A stretch of 48,092 nucleotides of DNA, taken from Desulfonatronum sp. (GTDB lineage Bacteria; Desulfobacterota; Desulfovibrionia; Desulfovibrionales; Desulfonatronaceae). Shown in pieces: positions 1 through 48,092 of the stretch (the first letter of the stretch is position 1; each line of letters begins with the position of its first letter). A model generated the notes under the pieces. It did no database searches. It was not told where the DNA came from and was given only the letters and a program-made list of their open reading frames with translations. Position numbers and translations under genes: made by a program. The stretch spans positions 1-48,092 of the forward strand of contig DSBL01000049.1 of the NCBI GenBank assembly GCA_011049455.1, in the 5' to 3' direction.

Positions 1-133
1 GGATGCGGAAGCTGGGCCACTTTTTTGCTCTTTTTTCACTTTGGCTGTTTTGCGGCACCAAATGTCGTCAGCCGTACTCGATGTTCTTTAGCGGACGATA
101 ATAACTTTTTCAGGCTCGACTATAATAGGTCCA

Positions 134-2533
134 ATGGAATTTTTCGTTTACAATGTTTCTCCAAGAGGTGGATATGCAGTGATCATGTTCTGCAGCGCAA
201 GCGTTGTCTTGCTCTCTTGCAGAATTATTACCGCAACTAGAAAAGAAGGAAAACATCTTGGAGTGTTGTATTTTTTTCTCGGGCTGATTGCCGGGCTAGG
301 CTGGTGGACGACCCAACTCATTGCCGCAGCTTTGCTGACCTCCATGCTGTTGTTGATCATTGGACTGGGCAGTCGTGTTTTCACTTGGCGGCTTTTCCTG
401 GGGCTGGGAGCGTTTTTCCTGGGAGGTCTTCCCTTTTGGGTCTATAATGTCACGCACGGTTGGCCTACGTTTGCCTTTGCGGACTCATTGGGCAACATTA
501 GTTTTTTTCATGGTGTGCGGCTTTTTATTTCAAACCGTTTTATTAAACTTGTGGATTTGGATTTTGCCGGCGCCATTGTACCTGTCATGGGCGTGATTAT
601 CTACGTTTTGTCAGGCATGATCGCCGTTTGGCTTCTTGTGCGCTTCATACGCACAAAACAATCGCATCACTGGGCGCCTTTGCTGGGCGCCCTGCTTTTC
701 ATTCTTGTTTCCATTCTTGTTTACAGTACATCAAGATACGCATCGGTGGGCGTCGTACGTTATCTTTTGCCCCTGGTTCCCGCTTTGGCTATTGTTCTGG
801 GGATGGCCACCCGGACCTTGTGCAGCAGGCTTCCTTACGGCCTGGGGTGGATCCCCATGCTTTTTTTGATCTGTTTGCAGTTGCGGATTCTGCCGTCAGC
901 CTGGAGCTATGAAGAAAAGCAGAGCAGGAAACAACAGAGCATTGAGGAGGCCGGTCAGTTTTTGGAAGAGCAAAGCATTGGATCGCTCTATGCCTCGAAT
1001 ATCCTCCGTTACTGGAATTTTGCCCTCAGGGAGCGGATTATTGTGGCTGACGTGCTGAAGGATGTTTATCCTCCCAACGCTCGATTTGTGGAGCTCTCCG
1101 AGCATCCAGGCATTCTCCAGGATTGCGGCCGCTTTTCCAGATTCATCGCCGCCACTTCCGCGACGACAAAAATGAAAAAAATCGGGGGGTTTGGACTTCA
1201 TTATGATTATCTTCCCCCGCAAGACGGAAAGACCGAAATATCCCCTGATATGTGGAGTTCCGTGACGGACTCGACCGGTCAGGATATCCGGGAACTTCTC
1301 GCTGATCGTTCCCTGGACACGGCTTGGGCAAGCTTTCGTTATCCACATGCGGACTGGATTGAGATTTCGTTTCATGAACCAGTGACGATTTCCGGCTTGC
1401 GTCTGGTGGCTAAGAATAAAGAGCATTACCCCGGCTTGTTGCAGGTTGAAGGCATGGGGCCAAAAAGCTTGGCTTGGAGGGCTCTGCATCATGCAACCCC
1501 GTTTACCGGTTATTATTGGTCAGGAGATCGACCTTTCTGGATGGGAACTTATCATCGCATGGAAGTGTTCTTTCCTGCTCATACTGTTTCCAGGCTTCGC
1601 ATAAGCAACAAAACGGATGAAGATTTGATGCACCGGAACTGGTCCATCCAAGAACTGCAATTGTTTTCTCCTGGTCAGGCTTTCACGTCGGAGAGGGAGT
1701 CCCTGCCCTTGCTGCTTTCAGAGTTGCAAAAACGGAATATTCGGCACCTTTACGCCGACCGCTGGCCGGCGAATGAGGTTCACAATGCCTCACAGGGGAG
1801 TATTTGGACCCCGCGGGAGCGAACCATCTTTCCCGACGATCGGCACCCAAAGGCTGAACATATTCAAAAACAATACCTTCTTCCTCTTAATGGCGACCGG
1901 ATCATGTTGTTTACCAGGGATACGGCCATGCTCACCCGTTTTGAAAATGCTCCGCTGGTGCGCCGGAGCTTGGCTCAGCGCCGGATTGTCATGCGGGAAA
2001 CTTGCCTTGGGCCCTGGGTGCTTTTTGATTTCGCACCCGGTCAGTGGGCTGGGGATAACACGGCACCTGTGGGACTATGGTGGGCCGGCTTTGCCTCCTT
2101 TCCGACGACAATCCTGGCCAATGCTCGTGAGATTCTTCCCGAAGCCGTGCGTAGGGAATCGGTCGGCAAAAAGGCATTTTTTTATGAAGACAACAATTGG
2201 ACCACCGGAGATACACGCATAACCAATCTAAAATATCTGACAACCTCCCGGGACGTCTATCTTGTTTTGTCCTTGAAAGGGCCTCACCCGCAGGGCCAGG
2301 ACAGGGATTCCCTGGGGCTCGAGCTGTGGGTGAACAACACGCGACTGCCTTTTGTGCGCCAGGATGGGTTTGATTTCTTCTTCTGGATGAAATCGGGATT
2401 CAAGGAAATCAATTCCATCCGCATTACGTCCAAAACGTTTGTTCCCCAAAAGCTGGGCATCAACGAAGACACGAGGGTCCTTGGAATAATGGTCCATTCT
2501 TTGAGCCTGAAAGAGAAACTGCCCGCAAGTTGA
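134..2533 (+). CDS. Membrane glycosyltransferase (GT39/ArnT-like) with discoidin-like C-terminal half, 5' end incomplete
   Basis: The first ~270 residues hold about seven or eight hydrophobic segments, and the motifs SPRGGYA and LPFWVYNVTHGWPTF resemble lipid-linked-sugar glycosyltransferases of the GT39/ArnT type. From about residue 350 the protein is soluble and contains stretches typical of F5/8 type C (discoidin-like) sugar-binding folds, for example ADWIEISFHEPVTISGLRL and a later NWSIQELQLFSP. The role, transfer of a sugar at the periplasmic face, is inferred from the fold and from the LPS genes that follow. The first ATG is probably not the true start. The frame just upstream still reads like this family (FSGSTIIGP before MEFF), but it meets a TAG at 89-91, and the catalytic N-terminal loop expected in the family is absent. 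The gene is therefore truncated at the window edge, frameshifted, or decayed at its 5' end. Confidence 0.6.
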   Translation: MEFFVYNVSPRGGYAVIMFCSASVVLLSCRIITATRKEGKHLGVLYFFLGLIAGLGWWTTQLIAAALLTSMLLLIIGLGSRVFTWRLFLGLGAFFLGGLPFWVYNVTHGWPTFAFADSLGNISFFHGVRLFISNRFIKLVDLDFAGAIVPVMGVIIYVLSGMIAVWLLVRFIRTKQSHHWAPLLGALLFILVSILVYSTSRYASVGVVRYLLPLVPALAIVLGMATRTLCSRLPYGLGWIPMLFLICLQLRILPSAWSYEEKQSRKQQSIEEAGQFLEEQSIGSLYASNILRYWNFALRERIIVADVLKDVYPPNARFVELSEHPGILQDCGRFSRFIAATSATTKMKKIGGFGLHYDYLPPQDGKTEISPDMWSSVTDSTGQDIRELLADRSLDTAWASFRYPHADWIEISFHEPVTISGLRLVAKNKEHYPGLLQVEGMGPKSLAWRALHHATPFTGYYWSGDRPFWMGTYHRMEVFFPAHTVSRLRISNKTDEDLMHRNWSIQELQLFSPGQAFTSERESLPLLLSELQKRNIRHLYADRWPANEVHNASQGSIWTPRERTIFPDDRHPKAEHIQKQYLLPLNGDRIMLFTRDTAMLTRFENAPLVRRSLAQRRIVMRETCLGPWVLFDFAPGQWAGDNTAPVGLWWAGFASFPTTILANAREILPEAVRRESVGKKAFFYEDNNWTTGDTRITNLKYLTTSRDVYLVLSLKGPHPQGQDRDSLGLELWVNNTRLPFVRQDGFDFFFWMKSGFKEINSIRITSKTFVPQKLGINEDTRVLGIMVHSLSLKEKLPAS

Positions 2534-2570
2534 GTCTGGCCCTGAACACAAGTTCTGAGCACTGCACTCC

Positions 2571-3632
2571 ATGAGTAGGATCGATCACTTTTCCCACGCC
2601 GCGCTCCTTGTCGGTCCCTCCTGGGTGGGGGACATGGTCATGGCCCACAGCCTGGTGCAGGTACTCAGGACACAGCATCTCACTCATGCCATTGATGTCC
2701 TGGCCCCGGCATGGAGCGCCGCGCTTGTGGAACGGATGCCCGGCGTGCGTGAGGTTGTTGCTGTGCCCGTGGGTCATGGCCGACTTGGTTTGAGCGTGCG
2801 CTTGGCCTTGGGCCGGAGCCTGCGAGGTGGCTATGACCGAGCCGTTGTCCTGCCAAACTCTTGGAAGTCTGCCCTGGTGCCGTTTTTCGCTCGTATTCCC
2901 CGTCGCACCGGCTATATTGGCGAATGCCGTTATGGGCTGCTCAATGACTGGCGCGGGTTGAACAAGACCGAATTGCCAATGATTGTCCAGCGATTCGTGG
3001 CCCTGGGACTGCCCAAGGGCGCGCCGCTACCTTCTGTTTGTCCTGCGCCGGAACTGCAGGTTGCACCCAGAAATTCCCAAGCTGCCGTGGCTGCTTTTGC
3101 GTTATGGACAAACAAGCCGATTCTGATCCTTTGTCCCGGCGCGGAATACGGTCCGGCCAAGCGCTGGCCCGCGAGCCATTTCGCCGAGGTGGCCAAAACC
3201 ATGTGCAAGCAAGGCTGGGTCGTCTGGGTCATGGGCTCGGATAGGGACAATGATGTGGCCGAAGAGGTGTGTTCCCTGGGTGGATCAGGCTGCGTCAACC
3301 TGGCCGGCCGGACCACCCTGGCCCAGGCCGTGGACTTGATGGCCCTGGCTGATGCTGTGGTCAGCAATGATTCCGGGTTGATGCATGTGGCCGCCGCCCT
3401 GGGACGGCCATTGGTCGCGGTGTATGGTTCCTCGGACCCGGGATTCACGCCGCCGCTGAGCAAGACGGCGCGGATTGTTGCCCTGGAATTGGCATGCAGC
3501 CCGTGCTTCAAGCGGGAATGCCCCCTGGGGCATTATGACTGTTTGAGGGCACTTAGTCCCGAGCGCGTGCTGGAGATGCTTAGCGTCTTGACAATCACGG
3601 CCTCGACACCCGAAGGCAATGCCTCCCCATGA
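2571..3632 (+). CDS. waaF: ADP-heptose:LPS heptosyltransferase II (GT9)
   Basis: This 353-residue protein has the GT9 layout. The N-terminal Rossmann-like domain opens with LLVGPSWVGDMVMAHSL, followed by VLPNSWKSALVPFFA, which is typical of RfaF/WaaF. The C-terminal domain carries the nucleotide-sugar signature with LCPGAEYGPAKRWP, LAGRTTLAQAVDLMALAD and VVSNDSGLMHVAAALGRP. WaaF transfers the second heptose from ADP-heptose to the LPS inner core on the cytoplasmic side of the inner membrane. The length fits the family. It starts 37 bases after the preceding gene, and its stop overlaps the next start in an ATGA, so it is probably cotranscribed and coupled with the downstream GT4. Assignment to heptosyltransferase II rather than I or III rests on overall resemblance. 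Confidence 0.88.
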   Translation: MSRIDHFSHAALLVGPSWVGDMVMAHSLVQVLRTQHLTHAIDVLAPAWSAALVERMPGVREVVAVPVGHGRLGLSVRLALGRSLRGGYDRAVVLPNSWKSALVPFFARIPRRTGYIGECRYGLLNDWRGLNKTELPMIVQRFVALGLPKGAPLPSVCPAPELQVAPRNSQAAVAAFALWTNKPILILCPGAEYGPAKRWPASHFAEVAKTMCKQGWVVWVMGSDRDNDVAEEVCSLGGSGCVNLAGRTTLAQAVDLMALADAVVSNDSGLMHVAAALGRPLVAVYGSSDPGFTPPLSKTARIVALELACSPCFKRECPLGHYDCLRALSPERVLEMLSVLTITASTPEGNASP

Positions 3633-4717
3633 TTTCTTCGCCGATAAAAACAGCCTACATCGTACGTCGCCAGGCCTCGGGCGGCGGCGCGGAACAAGCG
3701 GCAAAACGTTTAGCCGAACACCTGTCCGCTGACTGGAAGGTGCATCGTCTCAGCGCGGGCATGCGTCTTTATGGCCGCACCGTTGCTGGTACCAAAGGAC
3801 CTGGCTGGTGGCGGGCGGTGCGTTTCGCTCGCAATGTGGACGCCTTGCTCAAAGACAGACCCGGTGTGATCCTCAGCCTGGAGAGGGGGCCGGACTGCCA
3901 CATTTATCGGGCAGGGGACGGGGTGCATCTGCGTTGGCGTATGCTGCGCTTCGGTTCTTCCCCGATTTGGATGATCAATTCCCTGCACTGGCTCTATCCG
4001 CGCCTGGAGGCCAAGACCGTGCATTCGGCCCGATTCGTGGCGGCCAATTCAAAGATGGTGCGCAGAGAAATGGAAACGTATTATCCTTGGGCCGCGCCCA
4101 AGTTGCGGGTCGTTCCCAACGGCTATGATCCGGCTGTCTTTTTTCCTGATCCTGTTGCGGCTTTGCGGGTAAAAACGGAGTTGGGGCTATCAGAACCACA
4201 AAAGCTTTTTCTTTTTGTGGGCAGCGGATGGGAGCGCAAGGGACTGGGTCGGGCCATGGAGCTTGTGGCCGGGTACAACCAGACCGTCGGCCCGGATCAA
4301 TCTCCCGGGATGTTGCTGGTCGTGGGCAAGGGCAACCCGAAAGCATATGCTGAACGCATGAAGGGGCTGAACTTGATGGATCACGTGCGTTTTGTGGCAA
4401 CCCGGCCGGACATTGTCAAATTTTTTCAAGCCGCGGATTTTTTTCTTTTGCCCACATTGTACGATCCCTTTTCCAATGCCTGCCTGGAGGCCCTGGCCTG
4501 CGGCTGCCCGGTGGTCACCACCCAAACTAACGGGTTAAGCGAATTCATTGATCACGGCCGAACCGGATTCATCCTGGATGATGATCCGCATGCGGCCGTC
4601 GCCTGGATGCGCACGGCCGCGATTGAACGCGGTAAAGTGGCGGACAGCGTGGCAATACTCACCGTGGAGCACGAGATGCGGGCGTTTTCGGATCTGATGG
4701 AGGCCTGCTCATCGTGA
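3629..4717 (+). CDS. Glycosyltransferase family 4, WaaG-like LPS core transferase
   Basis: A GT4 protein of 362 residues. The N-terminal domain has GGGAEQAAKRLAEHL, and a WaaG-type segment LSLERGPDCHIYRAGDGVH that resembles the E. coli core glucosyltransferase I family. The C-terminal nucleotide-sugar domain runs from PNGYDPAVFFP through FVGSGWERKGL to PTLYDPFSNACLEALACGCPVVTT, with the usual catalytic Glu of the EX7E region in SNACLEALACG. The start overlaps the waaF stop by four bases (ATGA), so translation is likely coupled. The context supports addition of a hexose to the heptose region of the LPS core. Donor and acceptor cannot be told from the sequence. Confidence 0.82.
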   Translation: MISSPIKTAYIVRRQASGGGAEQAAKRLAEHLSADWKVHRLSAGMRLYGRTVAGTKGPGWWRAVRFARNVDALLKDRPGVILSLERGPDCHIYRAGDGVHLRWRMLRFGSSPIWMINSLHWLYPRLEAKTVHSARFVAANSKMVRREMETYYPWAAPKLRVVPNGYDPAVFFPDPVAALRVKTELGLSEPQKLFLFVGSGWERKGLGRAMELVAGYNQTVGPDQSPGMLLVVGKGNPKAYAERMKGLNLMDHVRFVATRPDIVKFFQAADFFLLPTLYDPFSNACLEALACGCPVVTTQTNGLSEFIDHGRTGFILDDDPHAAVAWMRTAAIERGKVADSVAILTVEHEMRAFSDLMEACSS

Positions 4718-4802
4718 ACGGATTCCTGGGCAATGCAGCGAACAACGCGGCTGTTGATGCTCACGTGTGCGAAACGGGCGTGCTTGTTTTTTGGAGGCAA
4801 GG

Positions 4803-5639
4803 TCACGGACCATGGGTGCGGCGGGAACGGCTCCGGTTGGTTTCGTAAAGTTTCAGGTACTTGTAAAACGCGGTGTGACCATTATAGGCGGAGATGAGCA
4901 AACCTTCATATCCGTGAAACATGCCCCGCTTGAGCACGTAGGATTTGAAAAAGGCACAGGCCCCTCGCAGCACGGCCTGCAGGGGGCTGGAAGTCCTGCG
5001 GTCGGCATGCTGGATTGCGAACTGGTCCGAGTATCGCTGCATCTTGGTCAAGAAGTCGGCCACGCAGGCAAAGGGGTAATGGCGCACAGGATGCTTCAGC
5101 CGGATTTCCCTCAAACCGGAGGCCATCACGGACTCATGCACGGCCGCGTCGGTAAATCGGGCTCGGTTGCGGTGAAAAAGACGAATGTTCCTGTCCGGAT
5201 GCCAACCGCAGCAGGTGATGCGCTTGTTGTTGAAATAGTTTTCCCTGGAGAAGGAATAAACGCAACTTGGATCAAGGGATTGCGACAGGATTTCCGCGTT
5301 CAGTTCCGGGGTCAGAATTTCATCGCTGTCAATGGACAGGATCCAGTCATGGCTGGCCAGTTTCGCGGCCCGGTTGTGCATGGGGCCGAAGCCGGTGAAC
5401 GGCTCCTGGAACAGACGCACGTTGGCGAACCCCCTGGCGATGTCCAGGGTGGCATCCGTGGAGCCGTTGTCTAGGACCACGACTTCCGAAAAGGCGGTCA
5501 AGGCCTGGAGGCATTCAGACAACAGACGCTGGGCGTCTTTCGTCAGGATCGTTGCGCTGATGTCCCGGGTCAAAGGCTTGGTCATGACGGCGCTGGCGAC
5601 TGCTTCTCGGTTTGAACAACTGGACGGATCACGATACAT
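4803..5639 (-). CDS. WaaE/KdtX-like glycosyltransferase family 2
   Basis: A GT-A fold family 2 glycosyltransferase. It shows ISATILTKDAQRLLSECL, VVVLDNGSTDATLDIA, the metal-binding SIDSDEILTPEL (DxD-like DSD), and WHPDRNIRLFHR followed by AAVHESV, which is characteristic of the WaaE/KdtX branch that adds a beta-1,4-glucose to the LPS inner core. The open frame begins at 5639, but an internal ATG at 5585 (MTKPLTRDISATILTK) gives an N-terminus closer to the family norm. Neither start has a convincing ribosome binding site. The gene converges with the GT4 gene, leaving 85 bases in which I see no clear terminator. The exact sugar transferred is inferred from the family. Confidence 0.8.
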   Translation of the reverse strand: MYRDPSSCSNREAVASAVMTKPLTRDISATILTKDAQRLLSECLQALTAFSEVVVLDNGSTDATLDIARGFANVRLFQEPFTGFGPMHNRAAKLASHDWILSIDSDEILTPELNAEILSQSLDPSCVYSFSRENYFNNKRITCCGWHPDRNIRLFHRNRARFTDAAVHESVMASGLREIRLKHPVRHYPFACVADFLTKMQRYSDQFAIQHADRRTSSPLQAVLRGACAFFKSYVLKRGMFHGYEGLLISAYNGHTAFYKYLKLYETNRSRSRRTHGP

Positions 5640-5714
5640 CCGTCAAGAATTCACTTGCTCAAGCTCGCCGTGAAGTCAATCCAATTCATCCCCTTTTGAA
5701 CATCAAGAGCGCTC

Positions 5715-6833
5715 ATGCACAGTGATCAACCTTCCGCGTTTCCTCTTCCGCCCCACCTCCAAAGCCTGGAGAGAGTCCGGGTGGATCGAGAGGTTTTGCA
5801 AACATCCCTGGCCCGGAGGGTCCTGCGCAGGATTGCGCATCTGCCCCTGGACGTGGTTGAAGACGGCTGGCATCCCCCGCAAGCGGCCGCAGGGGAGAAC
5901 GTCCTGTATCTCAAGAACTACCGGGGCCGGTTTTTACGTTCTTGTCCCGGAACGCGCCGCTATCACTGCTGCGGCTACCGTATCGTGCACATCGGCGAGA
6001 ATTGTCCCCTGTCCTGTTCCTACTGCATACTCCAGGCCTATTTCCAGGACCGGACGCTCAAGGTCTGGGCCAATCAGGAGGATCTGTTCGCAGAGCTGGA
6101 GCGGGCATTCCGGGAGAATCCAGGACGGCGCTGGCGGCTGGGCACGGGTGAGTTCACCGATTCCCTGACCCTGGAACCGCTTACCGGGTACAGTCGAGAG
6201 CTGGTTTTATTTCTCAAGGCGTTTCCCCAGGCCTGCCTGGAGCTGAAATCCAAGGTCGTGGACCTGAGCTGGATGGACCAGGCGGAACCGGGTCGGGTTC
6301 TGCCAGCCTGGTCCATGAACGCGCCCGCTGTTCAGGCGGCCGAGGAAGCCGGCAGCGCCTCCTTGGAAGAGCGCTTGCGCGCGGCCAGGACCTGCGCCCG
6401 GGCCGGGTTCAGGGTCTGCCTGCATTTTGATCCGATCATATATTATCCTGGTTGGGAACAGGGATACGCGCAAACAGTGGAGATGATCGCGGACCACCTG
6501 CAGCCCGCGCAGGTGGCCTACATCAGCCTGGGGTCGTTGCGCTTCATGCCCGAGCTGAAGACCCACATCGCGGCCAACCACCCTGAAGCTGGCTACATTT
6601 TCGAGGAGTTCATCACCGGCCTGGACGGCAAACAGCGACTATTGCGTCCCCTCAGGGTGGCTCAGCTGCGCCATGTGGCCGAGGGGCTGCGGCGGGCTGG
6701 ATTCCAGGGCTTGTATTTGTGCATGGAGTCCGAGGAAGTCTGGCAGGCGGTATTCGGCTGCTCTCCCCGGCATTTGGGCGGCTTGCAGCGCTATCTGTTG
6801 GAGCGGGCTTTTGGAAACGTTTCGTACTGCTAA
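5715..6833 (+). CDS. SPL-family radical SAM protein (spore photoproduct lyase-like)
   Basis: A radical SAM protein of 372 residues with the cluster-binding CxxxCxxC in ENCPLSCSYCILQAYF (Cys97, Cys101, Cys104). The following GTGEFTDSL, and the overall match to the spore photoproduct lyase family, place it in that group. True SPL repairs the thymine dimer of UV-treated spores. Members in non-sporulating bacteria have no settled function, although DNA photoproduct repair is often suggested. A CC pair just upstream (YHCCGYR) is also visible. It is divergent from the WaaE-like gene. Its stop overlaps the rhomboid stop on the other strand by four bases (6830-6833). Confidence 0.8.
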   Translation: MHSDQPSAFPLPPHLQSLERVRVDREVLQTSLARRVLRRIAHLPLDVVEDGWHPPQAAAGENVLYLKNYRGRFLRSCPGTRRYHCCGYRIVHIGENCPLSCSYCILQAYFQDRTLKVWANQEDLFAELERAFRENPGRRWRLGTGEFTDSLTLEPLTGYSRELVLFLKAFPQACLELKSKVVDLSWMDQAEPGRVLPAWSMNAPAVQAAEEAGSASLEERLRAARTCARAGFRVCLHFDPIIYYPGWEQGYAQTVEMIADHLQPAQVAYISLGSLRFMPELKTHIAANHPEAGYIFEEFITGLDGKQRLLRPLRVAQLRHVAEGLRRAGFQGLYLCMESEEVWQAVFGCSPRHLGGLQRYLLERAFGNVSYC

Positions 6834-7567
6834 CGCCACCGGCTGTGCTCCCGAAACCATTGCTCCATGCTGGTGCAGTGGCGGCAAATGTCCCGTTTTT
6901 GAAAAACCTTGACCAGGACCATGCCCATCACAAAGCCGCCGATGTGCGCCCACCAGGCAATGCCCCCGCCCACGTCGCTCTGGAACATCAGGGAAAAGAG
7001 ACCGGACACGATCTGGATCAGAAACCAGACGCCCAGGAAAACCACGGCCGGAACCTCGAAGAAATAAGGCAAAAAGAAGATGGGCACGAATGCCACCACC
7101 CGGGCATGGGGGTAGAGCAGCAGGTACGCGCCCATGATCCCGGCGATGGCCCCGGAGGCGCCGACCACCGGAACAGTGGAGTCCGTGTTGAAGAGCACGT
7201 GCGCAAGGATCGCGCCCAAGCCGCAGAGCATGTAGAACAGGATGAAGCGCACCGGCCCCATCACGTCTTCCACATTGTCCCCGAAAATCCAGAGCATCCA
7301 CATGTTCAGCAGAAAATGCAGCCATCCGGCGTGGACAAACATGTGCGTGGCCAGGCTCATTCCCCACTGGGTCGGGTAGCCCGCCCACTGAGCCCAGTCA
7401 GGGTGCATGATCCGCGCAGGAACCAGGCCGAACAGATGCGTAAACTGCAGGTACTGGGTTTCGGGCAGGGTCACCTGGAACAAAAAGACCAAAGTGTTGG
7501 CCAGGATGATCAGCCACATGCCGTGGGATCTGGTGCGGCTGGGAATGGTGTCGCGCAGGGGGATCAT
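6830..7567 (-). CDS. Rhomboid family intramembrane serine protease
   Basis: A polytopic membrane protein of 245 residues with about six transmembrane segments and the rhomboid dyad: the nucleophile Ser138 in VVGASGAIAGIMG and His209 in WWAHIGGFVMGM. The loop after helix 1 has the expected HxxxxHxxxN pattern (HAGWLHFLLNMW). Rhomboids cleave substrates within the membrane, but the substrate here is unknown. Its start overlaps the stop of the rluD-coaE fusion in ATGA (7564-7567), so it is the translationally coupled second gene of that operon. A secreted protease with a C-terminal membrane sorting tail is encoded at 41375-42358. Any link to rhomboid or rhombosortase processing is speculation. 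Confidence 0.9.
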   Translation of the reverse strand: MIPLRDTIPSRTRSHGMWLIILANTLVFLFQVTLPETQYLQFTHLFGLVPARIMHPDWAQWAGYPTQWGMSLATHMFVHAGWLHFLLNMWMLWIFGDNVEDVMGPVRFILFYMLCGLGAILAHVLFNTDSTVPVVGASGAIAGIMGAYLLLYPHARVVAFVPIFFLPYFFEVPAVVFLGVWFLIQIVSGLFSLMFQSDVGGGIAWWAHIGGFVMGMVLVKVFQKRDICRHCTSMEQWFREHSRWR

Positions 7568-9177
7568 AAGCTGGGCTTTGCTTTTTTGTCAGTTACGAGG
7601 TTCATCACTTCACGCAGAAGTCGGCGGACTTTACGGCGGCGCAGCCATTGCAGAATTCTTCCCAAAGCCTCTGCCCGGCGGGCCGCGCCTTCCAGGTTGC
7701 CTGGATTTTCCACAATCATGTCGCAGGCTCGCAGCTTGTCAAGTTCCGACCACTGCCACGATTCCACATCAGCCTGCAATTCCTGATCCCAGCCGCGCGA
7801 GACAGCCAGCCACTGACGGCGCAGGCCGTGGGAACAATATATGCCTGCGATCACGTCGAAGTCCGAGCGCCACCCGCCTTCCACGAGCAGGGGCACCTCG
7901 GCTGCGGCGGCCCGGCACCGGGCATGATCTTGCCAAAATGATTCCAGCTTGTGCGCAACCAGGGGATGGATCATGGTCTCCACTTCCCTGCGCAGAGCTG
8001 AAGATGCGCGCATGGCCGCCAGCAGGGCGGTCGTGTCCACAGCGCCGGCTTCATCCGGCACGAACCGTGCGCCGAAAATTCGGCGCAGCAGATCCCACCC
8101 GTCCCCGCCGGGTTGGTACAGCTCGCGGACGGCTGCATCCGCATTCCATATTGGCAATCCGGTCCCGGCCAGGGCGGCCAGGAGCACGCTTTTACCGCAG
8201 CCGGGCAGACCGGTCAGGCCGATCCGCTGGACCTGTCTGGAGCAGACGAGCATTACCCGCCAGAAATCCCTGGGTGGTGAAAGCTGAAATTGCAGGTTTT
8301 GTCCGGTGAATGGATGGGGCAGGGCCAGTCGCCAGGCATGGAGCATAGGACGTTTCAGCAGTTGTTTTGCCCACGGCAAATTCTGGCGCTGGGCATGGGC
8401 CTGAACCCTGGAGTAGACCGGGTCTCCCAGCAGGGGGTGGCCGATATGCTGTAGATGTACTCGGATCTGGTGCGTGCGCCCGGTCTGGATGCGCACCGCC
8501 AGAAGGCTGAACCGCTTCCGGGGATCGGACCAGAGCACCCGATATTCGCTGAGGGCCTGCCGCCCTCCTTTGGGAACCACGGTCATGCGGGTCTTTAGGA
8601 TGGTATGGCGGTCGATGGGAGCGTCAATGAGAGCCCGCTCCTGGTCTGGCAGTCCGTAAACCAGGGCCAAGTAGGTTTTTTGCACGCGGCGGGCCGCGAA
8701 GTCCTCAGCCATACTCAGTCGGGCGGCTTCGTTCAGGGCAACGACAATAAGTCCGGTGGTGTCCTTGTCCAGGCGGTGCACGATACCCGGCCTGGCGCCG
8801 TCCATGTTCTGCAATTCCGGGAATTGGCCCAGCAGGCGGTGTACCAGCGTGCCCGCGTTCAGTCCCGGTGCTGGATGGACCACCAGCCCGGCGGGCTTAT
8901 TCAGCACCACAAGGTCATTGTCCTGGAAGATAACGTCCAGTTCTCCGGTTTCAGGGATCAATGCCGTTGTCAAAGACGGCGGATCAATCTGAAGCAGTTC
9001 GCCTGCGTACAGTCGCCGGGAAGGACGTCGGCATGGAACGCCGTCAATGCTTACCAATCCGGCCTTGATCCAATCCTGAACCCTTGATCTGGTGATTCCC
9101 CGGCCTGTTACATGATCCGTGACAACCTGATCCAGGCGTAATCCGACTTTGGAGCTGGCGACAGAAATCCTCAACAT
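7564..9177 (-). CDS. Fused RluD-type pseudouridine synthase and dephospho-CoA kinase
   Basis: Two enzymes in one 537-residue polypeptide. Residues ~1-60 form an S4-like RNA-binding domain (RLDQVV, SRVQDWIKAGLVSIDG). The RluA-family catalytic domain follows, with the aspartate motif GIVHRLDKDTTGL and the later RTHQIRVHLQHIGHPLLGD. From about residue 315 a dephospho-CoA kinase domain begins with the P-loop IGLTGLPGCGKS and continues with PIWNADAAVREL and EVPLLVEGG. The first activity modifies 23S rRNA uridines; the second phosphorylates dephospho-CoA in the last step of CoA synthesis. The open frame extends to a GTG at 9234, but the ATG at 9177 starts the canonical N-terminus (MLRISVASSKVGLRLDQ). 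No strong Shine-Dalgarno is seen. The kinase half departs from the canonical lid region (SRGWDQELQADVESWQW). Confidence 0.88.
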   Translation of the reverse strand: MLRISVASSKVGLRLDQVVTDHVTGRGITRSRVQDWIKAGLVSIDGVPCRRPSRRLYAGELLQIDPPSLTTALIPETGELDVIFQDNDLVVLNKPAGLVVHPAPGLNAGTLVHRLLGQFPELQNMDGARPGIVHRLDKDTTGLIVVALNEAARLSMAEDFAARRVQKTYLALVYGLPDQERALIDAPIDRHTILKTRMTVVPKGGRQALSEYRVLWSDPRKRFSLLAVRIQTGRTHQIRVHLQHIGHPLLGDPVYSRVQAHAQRQNLPWAKQLLKRPMLHAWRLALPHPFTGQNLQFQLSPPRDFWRVMLVCSRQVQRIGLTGLPGCGKSVLLAALAGTGLPIWNADAAVRELYQPGGDGWDLLRRIFGARFVPDEAGAVDTTALLAAMRASSALRREVETMIHPLVAHKLESFWQDHARCRAAAAEVPLLVEGGWRSDFDVIAGIYCSHGLRRQWLAVSRGWDQELQADVESWQWSELDKLRACDMIVENPGNLEGAARRAEALGRILQWLRRRKVRRLLREVMNLVTDKKAKPSL

Positions 9178-9382
9178 AGTCGAGATCCGAAGATCAGGTG
9201 TCGGCCTGCGAAATGCTGAGGCAAGACGGAACACGCGGTCATGGCCTTCGTGTCCAGGAATTGTTCCGCGATGTCAATACGCAGGCTTGTTTTGGGGCCC
9301 AGAACAGTTTTGTTGTGGACTTTTGTCCCTTTCAAAAGTGGTTTTGTTTTCATATTCACATTGTCAGCAACATCCCGCGTCT

Positions 9383-9413
9383 CCTTGACACCGCAAAGTC
9401 AAGGTAATACTAA
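9383..9413 (+). promoter_or_regulatory. Promoter with overlapping inverted repeat, possible autoregulatory operator
   Basis: A perfect -35 box TTGACA (9385-9390) is followed after 17 bases by TACTAA (9408-9413), just upstream of the AT-rich leader of the GbsR/MarR-type gene. A perfect 7-bp inverted repeat, CCTTGAC-N8-GTCAAGG (9383-9389 and 9398-9404), covers the -35 box and the spacer. That placement suits a repressor operator. Binding by the adjacent regulator is inferred. Confidence 0.5.
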
Positions 9414-9444
9414 ATAATTTTTTAAAATTTTTGAAATTATTAAA

Positions 9445-9948
9445 ATGCGTGAAAATAATACTGTCACCAGTGTCCGTGCCGGTCTGATTGAAGCCGGCGG
9501 GAGGATGTCCCAGGAGTTCGGTTTAGGCCGGATCGTTGGTCAGGTGTTGATCAGCTTATATTTGACTGACGGCGAGGCTTCCCTGGATCATTTGGAGGAG
9601 GAGCTCGGACTGAGCAAGGCCGCTGTGAGCACGGCCGCGCGCCAATTGGAAAACCTGGGTTTTGTGGTCCGGGTTTGGAAACAGGGGGATCGCAAGAGCT
9701 ATTACCGGACGGTAGATAACATCGGCGCGGCCCTGCGCCAAGGACTTTTGGCTATGGTGCGGCGCAAAATGACGGCGGCTGGCGGGGAGCTGGAGACCGC
9801 CCTGGAGGCTTTGGAACGACATGGTGGGGACGATGCTTCGGACAGGCAGATTCGTTTTTTGCACAGCCGGGTCCAACGCGCCAAATCCCTGCGCGACCGC
9901 GCCTCCCAGATTTTGGACAACCCCTTGTTCAAACTGATCGGGATGTGA
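9445..9948 (+). CDS. GbsR/MarR-type winged-helix transcriptional regulator
   Basis: A 167-residue protein with a winged helix-turn-helix near residues 30-85. GRIVGQVLISLYLTDGEASL leads into LEEELGLSKAAVSTAARQLE (recognition helix) and a wing with VWKQGDRKSYYRT. The rest is a helical dimerisation region. This is the architecture of the GbsR/PadR-MarR-like family that begins with a helical FGLGR segment. The ligand and targets are unknown. It starts after an AT-rich leader and a good promoter carrying a palindrome that may be its own operator. The stop overlaps a possible tiny ORF (TGATG), and pcm follows about 200 bases later. Confidence 0.82.
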   Translation: MRENNTVTSVRAGLIEAGGRMSQEFGLGRIVGQVLISLYLTDGEASLDHLEEELGLSKAAVSTAARQLENLGFVVRVWKQGDRKSYYRTVDNIGAALRQGLLAMVRRKMTAAGGELETALEALERHGGDDASDRQIRFLHSRVQRAKSLRDRASQILDNPLFKLIGM

Positions 9949-10154
9949 TGCCGATACGGTTCAGCGATTCTGCCAGTCCAGCGGCGAGAAGCGTAGAAGA
10001 GGATATTCGAACATATCGAGAGTATTTATTGGGCTCATTGGGAGAAATCATACTCGGTTTCATGAATATCTTTGTTTTTGATTTTCAAGAGCCCCATGTT
10101 TTCAAAATCAATCATCCGATCAGACTGACCAAACAAACTGGCCAGATGCTATGA
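9948..10154 (+). CDS. Possible small coupled ORF, unrecognised
   Basis: An open frame of 68 codons (MPIRFSDSASPAARS...) fills the gap between the GbsR-type regulator and pcm. Its ATG overlaps the upstream stop (TGATG), and its own stop overlaps the pcm start (ATGA at 10151-10154). That double overlap is what a translationally coupled gene would show, but the protein resembles nothing I know. The middle of the region is more AT-rich than its neighbours and there is no clear ribosome binding site. It could equally be untranslated spacer. Confidence 0.25.
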   Translation: MPIRFSDSASPAARSVEEDIRTYREYLLGSLGEIILGFMNIFVFDFQEPHVFKINHPIRLTKQTGQML

Positions 10155-10888
10155 GCCCTGAAAACATCAGAATATCCGCTATTACCGTGGTGTTCATCAT
10201 GGTCTTGACCCAGCTGGGTCTTATCGCGAGCAGCGCCTTGGCCGAGGATACCGAACAGATGCGGCAGGCCAGGGAGCGGATGGTCCGGGAGCAGCTCATC
10301 GAGCGATACGGTTTCCGGGACAATGCCGTGCTAAAGGCCATGCGCGCCGTGCCGCGGCATTTATTCATTCCGGAGCGCGAGCGGCACGCGGCCTATGCCG
10401 ACCGGCCCGTGCCCATCGGCTATGGTCAGACCATTTCCCAGCCGTTTATCGTGGCTTACATGACGGCCATAGCCAAAGTGGACCAGGATTCCAGGGTTTT
10501 GGAAATCGGCGCGGGGAGCGGCTATCAAGCCGCTGTCCTGGCCGAACTCACAGAGCATGTCTACACCATTGAAATCGTGTCTGAACTGGCGAAGTGGGCC
10601 GAAGAACGTTTGTTGCGCGCTGGTTATGACACCGTGCGGGTCAAACAGGGAGACGGCTATTACGGCTGGGAGGAATTCGCTCCATTTGACGCCATAGTGG
10701 TCACTGCAGCCGCCCCGCACATTCCGCCGTCTTTGGTCCAGCAACTCAAGGAGGGTGGGAGGATAGTCATCCCAGTGGGCTCTCCTTTCAGGACCCAGCA
10801 GCTTGTCCTTGTTGAAAGGAAAGGGGATGAGGTCCGCACCCGAAACCTGATGCCCGTGCGCTTCGTTCCATTCACCAGGGAGTTTTAG
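10151..10888 (+). CDS. pcm: Protein-L-isoaspartate O-methyltransferase, exported form
   Basis: A 245-residue PIMT that transfers methyl from SAM to L-isoaspartyl residues in damaged proteins. The family signatures are visible: RERMVREQLIERYGF, AVPRHLFIPE, GYGQTISQPFIVAYM, the SAM-binding VLEIGAGSGYQAAVLAEL, and VTAAAPHIPPSLVQQLKEGG. The N-terminus is unusual for the cytoplasmic E. coli enzyme. A hydrophobic segment at residues 8-28 ends in the signal-peptidase-like site ALA-ED (residues 29-33), so the protein is probably exported to the periplasm. The start overlaps the stop of the preceding small frame. No clear terminator follows before the next gene. Confidence 0.92.
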   Translation: MSPENIRISAITVVFIMVLTQLGLIASSALAEDTEQMRQARERMVREQLIERYGFRDNAVLKAMRAVPRHLFIPERERHAAYADRPVPIGYGQTISQPFIVAYMTAIAKVDQDSRVLEIGAGSGYQAAVLAELTEHVYTIEIVSELAKWAEERLLRAGYDTVRVKQGDGYYGWEEFAPFDAIVVTAAAPHIPPSLVQQLKEGGRIVIPVGSPFRTQQLVLVERKGDEVRTRNLMPVRFVPFTREF

Positions 10889-11023
10889 ATATGAAGTGAT
10901 TTTTTATTGTGGTTGATAATTTTGTCTGACAAAACAGAGTCGCTGGATTCTGCCTTGGTTTTTTAATGAACATTTTACATCCTTCCAACCTTTTCCACCT
11001 CTCGTTTTTATACCTTGCCGACC

Positions 11024-13453
11024 ATGCTCATCCGTTCCTTTGATGCCGCCGTGTTTCTGGCCTCCCTGGTGCTGATAGCCATGCAGGTGGCGCTGATGCA
11101 GGCCCTGGCCGAGGCCCAGGGCCATCATTTCGCTTATGTGGTGATTTCCCTGGCCTTGCTGGGATTCGGGAGCAGCGGAACGATCCTGGCGCTGTTTCGG
11201 AACTGGGTTCTGGCCAGGTCGCTTTGGCTGGCGCCGGTCTTGCTGCTGATGACCGGGATCGGTTGCGCAATCTTCTTGCCCCTGGCCCAGTTGGCTGCGG
11301 CCCGAACGGATTTCCCCTTGCTTTTTGTGGATTGGCGGGCATGGGGACCGATGCTGGCCTCCGCTGGCCTGGCCTTTATTCCGTTTTTCCTGGGGGCTCT
11401 TTTCCTCGGCTTGGCATTTATGTGCGTTCCCCGGGACATAGGCCGCCTCTACGCGGCCAATCTTTTGGGATCGGCCCTGGGCGCGGCTCTGGGGTTGATC
11501 CTTCTTTACCAATTCGCGGCAGAGCAGGCCTTTCCCCTTCTGGGTTGTATTGTTGCTTGTGCAGCTTGGGCGGCGGCCCGTGAAAATGGACGTGTATTGA
11601 CCGCAGCCTGTGGGGCTGTTTTTCTCTTGGGCGTTGCCGGATCGATTCTTATGCCCGATTTGCCTGTATCCGCTTATAAGCCCGTCAGCTACGCCTTGCG
11701 GCTTCCCGAGGCCGAGGTTACGGCGGATAAACGTCATCCTCAAGGACGGTTGCAGATCGTGGAGTCCCCGGCTCTGCGTCACGCGCCTGGATTGAGCCTG
11801 CACTTTGCCGGCGAAATTCCAGCATCGCCGCACATGTATTGCAACGGTGAGGAATACGGTGTTTTTTTGCGTTTCTTGGGAACTGGACGGCACATCTTTG
11901 ATCATGGGGTTCAGGCTTTGCCTTTTGTCTTGGCTGATCCCAAGCGGGCTCTTGTGCTGCACGCCGGGGCCGGAGCCGCGGTGGGGCATCTCCTGTCCCG
12001 GCCGGGAGTGGCCGTGGAAGTGGTGGAACCGCATCCTGTCGCTGCCAAGTGGCTGCGCGAAGCTTACGCGGAGCAAGAAGGACGGATGTCCGTGACCATT
12101 GCTGAGGGACGTGCCTTTCTCGGTCAGTCGCGCCAGATCTTTGACTTGATTATGCTGCCTCCTCAGGGGGCTTTTGGCGGCGGCATCGGTTTGCAGGCTC
12201 TGCAGGAAAACTATCTGCTCACCCGGGAGGGATTTTTCTCATTGTGGAGTGCCCTGTCGCACCAAGAACAGCAGACCGGCTTGCTGTCGTTGAGCATCCA
12301 TTTGGATCATCCGCCGCGCCAGAGTTTGAAGTTGCTTTTGCTTCTGGCAGGAGCCATGCGGCAGGCCGGAATCAAGGATCTCTCGCACCATGTCGCTGCT
12401 GTCCGCGGCTGGGAAATGCTCACGATTGTGGCCTCGACCAAACCCTTTGACGAGTTCGCGCTCCAGCGGTTGGAGGCGTTCACGCAGGCGGGTGGATTCG
12501 ACCGCGTCTGGATTCCCGGGCAGGGTCCGGCCCTGGAGGACAGATTTCATCTCACGCAGGACGATATCCTGCTGGATGGATTCGCCGCTATTCTGGCCGG
12601 GGACGAGGCCATGTTTGTACGGGAGTATCTCTTTGAGATCTCGGCTCCGAAGGATTCTCGTCCCTATTTTCACCAGTTCATTCGCTGGGAACGGCTCAGG
12701 GATGTGCGACAGAAACTGGGCCAAGGTAATTTGGCCTTTGTGGAAATGGGCACCATTCTGGTCGGCCTGACCGCTGCCATCCTGGCGTCGGCGGCATTCG
12801 TCCTGATTTTGGCCCCCTTGTTCCGGCTGGGCGGGAATCGTACGGCCGGACATGGGCACAACCTTGCGGCCATGGTCGCGGTGCTTGGCTATTTTGGCGC
12901 TATCGGGCTGGGCTTCATGTTTCTTGAGATCGTCTGGATTCAACGTTTTATCCTGTTCTGGGGTCATCCGCTTTACAGCGCTGTCGGGGTGATCGCGGCC
13001 TTGCTCTGCGGCATGGGAGTGGGCAGCGTCCTGAGCGTCAAGCTTCTCTCTTCGCCGAAAACCATCCGGCATGTGTTGGCTGCAATCCTAGGCCTTATCG
13101 TCGCGTCCTCGTTCCTGTTTCCATGGTTGATGACAACCGGGTTGGGCTGGTCAGGACCGCTGAAATGGGTGACCGGTTTGACATTTTTGGCTGTACCCGC
13201 ATTTTTCCTGGGCATGCCGTTTCCCCTTGGCCTGCGTATGCTGGACGCAACCCGTCCACAGCTGGTCCCCTGGGCATGGGGAATCAACGGTTGTTTTTCC
13301 GTGCTTGCCGCCCCGCTGGCCGTGCTTTTGGCTATGCAAATCGGTTTCGGTGCGGTGATTGGGATTGCAGTCTCGGCTTACTTGTTAGCCTTTTGCACAT
13401 CCAGGTTGACCGGCACAGCAAAAGAGGTGTGGAAACCGCCATCCGACAGATAA
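11024..13453 (+). CDS. Spermidine synthase-like polytopic membrane protein
   Basis: A protein of about 809 residues with three parts: an N-terminal block of about six membrane helices (residues ~8-205), a soluble SAM-fold region (~225-585), and a second block of about seven helices (~590-790). The soluble part includes LVLHAGAGAAVGHLLSRPGVAVEVVEPHP, the nucleotide-binding loop seen in spermidine-synthase-like proteins, and FDLIMLPPQGAFGGG in place of the usual D-[DA] catalytic stretch. Such fusions are widespread and unassigned; true aminopropyl transfer is doubtful. The frame could begin at a TTG (11015), but the ATG at 11024 (MLIRSFDAAVF) is the better start. It converges with trpA, separated by 35 bases. 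Confidence 0.7.
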   Translation: MLIRSFDAAVFLASLVLIAMQVALMQALAEAQGHHFAYVVISLALLGFGSSGTILALFRNWVLARSLWLAPVLLLMTGIGCAIFLPLAQLAAARTDFPLLFVDWRAWGPMLASAGLAFIPFFLGALFLGLAFMCVPRDIGRLYAANLLGSALGAALGLILLYQFAAEQAFPLLGCIVACAAWAAARENGRVLTAACGAVFLLGVAGSILMPDLPVSAYKPVSYALRLPEAEVTADKRHPQGRLQIVESPALRHAPGLSLHFAGEIPASPHMYCNGEEYGVFLRFLGTGRHIFDHGVQALPFVLADPKRALVLHAGAGAAVGHLLSRPGVAVEVVEPHPVAAKWLREAYAEQEGRMSVTIAEGRAFLGQSRQIFDLIMLPPQGAFGGGIGLQALQENYLLTREGFFSLWSALSHQEQQTGLLSLSIHLDHPPRQSLKLLLLLAGAMRQAGIKDLSHHVAAVRGWEMLTIVASTKPFDEFALQRLEAFTQAGGFDRVWIPGQGPALEDRFHLTQDDILLDGFAAILAGDEAMFVREYLFEISAPKDSRPYFHQFIRWERLRDVRQKLGQGNLAFVEMGTILVGLTAAILASAAFVLILAPLFRLGGNRTAGHGHNLAAMVAVLGYFGAIGLGFMFLEIVWIQRFILFWGHPLYSAVGVIAALLCGMGVGSVLSVKLLSSPKTIRHVLAAILGLIVASSFLFPWLMTTGLGWSGPLKWVTGLTFLAVPAFFLGMPFPLGLRMLDATRPQLVPWAWGINGCFSVLAAPLAVLLAMQIGFGAVIGIAVSAYLLAFCTSRLTGTAKEVWKPPSDR

Positions 13454-13488
13454 AAGACTGAAACCTTATTTTTCATTACCAGTTGTGT

Positions 13489-14271
13489 TCATCCGGCCTG
13501 CTTTGATGTCCAGGGTGTTAGAAAACCATCGATTCCTCCCGATTCCTGGATATGGCGGATCAGGGAGCTGCCCATGACCACGCCGTCCACAGCGTCGTTG
13601 ATTTTGGTCAGCTGCGCGGGGGAGTGCAGGCCAAAGCCCAGGGCCAAGGGGATGGAGAAGATTTCCCGGGCTTTTCTCAATGCGTTTTGCAGCTCCATGG
13701 GCAGCGCGTCCCGCTCGCCCGTGACCCCCATGACGGACACGAAATAGACAAAGCCCTCGGAGCGTCGGGCGTACAAACGCAACCGCTCGGCTGAGGTATT
13801 CAGACCCACCAGTGAAATCAAGGCGATTCCGCATTCACGGAACAATTTTCGGATGTCCAGGGCTTCCTCCAGGGGCAGGTCGGCGATGATCAGGCCGTTG
13901 ACGCCAATCCGGGAGGCTGTCGCGGCCAGCCGCTCTAAACCGAACTGCAGGAATGGATTCATATAGCCCATGAGCACGATGCCGGCCCGAATGGAGGACC
14001 GACGCATGGCCAGTTCGTCCAAAATCCATTGCAGATTGACGCCTTGCTCCAGACAGCGCAGTGCAGCCTGTTCAACAATGGTGCCGTCGGCAACGGGATC
14101 GGAAAAGGGCACGCCGATTTCGATGATATCCGCCCCGGAGTGATCAAGGTCGGCGATGTGTCGCCAGAAGGCGTCCTTGTCCGGGTATCCGGCAGGCAAG
14201 TAGGGCATCAGGGCCTTGCGGCCGAGGGACAGGGCTTTATGAATTTTTTCGGTCAGGGTGTTGATGGTCAT
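13489..14271 (-). CDS. trpA: Tryptophan synthase alpha subunit
   Basis: The alpha subunit (260 residues) cleaves indole-3-glycerol phosphate and channels indole to TrpB. Visible signatures are LMPYLPAGYPD, DIIEIGVPFSDPVADGTIVE with the catalytic Glu in the EIGVPFSDP stretch, GIVLMGYMNP, NGLIIADLPLEEA with the second catalytic acid (Asp), and the phosphate loop ALGFGLHSPAQ. It is the last gene of the 12-gene aromatic operon and lies 149 bases after trpB. In that gap I see no gene or convincing hairpin. Its 3' end converges with the spermidine-synthase-like gene. Confidence 0.96.
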   Translation of the reverse strand: MTINTLTEKIHKALSLGRKALMPYLPAGYPDKDAFWRHIADLDHSGADIIEIGVPFSDPVADGTIVEQAALRCLEQGVNLQWILDELAMRRSSIRAGIVLMGYMNPFLQFGLERLAATASRIGVNGLIIADLPLEEALDIRKLFRECGIALISLVGLNTSAERLRLYARRSEGFVYFVSVMGVTGERDALPMELQNALRKAREIFSIPLALGFGLHSPAQLTKINDAVDGVVMGSSLIRHIQESGGIDGFLTPWTSKQAG

Positions 14272-14420
14272 TGTCTTCTCCGGATGTTTTGTTTTTGGAC
14301 AGAGTTAAGCAAAGGTGAACAGGTGCAGTTGTGGGCACGGTTCCCTTCTTGTAAACCTCCATGTACACGCTATAGAAGCCAGACATGTGGAAATCGCCCG
14401 AGTTCATTTTCTGCTGCTGA

Positions 14421-15593
14421 TCATCCTTTTCGCAACGCCTCGCGCACGATGCCCAAGTCCTTGTCACCGCGGCCGGACAGGCAGACCACCACGTCCGTGG
14501 AAACCGGCAGGGTTTGGGCCAGACTCAGGACGTGCGCCAAGGCATGGGAGCTTTCCAGGGCCGCCAGGATCCCTTCGGTCTTGGCCAGACGCAAGAACGC
14601 TTTCAGGGCCTGGCTGTCGGTGACGCTAACATATTTTGCCCGCCCTTGGGCCTGCAGATGCGCATGTTCCGGTCCGACTCCGGGATAGTCCAGGCCGGGC
14701 GCCAGGGAATGGGACGGCATGATCTGGCCGTCAGCGGTTTGCAGCAGTTTTGTCTTGCAGCCGTGCAGCACGCCGGGAGTGCCCTTGTTCAATGTGGCGG
14801 AATGGAAGCAATCCACGCTTCCTTCCCCGGCAGCCTCCACGCCCACCAGGGCGGTTTGCCTGTGAGTCACAAAGGCGTGGAACATGCCGATGGCGTTGGA
14901 GCCGCCCCCAACGCAGGCCACCACCTGTTCCGGCAGCTTGCCGGTACGGCTCTGGAACTGCTCCAAGGCTTCCCGGCCGATGATGGACTGCAACTCACGC
15001 ACCAACAACGGAAAGGGATGCGGGCCCACAGCCGAGCCCAGACAGTAGTGGGTGTCGGCCTGTTTTGCTATCCAGTGGCGCATCGCCGCGTTGATGGCGT
15101 CCTTGAGCGTCTGGCTGCCGGACTGCACGGGTCGGACCTGTGCGCCCAGCAGTTCCATGCGCTGTACATTATGCGCCTGTCTCACCACGTCCGTCGCGCC
15201 CATGTACACGATGCACTCCAGACCGAGCAGGGCCGCGGCCGTGGCCGTGGCCACGCCATGCTGCCCGGCGCCGGTTTCCGCCACCAGCCGGGTTTTGCCC
15301 ATGTGCTTGGCCAGCAGGGCCTGACCCACGGTGTTGTTGATCTTGTGTGCACCCGTATGCGCAAGGTCCTCACGCTTCAGCCACAGGCCGAAATCCAGTT
15401 CCTTGGAAAGATTGTCACAACGATACAAAGCCGTGGGCCTGCCCACATAGTGGCGCAGAAGATTCGTGAATTCCTCCTGAAAGGCTGCGCTGGTCATGAT
15501 CCGGTCCATGGCCTCCTCCAGTTCCAGCAGGGGCGGCATGAGCAGCTCCGGTGCGAAGCGTCCGCCAAAATCTCCGAAATATCCTTTTCTCAT
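14421..15593 (-). CDS. trpB: Tryptophan synthase beta subunit
   Basis: The PLP-dependent beta subunit (390 residues) condenses indole with serine. The PLP lysine lies in KREDLAHTGAHKINNTVGQALLA. GRPTALYRCDNLSKEL, ETGAGQHGVATATAAALLGLECIVYMGA, the glycine-rich CVGGGSNAIGMFHAF loop and the C-terminal CLSGRGDKDLG are all canonical. A strong ribosome binding site (AAGGAG, seven bases before the ATG) supports the start at 15593. It is separated from trpF by about 215 bases that carry a GATNNN hexamer tract, the longest repeat-bearing gap of the operon. Confidence 0.97.
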   Translation of the reverse strand: MRKGYFGDFGGRFAPELLMPPLLELEEAMDRIMTSAAFQEEFTNLLRHYVGRPTALYRCDNLSKELDFGLWLKREDLAHTGAHKINNTVGQALLAKHMGKTRLVAETGAGQHGVATATAAALLGLECIVYMGATDVVRQAHNVQRMELLGAQVRPVQSGSQTLKDAINAAMRHWIAKQADTHYCLGSAVGPHPFPLLVRELQSIIGREALEQFQSRTGKLPEQVVACVGGGSNAIGMFHAFVTHRQTALVGVEAAGEGSVDCFHSATLNKGTPGVLHGCKTKLLQTADGQIMPSHSLAPGLDYPGVGPEHAHLQAQGRAKYVSVTDSQALKAFLRLAKTEGILAALESSHALAHVLSLAQTLPVSTDVVVCLSGRGDKDLGIVREALRKG

Positions 15594-15663
15594 GAAATCT
15601 CCTTCTTGGTTGTGTTATGAAAACGATGCGGTGTCATTTTCAATTCAATGATTCTCTTGGCGT

Positions 15664-15755
15664 CAATATGGGGTCGGTATCGATACTTTTTGGATGCGTA
15701 GGGTCTGGCTTCGACCCCGATGCGGATACCGATACTGAAATCCGACGCCGACAAC
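15664..15755 (+). repeat. Degenerate GATNNN hexamer tract between trpF and trpB
   Basis: On the plus strand, GAY triplets recur every six bases (15713, 15719, 15725, 15731, then 15744 and 15750 after a one-base slip). The left part has the complementary pattern and the palindrome GTATCGATAC. GGGGTCG (15670-15676) and CGACCCC (15712-15718) form a 7-bp inverted repeat. No gene is recognised in 15594-15809. Confidence 0.5.
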
Positions 15756-15809
15756 AGTATGTTCCACGTCAACATTGCATTGTCGCATGAGAATTGGTGT
15801 TGCGGTGCT

Positions 15810-16421
15810 TCAGCCCTTCAGTTCTCGCAGTGCCTGCGTCAATGCTTCCCGGCTTTTTCGGCCCAAGGCGTCCTCTACGCTGGAATTGAGATCCACTCCA
15901 TCCGGCGTACAGCGCGACAGGGCGTCCCGGATATTTTCCGGCCCCAGGCCTCCGGCCAGAAACCAGGGCAGGGGAGATCGCAAGCCGGCCAGCCAACCAA
16001 AATCCAGGCTGCGGCCGTGTCCGCCGCCGCTGATCCCGGCGTCCAGCAGCACAGCCTGGCAAAAGGTCGCATCCGCCTCGATGTCCCGCTGCAGGTCCTC
16101 CAGCCGGGCATAACGTTGCGGCCAGAAGACCTTGACCACCCGCCTCGGCCCTACGGCACGGCAGAAGGCTTGGTCCTGCCCGCCGTGCAGCTGGGCCAGA
16201 TCCAGTCCGGCTTGGTCCATGATCTTGCACACCTGGTTCGCGCTCTGGCGCACGAACACCCCTACGCGCAAAGCCCGACCCCGGACAAAGTCAGCGACCT
16301 GGGGAACATCAACATTCCGCGGGCTGGCCGGGTGAAAGATGAACCCAATCCGGTCCACGCCCAACTCCTCGCACAAGATCACGTCTTCGGCCCTGGTCAG
16401 GCCGCAGACCTTGATCAGCAT
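15810..16421 (-). CDS. trpF: Phosphoribosylanthranilate isomerase
   Basis: TrpF catalyses the Amadori rearrangement of PRA to CdRP. The start was set at the ATG at 16421 because MLIKVCGLTRAEDV is the standard family N-terminus with the catalytic Cys in KVCGLT. The long upstream extension of the open frame looks non-coding. Further signatures are GVDRIGFIFHPASPRNV, LDLAQLHGGQD, VLLDAGISGGGHG carrying the general-acid Asp, FLAGGLGPENI and DGVDLNSSVE. The protein has 203 residues, the usual length. A CAGGAAA just before the ATG may serve as ribosome binding site. An intergenic stretch of 244 bases separates it from trpC. Confidence 0.95.
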   Translation of the reverse strand: MLIKVCGLTRAEDVILCEELGVDRIGFIFHPASPRNVDVPQVADFVRGRALRVGVFVRQSANQVCKIMDQAGLDLAQLHGGQDQAFCRAVGPRRVVKVFWPQRYARLEDLQRDIEADATFCQAVLLDAGISGGGHGRSLDFGWLAGLRSPLPWFLAGGLGPENIRDALSRCTPDGVDLNSSVEDALGRKSREALTQALRELKG

Positions 16422-16665
16422 TTTCCTGTTCTGCTCCACGTTCTTTGCTCCGCAATCGGCAACGACTCCGCACGTGTTCGATTGAGCAAGATGCCCGACC
16501 AGACGATACCCCTTAACACTGCAGCGAAACCTTCCAGTCATGATTGTCGCTGCGAGGTGTCGCATGGCGGCCGCGCCGACATGTTTGACAAGCGCTGCAT
16601 TGTCTGACCACGCAGGCGGCGAGGGAGTTTGCAACGCAAGGAAAATATGAAAGCGCGGCATGCCT
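16422..16665. other. Intergenic stretch between trpC and trpF
   Basis: The minus frame of trpF stays open through this 244-base stretch, but the encoded residues do not resemble TrpF or anything else I recognise. I see no hairpin with a T-run and no GATNNN tract. An internal promoter is possible but not evident. Confidence 0.4.
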
Positions 16666-17442
16666 TTACGCCTTCCGCATCTGCTTCAGCAAACCGGCCA
16701 AAACCGCGCCTGGATCTGGCGCCTGCATCAGCCGGGTGCCCATGAGCAGGCCGTCAAACCCCGCGTCGCGCATCCGGGCCATGTCCCTTGCTGTCTGCAA
16801 TCCGCTGGCGCTGATCCAGACCTCGTCCGCGGACTTGCGGCCGATCAGCTCCAGGGAAACGCCAAGGTCCGTGGACAGGGTGTCCAGATCTCTGTTGTTC
16901 ACCTGGATGATCCGCGCCCCAACGTGCTTGGCCCGGTCCAGGTCGGCCTGGTCAAAGATCTCCACCACCGCTTCCAGGCCGAATTCATCGCAGGCCGCAA
17001 GCATTGTGGCCAGCTCATGCGGTGTGAGCATCCGCGCGATGAGCAACACGGCCGAGGCCGGGGTTGCCGCGCTTTGGCGAACCTGCAATGGGTGCAGCAG
17101 AAAATCTTTACGCAGCAGGGGCAGGCCCGGTCCGGCCATGGCGTCCAAGTATTCCAGCCGCCCCTGGAAATAGGTTTGCTCGGTGAGCACGGACAAGGCC
17201 GCGGCTCCGGCCCGGGCATAGCCCGAGGCGGCCTGCTCCGGGAACCAGCCCGCGTTGATCAGTCCCTTGCTTGGGGAAGCCCGCTTGTATTCAGCGATCA
17301 CCGCGCCCGGGCTTTGTTCCAGAAGAGCCCGGCGCAGGGAGGGTCTGCAGACCTGCAGCGGTTCGGGCAGTGTCCAAACCGCTGCCATAGCCTGCAAGGC
17401 CCGAATTTCTGCCTGTTTGGCCTGGCGGAATTTTTCAAGCAT
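16666..17442 (-). CDS. trpC: Indole-3-glycerol phosphate synthase
   Basis: A TIM-barrel enzyme of 258 residues that closes CdRP to indole-3-glycerol phosphate with loss of CO2. Key motifs are VIAEYKRASPSKGLI with the catalytic Lys, ALSVLTEQTYFQG, LLRKDFLL with the second Lys, ASAVLLIARML, EAVVEIFDQADL, IIQVNNRDLDTL and the C-terminal GFDGLLMGTRLM phosphate loop. It is a monofunctional TrpC, not fused to TrpF as in E. coli. Its start overlaps the end of trpD by eight bases, implying coupling. Confidence 0.96.
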   Translation of the reverse strand: MLEKFRQAKQAEIRALQAMAAVWTLPEPLQVCRPSLRRALLEQSPGAVIAEYKRASPSKGLINAGWFPEQAASGYARAGAAALSVLTEQTYFQGRLEYLDAMAGPGLPLLRKDFLLHPLQVRQSAATPASAVLLIARMLTPHELATMLAACDEFGLEAVVEIFDQADLDRAKHVGARIIQVNNRDLDTLSTDLGVSLELIGRKSADEVWISASGLQTARDMARMRDAGFDGLLMGTRLMQAPDPGAVLAGLLKQMRKA

Positions 17443-18430
17443 ACAACACCCTGCTGCTGACGCCTTTTTTCAGGGCATCCCTGGCCATCTCGGCGCACTG
17501 GATCAGATTTATGTCTTTTTCCAGAAGGTAGAGGCAGGCCGCCAGATTCAAGGCTGTCATTTCAGCCACGGCCCGGCGGCCGCCCCCGGATAGAATGTCC
17601 TGCATCACGCCCACGGCATGGTCTTTGTCCCGGACGGTCACATCCTCGGGAGCATGCCGCGCAAAACCGAGCTTCTCCGGATTGATGGCCGTTTTCTCCA
17701 TGATGCCGTCCTTGACCAGATAGCAGCGAGCCGGGCCAAAAGTGGTCAGTTCGTCGAAGCCCCCGGCCCCGTGAACCACCAGGGCCCTTTCCACGCCGGT
17801 CAAGAGCAGGGCTTCGCCCATGATGAATAAATATTCAGGATGGCCTACGCCGATGAGTTGGTGGGTGGGACGGGCCGGGTTGAGCAAAGGTCCCATGAGG
17901 TTGAACAGGGTTCTGATGCCGAGTTCGCGGCGGACCGGCATGATGTGCTTGAAGGCCGGGTGATAGGCCGGGGCGAAGAGAAACACGAAATTGCGGCTCG
18001 CCAAGTTCTCGGCAACCTTCTCCGGCTCGATGTCCAAGGGGATGCCCAAGACCTCGAGCACGTCGGCGCTGCCACAGGACGAGGACACGGCCCGGTTGCC
18101 GTGCTTGACCACCTGATAGCCCATCTCGGCCAAAAACAGAGCCACGGCCGTGGAGCAGTTGAAGCTGTGGCTATTATCCCCTCCCGTGCCGCAGGTGTCG
18201 ATACGTGGTCCGGACAGTCCCGGGATTTGTCGGGCATGCTCCAATCCCGCCCGCACGCCCGCGGCCAGATCCGTGGAGTCCTCGCCTTTGACCCGCAGGC
18301 CCATGAGAAAGGCTCCGGCCTGGGAGGGGTCCAGTTGGCCCTCCAGCAAGGCGTTGAAAATCATGTCGGCTTGCACGTCGCTCAAAGTCTGCCTCTTGGC
18401 CAGGTGTTCCAAGATGTCGCTGATCTGCAT
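17435..18430 (-). CDS. trpD: Anthranilate phosphoribosyltransferase
   Basis: TrpD joins anthranilate and PRPP. The protein shows DTCGTGGDNSHSFNCSTAVALFLA (PRPP and Mg site), VKHGNRAVSSSCGSADVLEVLG, FLFAPAYHPAFKHIMPVRRELGIRT and FNLMGPLLNPARP, all typical. The open frame begins at 18448, but the ATG at 18430 has a textbook AAGGAG seven bases upstream and gives MQISDILEHLAKRQTL, matching family starts, so it was chosen. It is not fused to trpG. It begins 14 bases after the trpG stop and ends overlapping trpC. Confidence 0.96.
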   Translation of the reverse strand: MQISDILEHLAKRQTLSDVQADMIFNALLEGQLDPSQAGAFLMGLRVKGEDSTDLAAGVRAGLEHARQIPGLSGPRIDTCGTGGDNSHSFNCSTAVALFLAEMGYQVVKHGNRAVSSSCGSADVLEVLGIPLDIEPEKVAENLASRNFVFLFAPAYHPAFKHIMPVRRELGIRTLFNLMGPLLNPARPTHQLIGVGHPEYLFIMGEALLLTGVERALVVHGAGGFDELTTFGPARCYLVKDGIMEKTAINPEKLGFARHAPEDVTVRDKDHAVGVMQDILSGGGRRAVAEMTALNLAACLYLLEKDINLIQCAEMARDALKKGVSSRVLYA

Positions 18431-18444
18431 TTGTAAGCTCCTTC

Positions 18445-19035
18445 TCATGGTGTGGAAAACAATTTTTGGTGCATTTTAAGAAAATTGGCCAAAAGTTTTG
18501 GGCCGTCCGGGGTGAGCACGGATTCGGGATGAAACTGTACTCCCATCCAAGGGCGGTCCGTGTAGCGCAGGCCCATCACCTCGTCCTGCGCGGTCCAAGC
18601 CGTGCGCGTCAGCACACTTGACGCCTCTTGCGCAGCAACCAGCAAGGAGTGATAGCGGCCGCACTGCATGGGTCGAGGCAGACCTTCGAACAGACCGAAT
18701 CCTTCATGGTCCACGGCCGAGGTCTTGCCGTGCATGATCCGGGAAGCCACGTCCACCGAGGCCCCGGCAAAACGGCCCAGAATCTGATGTCCCAGGCAGA
18801 TGCCCAGTACCGGCACGCTGCTGGGCAACTTTTCCAGAAATTGCATGCACAATCCGGCGAATTCAGGCCGTCCCGGGCCGGGAGAGATGATCACGGCTTC
18901 CAAATTGTCGCCTCCCGCCAGATCCAACAGTTCGTGCCGGTCGTTGCGCAGCACTGTGGGGAACACTCCCAGGACCTGGAAGGCTTGGACCAGATTGAAG
19001 GTGAAAGAATCGTAATTATCGATAAGTAAAAACAT
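18445..19035 (-). CDS. trpG: Anthranilate synthase glutamine amidotransferase component
   Basis: A class I glutamine amidotransferase of 196 residues that supplies ammonia to TrpE. It has MFLLIDNYDSFTFNLVQ at the start, SPGPGRPEFAG, the nucleophile Cys80 in VLGICLGHQILG, and the His/Glu pair in VQFHPESVLT. The open frame extends to 19128, but only the ATG at 19035 gives a family-like N-terminus. It overlaps the end of trpE by 20 bases, so the two anthranilate synthase subunits are probably translationally coupled. It could also serve p-aminobenzoate synthesis, as in some bacteria, but the context argues for Trp. Confidence 0.95.
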   Translation of the reverse strand: MFLLIDNYDSFTFNLVQAFQVLGVFPTVLRNDRHELLDLAGGDNLEAVIISPGPGRPEFAGLCMQFLEKLPSSVPVLGICLGHQILGRFAGASVDVASRIMHGKTSAVDHEGFGLFEGLPRPMQCGRYHSLLVAAQEASSVLTRTAWTAQDEVMGLRYTDRPWMGVQFHPESVLTPDGPKLLANFLKMHQKLFSTP

Positions 19036-20440
19036 CACTGCCTCCCTGCTTGGTGAAGGCGTCCCTGAGGACCTTGGCCTTGTTGCGGCATTCGTTCCAT
19101 TCCTTGTCAGGTTCGGAATCCGCGACAATCCCGGCTCCGGCCTGGAAATGCACCTGGCCGTCGCGGACCCACAGGCTGCGAATGGTGATGCCCGTGTCCA
19201 GGTTCACCCGCTGCGGGCCGTCCGCCGCATTCAGGCCCAGCCAGCCGATGGCTCCGGCATAAGGTCCCCGAGGCAGGGGCTCGTGTCCGGCAATGATCTC
19301 CATGGCCCGAATCTTGGGCGCGCCGCTGACTGTTCCCGCGGGAAAGGTGGCCTGGAGCACGTCCAGGGCGTCCAGTCCCTCGGCCAATTGCGCCTGGACG
19401 TAGGAGGTCAGGTGCATGACATGGGAGAAGCGTTCCACCTGCATGAATTTATCGACTTTTACACTGCCGGGCGCGGCGATCCGGCCCAGGTCGTTGCGCC
19501 CCAAATCCACGAGCATCACGTGCTCGGCCCGCTCCTTGGGATCGGCCAGCAGTTCCCGGGCCAAAGCCCGGTCCTGCTCCTCGTTTTCTCCGCGCGGTCT
19601 GGTCCCGGCAATGGGCCGAGATTCCAGCAAACCGTCCTGGCAACGAACCATCAGTTCCGGTGATGACCCCAACAGAGTCAAACGAGGCAGGCGCATGAAA
19701 AACATATACGGCGAGGGATTGATCTGGCGCAGTCGGCGATAGAGCACGAAAGGCTCGCCGGAAAATGGGGCCTCGAAACGAGTGGAGAGCACGGTTTGGA
19801 TTGCTTCTCCAGTGCGGATCAATTCCTTGACGCGACCAACCTGTCTCATGAAATCTCCAGCTTGGGGCGTTTTTCTGATCTGACCCACCACCGGGGGATC
19901 GTCAGGCGAGGGCTTTTGCAGTTCCTCCACGCCGGTCCGGTCCGAGTCCAGGCTCAGGACGCAGCAGCGATGGTGCAGATGATCATACAAAGCCACTCGG
20001 GCCGGCAGCACCAGGCAGGCCTCGGTCTGGGTGGCGGGCAGACTGTTCACCAGCTTGGGCTCGAACAAGCCGGCCATGCCGTAGCCGAAATATCCGTAAA
20101 GGCCCCTGGTCAGGGCGGGAAGATCGGCAAACTCGTCCTTTGCCGTGATCCGCAAGGAGGACAGCACCCGGCGCAGGGCCGGAACGAATTCCTCGCTGTC
20201 CAGTTTTTCCAGGTTCTTCAAGCGCGCATCCTGGGTCTGAACCTCCATGCGTCCGTCCCGGCAATTCAATCGTAGCCGAAAGTCCCAGGCGATCAGACTG
20301 TAGCGGCCCAGACGGCCGTCCACTTCAGCGCTTTCCAGGAGGATGCCCTGGCGTTTGCCCACCAGCCCGAGAAACAGGCTGATGGGCGTCTGCACGTCCG
20401 CGGCCAGCCATTGGCCGTGCTGGGTCAGGTCGATGTGCAT
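19016..20440 (-). CDS. trpE: Anthranilate synthase component I
   Basis: A chorismate-using enzyme of about 474 residues and the first committed step to Trp. The LLES motif (residues 34-37, GILLESAEVDGR) is the tryptophan feedback site of TrpE, so the enzyme is expected to be allosterically inhibited. The catalytic domain shows PSPYMFFMRLP, SPELMVRCQDGLLESRPIAGTRPRG, ELLADPKERAEHVMLVDLGRNDLGRI and the C-terminal FPAGTVSGAPKIRAMEII. The ATG at 20440 is preceded by AAGGAG at ideal spacing and was preferred to an upstream in-frame start at 20563, which falls in the terminator. It begins 153 bases after tyrA, in a gap that holds an intrinsic terminator. Confidence 0.96.
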   Translation of the reverse strand: MHIDLTQHGQWLAADVQTPISLFLGLVGKRQGILLESAEVDGRLGRYSLIAWDFRLRLNCRDGRMEVQTQDARLKNLEKLDSEEFVPALRRVLSSLRITAKDEFADLPALTRGLYGYFGYGMAGLFEPKLVNSLPATQTEACLVLPARVALYDHLHHRCCVLSLDSDRTGVEELQKPSPDDPPVVGQIRKTPQAGDFMRQVGRVKELIRTGEAIQTVLSTRFEAPFSGEPFVLYRRLRQINPSPYMFFMRLPRLTLLGSSPELMVRCQDGLLESRPIAGTRPRGENEEQDRALARELLADPKERAEHVMLVDLGRNDLGRIAAPGSVKVDKFMQVERFSHVMHLTSYVQAQLAEGLDALDVLQATFPAGTVSGAPKIRAMEIIAGHEPLPRGPYAGAIGWLGLNAADGPQRVNLDTGITIRSLWVRDGQVHFQAGAGIVADSEPDKEWNECRNKAKVLRDAFTKQGGSDVFTYR

Positions 20441-20531
20441 GGTGTGCTCCTTGAGAATGGTTTCATGATTTCCGAAGTATTGAGGTTTATCCTTCCCATC
20501 CGGCGCATTTTTTTCATTTTTCTGAAGGCAC

Positions 20532-20560
20532 AAAAAAACCGCCTTCCCGGGGGAAAGCGG
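20532..20560 (-). terminator. Intrinsic terminator/attenuator between tyrA and trpE
   Basis: Read on the minus strand, CCGCTTTCCC and GGGAAGGCGG form a GC-rich stem (one G-U pair, short loop) followed at once by seven T (20538-20532). It lies 33 bases after the tyrA stop and 91 bases before the trpE start, inside the operon. The seven-T run makes it a strong candidate for factor-independent termination. Confidence 0.85.
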
Positions 20561-20641
20561 CATCGATATTGTGGTTGCACTGGTGCGTTCACATCATGGG
20601 CCGGTTGTCCCCCTGATCTGTTTGTCGCGCCACCACCAGCC
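20539..20641 (-). promoter_or_regulatory. Candidate trp attenuator using the tyrA C-terminal Trp codons
   Basis: Three consecutive TGG codons (20638-20630) encode Trp near the end of tyrA, eleven codons before its TGA (20594-20596). Downstream comes the terminator at 20532-20560. A competing helix can be drawn: GGGGGA in the tyrA tail pairs with TCCCCC in the terminator stem-loop, and GGC near the stop pairs with GCC. A ribosome stalled at the Trp codons would leave GGGGGA free; one at the stop codon would cover it. The Trp codons and the hairpin are seen; the mechanism is inferred. Confidence 0.55.
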
Positions 20642-21385
20642 GGCGCGCTGGGCCAGTACGTCCATGTCGCCGCCCGCGGCCAGATTGAGATGGGAGCGGA
20701 ACAGACGTACCGCGTCCTGGCTGTAGGGATTGGCCTCGAACAGATCCGTGAACATGGTCGCGTCTTCGGTAAGCATTTTTCTGGCCGCTTCCAGTCGCCG
20801 GGAAAACGAGGGGGTCAGGAAGGATTCCAAACTTTCGTCCTCGGCCAGTGCGGAGAGATAGGCGCAGGTGGTCACGAAATTAAGTCCCTGCACTGCGGCC
20901 ATGGCCCGGTCATGGGTTTCGGCAGTGGACAAAAACGGCGCAAAACCCAGTTTGGTCAGGAGGTCCAGAATTGCGTTCAGGGCCTGTTCCCCGCGGCCCG
21001 GGGTCACGGCCACCCGCGCGACCTGATTCGGCTCGGGCCCAAACAAAGGGTGGGTCCCCACCACGGAACCAGCGTGGTATCTGAGCATTACGGCCATGGG
21101 CAAAACCTTCACGGAACAGATGTCCATGAGGACGGTTTCAGGCGAAAGGTGCGCGGCGCAGCGGGCCAGAACATCCTCCAGAACAGGGGCCGGCACGGCC
21201 AGCAGCACCAGGTCCTGGTTCGGCAAAACCTCGGCCAGACGCTGTTTTTCAAGCGGTTGATCCAGGCCGGCCACCTGCCGCCCGGTCGCTTGCAGCCGGG
21301 AGACAAACAAGCCGCCCATGCGGCCGCGTGAGCCGATCACGCAGCAGCGTCGCAAGGTGGGGATGGTTTTTAGTGGATCATCCAT
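20594..21385 (-). CDS. tyrA: Prephenate dehydrogenase
   Basis: A 263-residue NAD(P)-dependent dehydrogenase that converts prephenate to 4-hydroxyphenylpyruvate in Tyr synthesis. The Rossmann motif is degenerate (CCVIGSRGRMGGLFVSRL). LVLLAVPAPVLEDVL, SVKVLPMAVM and GTHPLFGPE are typical TyrA. No chorismate mutase or ACT domain is fused; the mutase resides on PheA. The C-terminus AGWWWRDKQIRGTTGP is unusual in holding three Trp in a row close to the stop, recalling trp leader peptides. The trpE terminator follows, so this tail may double as a regulatory leader. The upstream gap to aroA carries a GATNNN hexamer tract. Confidence 0.92.
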   Translation of the reverse strand: MDDPLKTIPTLRRCCVIGSRGRMGGLFVSRLQATGRQVAGLDQPLEKQRLAEVLPNQDLVLLAVPAPVLEDVLARCAAHLSPETVLMDICSVKVLPMAVMLRYHAGSVVGTHPLFGPEPNQVARVAVTPGRGEQALNAILDLLTKLGFAPFLSTAETHDRAMAAVQGLNFVTTCAYLSALAEDESLESFLTPSFSRRLEAARKMLTEDATMFTDLFEANPYSQDAVRLFRSHLNLAAGGDMDVLAQRAGWWWRDKQIRGTTGP

Positions 21386-21451
21386 AATGTCGCTGGCCGC
21401 ATGGTATTATTATTTGCAGTCCACATGGCGCCTTCTGTTGGTTGTTGTCGG

Positions 21452-21525
21452 GATCGCTTTCGATGGGATATTGTGATTCATTCGATTCCGGCTCTGATTT
21501 CGATTTTGATAGCGATTGCGATTTG
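21452..21525 (+). repeat. Degenerate GATNNN hexamer tract between aroA and tyrA
   Basis: On the plus strand GAT recurs every six bases at 21484, 21496, 21502, 21508, 21514 and 21520, with looser GAT copies from 21452. The tract lies wholly in the gap 21386-21544, with no recognisable gene. It resembles the tracts at 15713 and 23003 in unit and orientation. Confidence 0.6.
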
Positions 21526-21544
21526 CTGGAGATATTGCCCGGCT

Positions 21545-22885
21545 TCACGCTAGTGCATTCTTCAACCTCTCCCAGCGCGCCCAGAATTCCGGGAACGACT
21601 TGGCCACGCACCCGGGCTGGTCCAGTTCCACGCCGATTCCGCCCAACTCCAAAAGCGACAGACTCATGGCCAGACGGTGGTCGCCATAGGTCGTGAAGCT
21701 CAAACGCTTTCCCCTGGGTAGCGGCGCGGGCTTAATGACCAGCCCGTCGTCCAGGCTCGTGATTATTGCACCGATGCGCCCCAATTCCGTGGCCACGGCT
21801 TCCAGGCGGTCGCTTTCTTTGATCCGCAAATGGCCCACGTTGCGGATGGTGGTCGTCCCCCTGGCCTGGACCGCCACCGCGGCCACCGTAGGCACCAGGT
21901 CGGGGCAGTGGCCCATGTCCAGATTTACACTGCGCAGATGTCCCCCGGAGATCATGATCGTGTCTTTCTGCCATTGCACTGTTGCGCCCATGCTCTGAAG
22001 GATGCCCGCTATGGCCTGGTCGCCTTGCAACGAATCCCGGCGCAGGCCGGACACAGCCACGGGGATCCTGCCCAATGCCCCGGCGGCCAGAAAATACGAA
22101 GCGTTGCTCCAGTCCCCTTCCACTATCGCAGTCCGGGGTTGATAGGCGCCTGGCCGGACAACGATTTGCAGCCTGCCCGGGACAACCTCGCCCGGAGCGC
22201 GCCAGGACACGTCACCCCAGCCGGTTTCGTCCAAAATTTGAACCCGAAAAGCGATGCCGAAATCCTCCATGACCTGTAGGGTCAGGCCCACGTATGGCCA
22301 AGAGACCACCTTGCGGCCGGTAATGGTTACGATCAGGGGCGTGCGAGCCTGGGGCGCGGCCAAAAGCAGACCGGACAGATACTGGCTGGATTCATCCAGA
22401 TCAATGGTCGTCTCTCCGCCGGACAATCCGGCAGCCTGCAACAGCAGGGGAGGGCAGCCGGTCTGCTCGAGATAGGAGATCCTGGCGCCCTGTCCGTGCA
22501 GCGCGTTTACCAGACTGGCTATGGGCCGGGAGTGCATCTTTCCCCGCCCCTGGATCCGGAAGAGGCCTTGTCCCGAGGCCAGGATCGCCGTGAGCAGGCG
22601 GCAGGTGGTGCCGGACTCGCCCACGTCCATGAGCATGGGGTCCGCGCTCGCCGGGCCGCCCTGCGGGCCATTAGGCATGCCGGACACCGCGTATGCACCG
22701 GGGCCATCACGGCGGATCACGGCCGAGGCCCGGCCCAGGATATCTATGGTCCGTTCCAAATCCTCGCTTTCCAAAATATTGGTCAGCCGAGACGTGCCCC
22801 GGGCCAGGGCCGCGGCAATCATCGCGCGGTGGGACAAAGACTTGGAGGCCGGAGCCTGGATGGTGACTGCGGATGCAATGGGCAT
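21545..22885 (-). CDS. aroA: 3-phosphoshikimate 1-carboxyvinyltransferase (EPSP synthase)
   Basis: EPSP synthase (446 residues) joins PEP to shikimate 3-phosphate. The N-terminal substrate site APASKSLSHRAMIAAALARG, MDVGESGTTCRLLTAILA, the SSQYLSGLLLAAP region, GDWSNASYFLAAGALG and the C-terminal LRIKESDRLEAVATEL plus TYGDHRLAMSLSLL are all present, so the enzyme should be active. The first ATG at 22885 gives a canonical start, with a weak purine-rich stretch upstream. It lies between pheA and tyrA, each gap being about 150 bases and carrying a hexamer tract. Confidence 0.96.
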   Translation of the reverse strand: MPIASAVTIQAPASKSLSHRAMIAAALARGTSRLTNILESEDLERTIDILGRASAVIRRDGPGAYAVSGMPNGPQGGPASADPMLMDVGESGTTCRLLTAILASGQGLFRIQGRGKMHSRPIASLVNALHGQGARISYLEQTGCPPLLLQAAGLSGGETTIDLDESSQYLSGLLLAAPQARTPLIVTITGRKVVSWPYVGLTLQVMEDFGIAFRVQILDETGWGDVSWRAPGEVVPGRLQIVVRPGAYQPRTAIVEGDWSNASYFLAAGALGRIPVAVSGLRRDSLQGDQAIAGILQSMGATVQWQKDTIMISGGHLRSVNLDMGHCPDLVPTVAAVAVQARGTTTIRNVGHLRIKESDRLEAVATELGRIGAIITSLDDGLVIKPAPLPRGKRLSFTTYGDHRLAMSLSLLELGGIGVELDQPGCVAKSFPEFWARWERLKNALA

Positions 22886-23002
22886 GATTCTCAGCTCTCG
22901 CGGGATGCAATCATTGCTTGGATGATTTCAGTTGGCCTGGCTGTTGTTTCGGGTTCGGCATCAGGACCGTTTTTGCTTCATCAAGGCCTGTGCTGGGGTA
23001 CC

Positions 23003-23032
23003 GATACCGATTTCTATTTCGACCTCGATTCA
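23003..23032 (+). repeat. Degenerate GATNNN hexamer tract at the end of pheA
   Basis: On the plus strand the units GATACC, GATTTC, TATTTC, GACCTC and GATTCA follow in strict six-base register from 23003, running into the pheA stop codon (23030-23032). The rest of the gap to aroA (22886-23002) shows nothing recognisable. Confidence 0.5.
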
Positions 23033-24187
23033 TGGCCGATGTCCGTCTCCATCGGCAAAAGGATCCCGGGATACATCCAGGTAGGGCCCCGAGGGATAGC
23101 TGCCCAGGATGCGCAGGGTATGGCAGTTGTTGCGCAGATCGGTCAGCACCCGTTGGTATTCCTGGCGGCTGACGTCGCACTCCAGGTCCACGAAAAACAC
23201 ATATTTCCACTTTTCTCCGCGCAACGGGCGGGATTCAAGTTTTTTCAGGTTGATGCCTTCCCGGGCCAGCAGATTCAGCACTTGAGCCAGAGCACCGGGT
23301 TTGTCCGGCAGGGTCAAGAGCATGGAGGTCTTGTCCCGGTTGCCTGCGTCAGCGGGTTGCGCGCCGATGATCAAAAAGCGGGTCCAGTTGTCCGGTTGGT
23401 CTTCGATGCGCCGGGCCAGGACGGTCAGTCCGAGCATGTGGGCCACGCGCACGTGGCCGATGGCCGCTGCGTTCAGTTCCTCCAAAACCCGGCGGGCAGC
23501 CGCGGCCGTGCTTTCCGCGGGAATGACTCTGGCTGCGGGCAGGTTCGCCCGCAGCCAGGACGAACACTGATCCAGGGCCTGGGGATGAGAGTAGACCCGC
23601 TTAATGTCGGCGATCTGTCCGTTCACGGCCAGCAGGGCGTGGCTGATCTTGCAATAGATTTCCGCTTGTACGTGGACCTCGAACTGCAGGAACAGGTCCA
23701 GGCTTTGGCCCACGGTGCCCTGCAGTGAATTTTCCAGGGGGATCACCCCGAGTTCGGCTTCCTGGCTTGCCACGGCGGCAAAGACCTCGTGCAGGCTGTT
23801 TTTCGGCTGAAAATTTCCACTCTGCCCCAGATACTCCAATCCTGCAAAATGGGAAAATGTACCCTCGGGACCGAGATAAACAATGGTTTGCGGCCGCTGC
23901 AGACGGCGCGAGGAGGAGAGAATCTCGCGATAAATATTGCGAAGATGATCTTCGGGCAGGGGGCCTTGATTGGCTTCAGCCAAACGGGCCAGGACTTCCT
24001 TTTCCCGAAAAGGTTTGAAAACCATGTCCTGCTGATTTTGCTTCAGCCGCCCGACTTCCAGGCTCAGGCCGGCACGGCGGTTTAGGAGAGCCAGCAATTT
24101 CTGGTCAGTGGCGTCGATGTCCTCACGGATTTTTGAAAGCTGTTTTTTGTTTTCCTGAGTTGGATCGCGCTGCGGTAGGGTGCTCAT
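23030..24187 (-). CDS. pheA: Bifunctional chorismate mutase / prephenate dehydratase
   Basis: This P-protein of 385 residues makes prephenate and then phenylpyruvate. Domains in order are: AroQ chorismate mutase (residues ~15-100, IREDIDATDQKLLALLNRRAGL); prephenate dehydratase (~105-285, YLGPEGTFSHFAG, GVIPLENSLQGTVGQSLDLF); and an ACT domain (~300-375, DKPGALAQVLNLLAREGINLKK followed by LESRP), which in the family binds Phe for feedback inhibition. The start overlaps the stop of DHQ synthase II in ATGA (24184-24187), implying coupling. The 3' end runs into a hexamer tract. Confidence 0.95.
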   Translation of the reverse strand: MSTLPQRDPTQENKKQLSKIREDIDATDQKLLALLNRRAGLSLEVGRLKQNQQDMVFKPFREKEVLARLAEANQGPLPEDHLRNIYREILSSSRRLQRPQTIVYLGPEGTFSHFAGLEYLGQSGNFQPKNSLHEVFAAVASQEAELGVIPLENSLQGTVGQSLDLFLQFEVHVQAEIYCKISHALLAVNGQIADIKRVYSHPQALDQCSSWLRANLPAARVIPAESTAAAARRVLEELNAAAIGHVRVAHMLGLTVLARRIEDQPDNWTRFLIIGAQPADAGNRDKTSMLLTLPDKPGALAQVLNLLAREGINLKKLESRPLRGEKWKYVFFVDLECDVSRQEYQRVLTDLRNNCHTLRILGSYPSGPYLDVSRDPFADGDGHRP

Positions 24188-25155
24188 GTCTCGCTAATCT
24201 CCTCGCTGATGGCCATGCCGAAATGCCGTCCGGCAGTATCCAGACGACAGAGCACTTGGTCACCGGGAGCCAGGGCGACCACGCTCACGGGGCTGCCGTC
24301 AGGACGCACCAGGCGGATGGTTTCCGCGTTCTGCAGGAAAATGGTTCCGCGTTTTTCTTTGCAAGCTGCTGTGATCAAGACCAGGGGTCTGATTTCCACC
24401 TTGCTTCGGCCGACCACGACCAGGGAGGCTTGACCCTGGGCATCCACGATTAAAACCTCCCTGCCGGCCTGGATTTCGCCGAGGTAGGAGGTGCGGTTGC
24501 CGGGCAGCAGGGCATAGGCATGCACGGCGCCGGCATTGATCCGGAAGGGCCGGGCCGCAACATAGGCGTTTTCCTCGGTTTCCGCGTGCACCAGGAAGGT
24601 GAAGGAGCTGGAATTGCCCACGAGCATGCCCTGACCGGTTTTAAGCAGGGAGCAGGTGTCCACGCAGACCCGGTGGCCAAGACCCACGGGCGTTATCTCC
24701 TCGATGATCGCCGTGTCCAGGTCCAGACGGCCTTCGGAGAGCTTCAGCGCGGCCACGATGGACCTCAGCTCTACCGCGGCCTCGGGCAGGACCACCACGA
24801 AGTCCACGCCGCGTTCAAGGATGCCCGCAGCCAGCCGGGCCTGTTCCAGGGAGGAGACCTCCACACCCAAACCCTGGGCCTGGGCCAGGATGTTCTCCAC
24901 CGGGATGATCTCCCAGCCCCGGGTCAGCGCGACGGTTTTTCCGGCGCGCAGGCTGTGCACGGCTTCTTCTTCGTCCGCCTTAGACTGCAGAGTGATGGTT
25001 GTGAGCTCATCCTCGGCCAGGACTCGCACGCGGCCAAGGGACGCGATGTCCTTGATCCGGTCCGGAGACGAGATCAGGACGTCCACCCCGGATTCCAGGG
25101 CCAGGGTGACCAGATGCTTGTCAAAGGGCACGGATTTCAACCAGACTTGGGTCAT
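24184..25155 (-). CDS. 3-dehydroquinate synthase II (archaeal type)
   Basis: A 323-residue protein of the DHQ synthase II family (MJ1249 type), unrelated to classical AroB. In the archaeal route it oxidatively deaminates and cyclises ADH to 3-dehydroquinate with NAD. Family stretches include KSVPFDKHLVTLALESGVD, GHRVCVDTCSLLKTGQGMLVGNSSSFTFLVHAE, RPFRINAGAVHAYALLPGNRTSYLGEI and the C-terminal LAPGDQVLCRLDTAGRHFGM. It follows ADH synthase after only 12 bases and overlaps pheA. With ADH synthase it replaces DAHP synthase plus AroB, as known for Desulfovibrio-type bacteria. Confidence 0.92.
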   Translation of the reverse strand: MTQVWLKSVPFDKHLVTLALESGVDVLISSPDRIKDIASLGRVRVLAEDELTTITLQSKADEEEAVHSLRAGKTVALTRGWEIIPVENILAQAQGLGVEVSSLEQARLAAGILERGVDFVVVLPEAAVELRSIVAALKLSEGRLDLDTAIIEEITPVGLGHRVCVDTCSLLKTGQGMLVGNSSSFTFLVHAETEENAYVAARPFRINAGAVHAYALLPGNRTSYLGEIQAGREVLIVDAQGQASLVVVGRSKVEIRPLVLITAACKEKRGTIFLQNAETIRLVRPDGSPVSVVALAPGDQVLCRLDTAGRHFGMAISEEISET

Positions 25156-25167
25156 GACGGATTCCTT

Positions 25168-25971
25168 TTATTGAAGTAATTCCATGGCCTGGGAAACATC
25201 CCAGTCATCATGCACAATGCCATGCAGGGCCTGGACCAGGCGCGAAGGCTGATCCGCCTGGAAAATGTTTCGGCCGATGGACAGTCCCGCACCGCCGGCC
25301 TGCAGACTGTCGTAAACCATGACCAGCAGGTCCAGGGCGCTCTCCAGCTTGGGGCCGCCGGCAATGACCACGGGCACGCAGCATCCGTCCACGACCGGGC
25401 GGAAGGTTTCCACACTCCCGGTATAGGGCACCTTGACCACGTCCGCTCCCAGTTCAACGCCCACTCGGGCGCAATGGGCGATCACGTCCGGATCGTATTC
25501 ATTCTTGATTTTCGGGCCACGGGCATAAACCATGGCCAGCACGGGCATGCCCCAGTCCATAGCCGTGGTGGTCATTTGGCCCATCTGCTCCAGCATGTGC
25601 CGTTCGGTTTCGTCGCCCAGGTTGACGTGCAGGCTGACCGCGTCCGCTCCCAGTTTGATGGCGTCCTCCACCGTGCCTACCAGGGTTTTGGCATTGGGAA
25701 AAGGGGACAGGGACGTGCTGGCGGAGAGATGCACGATCAAGCCGATGTCCGCGCCCTTGCCGCGATGGGAGCAGCGCACCAGCCCTTTGTGCAGGATGAT
25801 GGCGTTGGCACCGCCCTCGGCCACGTCGTTGATGGTCGATCGCATATCCACCAGCCCGGAGATAGGCCCGACGCTTACCCCGTGGTCCATGGGCACGATG
25901 ATGGTTCGCCCGGTATTGCGGTTGAAAATCCTCTCCAGTCGTACTGCCTTGCCCAAGTGCATGTATTGCAT
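25168..25971 (-). CDS. 2-amino-3,7-dideoxy-D-threo-hept-6-ulosonate (ADH) synthase
   Basis: A class I aldolase-like TIM barrel of about 267 residues, of the MJ0400 type. It condenses a 6-deoxy-5-ketofructose phosphate fragment with aspartate semialdehyde at the start of the alternative shikimate route. Motifs are [43 protein letters not shown], the Schiff-base Lys in [12 protein letters not shown], and [11 protein letters not shown]. It is the first enzyme gene of the operon. The GGGGAGGA upstream sits about seven bases before the ATG at 25971; ATGs at 25977 and 25962 are alternatives. The open frame extends to 26151, but that part overlaps the terminator and is leader RNA. A lone fructose-bisphosphate aldolase role is less likely given the DHQ synthase II neighbour. 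Confidence 0.9.
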
Positions 25972-26027
25972 GGCCATTCCTCCCCTTTGCCGCTCTGAGA
26001 AGCCTAGTGCGCGCCGAACATTGCCAC

Positions 26028-26064
26028 AAAAAAAGGGCCGCCGGCGTATCGCCTGCGGCCCTTT
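26028..26064 (-). terminator. Intrinsic terminator/attenuator in the aromatic operon leader
   Basis: On the minus strand AAAGGGCCGC pairs with GCGGCCCTTT. Inside it, after one mismatch, GGCG pairs with CGCC around an ATA loop, and the helix runs into seven T (26034-26028). It lies 33 bases after the stop of an aromatic-rich leader peptide and about 56 bases before the ADH synthase start, so it attenuates the operon rather than ending it. Confidence 0.9.
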
Positions 26065-26123
26065 GAGTGCGGTTTTTTGATGTTCTATTGCGTTGGTTAC
26101 ACCGCTTCCCCTTGACCACAGGC
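26051..26123 (-). promoter_or_regulatory. Candidate antiterminator of the aromatic operon attenuator
   Basis: In the transcript, GCCTGTGGTC (26123-26114, inside the last third of the leader ORF) can pair with GGCCGCAGGC (26060-26051, the 5' arm of the terminator): ten pairs, two of them G-U. The two structures are mutually exclusive, as in classical attenuation. The pairing is computed by eye; its stability is not measured. Confidence 0.5.
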
Positions 26124-26195
26124 CACGTTGCGCCAAAAATAAAAAAAGCAAAAATACAGGCTGGAACTATGGAAGGTGGTCAGCGCGGGTTGCAT
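26097..26195 (-). CDS. Leader peptide rich in Phe, Tyr and Trp (aromatic attenuator)
   Basis: A 32-codon ORF from ATG (26195) to TAA (26097-26099) lies just upstream of the terminator at 26028-26064. Its centre reads [12 protein letters not shown] (residues 13-23). Residues 14-21 hold four Phe, two Tyr and one Trp among eight codons, far above chance and directly matching the end products of the operon that follows. In known attenuators such runs make the ribosome stall when the charged tRNAs are scarce. The ATG lacks a clear ribosome binding site; an in-frame TTG twelve bases upstream (26207) is an alternative start. The ORF is too short for standard gene calling. The function is inferred from position and composition. 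Confidence 0.75.
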
Positions 26196-26204
26196 GGGCA
26201 GTGT

Positions 26205-26233
26205 CAATAAGTGAGCGTATCGGAGTTTGTCAA
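26205..26233 (-). promoter_or_regulatory. Candidate promoter of the aromatic operon
   Basis: On the minus strand a perfect TTGACA (26233-26228) is followed after 18 bases by TATTGA (26209-26204), a weak -10. A second TTGACA lies at 26207-26202. The transcript would begin almost at the leader ATG, so the leader may be translated from a very short 5' end, or the true promoter may be further upstream. Confidence 0.35.
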
Positions 26234-26256
26234 GGGGTTTGTGTTTTTTTTCTTCA

Positions 26257-27465
26257 TCAAGATGCGACTCCCATAACCACGTAGACCGGATCGCTGGTAT
26301 CGGTTTCATTGATGTGCGGATCATTCCCGGGCCGCCACCAGTTGCGGATGCTTACGGTATGCAAGTCCTGCAGCGCCGGCAGCTCCCTGAAACACTCCAG
26401 CACCAGCCCAAGACGCTCGAACTCGTGCAGGTCCACCCACTGCCAAACCGCCTTGTCCGGAAACCAGCGGTTGGAAAAGCCGATCAAGAGTGTGCCGCCG
26501 GGGCGCAGCGCCCGGATGCACTGGGCCAGCACGGCCCTTGGATCGGTCAGATATTCGATGGACAGGCTGCAGACCACGTTGTCAAAGCTCTTGTCCGCAA
26601 AGGGCAGCTCGGGGTTGTCGTTCAGATCGTGGATGACCCGTCGGGCAAGCAAGGGGTTGGCCTCAAGCTCTTCACGGTTCAGCCCCAGCCCCGTAACGTC
26701 CAGCCCGCGATCTTCAGGTAAATGGGAATGGACGTTGCTCATCAGGTCCAACACCCTGGCGCCGGGTTTGAGGACAGATGCATAAATCTCCTGCAGGAAG
26801 GCCGCGGCCCGGGAATCCACATGGCCAATGATCCGGGGCGACGCATAAAACAGGGCGTCATCAGACTCGTCATCGCGGCGCAGGCCGTTCAGGGACCCGA
26901 ACTGCGTGGGCCGTCCGCCATGACGGGCCTGCATGCCCGGTCCAGTATCCGCCAGCTCTTCCATCCAGCTGGCCAGACGACCTCCTGTCTCCGATGTCTT
27001 GTCCGCCATGTCCAGGACAGTGGCCCGAAGTTTCAGCTCCTGGCCCGCCAACGGATGATTCAAATCAACTGTCATGGTCTGCTCGTCCATGTCGATGACT
27101 CGTCCTGGACGAGCATCCTGGGGGTGTATGCCAATAATGTTGCCCAGCATTCCCCTGGGGTAGAAGCGACCTTGCCGCAAGGGGATTTTTCGAGCGCTGA
27201 TCACGCGGCGGTTGAATTGTGTTCGCGGCACGCGATAAATCAGCTTTTGATCATACGCCGGGATGGCCTCGCCTGGTTGATATTCCAAGTAAAACTCATC
27301 TCCGGGGCTTTTTCCCAACAAGGATTGCTGCATGCGAGGTGGAAAAATATCCCGCCACACGTTGACCCGCCTGGCCAGGTATCGTTCCTGATGCCGGGCC
27401 TCTCTGCTCTGCCATTCCAATTCCAACACCAAAGACGCAAGACTTTGTTCATGAATAACAGACAC
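26257..27465 (-). CDS. FKBP-like domain fused to a SAM-dependent methyltransferase
   Basis: A two-part protein of 402 residues. The N-terminal half ends in a stretch typical of SlyD-type FKBP prolyl isomerases: GNIIGIHPQDARPGRVIDMD then MTVDLNHPLAGQELKLRATVLDM (about residues 110-155). The C-terminal half (~215-390) is a class I methyltransferase with VLDLMSNVHSHLPEDRG, FDNVVCSLSIEYLTDPRAVL and ALRPGGTLLIGFSNRWFP. Its motif I lacks the usual GxGxG, which is odd. A GTG start is supported by AAGGAG six bases upstream. It sits upstream of the aromatic operon on the same strand, so readthrough into the leader is possible. The substrate is unknown. Confidence 0.75.
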   Translation of the reverse strand: MSVIHEQSLASLVLELEWQSREARHQERYLARRVNVWRDIFPPRMQQSLLGKSPGDEFYLEYQPGEAIPAYDQKLIYRVPRTQFNRRVISARKIPLRQGRFYPRGMLGNIIGIHPQDARPGRVIDMDEQTMTVDLNHPLAGQELKLRATVLDMADKTSETGGRLASWMEELADTGPGMQARHGGRPTQFGSLNGLRRDDESDDALFYASPRIIGHVDSRAAAFLQEIYASVLKPGARVLDLMSNVHSHLPEDRGLDVTGLGLNREELEANPLLARRVIHDLNDNPELPFADKSFDNVVCSLSIEYLTDPRAVLAQCIRALRPGGTLLIGFSNRWFPDKAVWQWVDLHEFERLGLVLECFRELPALQDLHTVSIRNWWRPGNDPHINETDTSDPVYVVMGVAS

Positions 27466-27761
27466 TTACTCCTTCTTTGCTCACCCGTGAATTGGGTTCA
27501 AAGGTTGTCCAAGTTCTCTACATGACGTCAAAAATCCGTCCTGCATTGTCGCCGTTGCACATAAACTGCCCGCAAGAAATCACTTGCCGCTGGGCAAATC
27601 ACCAAACACCATAATGATAGGATTATTCTCAGCACAGGCAAGAGCCAGTGCGTTGAAGACGGCTTGCCGCTATGATGTCCATGCCTTGCATCTCTGAACA
27701 ATTTCTGGGACCATACATCCACAAGCAACACATTCATCAGCATTAAAACGGAGATAGTTTC
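27466..27761. other. Divergent intergenic region
   Basis: This 296-base gap separates the FKBP-methyltransferase and LysM genes, so promoters for both must lie here. I see no strong sigma-70 pair, hairpin with T-run, tRNA or repeat. AT-rich sequence around 27600-27640 is the likeliest promoter zone. Confidence 0.3.
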
Positions 27762-28454
27762 ATGGACAAAAAAAGTTGGCTGCAAAAGCTAGAGGCTATG
27801 GAACAGGAGCAACAGGAAACCACTCAGCCTGAATCGGATAACAGCATCCCGCGTGTTTTTCTGGAAGGCCGGGGGAAGTTCTTGATTTTGGGCGGCATCG
27901 GGGTGGTGGTTTTGGTTCTTTTGGTGGTCATTTTTTCCTCAGGCAAGGACACGGTTTCGGAAAGACAGCTTCAGGATATTCTGGCCAGGCTTGATGTGTT
28001 GGAGTCCAGGCTGGTGGGTCTGGAGAACCAGGAAGGCGGGCGGCAGCAGGCGTTGGTGAGGATGCAGGGGGACTTCAGCATCCTGACCATGCGTGTAGAC
28101 AAGCTTTCCCGGGAGATGAAGGAACAGTTCGCCGATGTCGCGGCAAAAAAGGAACAGCCCTCCTCAGCAACGGCGGCCCCAAAGCCCGCCGCTCAGCAAC
28201 AACCTCAACAGGCCGCGCCACCCGCAGCTCCGAAGCCTGCAGCGGGTACTTCACCGACCCAGTCAAAACCCCAGGCAGCAACGCCGGTCAAACCAGCTGC
28301 GTCAAAACCGGTCCTGCACGAGGTCCGGGCCGGGGAAACCCTTTATCGGATCAGCCGCACTTATGGCGTTACAGTGGATGAAATCAGGCAACTGAACAAA
28401 ATCGGTACCGACGACCTGATTCATCCGGGGCAGCTGCTGACCATCAAAAAGTAA
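27762..28454 (+). CDS. Membrane-anchored LysM-domain protein
   Basis: A protein of 230 residues with a clear order of parts: a short cytoplasmic N-terminus, one transmembrane helix (residues ~45-62, LILGGIGVVVLVLLVVIF), a coiled-coil-like region (~66-125), a Pro/Ala/Gln-rich linker (~130-183), and one C-terminal LysM repeat (HEVRAGETLYRISRTYGVTVDEIRQLNKI ending LLTIKK). LysM binds peptidoglycan glycan chains, so the protein probably tethers the inner membrane to the wall. It starts after a purine-rich CGGAGA site. The flavin reductase gene follows after 29 bases. No catalytic domain is visible. Confidence 0.82.
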   Translation: MDKKSWLQKLEAMEQEQQETTQPESDNSIPRVFLEGRGKFLILGGIGVVVLVLLVVIFSSGKDTVSERQLQDILARLDVLESRLVGLENQEGGRQQALVRMQGDFSILTMRVDKLSREMKEQFADVAAKKEQPSSATAAPKPAAQQQPQQAAPPAAPKPAAGTSPTQSKPQAATPVKPAASKPVLHEVRAGETLYRISRTYGVTVDEIRQLNKIGTDDLIHPGQLLTIKK

Positions 28455-28483
28455 CCCGAAACCCCTTTGCAAGGAAGGTGACA

Positions 28484-29095
28484 ATGTACGCTGTGGCCAT
28501 CAACGGCAGCCCGCGCAAAGGCGGGAACACCGAAACCCTTTTGAGACATGTTCTGGCCCCGCTGGATGCTGCCGGCTGGGAAACCGAATTGGTTCAGGTC
28601 GGAGGCAAAGGCATTCACGGGTGCATTGCCTGCTACAAATGCTTCGAGAACAAGAACATGCGCTGTTCCGTGGACAAGGACGGGTTCAACGCGGTGATGG
28701 AGAAGATGATCCGCGCCCAGGCAGTCATCATCGGCTCGCCCACCTATTTTACGGATGTTTCCGCGGACACCAAGGCGGTCCTGGACCGATCCGGCTTGGT
28801 GGCCATTGCCAACGGCTTCTTGTTTCGGGGCAAGATCGGCGCGGCCGTGGTGGCCGTGCGCCGAGGCGGCGGCACGCACGTGTTCGACACCATCAACCAC
28901 ATGTATCTCATGTCCCAGATGATCGTGCCCGGCTCCACTTACTGGAACCTCGGCTACGGCAGGAACCCCGGCGAGGTGGAAAATGACGCCGAGGGGCTGA
29001 ACAACATGCGTCATTTGGGCGAAACCATCGCCTGGCTGGGCGCGGCCGTGAGGCCCCACGTTGCTTCGTACCCTTCGGCGGTGAAGGAAAAGTAA
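28484..29095 (+). CDS. Flavodoxin-fold NAD(P)H-dependent FMN reductase
   Basis: A 203-residue flavodoxin-like protein of the NADPH-dependent FMN reductase / iron-sulfur flavoprotein group. The FMN phosphate loop is INGSPRKGGNTETLL (residues ~7-21), and SPTYFTDVSADTKAVLDR is the second flavin-contact region. Cysteines in GCIACYKCFENKNMRCSVDKDGF match the compact CxxC(x)nC motif that binds a cluster in iron-sulfur flavoproteins, although cluster binding is not certain. The open frame begins with a GTG at 28478; the ATG at 28484, just after AAGGAAGG, is preferred. The role in electron transfer or quinone reduction is inferred. Confidence 0.8.
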   Translation: MYAVAINGSPRKGGNTETLLRHVLAPLDAAGWETELVQVGGKGIHGCIACYKCFENKNMRCSVDKDGFNAVMEKMIRAQAVIIGSPTYFTDVSADTKAVLDRSGLVAIANGFLFRGKIGAAVVAVRRGGGTHVFDTINHMYLMSQMIVPGSTYWNLGYGRNPGEVENDAEGLNNMRHLGETIAWLGAAVRPHVASYPSAVKEK

Positions 29096-29099
29096 CCAG

Positions 29100-31112
29100 C
29101 TACAGCAGCCTCAGGTTCCAGTTGAAGGCCGAGGATCTGGGTCGTTCCCGCAAGCCCGCGGGCAATTTTTCGTGAATATGGACGAACAGGCGATAGCCCG
29201 CGGCTTCCAGCCTGCTTTTCCGGGTAGCAAGGTCCAGGGGCCAATCCGGAAATATCCACAAATTCTGTCCATACTTGCGGGCCCAGGCCACCTCCCCCTT
29301 GGGGCTGCGCACGGCCTTTTCCGGGTGCAGGGCTTCGGCCTGCAACCGGGACACGGCCAAGGGCCACATGCCTTGCAGGACCACTCCCAGGGGCAGGGAT
29401 GCCTGCTTGGGCAGGTCCAGGAAAGACTCTTCATCCAGCTCCGGACTGACCATGGCTCCGGCAAATCCCAATCGGCGCAATTCCTCCACGGCCAAGGCAT
29501 TGGCCGTATTGCAAAACGGGCCGGCCCAGATTTCCTCGGCGTTTGACGCCTTGTCCTGGGCAAAAAGCTGAATTTGCCAGGGGGCGTTGCATAAGAAAAA
29601 TGACGCTCCCAGAGAACGCACCCGCCTCAGAGCCTTGCGCCACGCTGTCTCCTCATTCGGCCAGATCACTGGGGGCAGCCACCAGGCAAGATTGCGGCAG
29701 GTTGCCGGGGTCATCCGCTCCAGAAATTTCAGATCCAGCCACATGGCCTGGACCATCTGCCCCTGGTGGCGTTGGGGCCGCCGGGAAACCGTCATTTCCC
29801 TTTTGCCGCGGCCAGGACGCAAGGTTTTGGGCAACGTCGGATCAAACGAGGACGGCCCACTTTCCATCGCAGGCATGACTTGGTTCAGCTCCTGCTCCAA
29901 TCCTTGCACCACCCGTCGCAATTCGGATTCCCGGCGGTCCACCAGCCACAGACTGGTCCCGGCGGGTGCCGGTGGTATTGGCTTTGCCCCACGCTGCCTG
30001 GGCTGGTCCAAATCAAAGCGGCCGTTCTTGGGCACGAAGCGAGGTACCCGGACGATCCGGTGCCAGGGCTGGTCCTCGGAGCCCAGACGAAGCAGGTCTC
30101 CAGGCTGCAACGGCAGCCTCGGGCGAAAGAAAAGGCTTTTAGTGTCGTTGGGGATGCGCCCGGCCAGCAGTCCGGAACCGAGCTGCTCAAAGGGCTCCAA
30201 AGGCTGATAAGGACGCTGCGGCAAGAAGCCGGCATGGGAACCCGGCCGGCCCAGGGCCATGGCCAGCAGTTCAAGCGCATCCTTGCGGACCTGGGCCGCT
30301 TTCGGCTCATCCCGCAGCATGCGGTAGGCCGTGACCGTATAGAACACGTAATGGGCGCTTTTCTTACGGCCCTCGATCTTCCAGGTGCGCACCTCGGGGA
30401 TGTCCAGCAGGGTCTTTACCAGCACGTCCAGGCTCAGATCCTGGCAGGAAAAGTAGTGACCGGACCTGCCGTCATGTTCGTAGAGACGGCGGCAGGGCTG
30501 CACGCAGCGGCCGCGCAACCCGCTTTTGCCGCCCATGTAGCTGCTCCAGTAGCAGCGTCCGGATACCGCATAGCACAAGGCGCCGTGGATAAAGACTTCC
30601 AGGGCCAGACCCGGCGGGCAGGCCTGAGCCATGTTCTTGATCTCATCCAGATTGAATTCCCGGGGCAGGACAACCTGTTGCACCCCGAGCCGGGCAGCCG
30701 CTGCCAATCCAGAGGGCATGCTCACGCAGGCCAGGGTGGACAGGTGCATTTCGCCGGCAAAACCCACCTGCCGGGCCAGTTCCAGCATGCCCAGATCCTG
30801 GACGATCAGTCCGTCCGGATGGACCACGCGCTGGAGTTGGTCCACCAACCGCCCGGCCGCAGACACGTCATGGGGCTTGAGCAGTGTGTTCATGGCCACC
30901 AGCACCCGCCGGCCCTTGCCATGGGCCAGGACGGTCAATCCAGCCAGTTCGCGCAGGGAAAAATTCTCCGCTTCCATGCGTGCGGAAAAATGTTTCAGGC
31001 CGCAATACACTCCGTCCGCACCGGCGGCCAAAGCGGCCAAGAAAGCCTGCCTGTCCCCGGCCGGGGCCAGGATTTCTGGTCGTCGCTGTTCAATTGTTGC
31101 CGTAGTGCTCAT
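29100..31112 (-). CDS. Peptidase U32 family protein (RlhA/TrhP-like)
   Basis: A protein of 670 residues whose first ~330 residues form the U32 domain: PEILAPAGDRQAFLAALAAGADGVYCGL, MHLSTLACVS, and the hallmark EVFIHGALCYAVSGRCYWSSYMGGKSGLRGRCVQPCRRLY with its conserved cysteines. Members such as RlhA and TrhP take part in hydroxylation of 23S rRNA or tRNA uridine, so an RNA-modification role is more likely than proteolysis. The C-terminal half contains a second barrel-like region of unknown role. The start at 31112 (MSTTATIEQRRPEILAPAGD) was preferred because the upstream part of the open frame falls in the terminator of the EF-G-like gene. Confidence 0.82.
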   Translation of the reverse strand: MSTTATIEQRRPEILAPAGDRQAFLAALAAGADGVYCGLKHFSARMEAENFSLRELAGLTVLAHGKGRRVLVAMNTLLKPHDVSAAGRLVDQLQRVVHPDGLIVQDLGMLELARQVGFAGEMHLSTLACVSMPSGLAAAARLGVQQVVLPREFNLDEIKNMAQACPPGLALEVFIHGALCYAVSGRCYWSSYMGGKSGLRGRCVQPCRRLYEHDGRSGHYFSCQDLSLDVLVKTLLDIPEVRTWKIEGRKKSAHYVFYTVTAYRMLRDEPKAAQVRKDALELLAMALGRPGSHAGFLPQRPYQPLEPFEQLGSGLLAGRIPNDTKSLFFRPRLPLQPGDLLRLGSEDQPWHRIVRVPRFVPKNGRFDLDQPRQRGAKPIPPAPAGTSLWLVDRRESELRRVVQGLEQELNQVMPAMESGPSSFDPTLPKTLRPGRGKREMTVSRRPQRHQGQMVQAMWLDLKFLERMTPATCRNLAWWLPPVIWPNEETAWRKALRRVRSLGASFFLCNAPWQIQLFAQDKASNAEEIWAGPFCNTANALAVEELRRLGFAGAMVSPELDEESFLDLPKQASLPLGVVLQGMWPLAVSRLQAEALHPEKAVRSPKGEVAWARKYGQNLWIFPDWPLDLATRKSRLEAAGYRLFVHIHEKLPAGLRERPRSSAFNWNLRLL

Positions 31113-31116
31113 GGAA

Positions 31117-31147
31117 AACAAAAAGGGGCGGACCAAGCCGCCCCTTT
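31117..31147 (-). terminator. Intrinsic terminator after the EF-G-like gene
   Basis: AAAGGGGCGG and CCGCCCCTTT form a perfect 10-bp stem with a six-base loop (31132-31137), followed on the minus strand by a T-rich tail (five T, then G, then four T). It lies 128 bases after the EF-G-like stop and ends next to the U32 start. Confidence 0.85.
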
Positions 31148-31274
31148 GGTTACATGATTGTCTTGAGCAATGCTCCCGCGCCCTGCTCGCAACTCAATTT
31201 TTTTAATCGCGTTCCTTCGCGCCGTTCGCGTTTCACAAAAATATGCTCTTTTTGTCACCCAACCAGAAGAGCCG

Positions 31275-33338
31275 CTACTCCTGCTCGACCTTGGATTCGG
31301 CCACGACCTTCTCCGCCACGGACGGCGGGCATTCCTCGTAATGGTCAAACTCCATCACGAACGTGCCTTGTCCGCCGGTCATGGAACGCAGGGTGGGCGC
31401 GTACTCCAGGACTTCGGCCATGGGCACGTGGGCCCGGATCTCCGTGACCCCGGCCTGGGAATCCGTGCCCAGGACCTTGCCCCGGCGGCTGGAGAGATCG
31501 CCGATAATGTCTCCCATAAACTCGTCCGGCGTGTACACGGTCATCAGGACGATGGGTTCCAGCAGCTGGATCTTGGCCTCTTCCGCGGCCTTCTTGAAGG
31601 CCAGGGACCCGGCCACCTTGAAGGCCATTTCCGAGGAGTCCACGGTGTGGAAGGAACCGTCGAACAAGGTCACCTTGAAGTCCACCAGGGGGTATCCGGC
31701 CAAGACGCCGCGCTGAGACGCTTCTTGGATGCCCTTGTCCACCGCCGGGATATACTGCCGGGGAATGGCCCCGCCGACAATGGCGTCCACGAATTCATAG
31801 CCTCCTCCCCGCGGGAGGGGCTCCATGCGGATCCAGCAATCTCCGAACTGACCACGGCCGCCGGACTGCTTCTTGTGTCGGCCCTGGACTTCGGCCCGGC
31901 CCTTAATGGTCTCTCGGTAGGGCACCTTGGGCGGCTTGAGCACGATATCCACTTTATAGCGGCGGCGGACCTTTTCCACGGCCGTTTCGATGTGCATTTG
32001 GCCCATGCCGGAGAGCAGCATTTCCCCGGTTTCATCACCACGGGAGATCTTCAGGCTGACGTCCTCTTCCAGAAGCTTCTGCACCGCGGAATAGACCTTG
32101 TCTTCCTCGCCTTTTTCAGCCGCACCCAGAGCGTAAGTGATCATGCTTGTGGGCAGGGCCGGCGCTTCCAGCATGAAGGGAGACTTTTCATCGCACAGCG
32201 TGTCCGCCGTGGAGGTGTTCTTCAGCTTGGCCACGGCCACCACAGCACCGGGGCCCAGGGTTTCCTTGCACGGGGAGGACGTCTTGCCTTGGAGCAGCAG
32301 TAGTTGACCGAGGCGTTCCTTGGCGTCCTTGCCCGGGTTGGCCAGGGTCATGTCCGAGGCCACGGTCCCGGACAAAACGCGGATCACACTGAGCTGTCCG
32401 GTAAAGGGATCGGCGATGGTTTTGCAGACGAAACACGCTGTGGGCGCATCTGACGCGGAAAGCCGCTCTGCACCGTCCTTGCCCTGCCAGGGTTGGGCGC
32501 GGTCCAGGGGCGAGGGCAACAGGTCCTGAATTGCGTCCAAAAGCAAATTCGCTCCCTTGTTGATCAAAGCCGCGCAGACGGTCACCGGGGTCAGTTCCCT
32601 GGAAAGCACGCCCTGGCGCAGGGCCGTTCGCATTTCCTCCAGACTCAAGGCGCCTTCTTCCAGATATTTTTCCATGAGGGCTTCATCGCATTCCGCGATG
32701 TTTTCCATCATGGTTTCGCGCATGCTTTCCACCTCGTCGGCCAGGTCGGCGGGCATCTCGCCGGGTTTAAGGCCGCCCTTGTCGTCGAAGAACAATGCCT
32801 GGCCCGCAAGAATGTCCACCACTCCGCGGAAATCCTGCTCGCTGCCCACGGGCAGGTGCAGCAGTACCGGCTTTATGCCCAGGATTTCCCGCAAGCCGCC
32901 AAAGGCCATGTCAAAATTGGCCCGGTCGCGGTCCATTTTGTTGATTACCACCATGGCAGGCAAATTCAGCTTTTGCACTTCGGCCCAGCAACGCTTGGTC
33001 AAGGGCTTGACCCCGTCCACGGCGTCGATCACGAATACGGCCGCGTCCGCGGCCGTAAGCAGATATGGCAGGTCCGCGGAAAAATTATTGTCACCTGGAG
33101 CATCGATCAGGAAGTGCTGGTTCTTCTTCCATTGATAGCTGGCGAAAGCGGGTTGGATACTTCCCCGACGCTTGATTTCCTCGGGTTCGTAATCCAGGCA
33201 AGTCGTGCCTTCGTCGATTTTGCCCAAACGGTTGACCACACCGGTATTGAAGAGCACCATTTCAGCAACGGATGTTTTGCCGCAACCGCCGTGCCCCACC
33301 AGGGCGTAGGTTCGTTGGGCGCTGAACTTATCTTCCAT
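31275..33338 (-). CDS. Elongation factor G-like GTPase (EF-G paralogue)
   Basis: A 687-residue translational GTPase with the EF-G domain order: G1 loop LVGHGGCGKTSVAE, G3 region IDAPGDNNF, G4 VINKMDRD, then domains II-V through MGQMHIETAVEKVRRRY and VMTVYTPDEFMGDIIGDLSSRRG. It is not a standard FusA. The switch II sequence has Asp where EF-G has the catalytic His (DAPGDNN instead of DTPGHVD), and the switch I GITI is replaced by GSIQ. Such EF-G-like paralogues occur widely and are unassigned. It is transcribed alone, ending in the terminator at 31117-31147. The expected effect is slow or altered GTP hydrolysis, which is inference. Confidence 0.82.
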   Translation of the reverse strand: MEDKFSAQRTYALVGHGGCGKTSVAEMVLFNTGVVNRLGKIDEGTTCLDYEPEEIKRRGSIQPAFASYQWKKNQHFLIDAPGDNNFSADLPYLLTAADAAVFVIDAVDGVKPLTKRCWAEVQKLNLPAMVVINKMDRDRANFDMAFGGLREILGIKPVLLHLPVGSEQDFRGVVDILAGQALFFDDKGGLKPGEMPADLADEVESMRETMMENIAECDEALMEKYLEEGALSLEEMRTALRQGVLSRELTPVTVCAALINKGANLLLDAIQDLLPSPLDRAQPWQGKDGAERLSASDAPTACFVCKTIADPFTGQLSVIRVLSGTVASDMTLANPGKDAKERLGQLLLLQGKTSSPCKETLGPGAVVAVAKLKNTSTADTLCDEKSPFMLEAPALPTSMITYALGAAEKGEEDKVYSAVQKLLEEDVSLKISRGDETGEMLLSGMGQMHIETAVEKVRRRYKVDIVLKPPKVPYRETIKGRAEVQGRHKKQSGGRGQFGDCWIRMEPLPRGGGYEFVDAIVGGAIPRQYIPAVDKGIQEASQRGVLAGYPLVDFKVTLFDGSFHTVDSSEMAFKVAGSLAFKKAAEEAKIQLLEPIVLMTVYTPDEFMGDIIGDLSSRRGKVLGTDSQAGVTEIRAHVPMAEVLEYAPTLRSMTGGQGTFVMEFDHYEECPPSVAEKVVAESKVEQE

Positions 33339-33481
33339 TCGGCCTCCTTCAAGGATTCGATTTGGTTTTGGGTTGCAGGCAGATGGGATTGATGGTCTCT
33401 CAAAAAATGTCCATTTTCTTCATTTCAAAGGTTTGAATCTATAGAGACGGGCCGGGAAAAATGTCAAGGGAGGCCTCAAAA

Positions 33482-34429
33482 ATGGTATGCGTAGCGCGGG
33501 TTTGCACAGCGGAAGTGGACATATCGGGTAGGAATCTGTTTTGGGCGGAGATGCCGCCGCCGGCCATGCGAGCTTCCATAAAAAGCGTGGGGCAACTGGA
33601 ACCGGTGTCGGCCCGTTTTCACGACGGTCGCTGGCATGTCATTTCAGGGTACAAGCGGGTTTATGCCCTGAAGGAAGTGGGCGCGGCCATCCTGGTTGTC
33701 GAGGTTCCGGGGCCGCCTGATCCCCTCACTGACGGTCTGTTGTATCTGCATGCCAACACCCATCGCGTTCTCAATGATGGCTTGCGCCTGCGGGCTCTTC
33801 GCTATTTTCAAACTTGGATGGAACCGATGGAGCTGACCCAGCGCATTGCTCCCTTGCTGGACCTGGAACCGCGTTCCGGAGCGTGGCGTCGGTTGACGGC
33901 TTGGTTGGACCTGCCTGTGGATTGGGATGCCATGCTGTGTGCCGGCCACCTGCCTCTGGTCGTCGGACCGGTTCTTTCCGGGTTTGACCAGGCCGATTTA
34001 ATCGCCCTGGAACCGTATTTCCGGGAGTTGAAATGGTCCCACTCCAGGGCCGTGCAGTGGCTGACATTCCTGATCGAGTCAAGCCAGCGCGAACGAGTCG
34101 GCCTGGGAAAATTGCTGGAACGTTCAGGCATGGCAACAACCCTGGCTGGGAACCTTTCCCCCCAGGACAAGCTGCGGCGCTTGTTCGCTCAGGCCAGAAC
34201 CCTGCGCTATCCGGCCTTGGCCAACCTGGAGCAGAGGTTCGACTCTCTGCGCAAGGAACTTGTGGGATCCTCGCGTTGGGAAATGATTCCCAGCGAAGGA
34301 TTTGAAACCGATCTTGTGGAGCTGCGTCTGCGTGCCCGCAACCCGTCGGACATTCGGGCCGCGGCGCGATCCCTGGACCGCATTGCGGCCTTGGAATGCT
34401 TGCCGGAGTTGTTTTCCATTTCCCGGTAG
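33482..34429 (+). CDS. Orphan ParB-like domain protein
   Basis: About 315 residues. The N-terminal third resembles a ParB/Srx fold: ASIKSVGQLEPVSARFHDGRWHVISGYKRVYALKEVG has the spacing of the ParB I(Q)QPxxVR ... GERRxRA module, with GYKRVYAL in place of GERRLRA. The rest is helical, with a possible HTH around TQRIAPLLDLEPRSGAWRRL. No parA or parS-like site is nearby, so chromosome partition is unlikely and the function is unknown. The open frame starts at 33461, but the ATG at 33482 has GGGAGG at good spacing. It is divergent from the EF-G-like gene. Confidence 0.6.
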   Translation: MVCVARVCTAEVDISGRNLFWAEMPPPAMRASIKSVGQLEPVSARFHDGRWHVISGYKRVYALKEVGAAILVVEVPGPPDPLTDGLLYLHANTHRVLNDGLRLRALRYFQTWMEPMELTQRIAPLLDLEPRSGAWRRLTAWLDLPVDWDAMLCAGHLPLVVGPVLSGFDQADLIALEPYFRELKWSHSRAVQWLTFLIESSQRERVGLGKLLERSGMATTLAGNLSPQDKLRRLFAQARTLRYPALANLEQRFDSLRKELVGSSRWEMIPSEGFETDLVELRLRARNPSDIRAAARSLDRIAALECLPELFSISR

Positions 34430-34477
34430 GGCGCTTGGAGCCGGACAGACTCACGCGGGGCGGTTAGCGCACAGCCC

Positions 34478-34828
34478 CTACTTTTCCAACTCCGCGGTCA
34501 GCCATTCCTTGACCTCGGTGTTGAGTTCGTGAATGCCCCGCAGCCCGCCGATGGATTGCAGATAACGTTGAGCCAAATCATGGGGCAGACGCTTTTCGCA
34601 GAGGGTCGTGGAACCGTAATTACTCATCTTCATGAGCACCACCTTGGGTTCGGCCCAGGTGTCGACCACGAAATACAACGAATAATCGTCGGAACCGCGC
34701 ACCGGCAGGCGCATGGCGTCATGCCAGTTGTTGTTGCCCCACTCCAGGAACATGGTCACGGCGTCCTCGTGGATCATGTCCCAGTTGACCTCGTTCAACC
34801 ATTGCTTGCATGCATTCAGATCGCTCAC
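34478..34828 (-). CDS. Small conserved protein, DVU0772-like
   Basis: A soluble 116-residue protein with no signal peptide or membrane segment, rich in Trp and acidic residues: CKQWLNEVNWDMIHEDAV, LEWGNNNWHDAM, YSLYFVVDTWAEPKVVLMKM and STTLCEKRLPHDLAQRYL. It resembles from memory a small family of unknown function seen in Desulfovibrio; this is recall, not a search. A GTG start at 34828 preceded by AAGGGGAAG is preferred to the ATG at 34867, which has no ribosome binding site. It converges with the ParB-like gene. Confidence 0.6.
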   Translation of the reverse strand: MSDLNACKQWLNEVNWDMIHEDAVTMFLEWGNNNWHDAMRLPVRGSDDYSLYFVVDTWAEPKVVLMKMSNYGSTTLCEKRLPHDLAQRYLQSIGGLRGIHELNTEVKEWLTAELEK

Positions 34829-34925
34829 ATTCTTCCCCTTGTTGTGTTCTTCCTGATGTTGCCGCATTCAACGCTTGCAGGGCGTCGATCCTGTTCAGGG
34901 TTATTATCAATGGAAACAGCCCTCC

Positions 34926-34954
34926 TTGACAACCCCCACCACCGGTCCAATAAC
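34926..34954 (+). promoter_or_regulatory. Candidate promoter for the patatin-DUF1566 pair
   Basis: A perfect TTGACA (34926-34931) is followed after 17 bases by AATAAC (34949-34954), about 150-170 bases upstream of the likely patatin start. The -35 is strong, the -10 weak. Confidence 0.4.
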
Positions 34955-35122
34955 AAAAAAACAGGCTTGGCCACATTCCAGTCCGGGGGGCAACCATGAT
35001 TCATCCATGTGCGGAAACAGAGAAAAAACTTAAATGACAAGGGAATATGGCTATGTCGCAGCCGTGCTTCGCGGTTGTACATTCGGCAATCCATGTGTCA
35101 TGTCATGAAAAACGCCTATCCA

Positions 35123-36067
35123 ATGACCTTCTCCCGGCTTCGTTCCGCCAAGCTCGGTATCGCCCTGGGAGGGGGAGCAGCACGCGGTTTTGCGCACATC
35201 GGCTTTTTGCGGGAATTCGCCAAGGTTGGGCTGTACCCAGCCTGTTTGTCCGGGTGCAGTATCGGAGCGTTTGTGGGGGCAGCCTATGCCGGAGGGGATT
35301 GGACCGGCTTTGTCCAGCGTGTTCTGGCCATGCACTGGCGTGAATTGTTGGCTTTGGTGGACCCGGTCCTGCCCCGTTGCGGTCTCATGGGTGGGGATAA
35401 GGCGCTGGAATTTTTAGCGGAATTTTTACGCGTTGAGAATTTGGAGGATTGTTCGCCGCCCCTGGCAGTAAACGCTACGGACGCAGTCACCGGTGAAGAG
35501 GTGATTTTTACCAATGGACCGATCATCCCGGCGATACGGGCCAGCATTGCCCTGCCGGGCATGTTTACCCCGGGTCAACAAGGCAACCGGATGCTCTTGG
35601 ACGGGGGGCTGGTCAATCCGCTGCCGGTGAGTCTCTGCCGGCAACTTGGGGCTGAAGTCATCGTTGCCGTGGATCTCAACGCCCATGTACTCAATACGGA
35701 CCATTGCCGTTTCGAGGAAAATGCCACCGGAGCATGGTCTGATGCCGTCAAGGATATGGTCCGTAAAATTCTGGAAAAACAACCGTTGCTGGCCAGGTAT
35801 GTTTCCTCAGAACCCGACGACAAGCCGAACACCGGTCCTTCCGCACGGATGCTCGGGTTGTTCGAGGTGCTCATCAACAGTATTTATATCATGCAACGGA
35901 CATTGAACCGTGTGCGTCTGGAAAAAGATCCGCCGGACGTCTTGATTGCTCCGGAATTGAGGGCCTATCGCCTGCTGGACTTTCTCAAGGGGAAGGAATG
36001 CTCCGAGGTCGGTGCCAAGGCCGCCCAAGAGTTTTTGCACAGCCTGCCGGATTTGGAAAAACCATGA
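35123..36067 (+). CDS. Patatin-like phospholipase (RssA family)
   Basis: A patatin-fold lipid acyl hydrolase of about 314 residues. It has the oxyanion loop IALGGGAARGFAHIGFL, the nucleophile Ser in the GCSIG elbow (SGCSIGAFVGAAYA), and the Asp of the dyad in LLDGGLVNPLPVSL, so it should be catalytically competent. Proteins of this kind (RssA, PlpD-like) hydrolyse phospholipids or other acyl esters. The start is uncertain: 35123 gives MTFSRLRSAKLGIALGGG, the usual distance to the oxyanion loop, but ATGs at 35105 and 35093 are possible and none has a good ribosome binding site. Its stop overlaps the start of the DUF1566 gene (ATGA), so the two are coupled. Confidence 0.85.
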   Translation: MTFSRLRSAKLGIALGGGAARGFAHIGFLREFAKVGLYPACLSGCSIGAFVGAAYAGGDWTGFVQRVLAMHWRELLALVDPVLPRCGLMGGDKALEFLAEFLRVENLEDCSPPLAVNATDAVTGEEVIFTNGPIIPAIRASIALPGMFTPGQQGNRMLLDGGLVNPLPVSLCRQLGAEVIVAVDLNAHVLNTDHCRFEENATGAWSDAVKDMVRKILEKQPLLARYVSSEPDDKPNTGPSARMLGLFEVLINSIYIMQRTLNRVRLEKDPPDVLIAPELRAYRLLDFLKGKECSEVGAKAAQEFLHSLPDLEKP

Positions 36068-37071
36068 TTCGATCCACGGGACAACGTATTTGCTACGATG
36101 AGCAGGGACGAGAACTTGATTGTTCCGGCACAGGACAGGACGCGATGTTTGGTCTGGGCTTGGCCTGGCCTAAACCCCGCTTTGATGTCCTGGGCAAGAC
36201 CGTGCTGGACCGGCTTACCGGCTTGGTATGGCCGCGTGATGCCAACATCGCGGAGTACCCCTCGACCTGGCCTGAAGCCCTGGAGCATGTGGCCAGCATG
36301 AACCGGAAGCAGGCTCTGGGATTTGCGGATTGGCGGCTGCCCAACCGCCGGGAGTTGCTCAGCCTCGTGGACTACCAGACCCAAAAACCTCCCTTGCCCG
36401 CTGATCATCCGTTTCAGAACATCGTCCTGGGCTGGTACTGGACCTCCACCACCGCAGCCATTCATCCCGGCTATGCCTGGTATGTGCATATGGAGGGCGC
36501 GCGCACATTTTACGGCCGCAAAGACCAGTTCTTCATGACCTGGCCGGTGCGCGGCGGGGATCCGTCCCGGCTTTGGCAAACCGGACAGGATGCGTGCTTT
36601 GACGTCCAAGGGCGGCCAATACCCTGCAACGGTACGGGTCAGGACGGCGACGTTCGTTTCGGGAGGGCATGGCCCATACCCCGTTTTGAAACGCGCGGGG
36701 AAGTTGTCCGGGATCGTTTGTCGGGACTAAGCTGGCTGGCGCGGGCGGATCTGACTCTGACCCGGGTATCCTGGCAGCAGGCCCTGGATGCAGTGCTGGA
36801 ACTGCGCAGTCAAAAGGTCGGCGGAGTTTCGAATTGGCGCTTGCCGAACATTTTGGAGCTGGAATCCCTGGTGGACTGCTCGGCCCACAATCCGGCGCTG
36901 CCCGCGGGGCATCCGTTCAGCGCCGTACAGGAAGCCTATTGGTCGGCCACCACCAGTTTTTTTGAAACAAATTGGGCCTGGGTGCTTTACGTGCACAAGG
37001 GTGCTTTGGGCGTGGGGTTCAAGACCAAGCCGGTCTTTGCGGTGTGGCCCGTGGCCGGCCCGTGCGGGTAG
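36064..37071 (+). CDS. Duplicated DUF1566 (Lcl C-terminal-like) protein
   Basis: A 335-residue protein made of two tandem copies of the DUF1566/Lcl_C domain. Each copy has a C-type-lectin-like pattern: a cysteine-flanked GTGQD motif (CSGTGQDAMFGLG and CNGTGQDGDVRFG), DRLTGLVWPRDA or DRLSGLSWLARA, DWRLPNRRELLSLVD or NWRLPNILELESLVD, WYWTSTT or AYWSATT, and a final VWPV. No signal peptide is seen with the ATG at 36064. The function is unknown; related domains occur in FGE-sulfatase-like and lectin-like surface proteins. It overlaps the patatin stop by four bases. Confidence 0.8.
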   Translation: MIRSTGQRICYDEQGRELDCSGTGQDAMFGLGLAWPKPRFDVLGKTVLDRLTGLVWPRDANIAEYPSTWPEALEHVASMNRKQALGFADWRLPNRRELLSLVDYQTQKPPLPADHPFQNIVLGWYWTSTTAAIHPGYAWYVHMEGARTFYGRKDQFFMTWPVRGGDPSRLWQTGQDACFDVQGRPIPCNGTGQDGDVRFGRAWPIPRFETRGEVVRDRLSGLSWLARADLTLTRVSWQQALDAVLELRSQKVGGVSNWRLPNILELESLVDCSAHNPALPAGHPFSAVQEAYWSATTSFFETNWAWVLYVHKGALGVGFKTKPVFAVWPVAGPCG

Positions 37072-37112
37072 CTCCCTGCATCCCAGGACCATAAAGCTGT
37101 CCGATTTGCTGA

Positions 37113-38192
37113 CTAGACTTGGCGGTCCATGTCTTGGGGAAGCAAGGCCAAAGCCAGTTGCATTTCTTTGACAAAGCGTTCCTGCACGGAGGAGCGCACC
37201 GCCTGGGAAGAGCCTGTAAACCGTTTGCCTCGTTCGGCATAAATGGCCTGGATCAAATCACGCTCCGCGATTTGCGTTTCCTTTGAAGCGGCATGCTGGA
37301 GTCCAAGGCGGGAGGCTGCCCGTTCAAAAATATTCGCGGCTCCAGCCACTCCATGCTGCACGGCCGTGCTCCAGATCACTTCGCGCAAAGCAGGCGAAAT
37401 GCCGTCCGGTTCCAAGCCGATCCGCCGCTGCACGACCCGAGCGGCAGGCTTGTAGTAATGCTTATGTACAAAGTCGTGCTGCTAACGGGAGAATTGTTCC
37501 GGCGCCTCTTTACTGATGCGCTGCCACTCCCGGGGCATGCCCCCGTCCCTCCCCTTGGTGTTGGCCGGTCCGGCCGAGCGCAGTCTTGCGGCCCATTCTG
37601 GAGCGCGGCTGTCCAGATACTTGAGAAAGGTGTTCATGGTTCCCATTCTTGAGGACAATTGATAGATTCCATAGCAGGTTCCGCCCCGTTGGTCATAGCC
37701 GATGGCGTTGTTTCGGCCTTTGGATTCGAAATGCGACGCCAAGAACCCGGGCAAGGACTCCGAAGCCCGTGTTTCCGGTTGTTTTGGTTTCTGCACAGAG
37801 CCCATCCTGGTGTGGAAGTCAATTTTTTGGCGAAGCCCCTCGCTGGAATATTTGGGGGCATAGGAGGAAATGGCTCGGCGTAAGCTGTTTTGTTGCCGGG
37901 GTGTTTCGGCAGCTGGCGTGGTAGCGGCTACAGGAATGGTTGCCAGCTGCATCAGGGTCGTGAGAACGGATGTGAATTCAGAATGTTCAGATCCCGTTCC
38001 GGTCGTCTTGGCAAGATCAGCAAGCACCATGGATATGTCGAACGAATCCCTTCCAGTATGGGAAGGGGGGCGTACAAGCGGGGCAAAGGGTTCGGGACTG
38101 CTTCTTTGGAGGCTTGCATCGCCGTGCGGCGCGTTCCCTGAGCAGGATTCCTTTAATATCGGCAAGAATGCCGGCGTGTTCTTGATGATCAT
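37113..38192 (-). pseudogene. Lysozyme-like (VgrG-related) protein interrupted by an in-frame TAG
   Basis: One reading frame covers both parts, broken by a single amber codon at about 37479-37481: before it EQFSR, after it QHDFVHKHYYKPAARVVQRRIGL. The two halves fit together as one domain: GYDQRGGTCYGIYQLSSRMGTMNTFLKYL, then SPALREVIWSTAVQHGVAGAANIF, then IQAIYAERGKRF. This matches phage or VgrG-associated glycan-cleaving domains as I remember them. The first ~150 residues are low-complexity and may be a signal or linker. The ATG at 38192 was taken as start; an upstream TTG at 38282 is possible. The gene is probably recently inactivated, although a sequencing error or readthrough is possible. 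The gap 38193-38454 holds nothing recognised. Confidence 0.6.
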
Positions 38193-38454
38193 CGTGGGAA
38201 CCTTGGACAGTGATTTGACTATTCCATACAAAAAATGGACCACATTGCGTGCTTCGAGTATTTGTCCCAGGGTGGAAAACAATCAAAAATATTGGTCGAG
38301 GGCTGTCCCGTGCGTTTCAGTGTTGTGGGGAACGCCTTGATCAATTTTTTATGGGCGAGCCAGCCGAAGCTTGGGAGCGCTTTTGAAGTCGTCATTTTAT
38401 CTTGTTTTTGAATTTTTGCCCCAGTTTACCGTGATTGCTTAATCTTTCTTCACA

Positions 38455-41370
38455 ATGAACACCCCTTCCCGCGTCGCCGCTTTTCTGCAAGGCCTGAAAA
38501 CCTCGCCCAGGCTGCCCGGCCAGAGCCTTGTGTATCATGGCGTCTTGCCTGTGCGGCAGGCCCTCTTTGCCCAAGAGGATCAACGTTGGCCGGTAAGTAT
38601 CCAGAACAGCCTGGGCTTCATGGGCATCTCAAAACTCTATGTCCATCAGGCCCAAGCCATGGAAATGATCCGAGCCGGAAAAGATACGGTCGTGGCCACG
38701 CCCACGGCCAGCGGCAAAAGCCTGATCTACAACCTGCCCGTGCTGGAGTGCCTGCTTCAGGATTCCGCGGCTCACGCCCTGTATCTTTTTCCACTCAAAG
38801 CCCTGGCCCAGGACCAATTCGTCGGTCTGCGGGATCTTGTGCAAGCCTGGCCCAAGGACACGCGCCCCGACCTGGCGGTCTATGACGGGGACACGGAAAC
38901 CCGGGAACGGGCCAAGATCCGGCGCAACCCCCCGCGCATTCTGATCACCAACCCGGACATGCTCCATCTCGGTCTGCTGGCCCATCACCATCTCTGGCGA
39001 AATTTTTTCCAGGGGCTGAAGTATGTGGTCATTGACGAGGCCCACGTCTATCGAGGCGTGATGGGCTCGCACATGGCCTGGGTATTCCGCCGCCTGGAGC
39101 GGCTTTGCGCCCACTACCAAACCAGGCCCTCTTTCGTGTTTTGTTCGGCCACCATCCACAACCCCTTGGAACTGACCCGCGACCTGACCGGCCGCGAGGC
39201 GCGGCTTGTCAAGGAAAATGCCGCGCCCCGGGGGCGCAAGCATTTCGTTTTTATTGACGCCGCCGAGGGTCCGGCCCTGACAGCCCTGATGCTTTTGGAA
39301 GAGGCGTTGCAACGGGGTTTGCGGACCATTATCTACACCGGGTCGCGGAAAATGACCGAGCTTTTGGGGATCTGGTCCGGTCATCGGCTGAAGGAGTACA
39401 AGAGCCGTATCGCGGTCTATCGGGCGGGATTTTTGCCCAGCGAAAGGCGGCGTATCGAAGCTGACCTGTCCTCGGGTCGGACCCAGGCCGTGATCACCAC
39501 CAGCGCCCTGGAACTGGGCATTGACATCGGGGACCTGGATCTGTGTCTGCTGGTGGGTTATCCCGGTTCGGTCATTGCTACTTGGCAGCGGGCCGGGCGA
39601 GTGGGTCGCGGCGGACAAGAATCCGCCGTGGTTTTGCTCGGTCATGAAAACCCCCTGGATAAGTTTTTCATGCGCCATCCCGAAGTTTTTTTCAACAGCC
39701 CGCCTGAATCCGCCGTGCTCAACCCGATGAATCCGGTGATCATGAGCCAGCATCTGGTTTGCGCTGCAGCGGATCTGCCCTTGCGTGCGGACGAGCCCCT
39801 GTTACAAATCGAGGATGTGCACCAGTGCGTGGAACTGTTGGTCCAACGCAAAAAATTGTTGGCCGTCGGTGATGGCCGGGAATACGTCTGCCCTGATCAA
39901 AACCCGCATCACGAGGTTTTTCTGCGCGGCAGCGGCAAGAGCCTGCCCATTTTTCACTCCGAAACCGGCGAGCAGATCGGGATCATGGACTGGCACCGGG
40001 TTTTTACGGAAACCCATCCAGGTGCAGTGTACCTGCACCAAGGCAAAACCTATCTGGTGGAGCGGCTGGATCTGGATTTGGGTCAGGTTTTCGCCCGACC
40101 GGTCAAGGTTGATTATTTCACCCGTATTCGCACGAATAAAACCACGTGCATTCTGAAAACCATTGCCACAAAACCGATTTGGAAAACCTTGATTTCCCTG
40201 GGGCGACTGGAAGTGACCCAGCGTTATCCGGCCTTTGAGCGTCGAGCTTTGCGTGGCCATAAACTCTTGAGTGTGGAGCCTTTGGACCTGCCGCCCCAGG
40301 TTTTTGAAACCGAGGGTCTTTGGTTGGACATCCCGGAGAAGGCGCGCCTTGCCGTGGAATCCAACAAGGAGCATTTCATGGGCGGGATCCATGCCCTGGA
40401 GCATGCCTGCATCGGTATCCTGCCGCTGTTGATCCTCACGGATAGAAACGACTTGGGCGGTGTTTCCACCCCGTTTCATGAACAGGTTCAAGGAGCGGCG
40501 GTCTTTGTCTATGACGGGATTCCCGGCGGCATCGGCTTGACCAGGCAGGCGTTTGCCCGGGCCGAGGAAATGCTGAACAGGACCATGCAAGCCGTATCCG
40601 GCTGCGAGTGTGAAACCGGCTGCCCGGCCTGCGTGCATTCCCCAAAGTGCGGCTCGGGCAACCGGCCCATTGACAAGCAGGCGGCTTTGACTGTGCTCAG
40701 GGAGATGCTGGGAAATAAAGGCAAACAAAATGCCCGAGGACAAGGAACGGTTTCATCGTCCATCTCTGCTCATACCGCCTCCACAGACCACAAGCTCCGC
40801 GGCGTTGGCCCCGTCCCAGGACAATCCGGGCCGAAACGCTTCGCCGTGCTGGATGTGGAAACTCGGCGTTCTGCCCAGGAAGTGGGCGGCTGGAACAAGG
40901 CCGAGGATATGGGGGTCAGCTGCGCTGTGCTTTGGGACCAAAAGCGTGGGGTATTCGAAGACTATCTGCAGGAAGACCTCCCGGCCATGGCCGAACGGCT
41001 GGCCGGTTTCGACCTGGTGGTGGGCTTCAATCTGTTGGGATTTGATTACCGAGTATTGCGCGGTTGCCTGGAGTTCGATTTTTTCGCCTTGCCCACCCTG
41101 GACATCCTGAAAGTGGTACATGACCGCCTTGGCTATCGCTTGTCACTGGATCATCTGGCCCGGCACACCCTGGGCATCCAGAAATCTGGTCAGGGTCTGG
41201 ACGCCCTGCGCTGGTGGAAGGCTGGCCGGATGGACCAAATCATCGCCTACTGTCGCGACGACGTGGCCATCACCCGGGATTTGTATCTGCACGGACGGGA
41301 CAAGGGGCACCTGCTTTTTCAGAACAAGGCCCGCAAGCTGGTTCGTTTGCCTGTGGATTGGTCGGGGTGA
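38455..41370 (+). CDS. Helicase-exonuclease fusion resembling MrfA plus MrfB
   Basis: A 971-residue protein with three regions. Residues ~60-440 form a superfamily 2 helicase: Walker A ATPTASGKS (81-89), DEAH in VIDEAHVYRGVMGSH, SAT in FCSATI, and the motif VI region WQRAGRVGRGGQ. A C-terminal DUF1998-type four-cysteine module follows (CECETGCPACVHSPKCGSG, ~715-735), as in Bacillus MrfA/YprA. Residues 795-971 form an RNase H-like exonuclease of the YprB type: Asp800 and Glu802 in LDVETRR, Asp864 in NLLGFDY, and a YxxxD in YCRDD (932-936). In Bacillus subtilis helicase MrfA and exonuclease MrfB are separate, act in mitomycin crosslink repair, and are neighbours. Here they are one polypeptide. 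The repair role is inferred. Confidence 0.85.
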   Translation: MNTPSRVAAFLQGLKTSPRLPGQSLVYHGVLPVRQALFAQEDQRWPVSIQNSLGFMGISKLYVHQAQAMEMIRAGKDTVVATPTASGKSLIYNLPVLECLLQDSAAHALYLFPLKALAQDQFVGLRDLVQAWPKDTRPDLAVYDGDTETRERAKIRRNPPRILITNPDMLHLGLLAHHHLWRNFFQGLKYVVIDEAHVYRGVMGSHMAWVFRRLERLCAHYQTRPSFVFCSATIHNPLELTRDLTGREARLVKENAAPRGRKHFVFIDAAEGPALTALMLLEEALQRGLRTIIYTGSRKMTELLGIWSGHRLKEYKSRIAVYRAGFLPSERRRIEADLSSGRTQAVITTSALELGIDIGDLDLCLLVGYPGSVIATWQRAGRVGRGGQESAVVLLGHENPLDKFFMRHPEVFFNSPPESAVLNPMNPVIMSQHLVCAAADLPLRADEPLLQIEDVHQCVELLVQRKKLLAVGDGREYVCPDQNPHHEVFLRGSGKSLPIFHSETGEQIGIMDWHRVFTETHPGAVYLHQGKTYLVERLDLDLGQVFARPVKVDYFTRIRTNKTTCILKTIATKPIWKTLISLGRLEVTQRYPAFERRALRGHKLLSVEPLDLPPQVFETEGLWLDIPEKARLAVESNKEHFMGGIHALEHACIGILPLLILTDRNDLGGVSTPFHEQVQGAAVFVYDGIPGGIGLTRQAFARAEEMLNRTMQAVSGCECETGCPACVHSPKCGSGNRPIDKQAALTVLREMLGNKGKQNARGQGTVSSSISAHTASTDHKLRGVGPVPGQSGPKRFAVLDVETRRSAQEVGGWNKAEDMGVSCAVLWDQKRGVFEDYLQEDLPAMAERLAGFDLVVGFNLLGFDYRVLRGCLEFDFFALPTLDILKVVHDRLGYRLSLDHLARHTLGIQKSGQGLDALRWWKAGRMDQIIAYCRDDVAITRDLYLHGRDKGHLLFQNKARKLVRLPVDWSG

Positions 41371-41374
41371 TCGG

Positions 41375-42358
41375 TTACCAAGTCCGTTTGCGTCTTGCAG
41401 TCCACAGCAGAAACACGGCCAACAACAACCATTCGCCGCCAAAAGCCTGTTTCCCGGACACGGTGCATCCTCCGGAGCCGCCGCTGGAGCCGCAATCGCC
41501 TACCCCGGTGATCCCCTTGATCCAGCCACAGAAATTGGCCAGCCGTACATACACCCCATACACGCCCGGGGTGCCGCATTCCAAGCCCCAGCTGGTCACC
41601 CCGGCCAGCACGAAATTCCCGGCACCGTCGCGAACCATCAGCGGGCCGCCGGAATCGCCCTGGCAGGTGTCCATGCTGCCGTCGCCCGGGCCGGCGCCGA
41701 TCATGTTATTGGTGATAGTGAAGAAGGGTGGAGGATAGGCCAGAATCAGTGCGGCCTGGCTAACCAGGGGGATCTGGGCCTCGTAAAGGTTTGGAGGATA
41801 CGGTCCCCTCGGTCCCAAGGCGCCCCAGCCCACCACCCAGGAAGGAGTTCCAGAATTGGTCAGTCCTCCAGGATCACCGCCCGGAATCAGTGTCAGAACG
41901 CCCCAGATCGTGCCTGTGGCCGGCTCTCTGGACAATTGCAGCAGGGCCAGATCGGAATCATCGGTATTCGGGTTGTATTGCGGATGAACCACGTATCCGT
42001 TGACCGGAATCCTGTCGCCGTCACCGGTGAGCAAGTCGGTTCTCCCGCTGACCACGTGCACGTCACCGGGGCCGAATTTCAAGTTCCCGGCCCTGTCCGT
42101 CACGCAGTGGGCCGCGGTGACCACCCAGCGGCCTGAAATCAATGTCCCGCCGCAGAATTGTCCCCGAAATGCGTTCTCCACTCCGCCATGCACCAGGGCC
42201 ACGGTCCATGGCCAATTCCGGATGTCCGCTCCTCGCCCTCCGAGGATTTTGGCGAGTTCCTGGTCGTTGACATTTAATTCGGTCCGGGCCGGGGCCGGCA
42301 TGGATACGGCCATGGATAACAGCAGCATCAATACCGCCGAGAAAAACAACCTGCCCAT
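41375..42358 (-). CDS. Secreted trypsin-like serine protease with C-terminal sorting tail
   Basis: A 327-residue preproprotease of the S1 chymotrypsin family. It has a signal peptide (residues 1-25, ending APARTE); the activation-like ILGGRGAD; His84 in VVTAAHC, Asp136 in DSDLALLQL and Ser236 in CQGDSGGPL; and two or three disulfide cysteine pairs. The C-terminus is tripartite: a Gly/Ser-rich linker with Cys (SSGGSGGCT), a hydrophobic stretch (WLLLAVFLLW) and a basic tail (RRKR), as in CTERM sorting signals such as GlyGly-CTERM or MYXO-CTERM. The protein may therefore be anchored and processed at the cell surface. A good GGGAGGG precedes the ATG. It overlaps the lipoprotein stop by one base (TAATG). 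Confidence 0.88.
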   Translation of the reverse strand: MGRLFFSAVLMLLLSMAVSMPAPARTELNVNDQELAKILGGRGADIRNWPWTVALVHGGVENAFRGQFCGGTLISGRWVVTAAHCVTDRAGNLKFGPGDVHVVSGRTDLLTGDGDRIPVNGYVVHPQYNPNTDDSDLALLQLSREPATGTIWGVLTLIPGGDPGGLTNSGTPSWVVGWGALGPRGPYPPNLYEAQIPLVSQAALILAYPPPFFTITNNMIGAGPGDGSMDTCQGDSGGPLMVRDGAGNFVLAGVTSWGLECGTPGVYGVYVRLANFCGWIKGITGVGDCGSSGGSGGCTVSGKQAFGGEWLLLAVFLLWTARRKRTW

Positions 42359-42771
42359 TATTCCCTCCCCCTCTGTTTTGTCGGCGAGCACCATTCGGCC
42401 TGTTCCTGTTCCTCAAACATCAGGACTGCTTCCTGGTAGAGGAAGTAGCAGAAGGTTACCCGGCGGAACGTTTGCTGCTCTTGATCCTTGAGTGAAAAAT
42501 CGACCTGGCCCACATGGCCGGCCAGCATTTGTCCGTCATGGAGCACCCATCCGGTGGACGGCGGACGGACAATGACGTTACGCAGCACCTGTCCCCCGGG
42601 GTAGGTCGCGGCGACATGATTTTGGACAATTTCACGGAATTCCACGGGATACGGGCCGAACGCCCCTTCCAGCGACCCGGTCTGAGCGCCAGGCCCGCCG
42701 CCGCATGCCTGAAATGCGGCCATGGTCAGCATGATGCCGACCAATAAGACAATATTGTCACGTATACTCAT
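42358..42771 (-). CDS. Small putative lipoprotein
   Basis: A 137-residue protein with a lipoprotein signal: a hydrophobic start (IVLLVGIMLTMAAF) and a lipobox QAC followed by GGG, placing the lipidated Cys near residue 23. The mature part (YPVEFREIVQNHVAATYPGGQVLRNVIVRPPSTGW) resembles small envelope proteins of unknown role; no enzyme motif is seen. It is the first gene of a pair with the secreted protease, with which it shares TAATG, so the two may work together at the envelope, for example as chaperone or inhibitor. That link is inference. Confidence 0.7.
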   Translation of the reverse strand: MSIRDNIVLLVGIMLTMAAFQACGGGPGAQTGSLEGAFGPYPVEFREIVQNHVAATYPGGQVLRNVIVRPPSTGWVLHDGQMLAGHVGQVDFSLKDQEQQTFRRVTFCYFLYQEAVLMFEEQEQAEWCSPTKQRGRE

Positions 42772-43109
42772 CTCTCTCCCCTGATGTTGAAGGCTATGGA
42801 TTCATTTCTGATGCGCGAAGGACATGTTGGGCAGTGCCGCCCCGGATGCCCGGATTTTATCTATACCAGAAAGCAGAGCCAGGGCAACCAATTTTTGACA
42901 GTATTGACAGCGACATCAATGTGAGCAAGTGATATATGTTTACGGGTTGGTCGCCAAGATCAGGGATGTCCTGGAGCCGTTGTTCATAGCGGTCGGTTTT
43001 TCTTCGGATTTCGACAATATCGCAAGTAAAACATGGCGGTTGCCACGCATGCCTGGATCACCACCCAACACCAAGATTGCGCGGGCGCGAATGGCCAATC
43101 GAGCAAATC
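42772..43109. other. Intergenic region upstream of lepA
   Basis: This 338-base gap separates the divergent lipoprotein and lepA genes. Two TTGACA boxes (42895-42900 and 42904-42909) lie in it, with AT-rich TGATATATG from 42930; no pair has ideal spacing. I see no tRNA, repeat or terminator. Confidence 0.4.
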
Positions 43110-44909
43110 ATGATTGATCAAAAATATATCCGCAATTTCAGTATCATTGCCCATATCGACCACGGCAAGTCCACCCTGGCCGACCGCATCATGGAAGTCA
43201 CCGGGCTGGTCAGCGGTCGGCAGATGAAGGAACAGTACCTGGACCGACTGGATCTGGAGCGGGAGAGGGGCATCACCATCAAGGCCCAGTCCGTGCGCAT
43301 CCTCTACCGGGCCAAGGATGGACAGCAGTATGTCCTCAACCTGATCGACACCCCCGGACATGTGGATTTCAGTTACGAAGTTTCCAGAAGCCTCGCCGCT
43401 TGCGAGGGCGCGCTGTTGGTGGTGGACGCCTCCCAGGGCGTGGAGGCCCAGAGTCTGGCCAATGCCTACTTGGCCTTGGAAAACAATTTGGAAGTGGTCC
43501 CGGTCCTGAACAAGATTGATCTACCCAGCGCCGAGCCGGAACGGATCAAGACCGAGATCGAGGAAGTGATCGGCCTGGACTGCCGGCAGGCCCTGCTGAT
43601 CAGCGCCAAAACCGGAAAAGGCGTGCCCGAGGTCTTGGAACGCATTGTCACGGACCTGCCTCCGCCTCGGGGTTCTGCCGACGCCCCGCTCACGGCCCTG
43701 ATTTTTGATTCCTGGTACGACACCTATCAGGGCGTGGTTATTTTGTTTCGGGTCATGGATGGGCGGATCAAGCTCGGCCAATTCATCCTGCTTCATTCCA
43801 CCAAGGCGCGATTCGAGGTTACGAGGCTCGGGGTCTTTTCCCCGGAGCCCGTTTTTGTCAGCGAGTTGGGCCCGGGAGAAGTGGGCTTTCTGTGCGCCGG
43901 GATCAAAAACCTTACTGACGCCCGGGTCGGGGACACCATCACCGATCCGGACAACCCAACCTTGAGCCCGTGTCCGGGTTTCAAGAAGATCACGGCCATG
44001 GTCTTTTGCGGCATGTATCCGGTGGAGCCCAATGAATACGGCTCATTGAAGCAGTCCCTGGAAAAATTGCAGCTCAACGATGCGGCCTTTTCCTTTGAGC
44101 CGGAAACGTCGCACGCCCTGGGCTTTGGTTTCCGGTGCGGCTTTCTCGGCTTGCTGCATATGGAAATCATTCAAGAACGCCTGGAGCGGGAATTTCAGGC
44201 CCGCCTTCTGGTCACGGCTCCCTCGGTGGTTTATCGGATTCTCACCCTTGATGGCGAGACCCTGATGGTGGACAACCCCAGCAAGTTGCCGCCGGTGAAC
44301 AAGATCGAGCACATTGCCGAGCCTTATGTACGCATGGAGATCCACGTTCCCAATGAATATCTGGGCGCTGTTCTGGCCTTGTGCGAGGAATGCCGCGGCA
44401 TCCAGAAGGATTTGCGCTTTTTGTCCTCCACCAGGGTGATCGTTGCCTATGAGCTGCCCTTTGCCGAGATTGTCTACGACTTTTTCGACCGACTCAAGTC
44501 CGTGACCCGCGGATACGCCTCCCTGGATTACGAATTCATCGATTTTCGTCCGTCGGAATTGGTCAAGCTGGACGTGCTGATCAACAATGAAGCGGTGGAC
44601 GCTCTGTCCATCATCGTGCACAAAGACAAGGCCTATGTTCAGGGCCGCGACCTGGTCAGCCGGTTGCGCAAGGTCATTCCCAGGCAGCTTTTCGAGGTGG
44701 TCATCCAGGCCGCAATCGGACAACGCGTTATTGCCAAGGAGCGGGTGGCCCCCTTGCGCAAAAACGTCACGGCCAAATGTTATGGAGGAGACATCACCCG
44801 CAAGCGCAAGTTACTGGAAAAACAGAAAGAAGGGAAACGGCGCATGAAGCGCATGGGCAACATCGACATTCCCCAGGAGGCGTTCCTGGCAGTGTTGCGC
44901 AAGGAATAA
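43110..44909 (+). CDS. lepA: Elongation factor 4 (LepA) GTPase
   Basis: EF4 (599 residues) is a translational GTPase that acts on the ribosome; proposed roles are back-translocation and ribosome biogenesis. G1 is [18 protein letters not shown], switch [16 protein letters not shown]3 [15 protein letters not shown] with the catalytic His, G4 [12 protein letters not shown], and the LepA-specific C-terminal domain is present ([23 protein letters not shown]). It is complete. The start at 43110 ([20 protein letters not shown]) is standard; the upstream GTG at 43077 gives an atypical extension. The two signal peptidase genes follow, a neighbourhood common to lepA-lepB operons. Confidence 0.97.
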
Positions 44910-45000
44910 CCATTTAAACCGCAATGTTTGCAAAGGTTGGGCGCGCCCATGCCGCTCCCACCATTTGTGAATAGACATCGATGCATTTCAAGGAGTCCGC

Positions 45001-45600
45001 ATGAACCCCCGCTGGCAAACCGTTCTCAAGGAATATACCGAGGCGCTGATCATCGCCCTGATCCTGGCCTTGATCATCCGCACTTTTGTCATCCAGGCCT
45101 TCAAGATCCCGTCCGGCTCCATGCTGGAAACCCTGCAAATCGGCGATCGTTTGTTCGTGACAAAATTCGCTTATGACATCAAGATGCCCTTTACGGGCTT
45201 CAGCCTTGTTTCCTTGGGCGACCCGCAGCACGGCGACGTGGTTGTTTTTCGCTATCCGGAAGATCCTTCCAAGGATTTCATCAAGCGCATCGCGGGCATT
45301 CCAGGGGACATGGTGGAGGTCCGCGACCATGTCCTGTACCGCAACGGCGAGCTCGTGGACGAACCCTACCTGACGCTTTATCCTGGGGCGACCAAAACAG
45401 ACTTCGGCCCGATAACAGTGCCTGAAGACAAGTACTTCATGCTCGGCGACAACCGTTACAACTCGCACGATTCCCGTTTTTGGGGTTTTGTCGACCGCCT
45501 TCAGATCAAGGGCAGGGCGTGGCGCATTTACTGGTCGGCCAGTCCCCAATGGTTTCTTTCGGACGTACGCTGGGACCGCTTCGGGAAAGCCATTGAGTAG
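45001..45600 (+). CDS. lepB: Signal peptidase I
   Basis: A type I signal peptidase (199 residues) that cleaves secretory signal peptides at the outer face of the inner membrane. One N-terminal membrane helix (residues ~14-33) precedes the catalytic Ser40 in FKIPSGSMLETL. The general-base Lys is in KDFIKRIAGIPGD. FMLGDNRYNSHDSRFWGFV is box E. An AAGGAG lies a few bases before the ATG. It is 91 bases after lepA and four bases before a second, related gene, so all three are likely one transcript. Confidence 0.95.
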   Translation: MNPRWQTVLKEYTEALIIALILALIIRTFVIQAFKIPSGSMLETLQIGDRLFVTKFAYDIKMPFTGFSLVSLGDPQHGDVVVFRYPEDPSKDFIKRIAGIPGDMVEVRDHVLYRNGELVDEPYLTLYPGATKTDFGPITVPEDKYFMLGDNRYNSHDSRFWGFVDRLQIKGRAWRIYWSASPQWFLSDVRWDRFGKAIE

Positions 45601-45603
45601 AAC

Positions 45604-46284
45604 ATGACCCGAAAAAAATCATTGGCAAAGATTTTTGCCGAATATGCCAAGGCCTTGTTCCTGGCCCTTTTTTTGGCCTTGTTTATTCGCTCCTGCGTTG
45701 TCCAGGCCTTCAAGATCCCGTCGGGCTCCATGCTGGACACTTTGCTCATCGGCGATCATTTGCTGGTCACCAAATTCGCCTACGATCTTAAAGTCCCGCT
45801 GACGGACTGGGCGCTATCCCTGTCTGATCCGGAGAGGGGAGACATCATTGTCTTCCTGTACGGCCAAGACGCACCAGCCCTGACCACTGATCCGAGCCGT
45901 TGGCTGGAATGCAGCCTGTCCATGCTCGGAGAACAGGACGAGTCCTGTCCCAAAGATTTTATCAAGCGGGTTGTCGGTTTACCCGGTGATCAGGTCGAGG
46001 TGCGCGACAAGCGCATTTATATCAACGAAGACATGCTGGACGAGCCATATGTCCAATTTCGTGACCCACACCGCCAGATTCGGCCCAGGGACAACCTCGG
46101 GCCGCTTTTGGTCCCAGATGACAAGTATTTCGTGCTGGGCGACAACCGGGACGAGTCCTTGGATTCGAGGTTCTGGGGTTTTGTGGACCGCGATCGAATC
46201 AAGGGCCGGGCGTGGCGCATATACTGGTCCTGGGAGCAGGGCAACGGCCCGCGCTGGCAGCGCATCGGCCGGGCAGTGGAGTAG
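45604..46284 (+). CDS. Signal peptidase I, second tandem copy
   Basis: A paralogue of the preceding gene (226 residues) with the same membrane helix and motifs: catalytic Ser42 in FKIPSGSMLDTL, Lys in KDFIKRVVGLPGD, and box E FVLGDNRDESLDSRFWGFV. It differs by an insertion between the two catalytic motifs (GQDAPALTTDPSRWLECSLSMLGEQDESC) containing two Cys that could form a disulfide. Only three bases separate it from lepB, so it is a tandem duplication that has since diverged, perhaps in substrate range. Which copy is essential cannot be told. Confidence 0.93.
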   Translation: MTRKKSLAKIFAEYAKALFLALFLALFIRSCVVQAFKIPSGSMLDTLLIGDHLLVTKFAYDLKVPLTDWALSLSDPERGDIIVFLYGQDAPALTTDPSRWLECSLSMLGEQDESCPKDFIKRVVGLPGDQVEVRDKRIYINEDMLDEPYVQFRDPHRQIRPRDNLGPLLVPDDKYFVLGDNRDESLDSRFWGFVDRDRIKGRAWRIYWSWEQGNGPRWQRIGRAVE

Positions 46285-46429
46285 CCTTTGACGCTCCGAA
46301 GGCCTTGCGTAAAAACCCCCCGCAACATGGCTTGGCATAGCCAAGAAGACACCAACTATCGCCACTGGAACGCACGCCGCAGATATAACCATAGTCGCTA
46401 CACTCAACACCACATCCAAAGGGAGGACC

Positions 46430-47971
46430 ATGCTCGCCAAAATCTCCACCTCGGCACTGATGGGCATTGACGCCTTTCACGTGGAATTGGAAGTGGACTT
46501 CGCCCGCCAGGGCATGCCCTCGTTCACCATGGTCGGTTTGGCTGAAGGGGCTGTCCGGGAAAGCAAGGAGCGGGTCTTTGCGGCACTGAAAAATTCGGGA
46601 TTCAAGCTGCCGCCGGCCCGGATCACCGTGAACCTGGCACCGGCGGACATGCGTAAGGAAGGCAGCGGTTACGACTTGCCTCTGGCCATGGGCCTTTTAA
46701 CCGGCGTGGACGTCCTGCACCAGGAGCAGGTGAAAGGATATTTTTTGGCCGGCGAGTTATCCCTGACAGGGGAACTCAAGCCTGTTCCGGGAATCCTGCC
46801 CTTGGCTTTGAAGGCCAGGGCTGAGGGCGCGCGCGGCCTGATCGTACCCGCGGAAAATACACAGGAAGCCGCCGTGGTCCAGGGCCTGCCGGTGCACGGT
46901 CCGGCAACGCTGTCCCAGGCCGTGCGTTTCTTGCTGGGCGAGGAGGAGCTGGTTCCGGCATTTTGCGACCTGGATGCATTGTGGAAAAGGCGCGGGCATT
47001 CAGACCTGGATTTCAGCGAGGTCAAGGGCCAGGAACATGCCAAGCGGGCCATAGAAATCGCCGCGGCCGGCAATCATAATCTGCTGCTTCTTGGTCCACC
47101 CGGCAGCGGCAAGACCATGCTGGCCAAACGCCTTCCTTCCATCCTTCCGTTTCTGGAATTCGAAGAAGCCCTGGAAGTGACCAAGGTCTACAGCGTGGCC
47201 GGGATGCTTACCAAAGAGCAGCCCCTGGTGGTGGTTCGCCCCTTTCGCTCTCCGCATCACACCATCTCCGATGCCGGACTGATCGGCGGCGGCCACTATC
47301 CCCGACCTGGGGAGGTTTCTCTGGCCCATCGCGGGGTGCTGTTTCTGGATGAACTGCCGGAATTCAAAAAACACGTCCTGGAAGTGCTGCGTCAGCCTTT
47401 GGAGGACGGAACCGTGACCATCTCCCGGGCCGCCATGTCCTTGACCTATCCTGCGGATCTCATGCTTGTGGCGGCCATGAATCCCTGCCCTTGCGGCTAC
47501 CTCACGGATGAACAGCATCAGTGCACCTGCACGCCTCAGCAGGTGCAACGCTACCGCTCCCGACTATCCGGTCCGTTGCTGGACCGCATCGATTTGCATG
47601 TGGAGGTGCCGGCTGTGCCCTACAAGGAGCTGCGACGCAAAAAAGGCAGCCGCGATTCGGCCGCCATGCGCTCCAGCATTGAACAGGCCCGGGACATACA
47701 AAGCCGCCGCTACCGGGATTTGCCGCTATTGACCAACAGCGACCTGGACGGGCGCTGGCTGAACCAATTTTGCGCACTGGGGGAAACGGAGCAGGAATTT
47801 CTGGGAACCGCGGTACGCAGCTTGAGCTTGAGTGCCAGAGCCTACACCAGGGTTTTGCGTATCGCCAGGACAATTGCGGACCTGGAACAAGCCCGGATAA
47901 TTTCCGCTGACCACCTGGCCGAGGCCATCAATTACCGGACTTTGGATCGTCAAGCCCAGAGCTGGATCTAA
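46430..47971 (+). CDS. YifB/ComM-family Mg-chelatase-like AAA+ ATPase
   Basis: A 513-residue ATPase of the YifB family. The N-terminal Lon-protease-like fold domain has MLAKISTSALMGIDAFHVELEVDFA and ITVNLAPADMRKEGSGYDLPLAMG. The AAA+ core has the P-loop LLLGPPGSGKTMLAKRL, HHTISDAGLIGGG, Walker B GVLFLDELPEF and the C-terminal sensor region. A zinc-binding-like group lies in NPCPCGYLTDEQHQCTC. In naturally transformable bacteria the relative ComM is a branch-migration helicase for integrating DNA; in others the role is open. The start ATG follows GGGAGGACC. It begins 145 bases after the signal peptidases. The last 120 bases of the window hold no gene I can see. Confidence 0.92.
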   Translation: MLAKISTSALMGIDAFHVELEVDFARQGMPSFTMVGLAEGAVRESKERVFAALKNSGFKLPPARITVNLAPADMRKEGSGYDLPLAMGLLTGVDVLHQEQVKGYFLAGELSLTGELKPVPGILPLALKARAEGARGLIVPAENTQEAAVVQGLPVHGPATLSQAVRFLLGEEELVPAFCDLDALWKRRGHSDLDFSEVKGQEHAKRAIEIAAAGNHNLLLLGPPGSGKTMLAKRLPSILPFLEFEEALEVTKVYSVAGMLTKEQPLVVVRPFRSPHHTISDAGLIGGGHYPRPGEVSLAHRGVLFLDELPEFKKHVLEVLRQPLEDGTVTISRAAMSLTYPADLMLVAAMNPCPCGYLTDEQHQCTCTPQQVQRYRSRLSGPLLDRIDLHVEVPAVPYKELRRKKGSRDSAAMRSSIEQARDIQSRRYRDLPLLTNSDLDGRWLNQFCALGETEQEFLGTAVRSLSLSARAYTRVLRIARTIADLEQARIISADHLAEAINYRTLDRQAQSWI

Positions 47972-48092
47972 GTCAGTAATTTCCGGTTAGGTTTTTGCAT
48001 CAAAGGTTTGATATTTATATTTTTCAACGTTTGACTCATTACAATCATCATCAGCCATCAAGCGCAGATCGTTTTCAATGGCTGTGCGTAAC

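Follow-up and report, generated by a model that had tools for sequence, protein, structure and literature searches.

The junction between tyrA and trpE in a stretch of Desulfonatronum sp. DNA (48,092 nucleotides, hereafter the window; closest named relative of its source, Desulfonatronaceae bacterium UBA663) is, judged from its sequence and from that of its relatives across the class, very probably a ribosome-mediated Trp transcription attenuator in which the end of tyrA itself serves as leader ORF (probability about 0.88), an arrangement that seems to recur in many sulfate-reducing bacteria.

According to the proposed mechanism, RNA polymerase would enter from a promoter ahead of the aromatic supraoperon, and the ribosome finishing tyrA would trail behind it. 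When charged tRNA-Trp is low, this ribosome would wait on residues W250-W252 and its footprint would stop short of a strand beginning about 16 nt further on. The exposed strand would pair with the emerging 5' arm of the terminator; the terminator would be blocked and trpEGDCFBA transcribed. With ample Trp, the ribosome would reach the stop codon and mask the strand, the terminator would form and transcription would stop after tyrA. When any one of the three Trp codons occupies its A site, a ribosome leaves the bases about 4–10 nt and more past the last Trp free, and a ribosome at a stop codon covers the preceding dozen or so nucleotides. From these known footprints we infer the exposure of the antiterminator strand upon stalling; the stalling itself and the response to Trp are likewise inferred.

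Anatomy and pairing of the junction in the window

The supraoperon lies on the minus strand and consists of genes for a DeoC/LacD-type aldolase and 3-dehydroquinate synthase II, pheA with chorismate mutase, aroA, tyrA, trpE and the other trp genes (Table 1). TyrA is an enzyme of 263 residues ending in AGWWWRDKQIRGTTGP. The initial annotation had described three TGG codons eleven codons before the tyrA stop, an intrinsic terminator with seven T behind the gene, and a trpE with its own ribosome binding site, and we found each of these in place. Eleven sense codons separate TGGTGGTGG from the TGA; the hairpin GCCGCTTTCCCCCGGGAAGGCGGT (20561-20538), which lies 32 nt past the stop, leads into the seven T; and AAGGAG precedes the trpE ATG. 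Among the terminator-like sites of positions 14000-30000, this terminator ranks first (10 pairs, 6 of them G-C). A longer trpE ORF from 20563 was set aside as a spurious upstream extension. Another TGGTGGTGG is present elsewhere in the window, at 36955-36947 of the minus strand.

Table 1. Positions of the tyrA-trpE element, the trp genes and the head leader in the window
Feature	Position	Strand	Remarks
Head leader peptide (YFCFFYFW)	26097-26195	minus	head of supraoperon, first aromatic-wide attenuator
Head attenuator terminator AAAGGGCCGCAGGCGATACGCCGGCGGCCCTTT	26032-26064	minus	-25.8 kcal/mol
tyrA (prephenate dehydrogenase)	20594-21385	minus	Pfam PDH_N, E 1.7e-13; 3' end is the putative leader ORF of the attenuator
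Trp codon run TGGTGGTGG (W250-W252)	20630-20638	minus	proposed stall site
Putative antiterminator strand GGGGGACAACCGGCC	20599-20613	minus	within tyrA, 16 nt past last Trp codon
tyrA stop codon (TGA)	20594-20596	minus	
Intrinsic terminator GCCGCTTTCCCCCGGGAAGGCGG + T7 (putative attenuator)	20532-20561	minus	top-ranked site in terminator scan
trpE	19016-20443	minus	first gene under the proposed control; Chorismate_bind 2.5e-89, Anth_synt_I_N 8.8e-25; start taken at 20443
trpG, trpD, trpC, trpF, trpB, trpA	13489-19041	minus	rest of the operon under the proposed control; ORFs by eye
trpG	18445-19041	minus	ORF by eye
trpD	17435-18448	minus	ORF by eye
trpC	16666-17442	minus	ORF by eye
trpF	15810-16661	minus	ORF by eye
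trpB	14421-15593	minus	ORF by eye
trpA	13489-14271	minus	ORF by eye

The GGGGGA of the tyrA tail (from 20613) is complementary to the TCCCCC of the terminator, and the full duplex of GGGGGACAACCGGCC with GCCGCTTTCCCCC has a computed energy of -19.6 kcal/mol. The minimum-energy fold of the isolated junction RNA is the terminator (z about -1.1 to -1.5 relative to shuffles), a result that does not decide on an attenuator. For a nascent RNA whose 3' end lies in the terminator loop, the computed fold is the antiterminator instead (-23.6 kcal/mol). Using the same rule on 448 kb of the same genome, we observed that 9 of 35 terminators, the tyrA-trpE one included, have upstream of them a complement of equal or greater strength, and pairing energy inside one genome was therefore rejected as evidence for not being distinctive. 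As the pairing in a single genome is ordinary and the isolated fold is the terminator, the case rests on comparison.

Conservation of the terminator, spacing and pairing across the class

TyrA matches were obtained in 308 of the 348 genomes of the class, and 179 tyrA loci were read. trpE is located downstream of tyrA at 128 of them. A U-tailed terminator between the two genes was detected by scan in 93 of these linked loci, and addition of L087, L106 and L124 by eye brings the number to 96; the initial annotation had proposed looking for it in relatives having the same gene order. The other 32 linked loci have that gene order without the terminator. The element is present in 25 genera and scattered over most TyrA branches; the best tree needs at least 15 state changes. 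This distribution fits an old element that may have been lost many times, on a tree that cannot separate gain from loss.

Several loci depart from the common layout. At L046, L050, L067, L080, L103, L109 and L119, the end of tyrA and the start of trpE overlap by between a few and 20 nt, and there is no attenuator; these genera often have AWW, TWW or RWW in place of the full Trp run. At L106 and L124 the attenuator is present and trpE starts 528 and 861 nt past tyrA, respectively. L063 and L065 (genomes G016 and G006) belong to an attenuator-bearing genus, that of genome G011 described below; trpE was not found there at the threshold used, and their TyrA tails have drifted to LWWQETRGKKEKK and LWWQETRGEEEKK. 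Neither the WWW run nor a trpE beside tyrA was found in any of 19 relatives outside the class.

The spacing of the element is set by the Trp codons. In 91 of 95 loci, the best complement of the terminator 5' arm begins 13–22 nt past the final Trp codon, compared to 21% in shuffled regions. The spread of its start is small when measured from the Trp run (SD 2.6 nt) and larger from the stop (8.3 nt) or the terminator (8.7 nt). The tyrA stop itself floats between 6 and 42 nt past the last Trp codon; therefore, the strand starts within tyrA in 71 loci and at or past the stop in 24 (for placement relative to the stop, see TAGGGACGCGGC with GCCGCGTCCC in L053 and GGGGTGCGGC with GCCGCACCCC in L154). 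At the genus level, the positions of strand and stop have a correlation of 0.02. A distance that is fixed to the Trp codons and independent of the stop cannot be explained by a constraint on the protein sequence, but can be explained by a ribosome waiting on the Trp codons.

The pairing, moreover, co-varies. The strand pairs with the arm of its own locus at -22.8 kcal/mol, compared to -13.7 kcal/mol when shuffled. With one row per genus, the own arm is better than the arms of other genera by 5.1 kcal/mol (permutation, worst p 0.001), and a helix of at least 8 pairs forms with the own arm in 72 of 95 loci, compared to 37% for arms taken from other genera. Strand and arm read, for example, GAAGTGC/GCACTTC (L017), GGGACGCGGC/GCCGCGTCCC (L053), GAGGGAGCGCG/CGCGCTCCCTC (L040), AAAGGGAAGGA/TCCTTCCCTTT (L088), GGGGTGCGGC/GCCGCACCCC (L154) and CCCGGGGGACA/TGTCCTCCGGG (L113). 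Taken singly the tails are weak, as synonymous-codon shuffling gave p <0.05 in only 15 of 53; over 25 genera, position and pairing are, in this comparison of sequences, far beyond chance. Thus the pairing of GGGGGA with TCCCCC proposed in the initial annotation holds, its position being conserved and its bases changing together with the terminator arm between genera, and the comparison over the class supports the proposal made there of a trp attenuator that has the tail of an enzyme gene as its leader.

The expectation that WWW occurs only where a terminator and trpE follow was borne out in part. The first Trp of the run is present in 95 of the 96 attenuator loci, and in 11 of 32 linked loci without attenuator and 26 of 48 unlinked ones. 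On the other hand, WWW is found in about half of the unlinked tyrA genes, W251 is invariant in 68 of 68 aligned TyrA proteins of the class, and the tree-corrected association of WWW with the attenuator is not significant; WWW alone was therefore rejected as a diagnostic of the attenuator. The third position of the run can be F, Y or L in TyrA without attenuator. From the invariant W251, the WWW of unlinked tyrA and the non-significant association, we read the run as an old structural Trp that would have been widened, that is, as an elaborated enzyme residue and not a regulatory invention. In the AlphaFold model of TyrA, most of the chain has a pLDDT of about 97 and the last helix with the Trp run is confident (94 for residues 241-250), and past the run the value falls to 66 and then 42. 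The model thus suggests that this tail is probably disordered, which probably frees the codons after WWW for a role as RNA.

Alternative explanations and leaders away from tyrA

An intergenic terminator as strong as this one usually marks the end of an operon. It might merely close the aro/phe/tyr operon, with a separate promoter downstream of it serving trpE and the G-rich tail being there by coincidence of composition; the unexceptional pairing strength in this genome, and the 200–370 nt between terminator and trpE in some relatives, are what such an arrangement would give. However, the T-run is followed by the trpE start within 30 nt in 20 of 93 loci (e.g. CAGCGAACCGGAGGACACATG in L095) and within 45 nt in 49 of 93, and this stretch would have to hold a promoter as well as a ribosome binding site. 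Where the gap is 30 nt or less there is no room for a promoter, which suggests that transcription of the trp genes has to pass the terminator and that the terminator must consequently be regulated. A scan of the window showed no promoter-like site at the junction, and the conserved strand position and genus-specific pairing are hard to reconcile with coincidence; we consider a separate trpE promoter very improbable. It is still harder to credit that the needs of the enzyme are what maintains WWW and the tail, the complementarity being a by-product of the amino acids. The invariant W251, the WWW of unlinked tyrA and the WF with which the domain closes in some relatives outside the class (L227, L236) do speak for a role in the enzyme. 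The strand, nevertheless, crosses the stop in 24 loci with its distance to the Trp codons kept, the tail is modeled with low confidence, the first Trp varies freely in the absence of the attenuator, and in one genome the tail is retained without the enzyme (L185, described below).

It is also conceivable, if improbable, that the switch is real and reads general translation or ribosome-polymerase coupling at the tyrA end, as in rph-pyrE, where an enzyme gene end sets readthrough of an intercistronic attenuator (PMC2784333), rather than Trp specifically. In D. hydrothermalis it was hydrostatic pressure, not Trp, that shifted trpEGD (PMC4162548). A sensor of general coupling would not account for a distance that is kept from the Trp codons but not from the stop, nor for the free leaders at unlinked trpE genes, which retain both WWW and the distance.

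These free leaders are ordinary WWW leaders found where trpE sits away from tyrA. Across 27 genomes in which trpE is not behind tyrA, 24 trpE genes are preceded by a terminator and by an ORF containing tandem Trp codons, as in MNVFSNTISNSFKGWWWRIQLRGGDVRA (L191) and MLNAFSLTFSAYRWWWRVVDVKGGVRPA (L189). Their antiterminator strand starts at a median of +16, and 19 of the 24 fall within 13–22 nt; the computed position is far off this rule for L184, L202 and L207, the last due to a wrong ORF having been picked. The shared geometry indicates that the same switch is built in this way with either a free peptide or the tyrA end. The leaders at L187-L209 have the same Trp run, +16 spacing and terminator type as the tyrA element, and differ from it in being separate short ORFs having their own start and not the end of an enzyme. 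Some of these free leaders have tails, for example RGGDVRA, that are similar to those of TyrA, for example SGGDV.

One genome (G011) has a form of the element that lacks the enzyme. At L185 (1187-1390), a TyrA remnant of 68 codons stands directly before trpE, ends in WWWPRQHQPGEPAS and has the attenuator behind it; it is 63% identical to the intact tyrA elsewhere in the same genome (L022). Upstream of the remnant is a Phe/Tyr/Trp leader (YFFWCFYC) with a terminator. The aromatic genes between this head leader and the tyrA end are absent from this place in what is a fragmented assembly, and the tail and the switch are kept. We see about even odds that leader peptides and enzyme tails are evolutionarily interchangeable, an enzyme gene having given rise by its 3' end to a trp leader at least once in the class. 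In other genera, the free WWW leaders (WWWRIQLRGGDVRA) may have arisen earlier along this route, or, conversely, tyrA may have captured a trpL.

Two proposed tiers of control and relation to known attenuators

The leader at the head of the supraoperon (26195-26032) is an ordinary aromatic attenuator and the first of two tiers. In the two-tier arrangement, this leader, rich in Phe, Tyr and Trp codons, would sense all the aromatics at the entrance, and the tyrA end would sense Trp alone in the middle of the operon. Song et al. 2005 (PMC1173090, Table 7) listed a putative attenuator, from the Merino database, ahead of aroA' in Desulfovibrio vulgaris; it belongs to the same supraoperon and lies at its head, corresponding to the YFCFFYFW leader here, and the tyrA-trpE junction is not mentioned in that paper. 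In RNA-seq of D. hydrothermalis at 10 versus 0.1 MPa, trpE, trpG and trpD were down by about 2.6–2.7 log2, and the genes from the aldolase to tyrA had no listed significant value (PMC4162548). These expression data concern the genes and not the element, and suggest that the trp part can be set apart.

The E. coli trp leader, the type case of trpL-type attenuation, has tandem Trp codons. The tyrA element has these as well (the Trp run is present in nearly all of its 96 loci), and in both there is a U-tailed terminator whose 5' arm pairs with a strand behind the codons, and trpE comes next. The U-tailed terminator ahead of the first structural gene and the competing antiterminator strand, recognized by its fixed +16 nt and its co-varying pairing, are thus those of a trp-type attenuator. 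In contrast, the leader is not a short dedicated peptide near the promoter; it is formed by the final twelve or so codons of the gene for a 263-residue enzyme within a long operon, in which tyrA is the fifth gene. For the 1:2 protector hairpin of the E. coli type, which frees the terminator once the ribosome is released, a search across the genera gave genus-specific partners only and none shared. The Rfam model RF00513 (Trp_leader) matched none of 61 genomes, nor the window, at its gathering cut-off of 41 bits. Below the cut-off there were matches at some junctions (such as L121, 29.7 bits, E 0.028), and in G032 the junction was the only match in the genome.

The rph-pyrE attenuator senses UTP via polymerase pausing, and has neither regulatory codons nor amino-acid specificity. 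Among known systems it comes closest to having an enzyme gene for a leader: in E. coli, the end of the enzyme gene is the leader, and translation up to its stop sets readthrough into the next gene (PMC2784333, citing Bonekamp 1984). The tyrA element differs from it in having regulatory Trp codons. In the open-access literature searched, we found no description of the tyrA-trpE element, nor of any amino-acid attenuator that uses the terminal part of an enzyme gene as its leader. Provisionally, therefore, ribosome-mediated trp attenuation is the known part of this system and the C-terminus of an enzyme as the leader is the new one.

Attenuator screens look for short ORFs ahead of operons, and a leader internal to an enzyme gene would escape them. 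Here, one stretch of sequence would be selected as the end of an enzyme, a stall site and an RNA switch together, and Trp would get its own valve inside an operon common to Phe and Tyr. The tyrA end and its remnant may also make visible a route for the origin of leader peptides.
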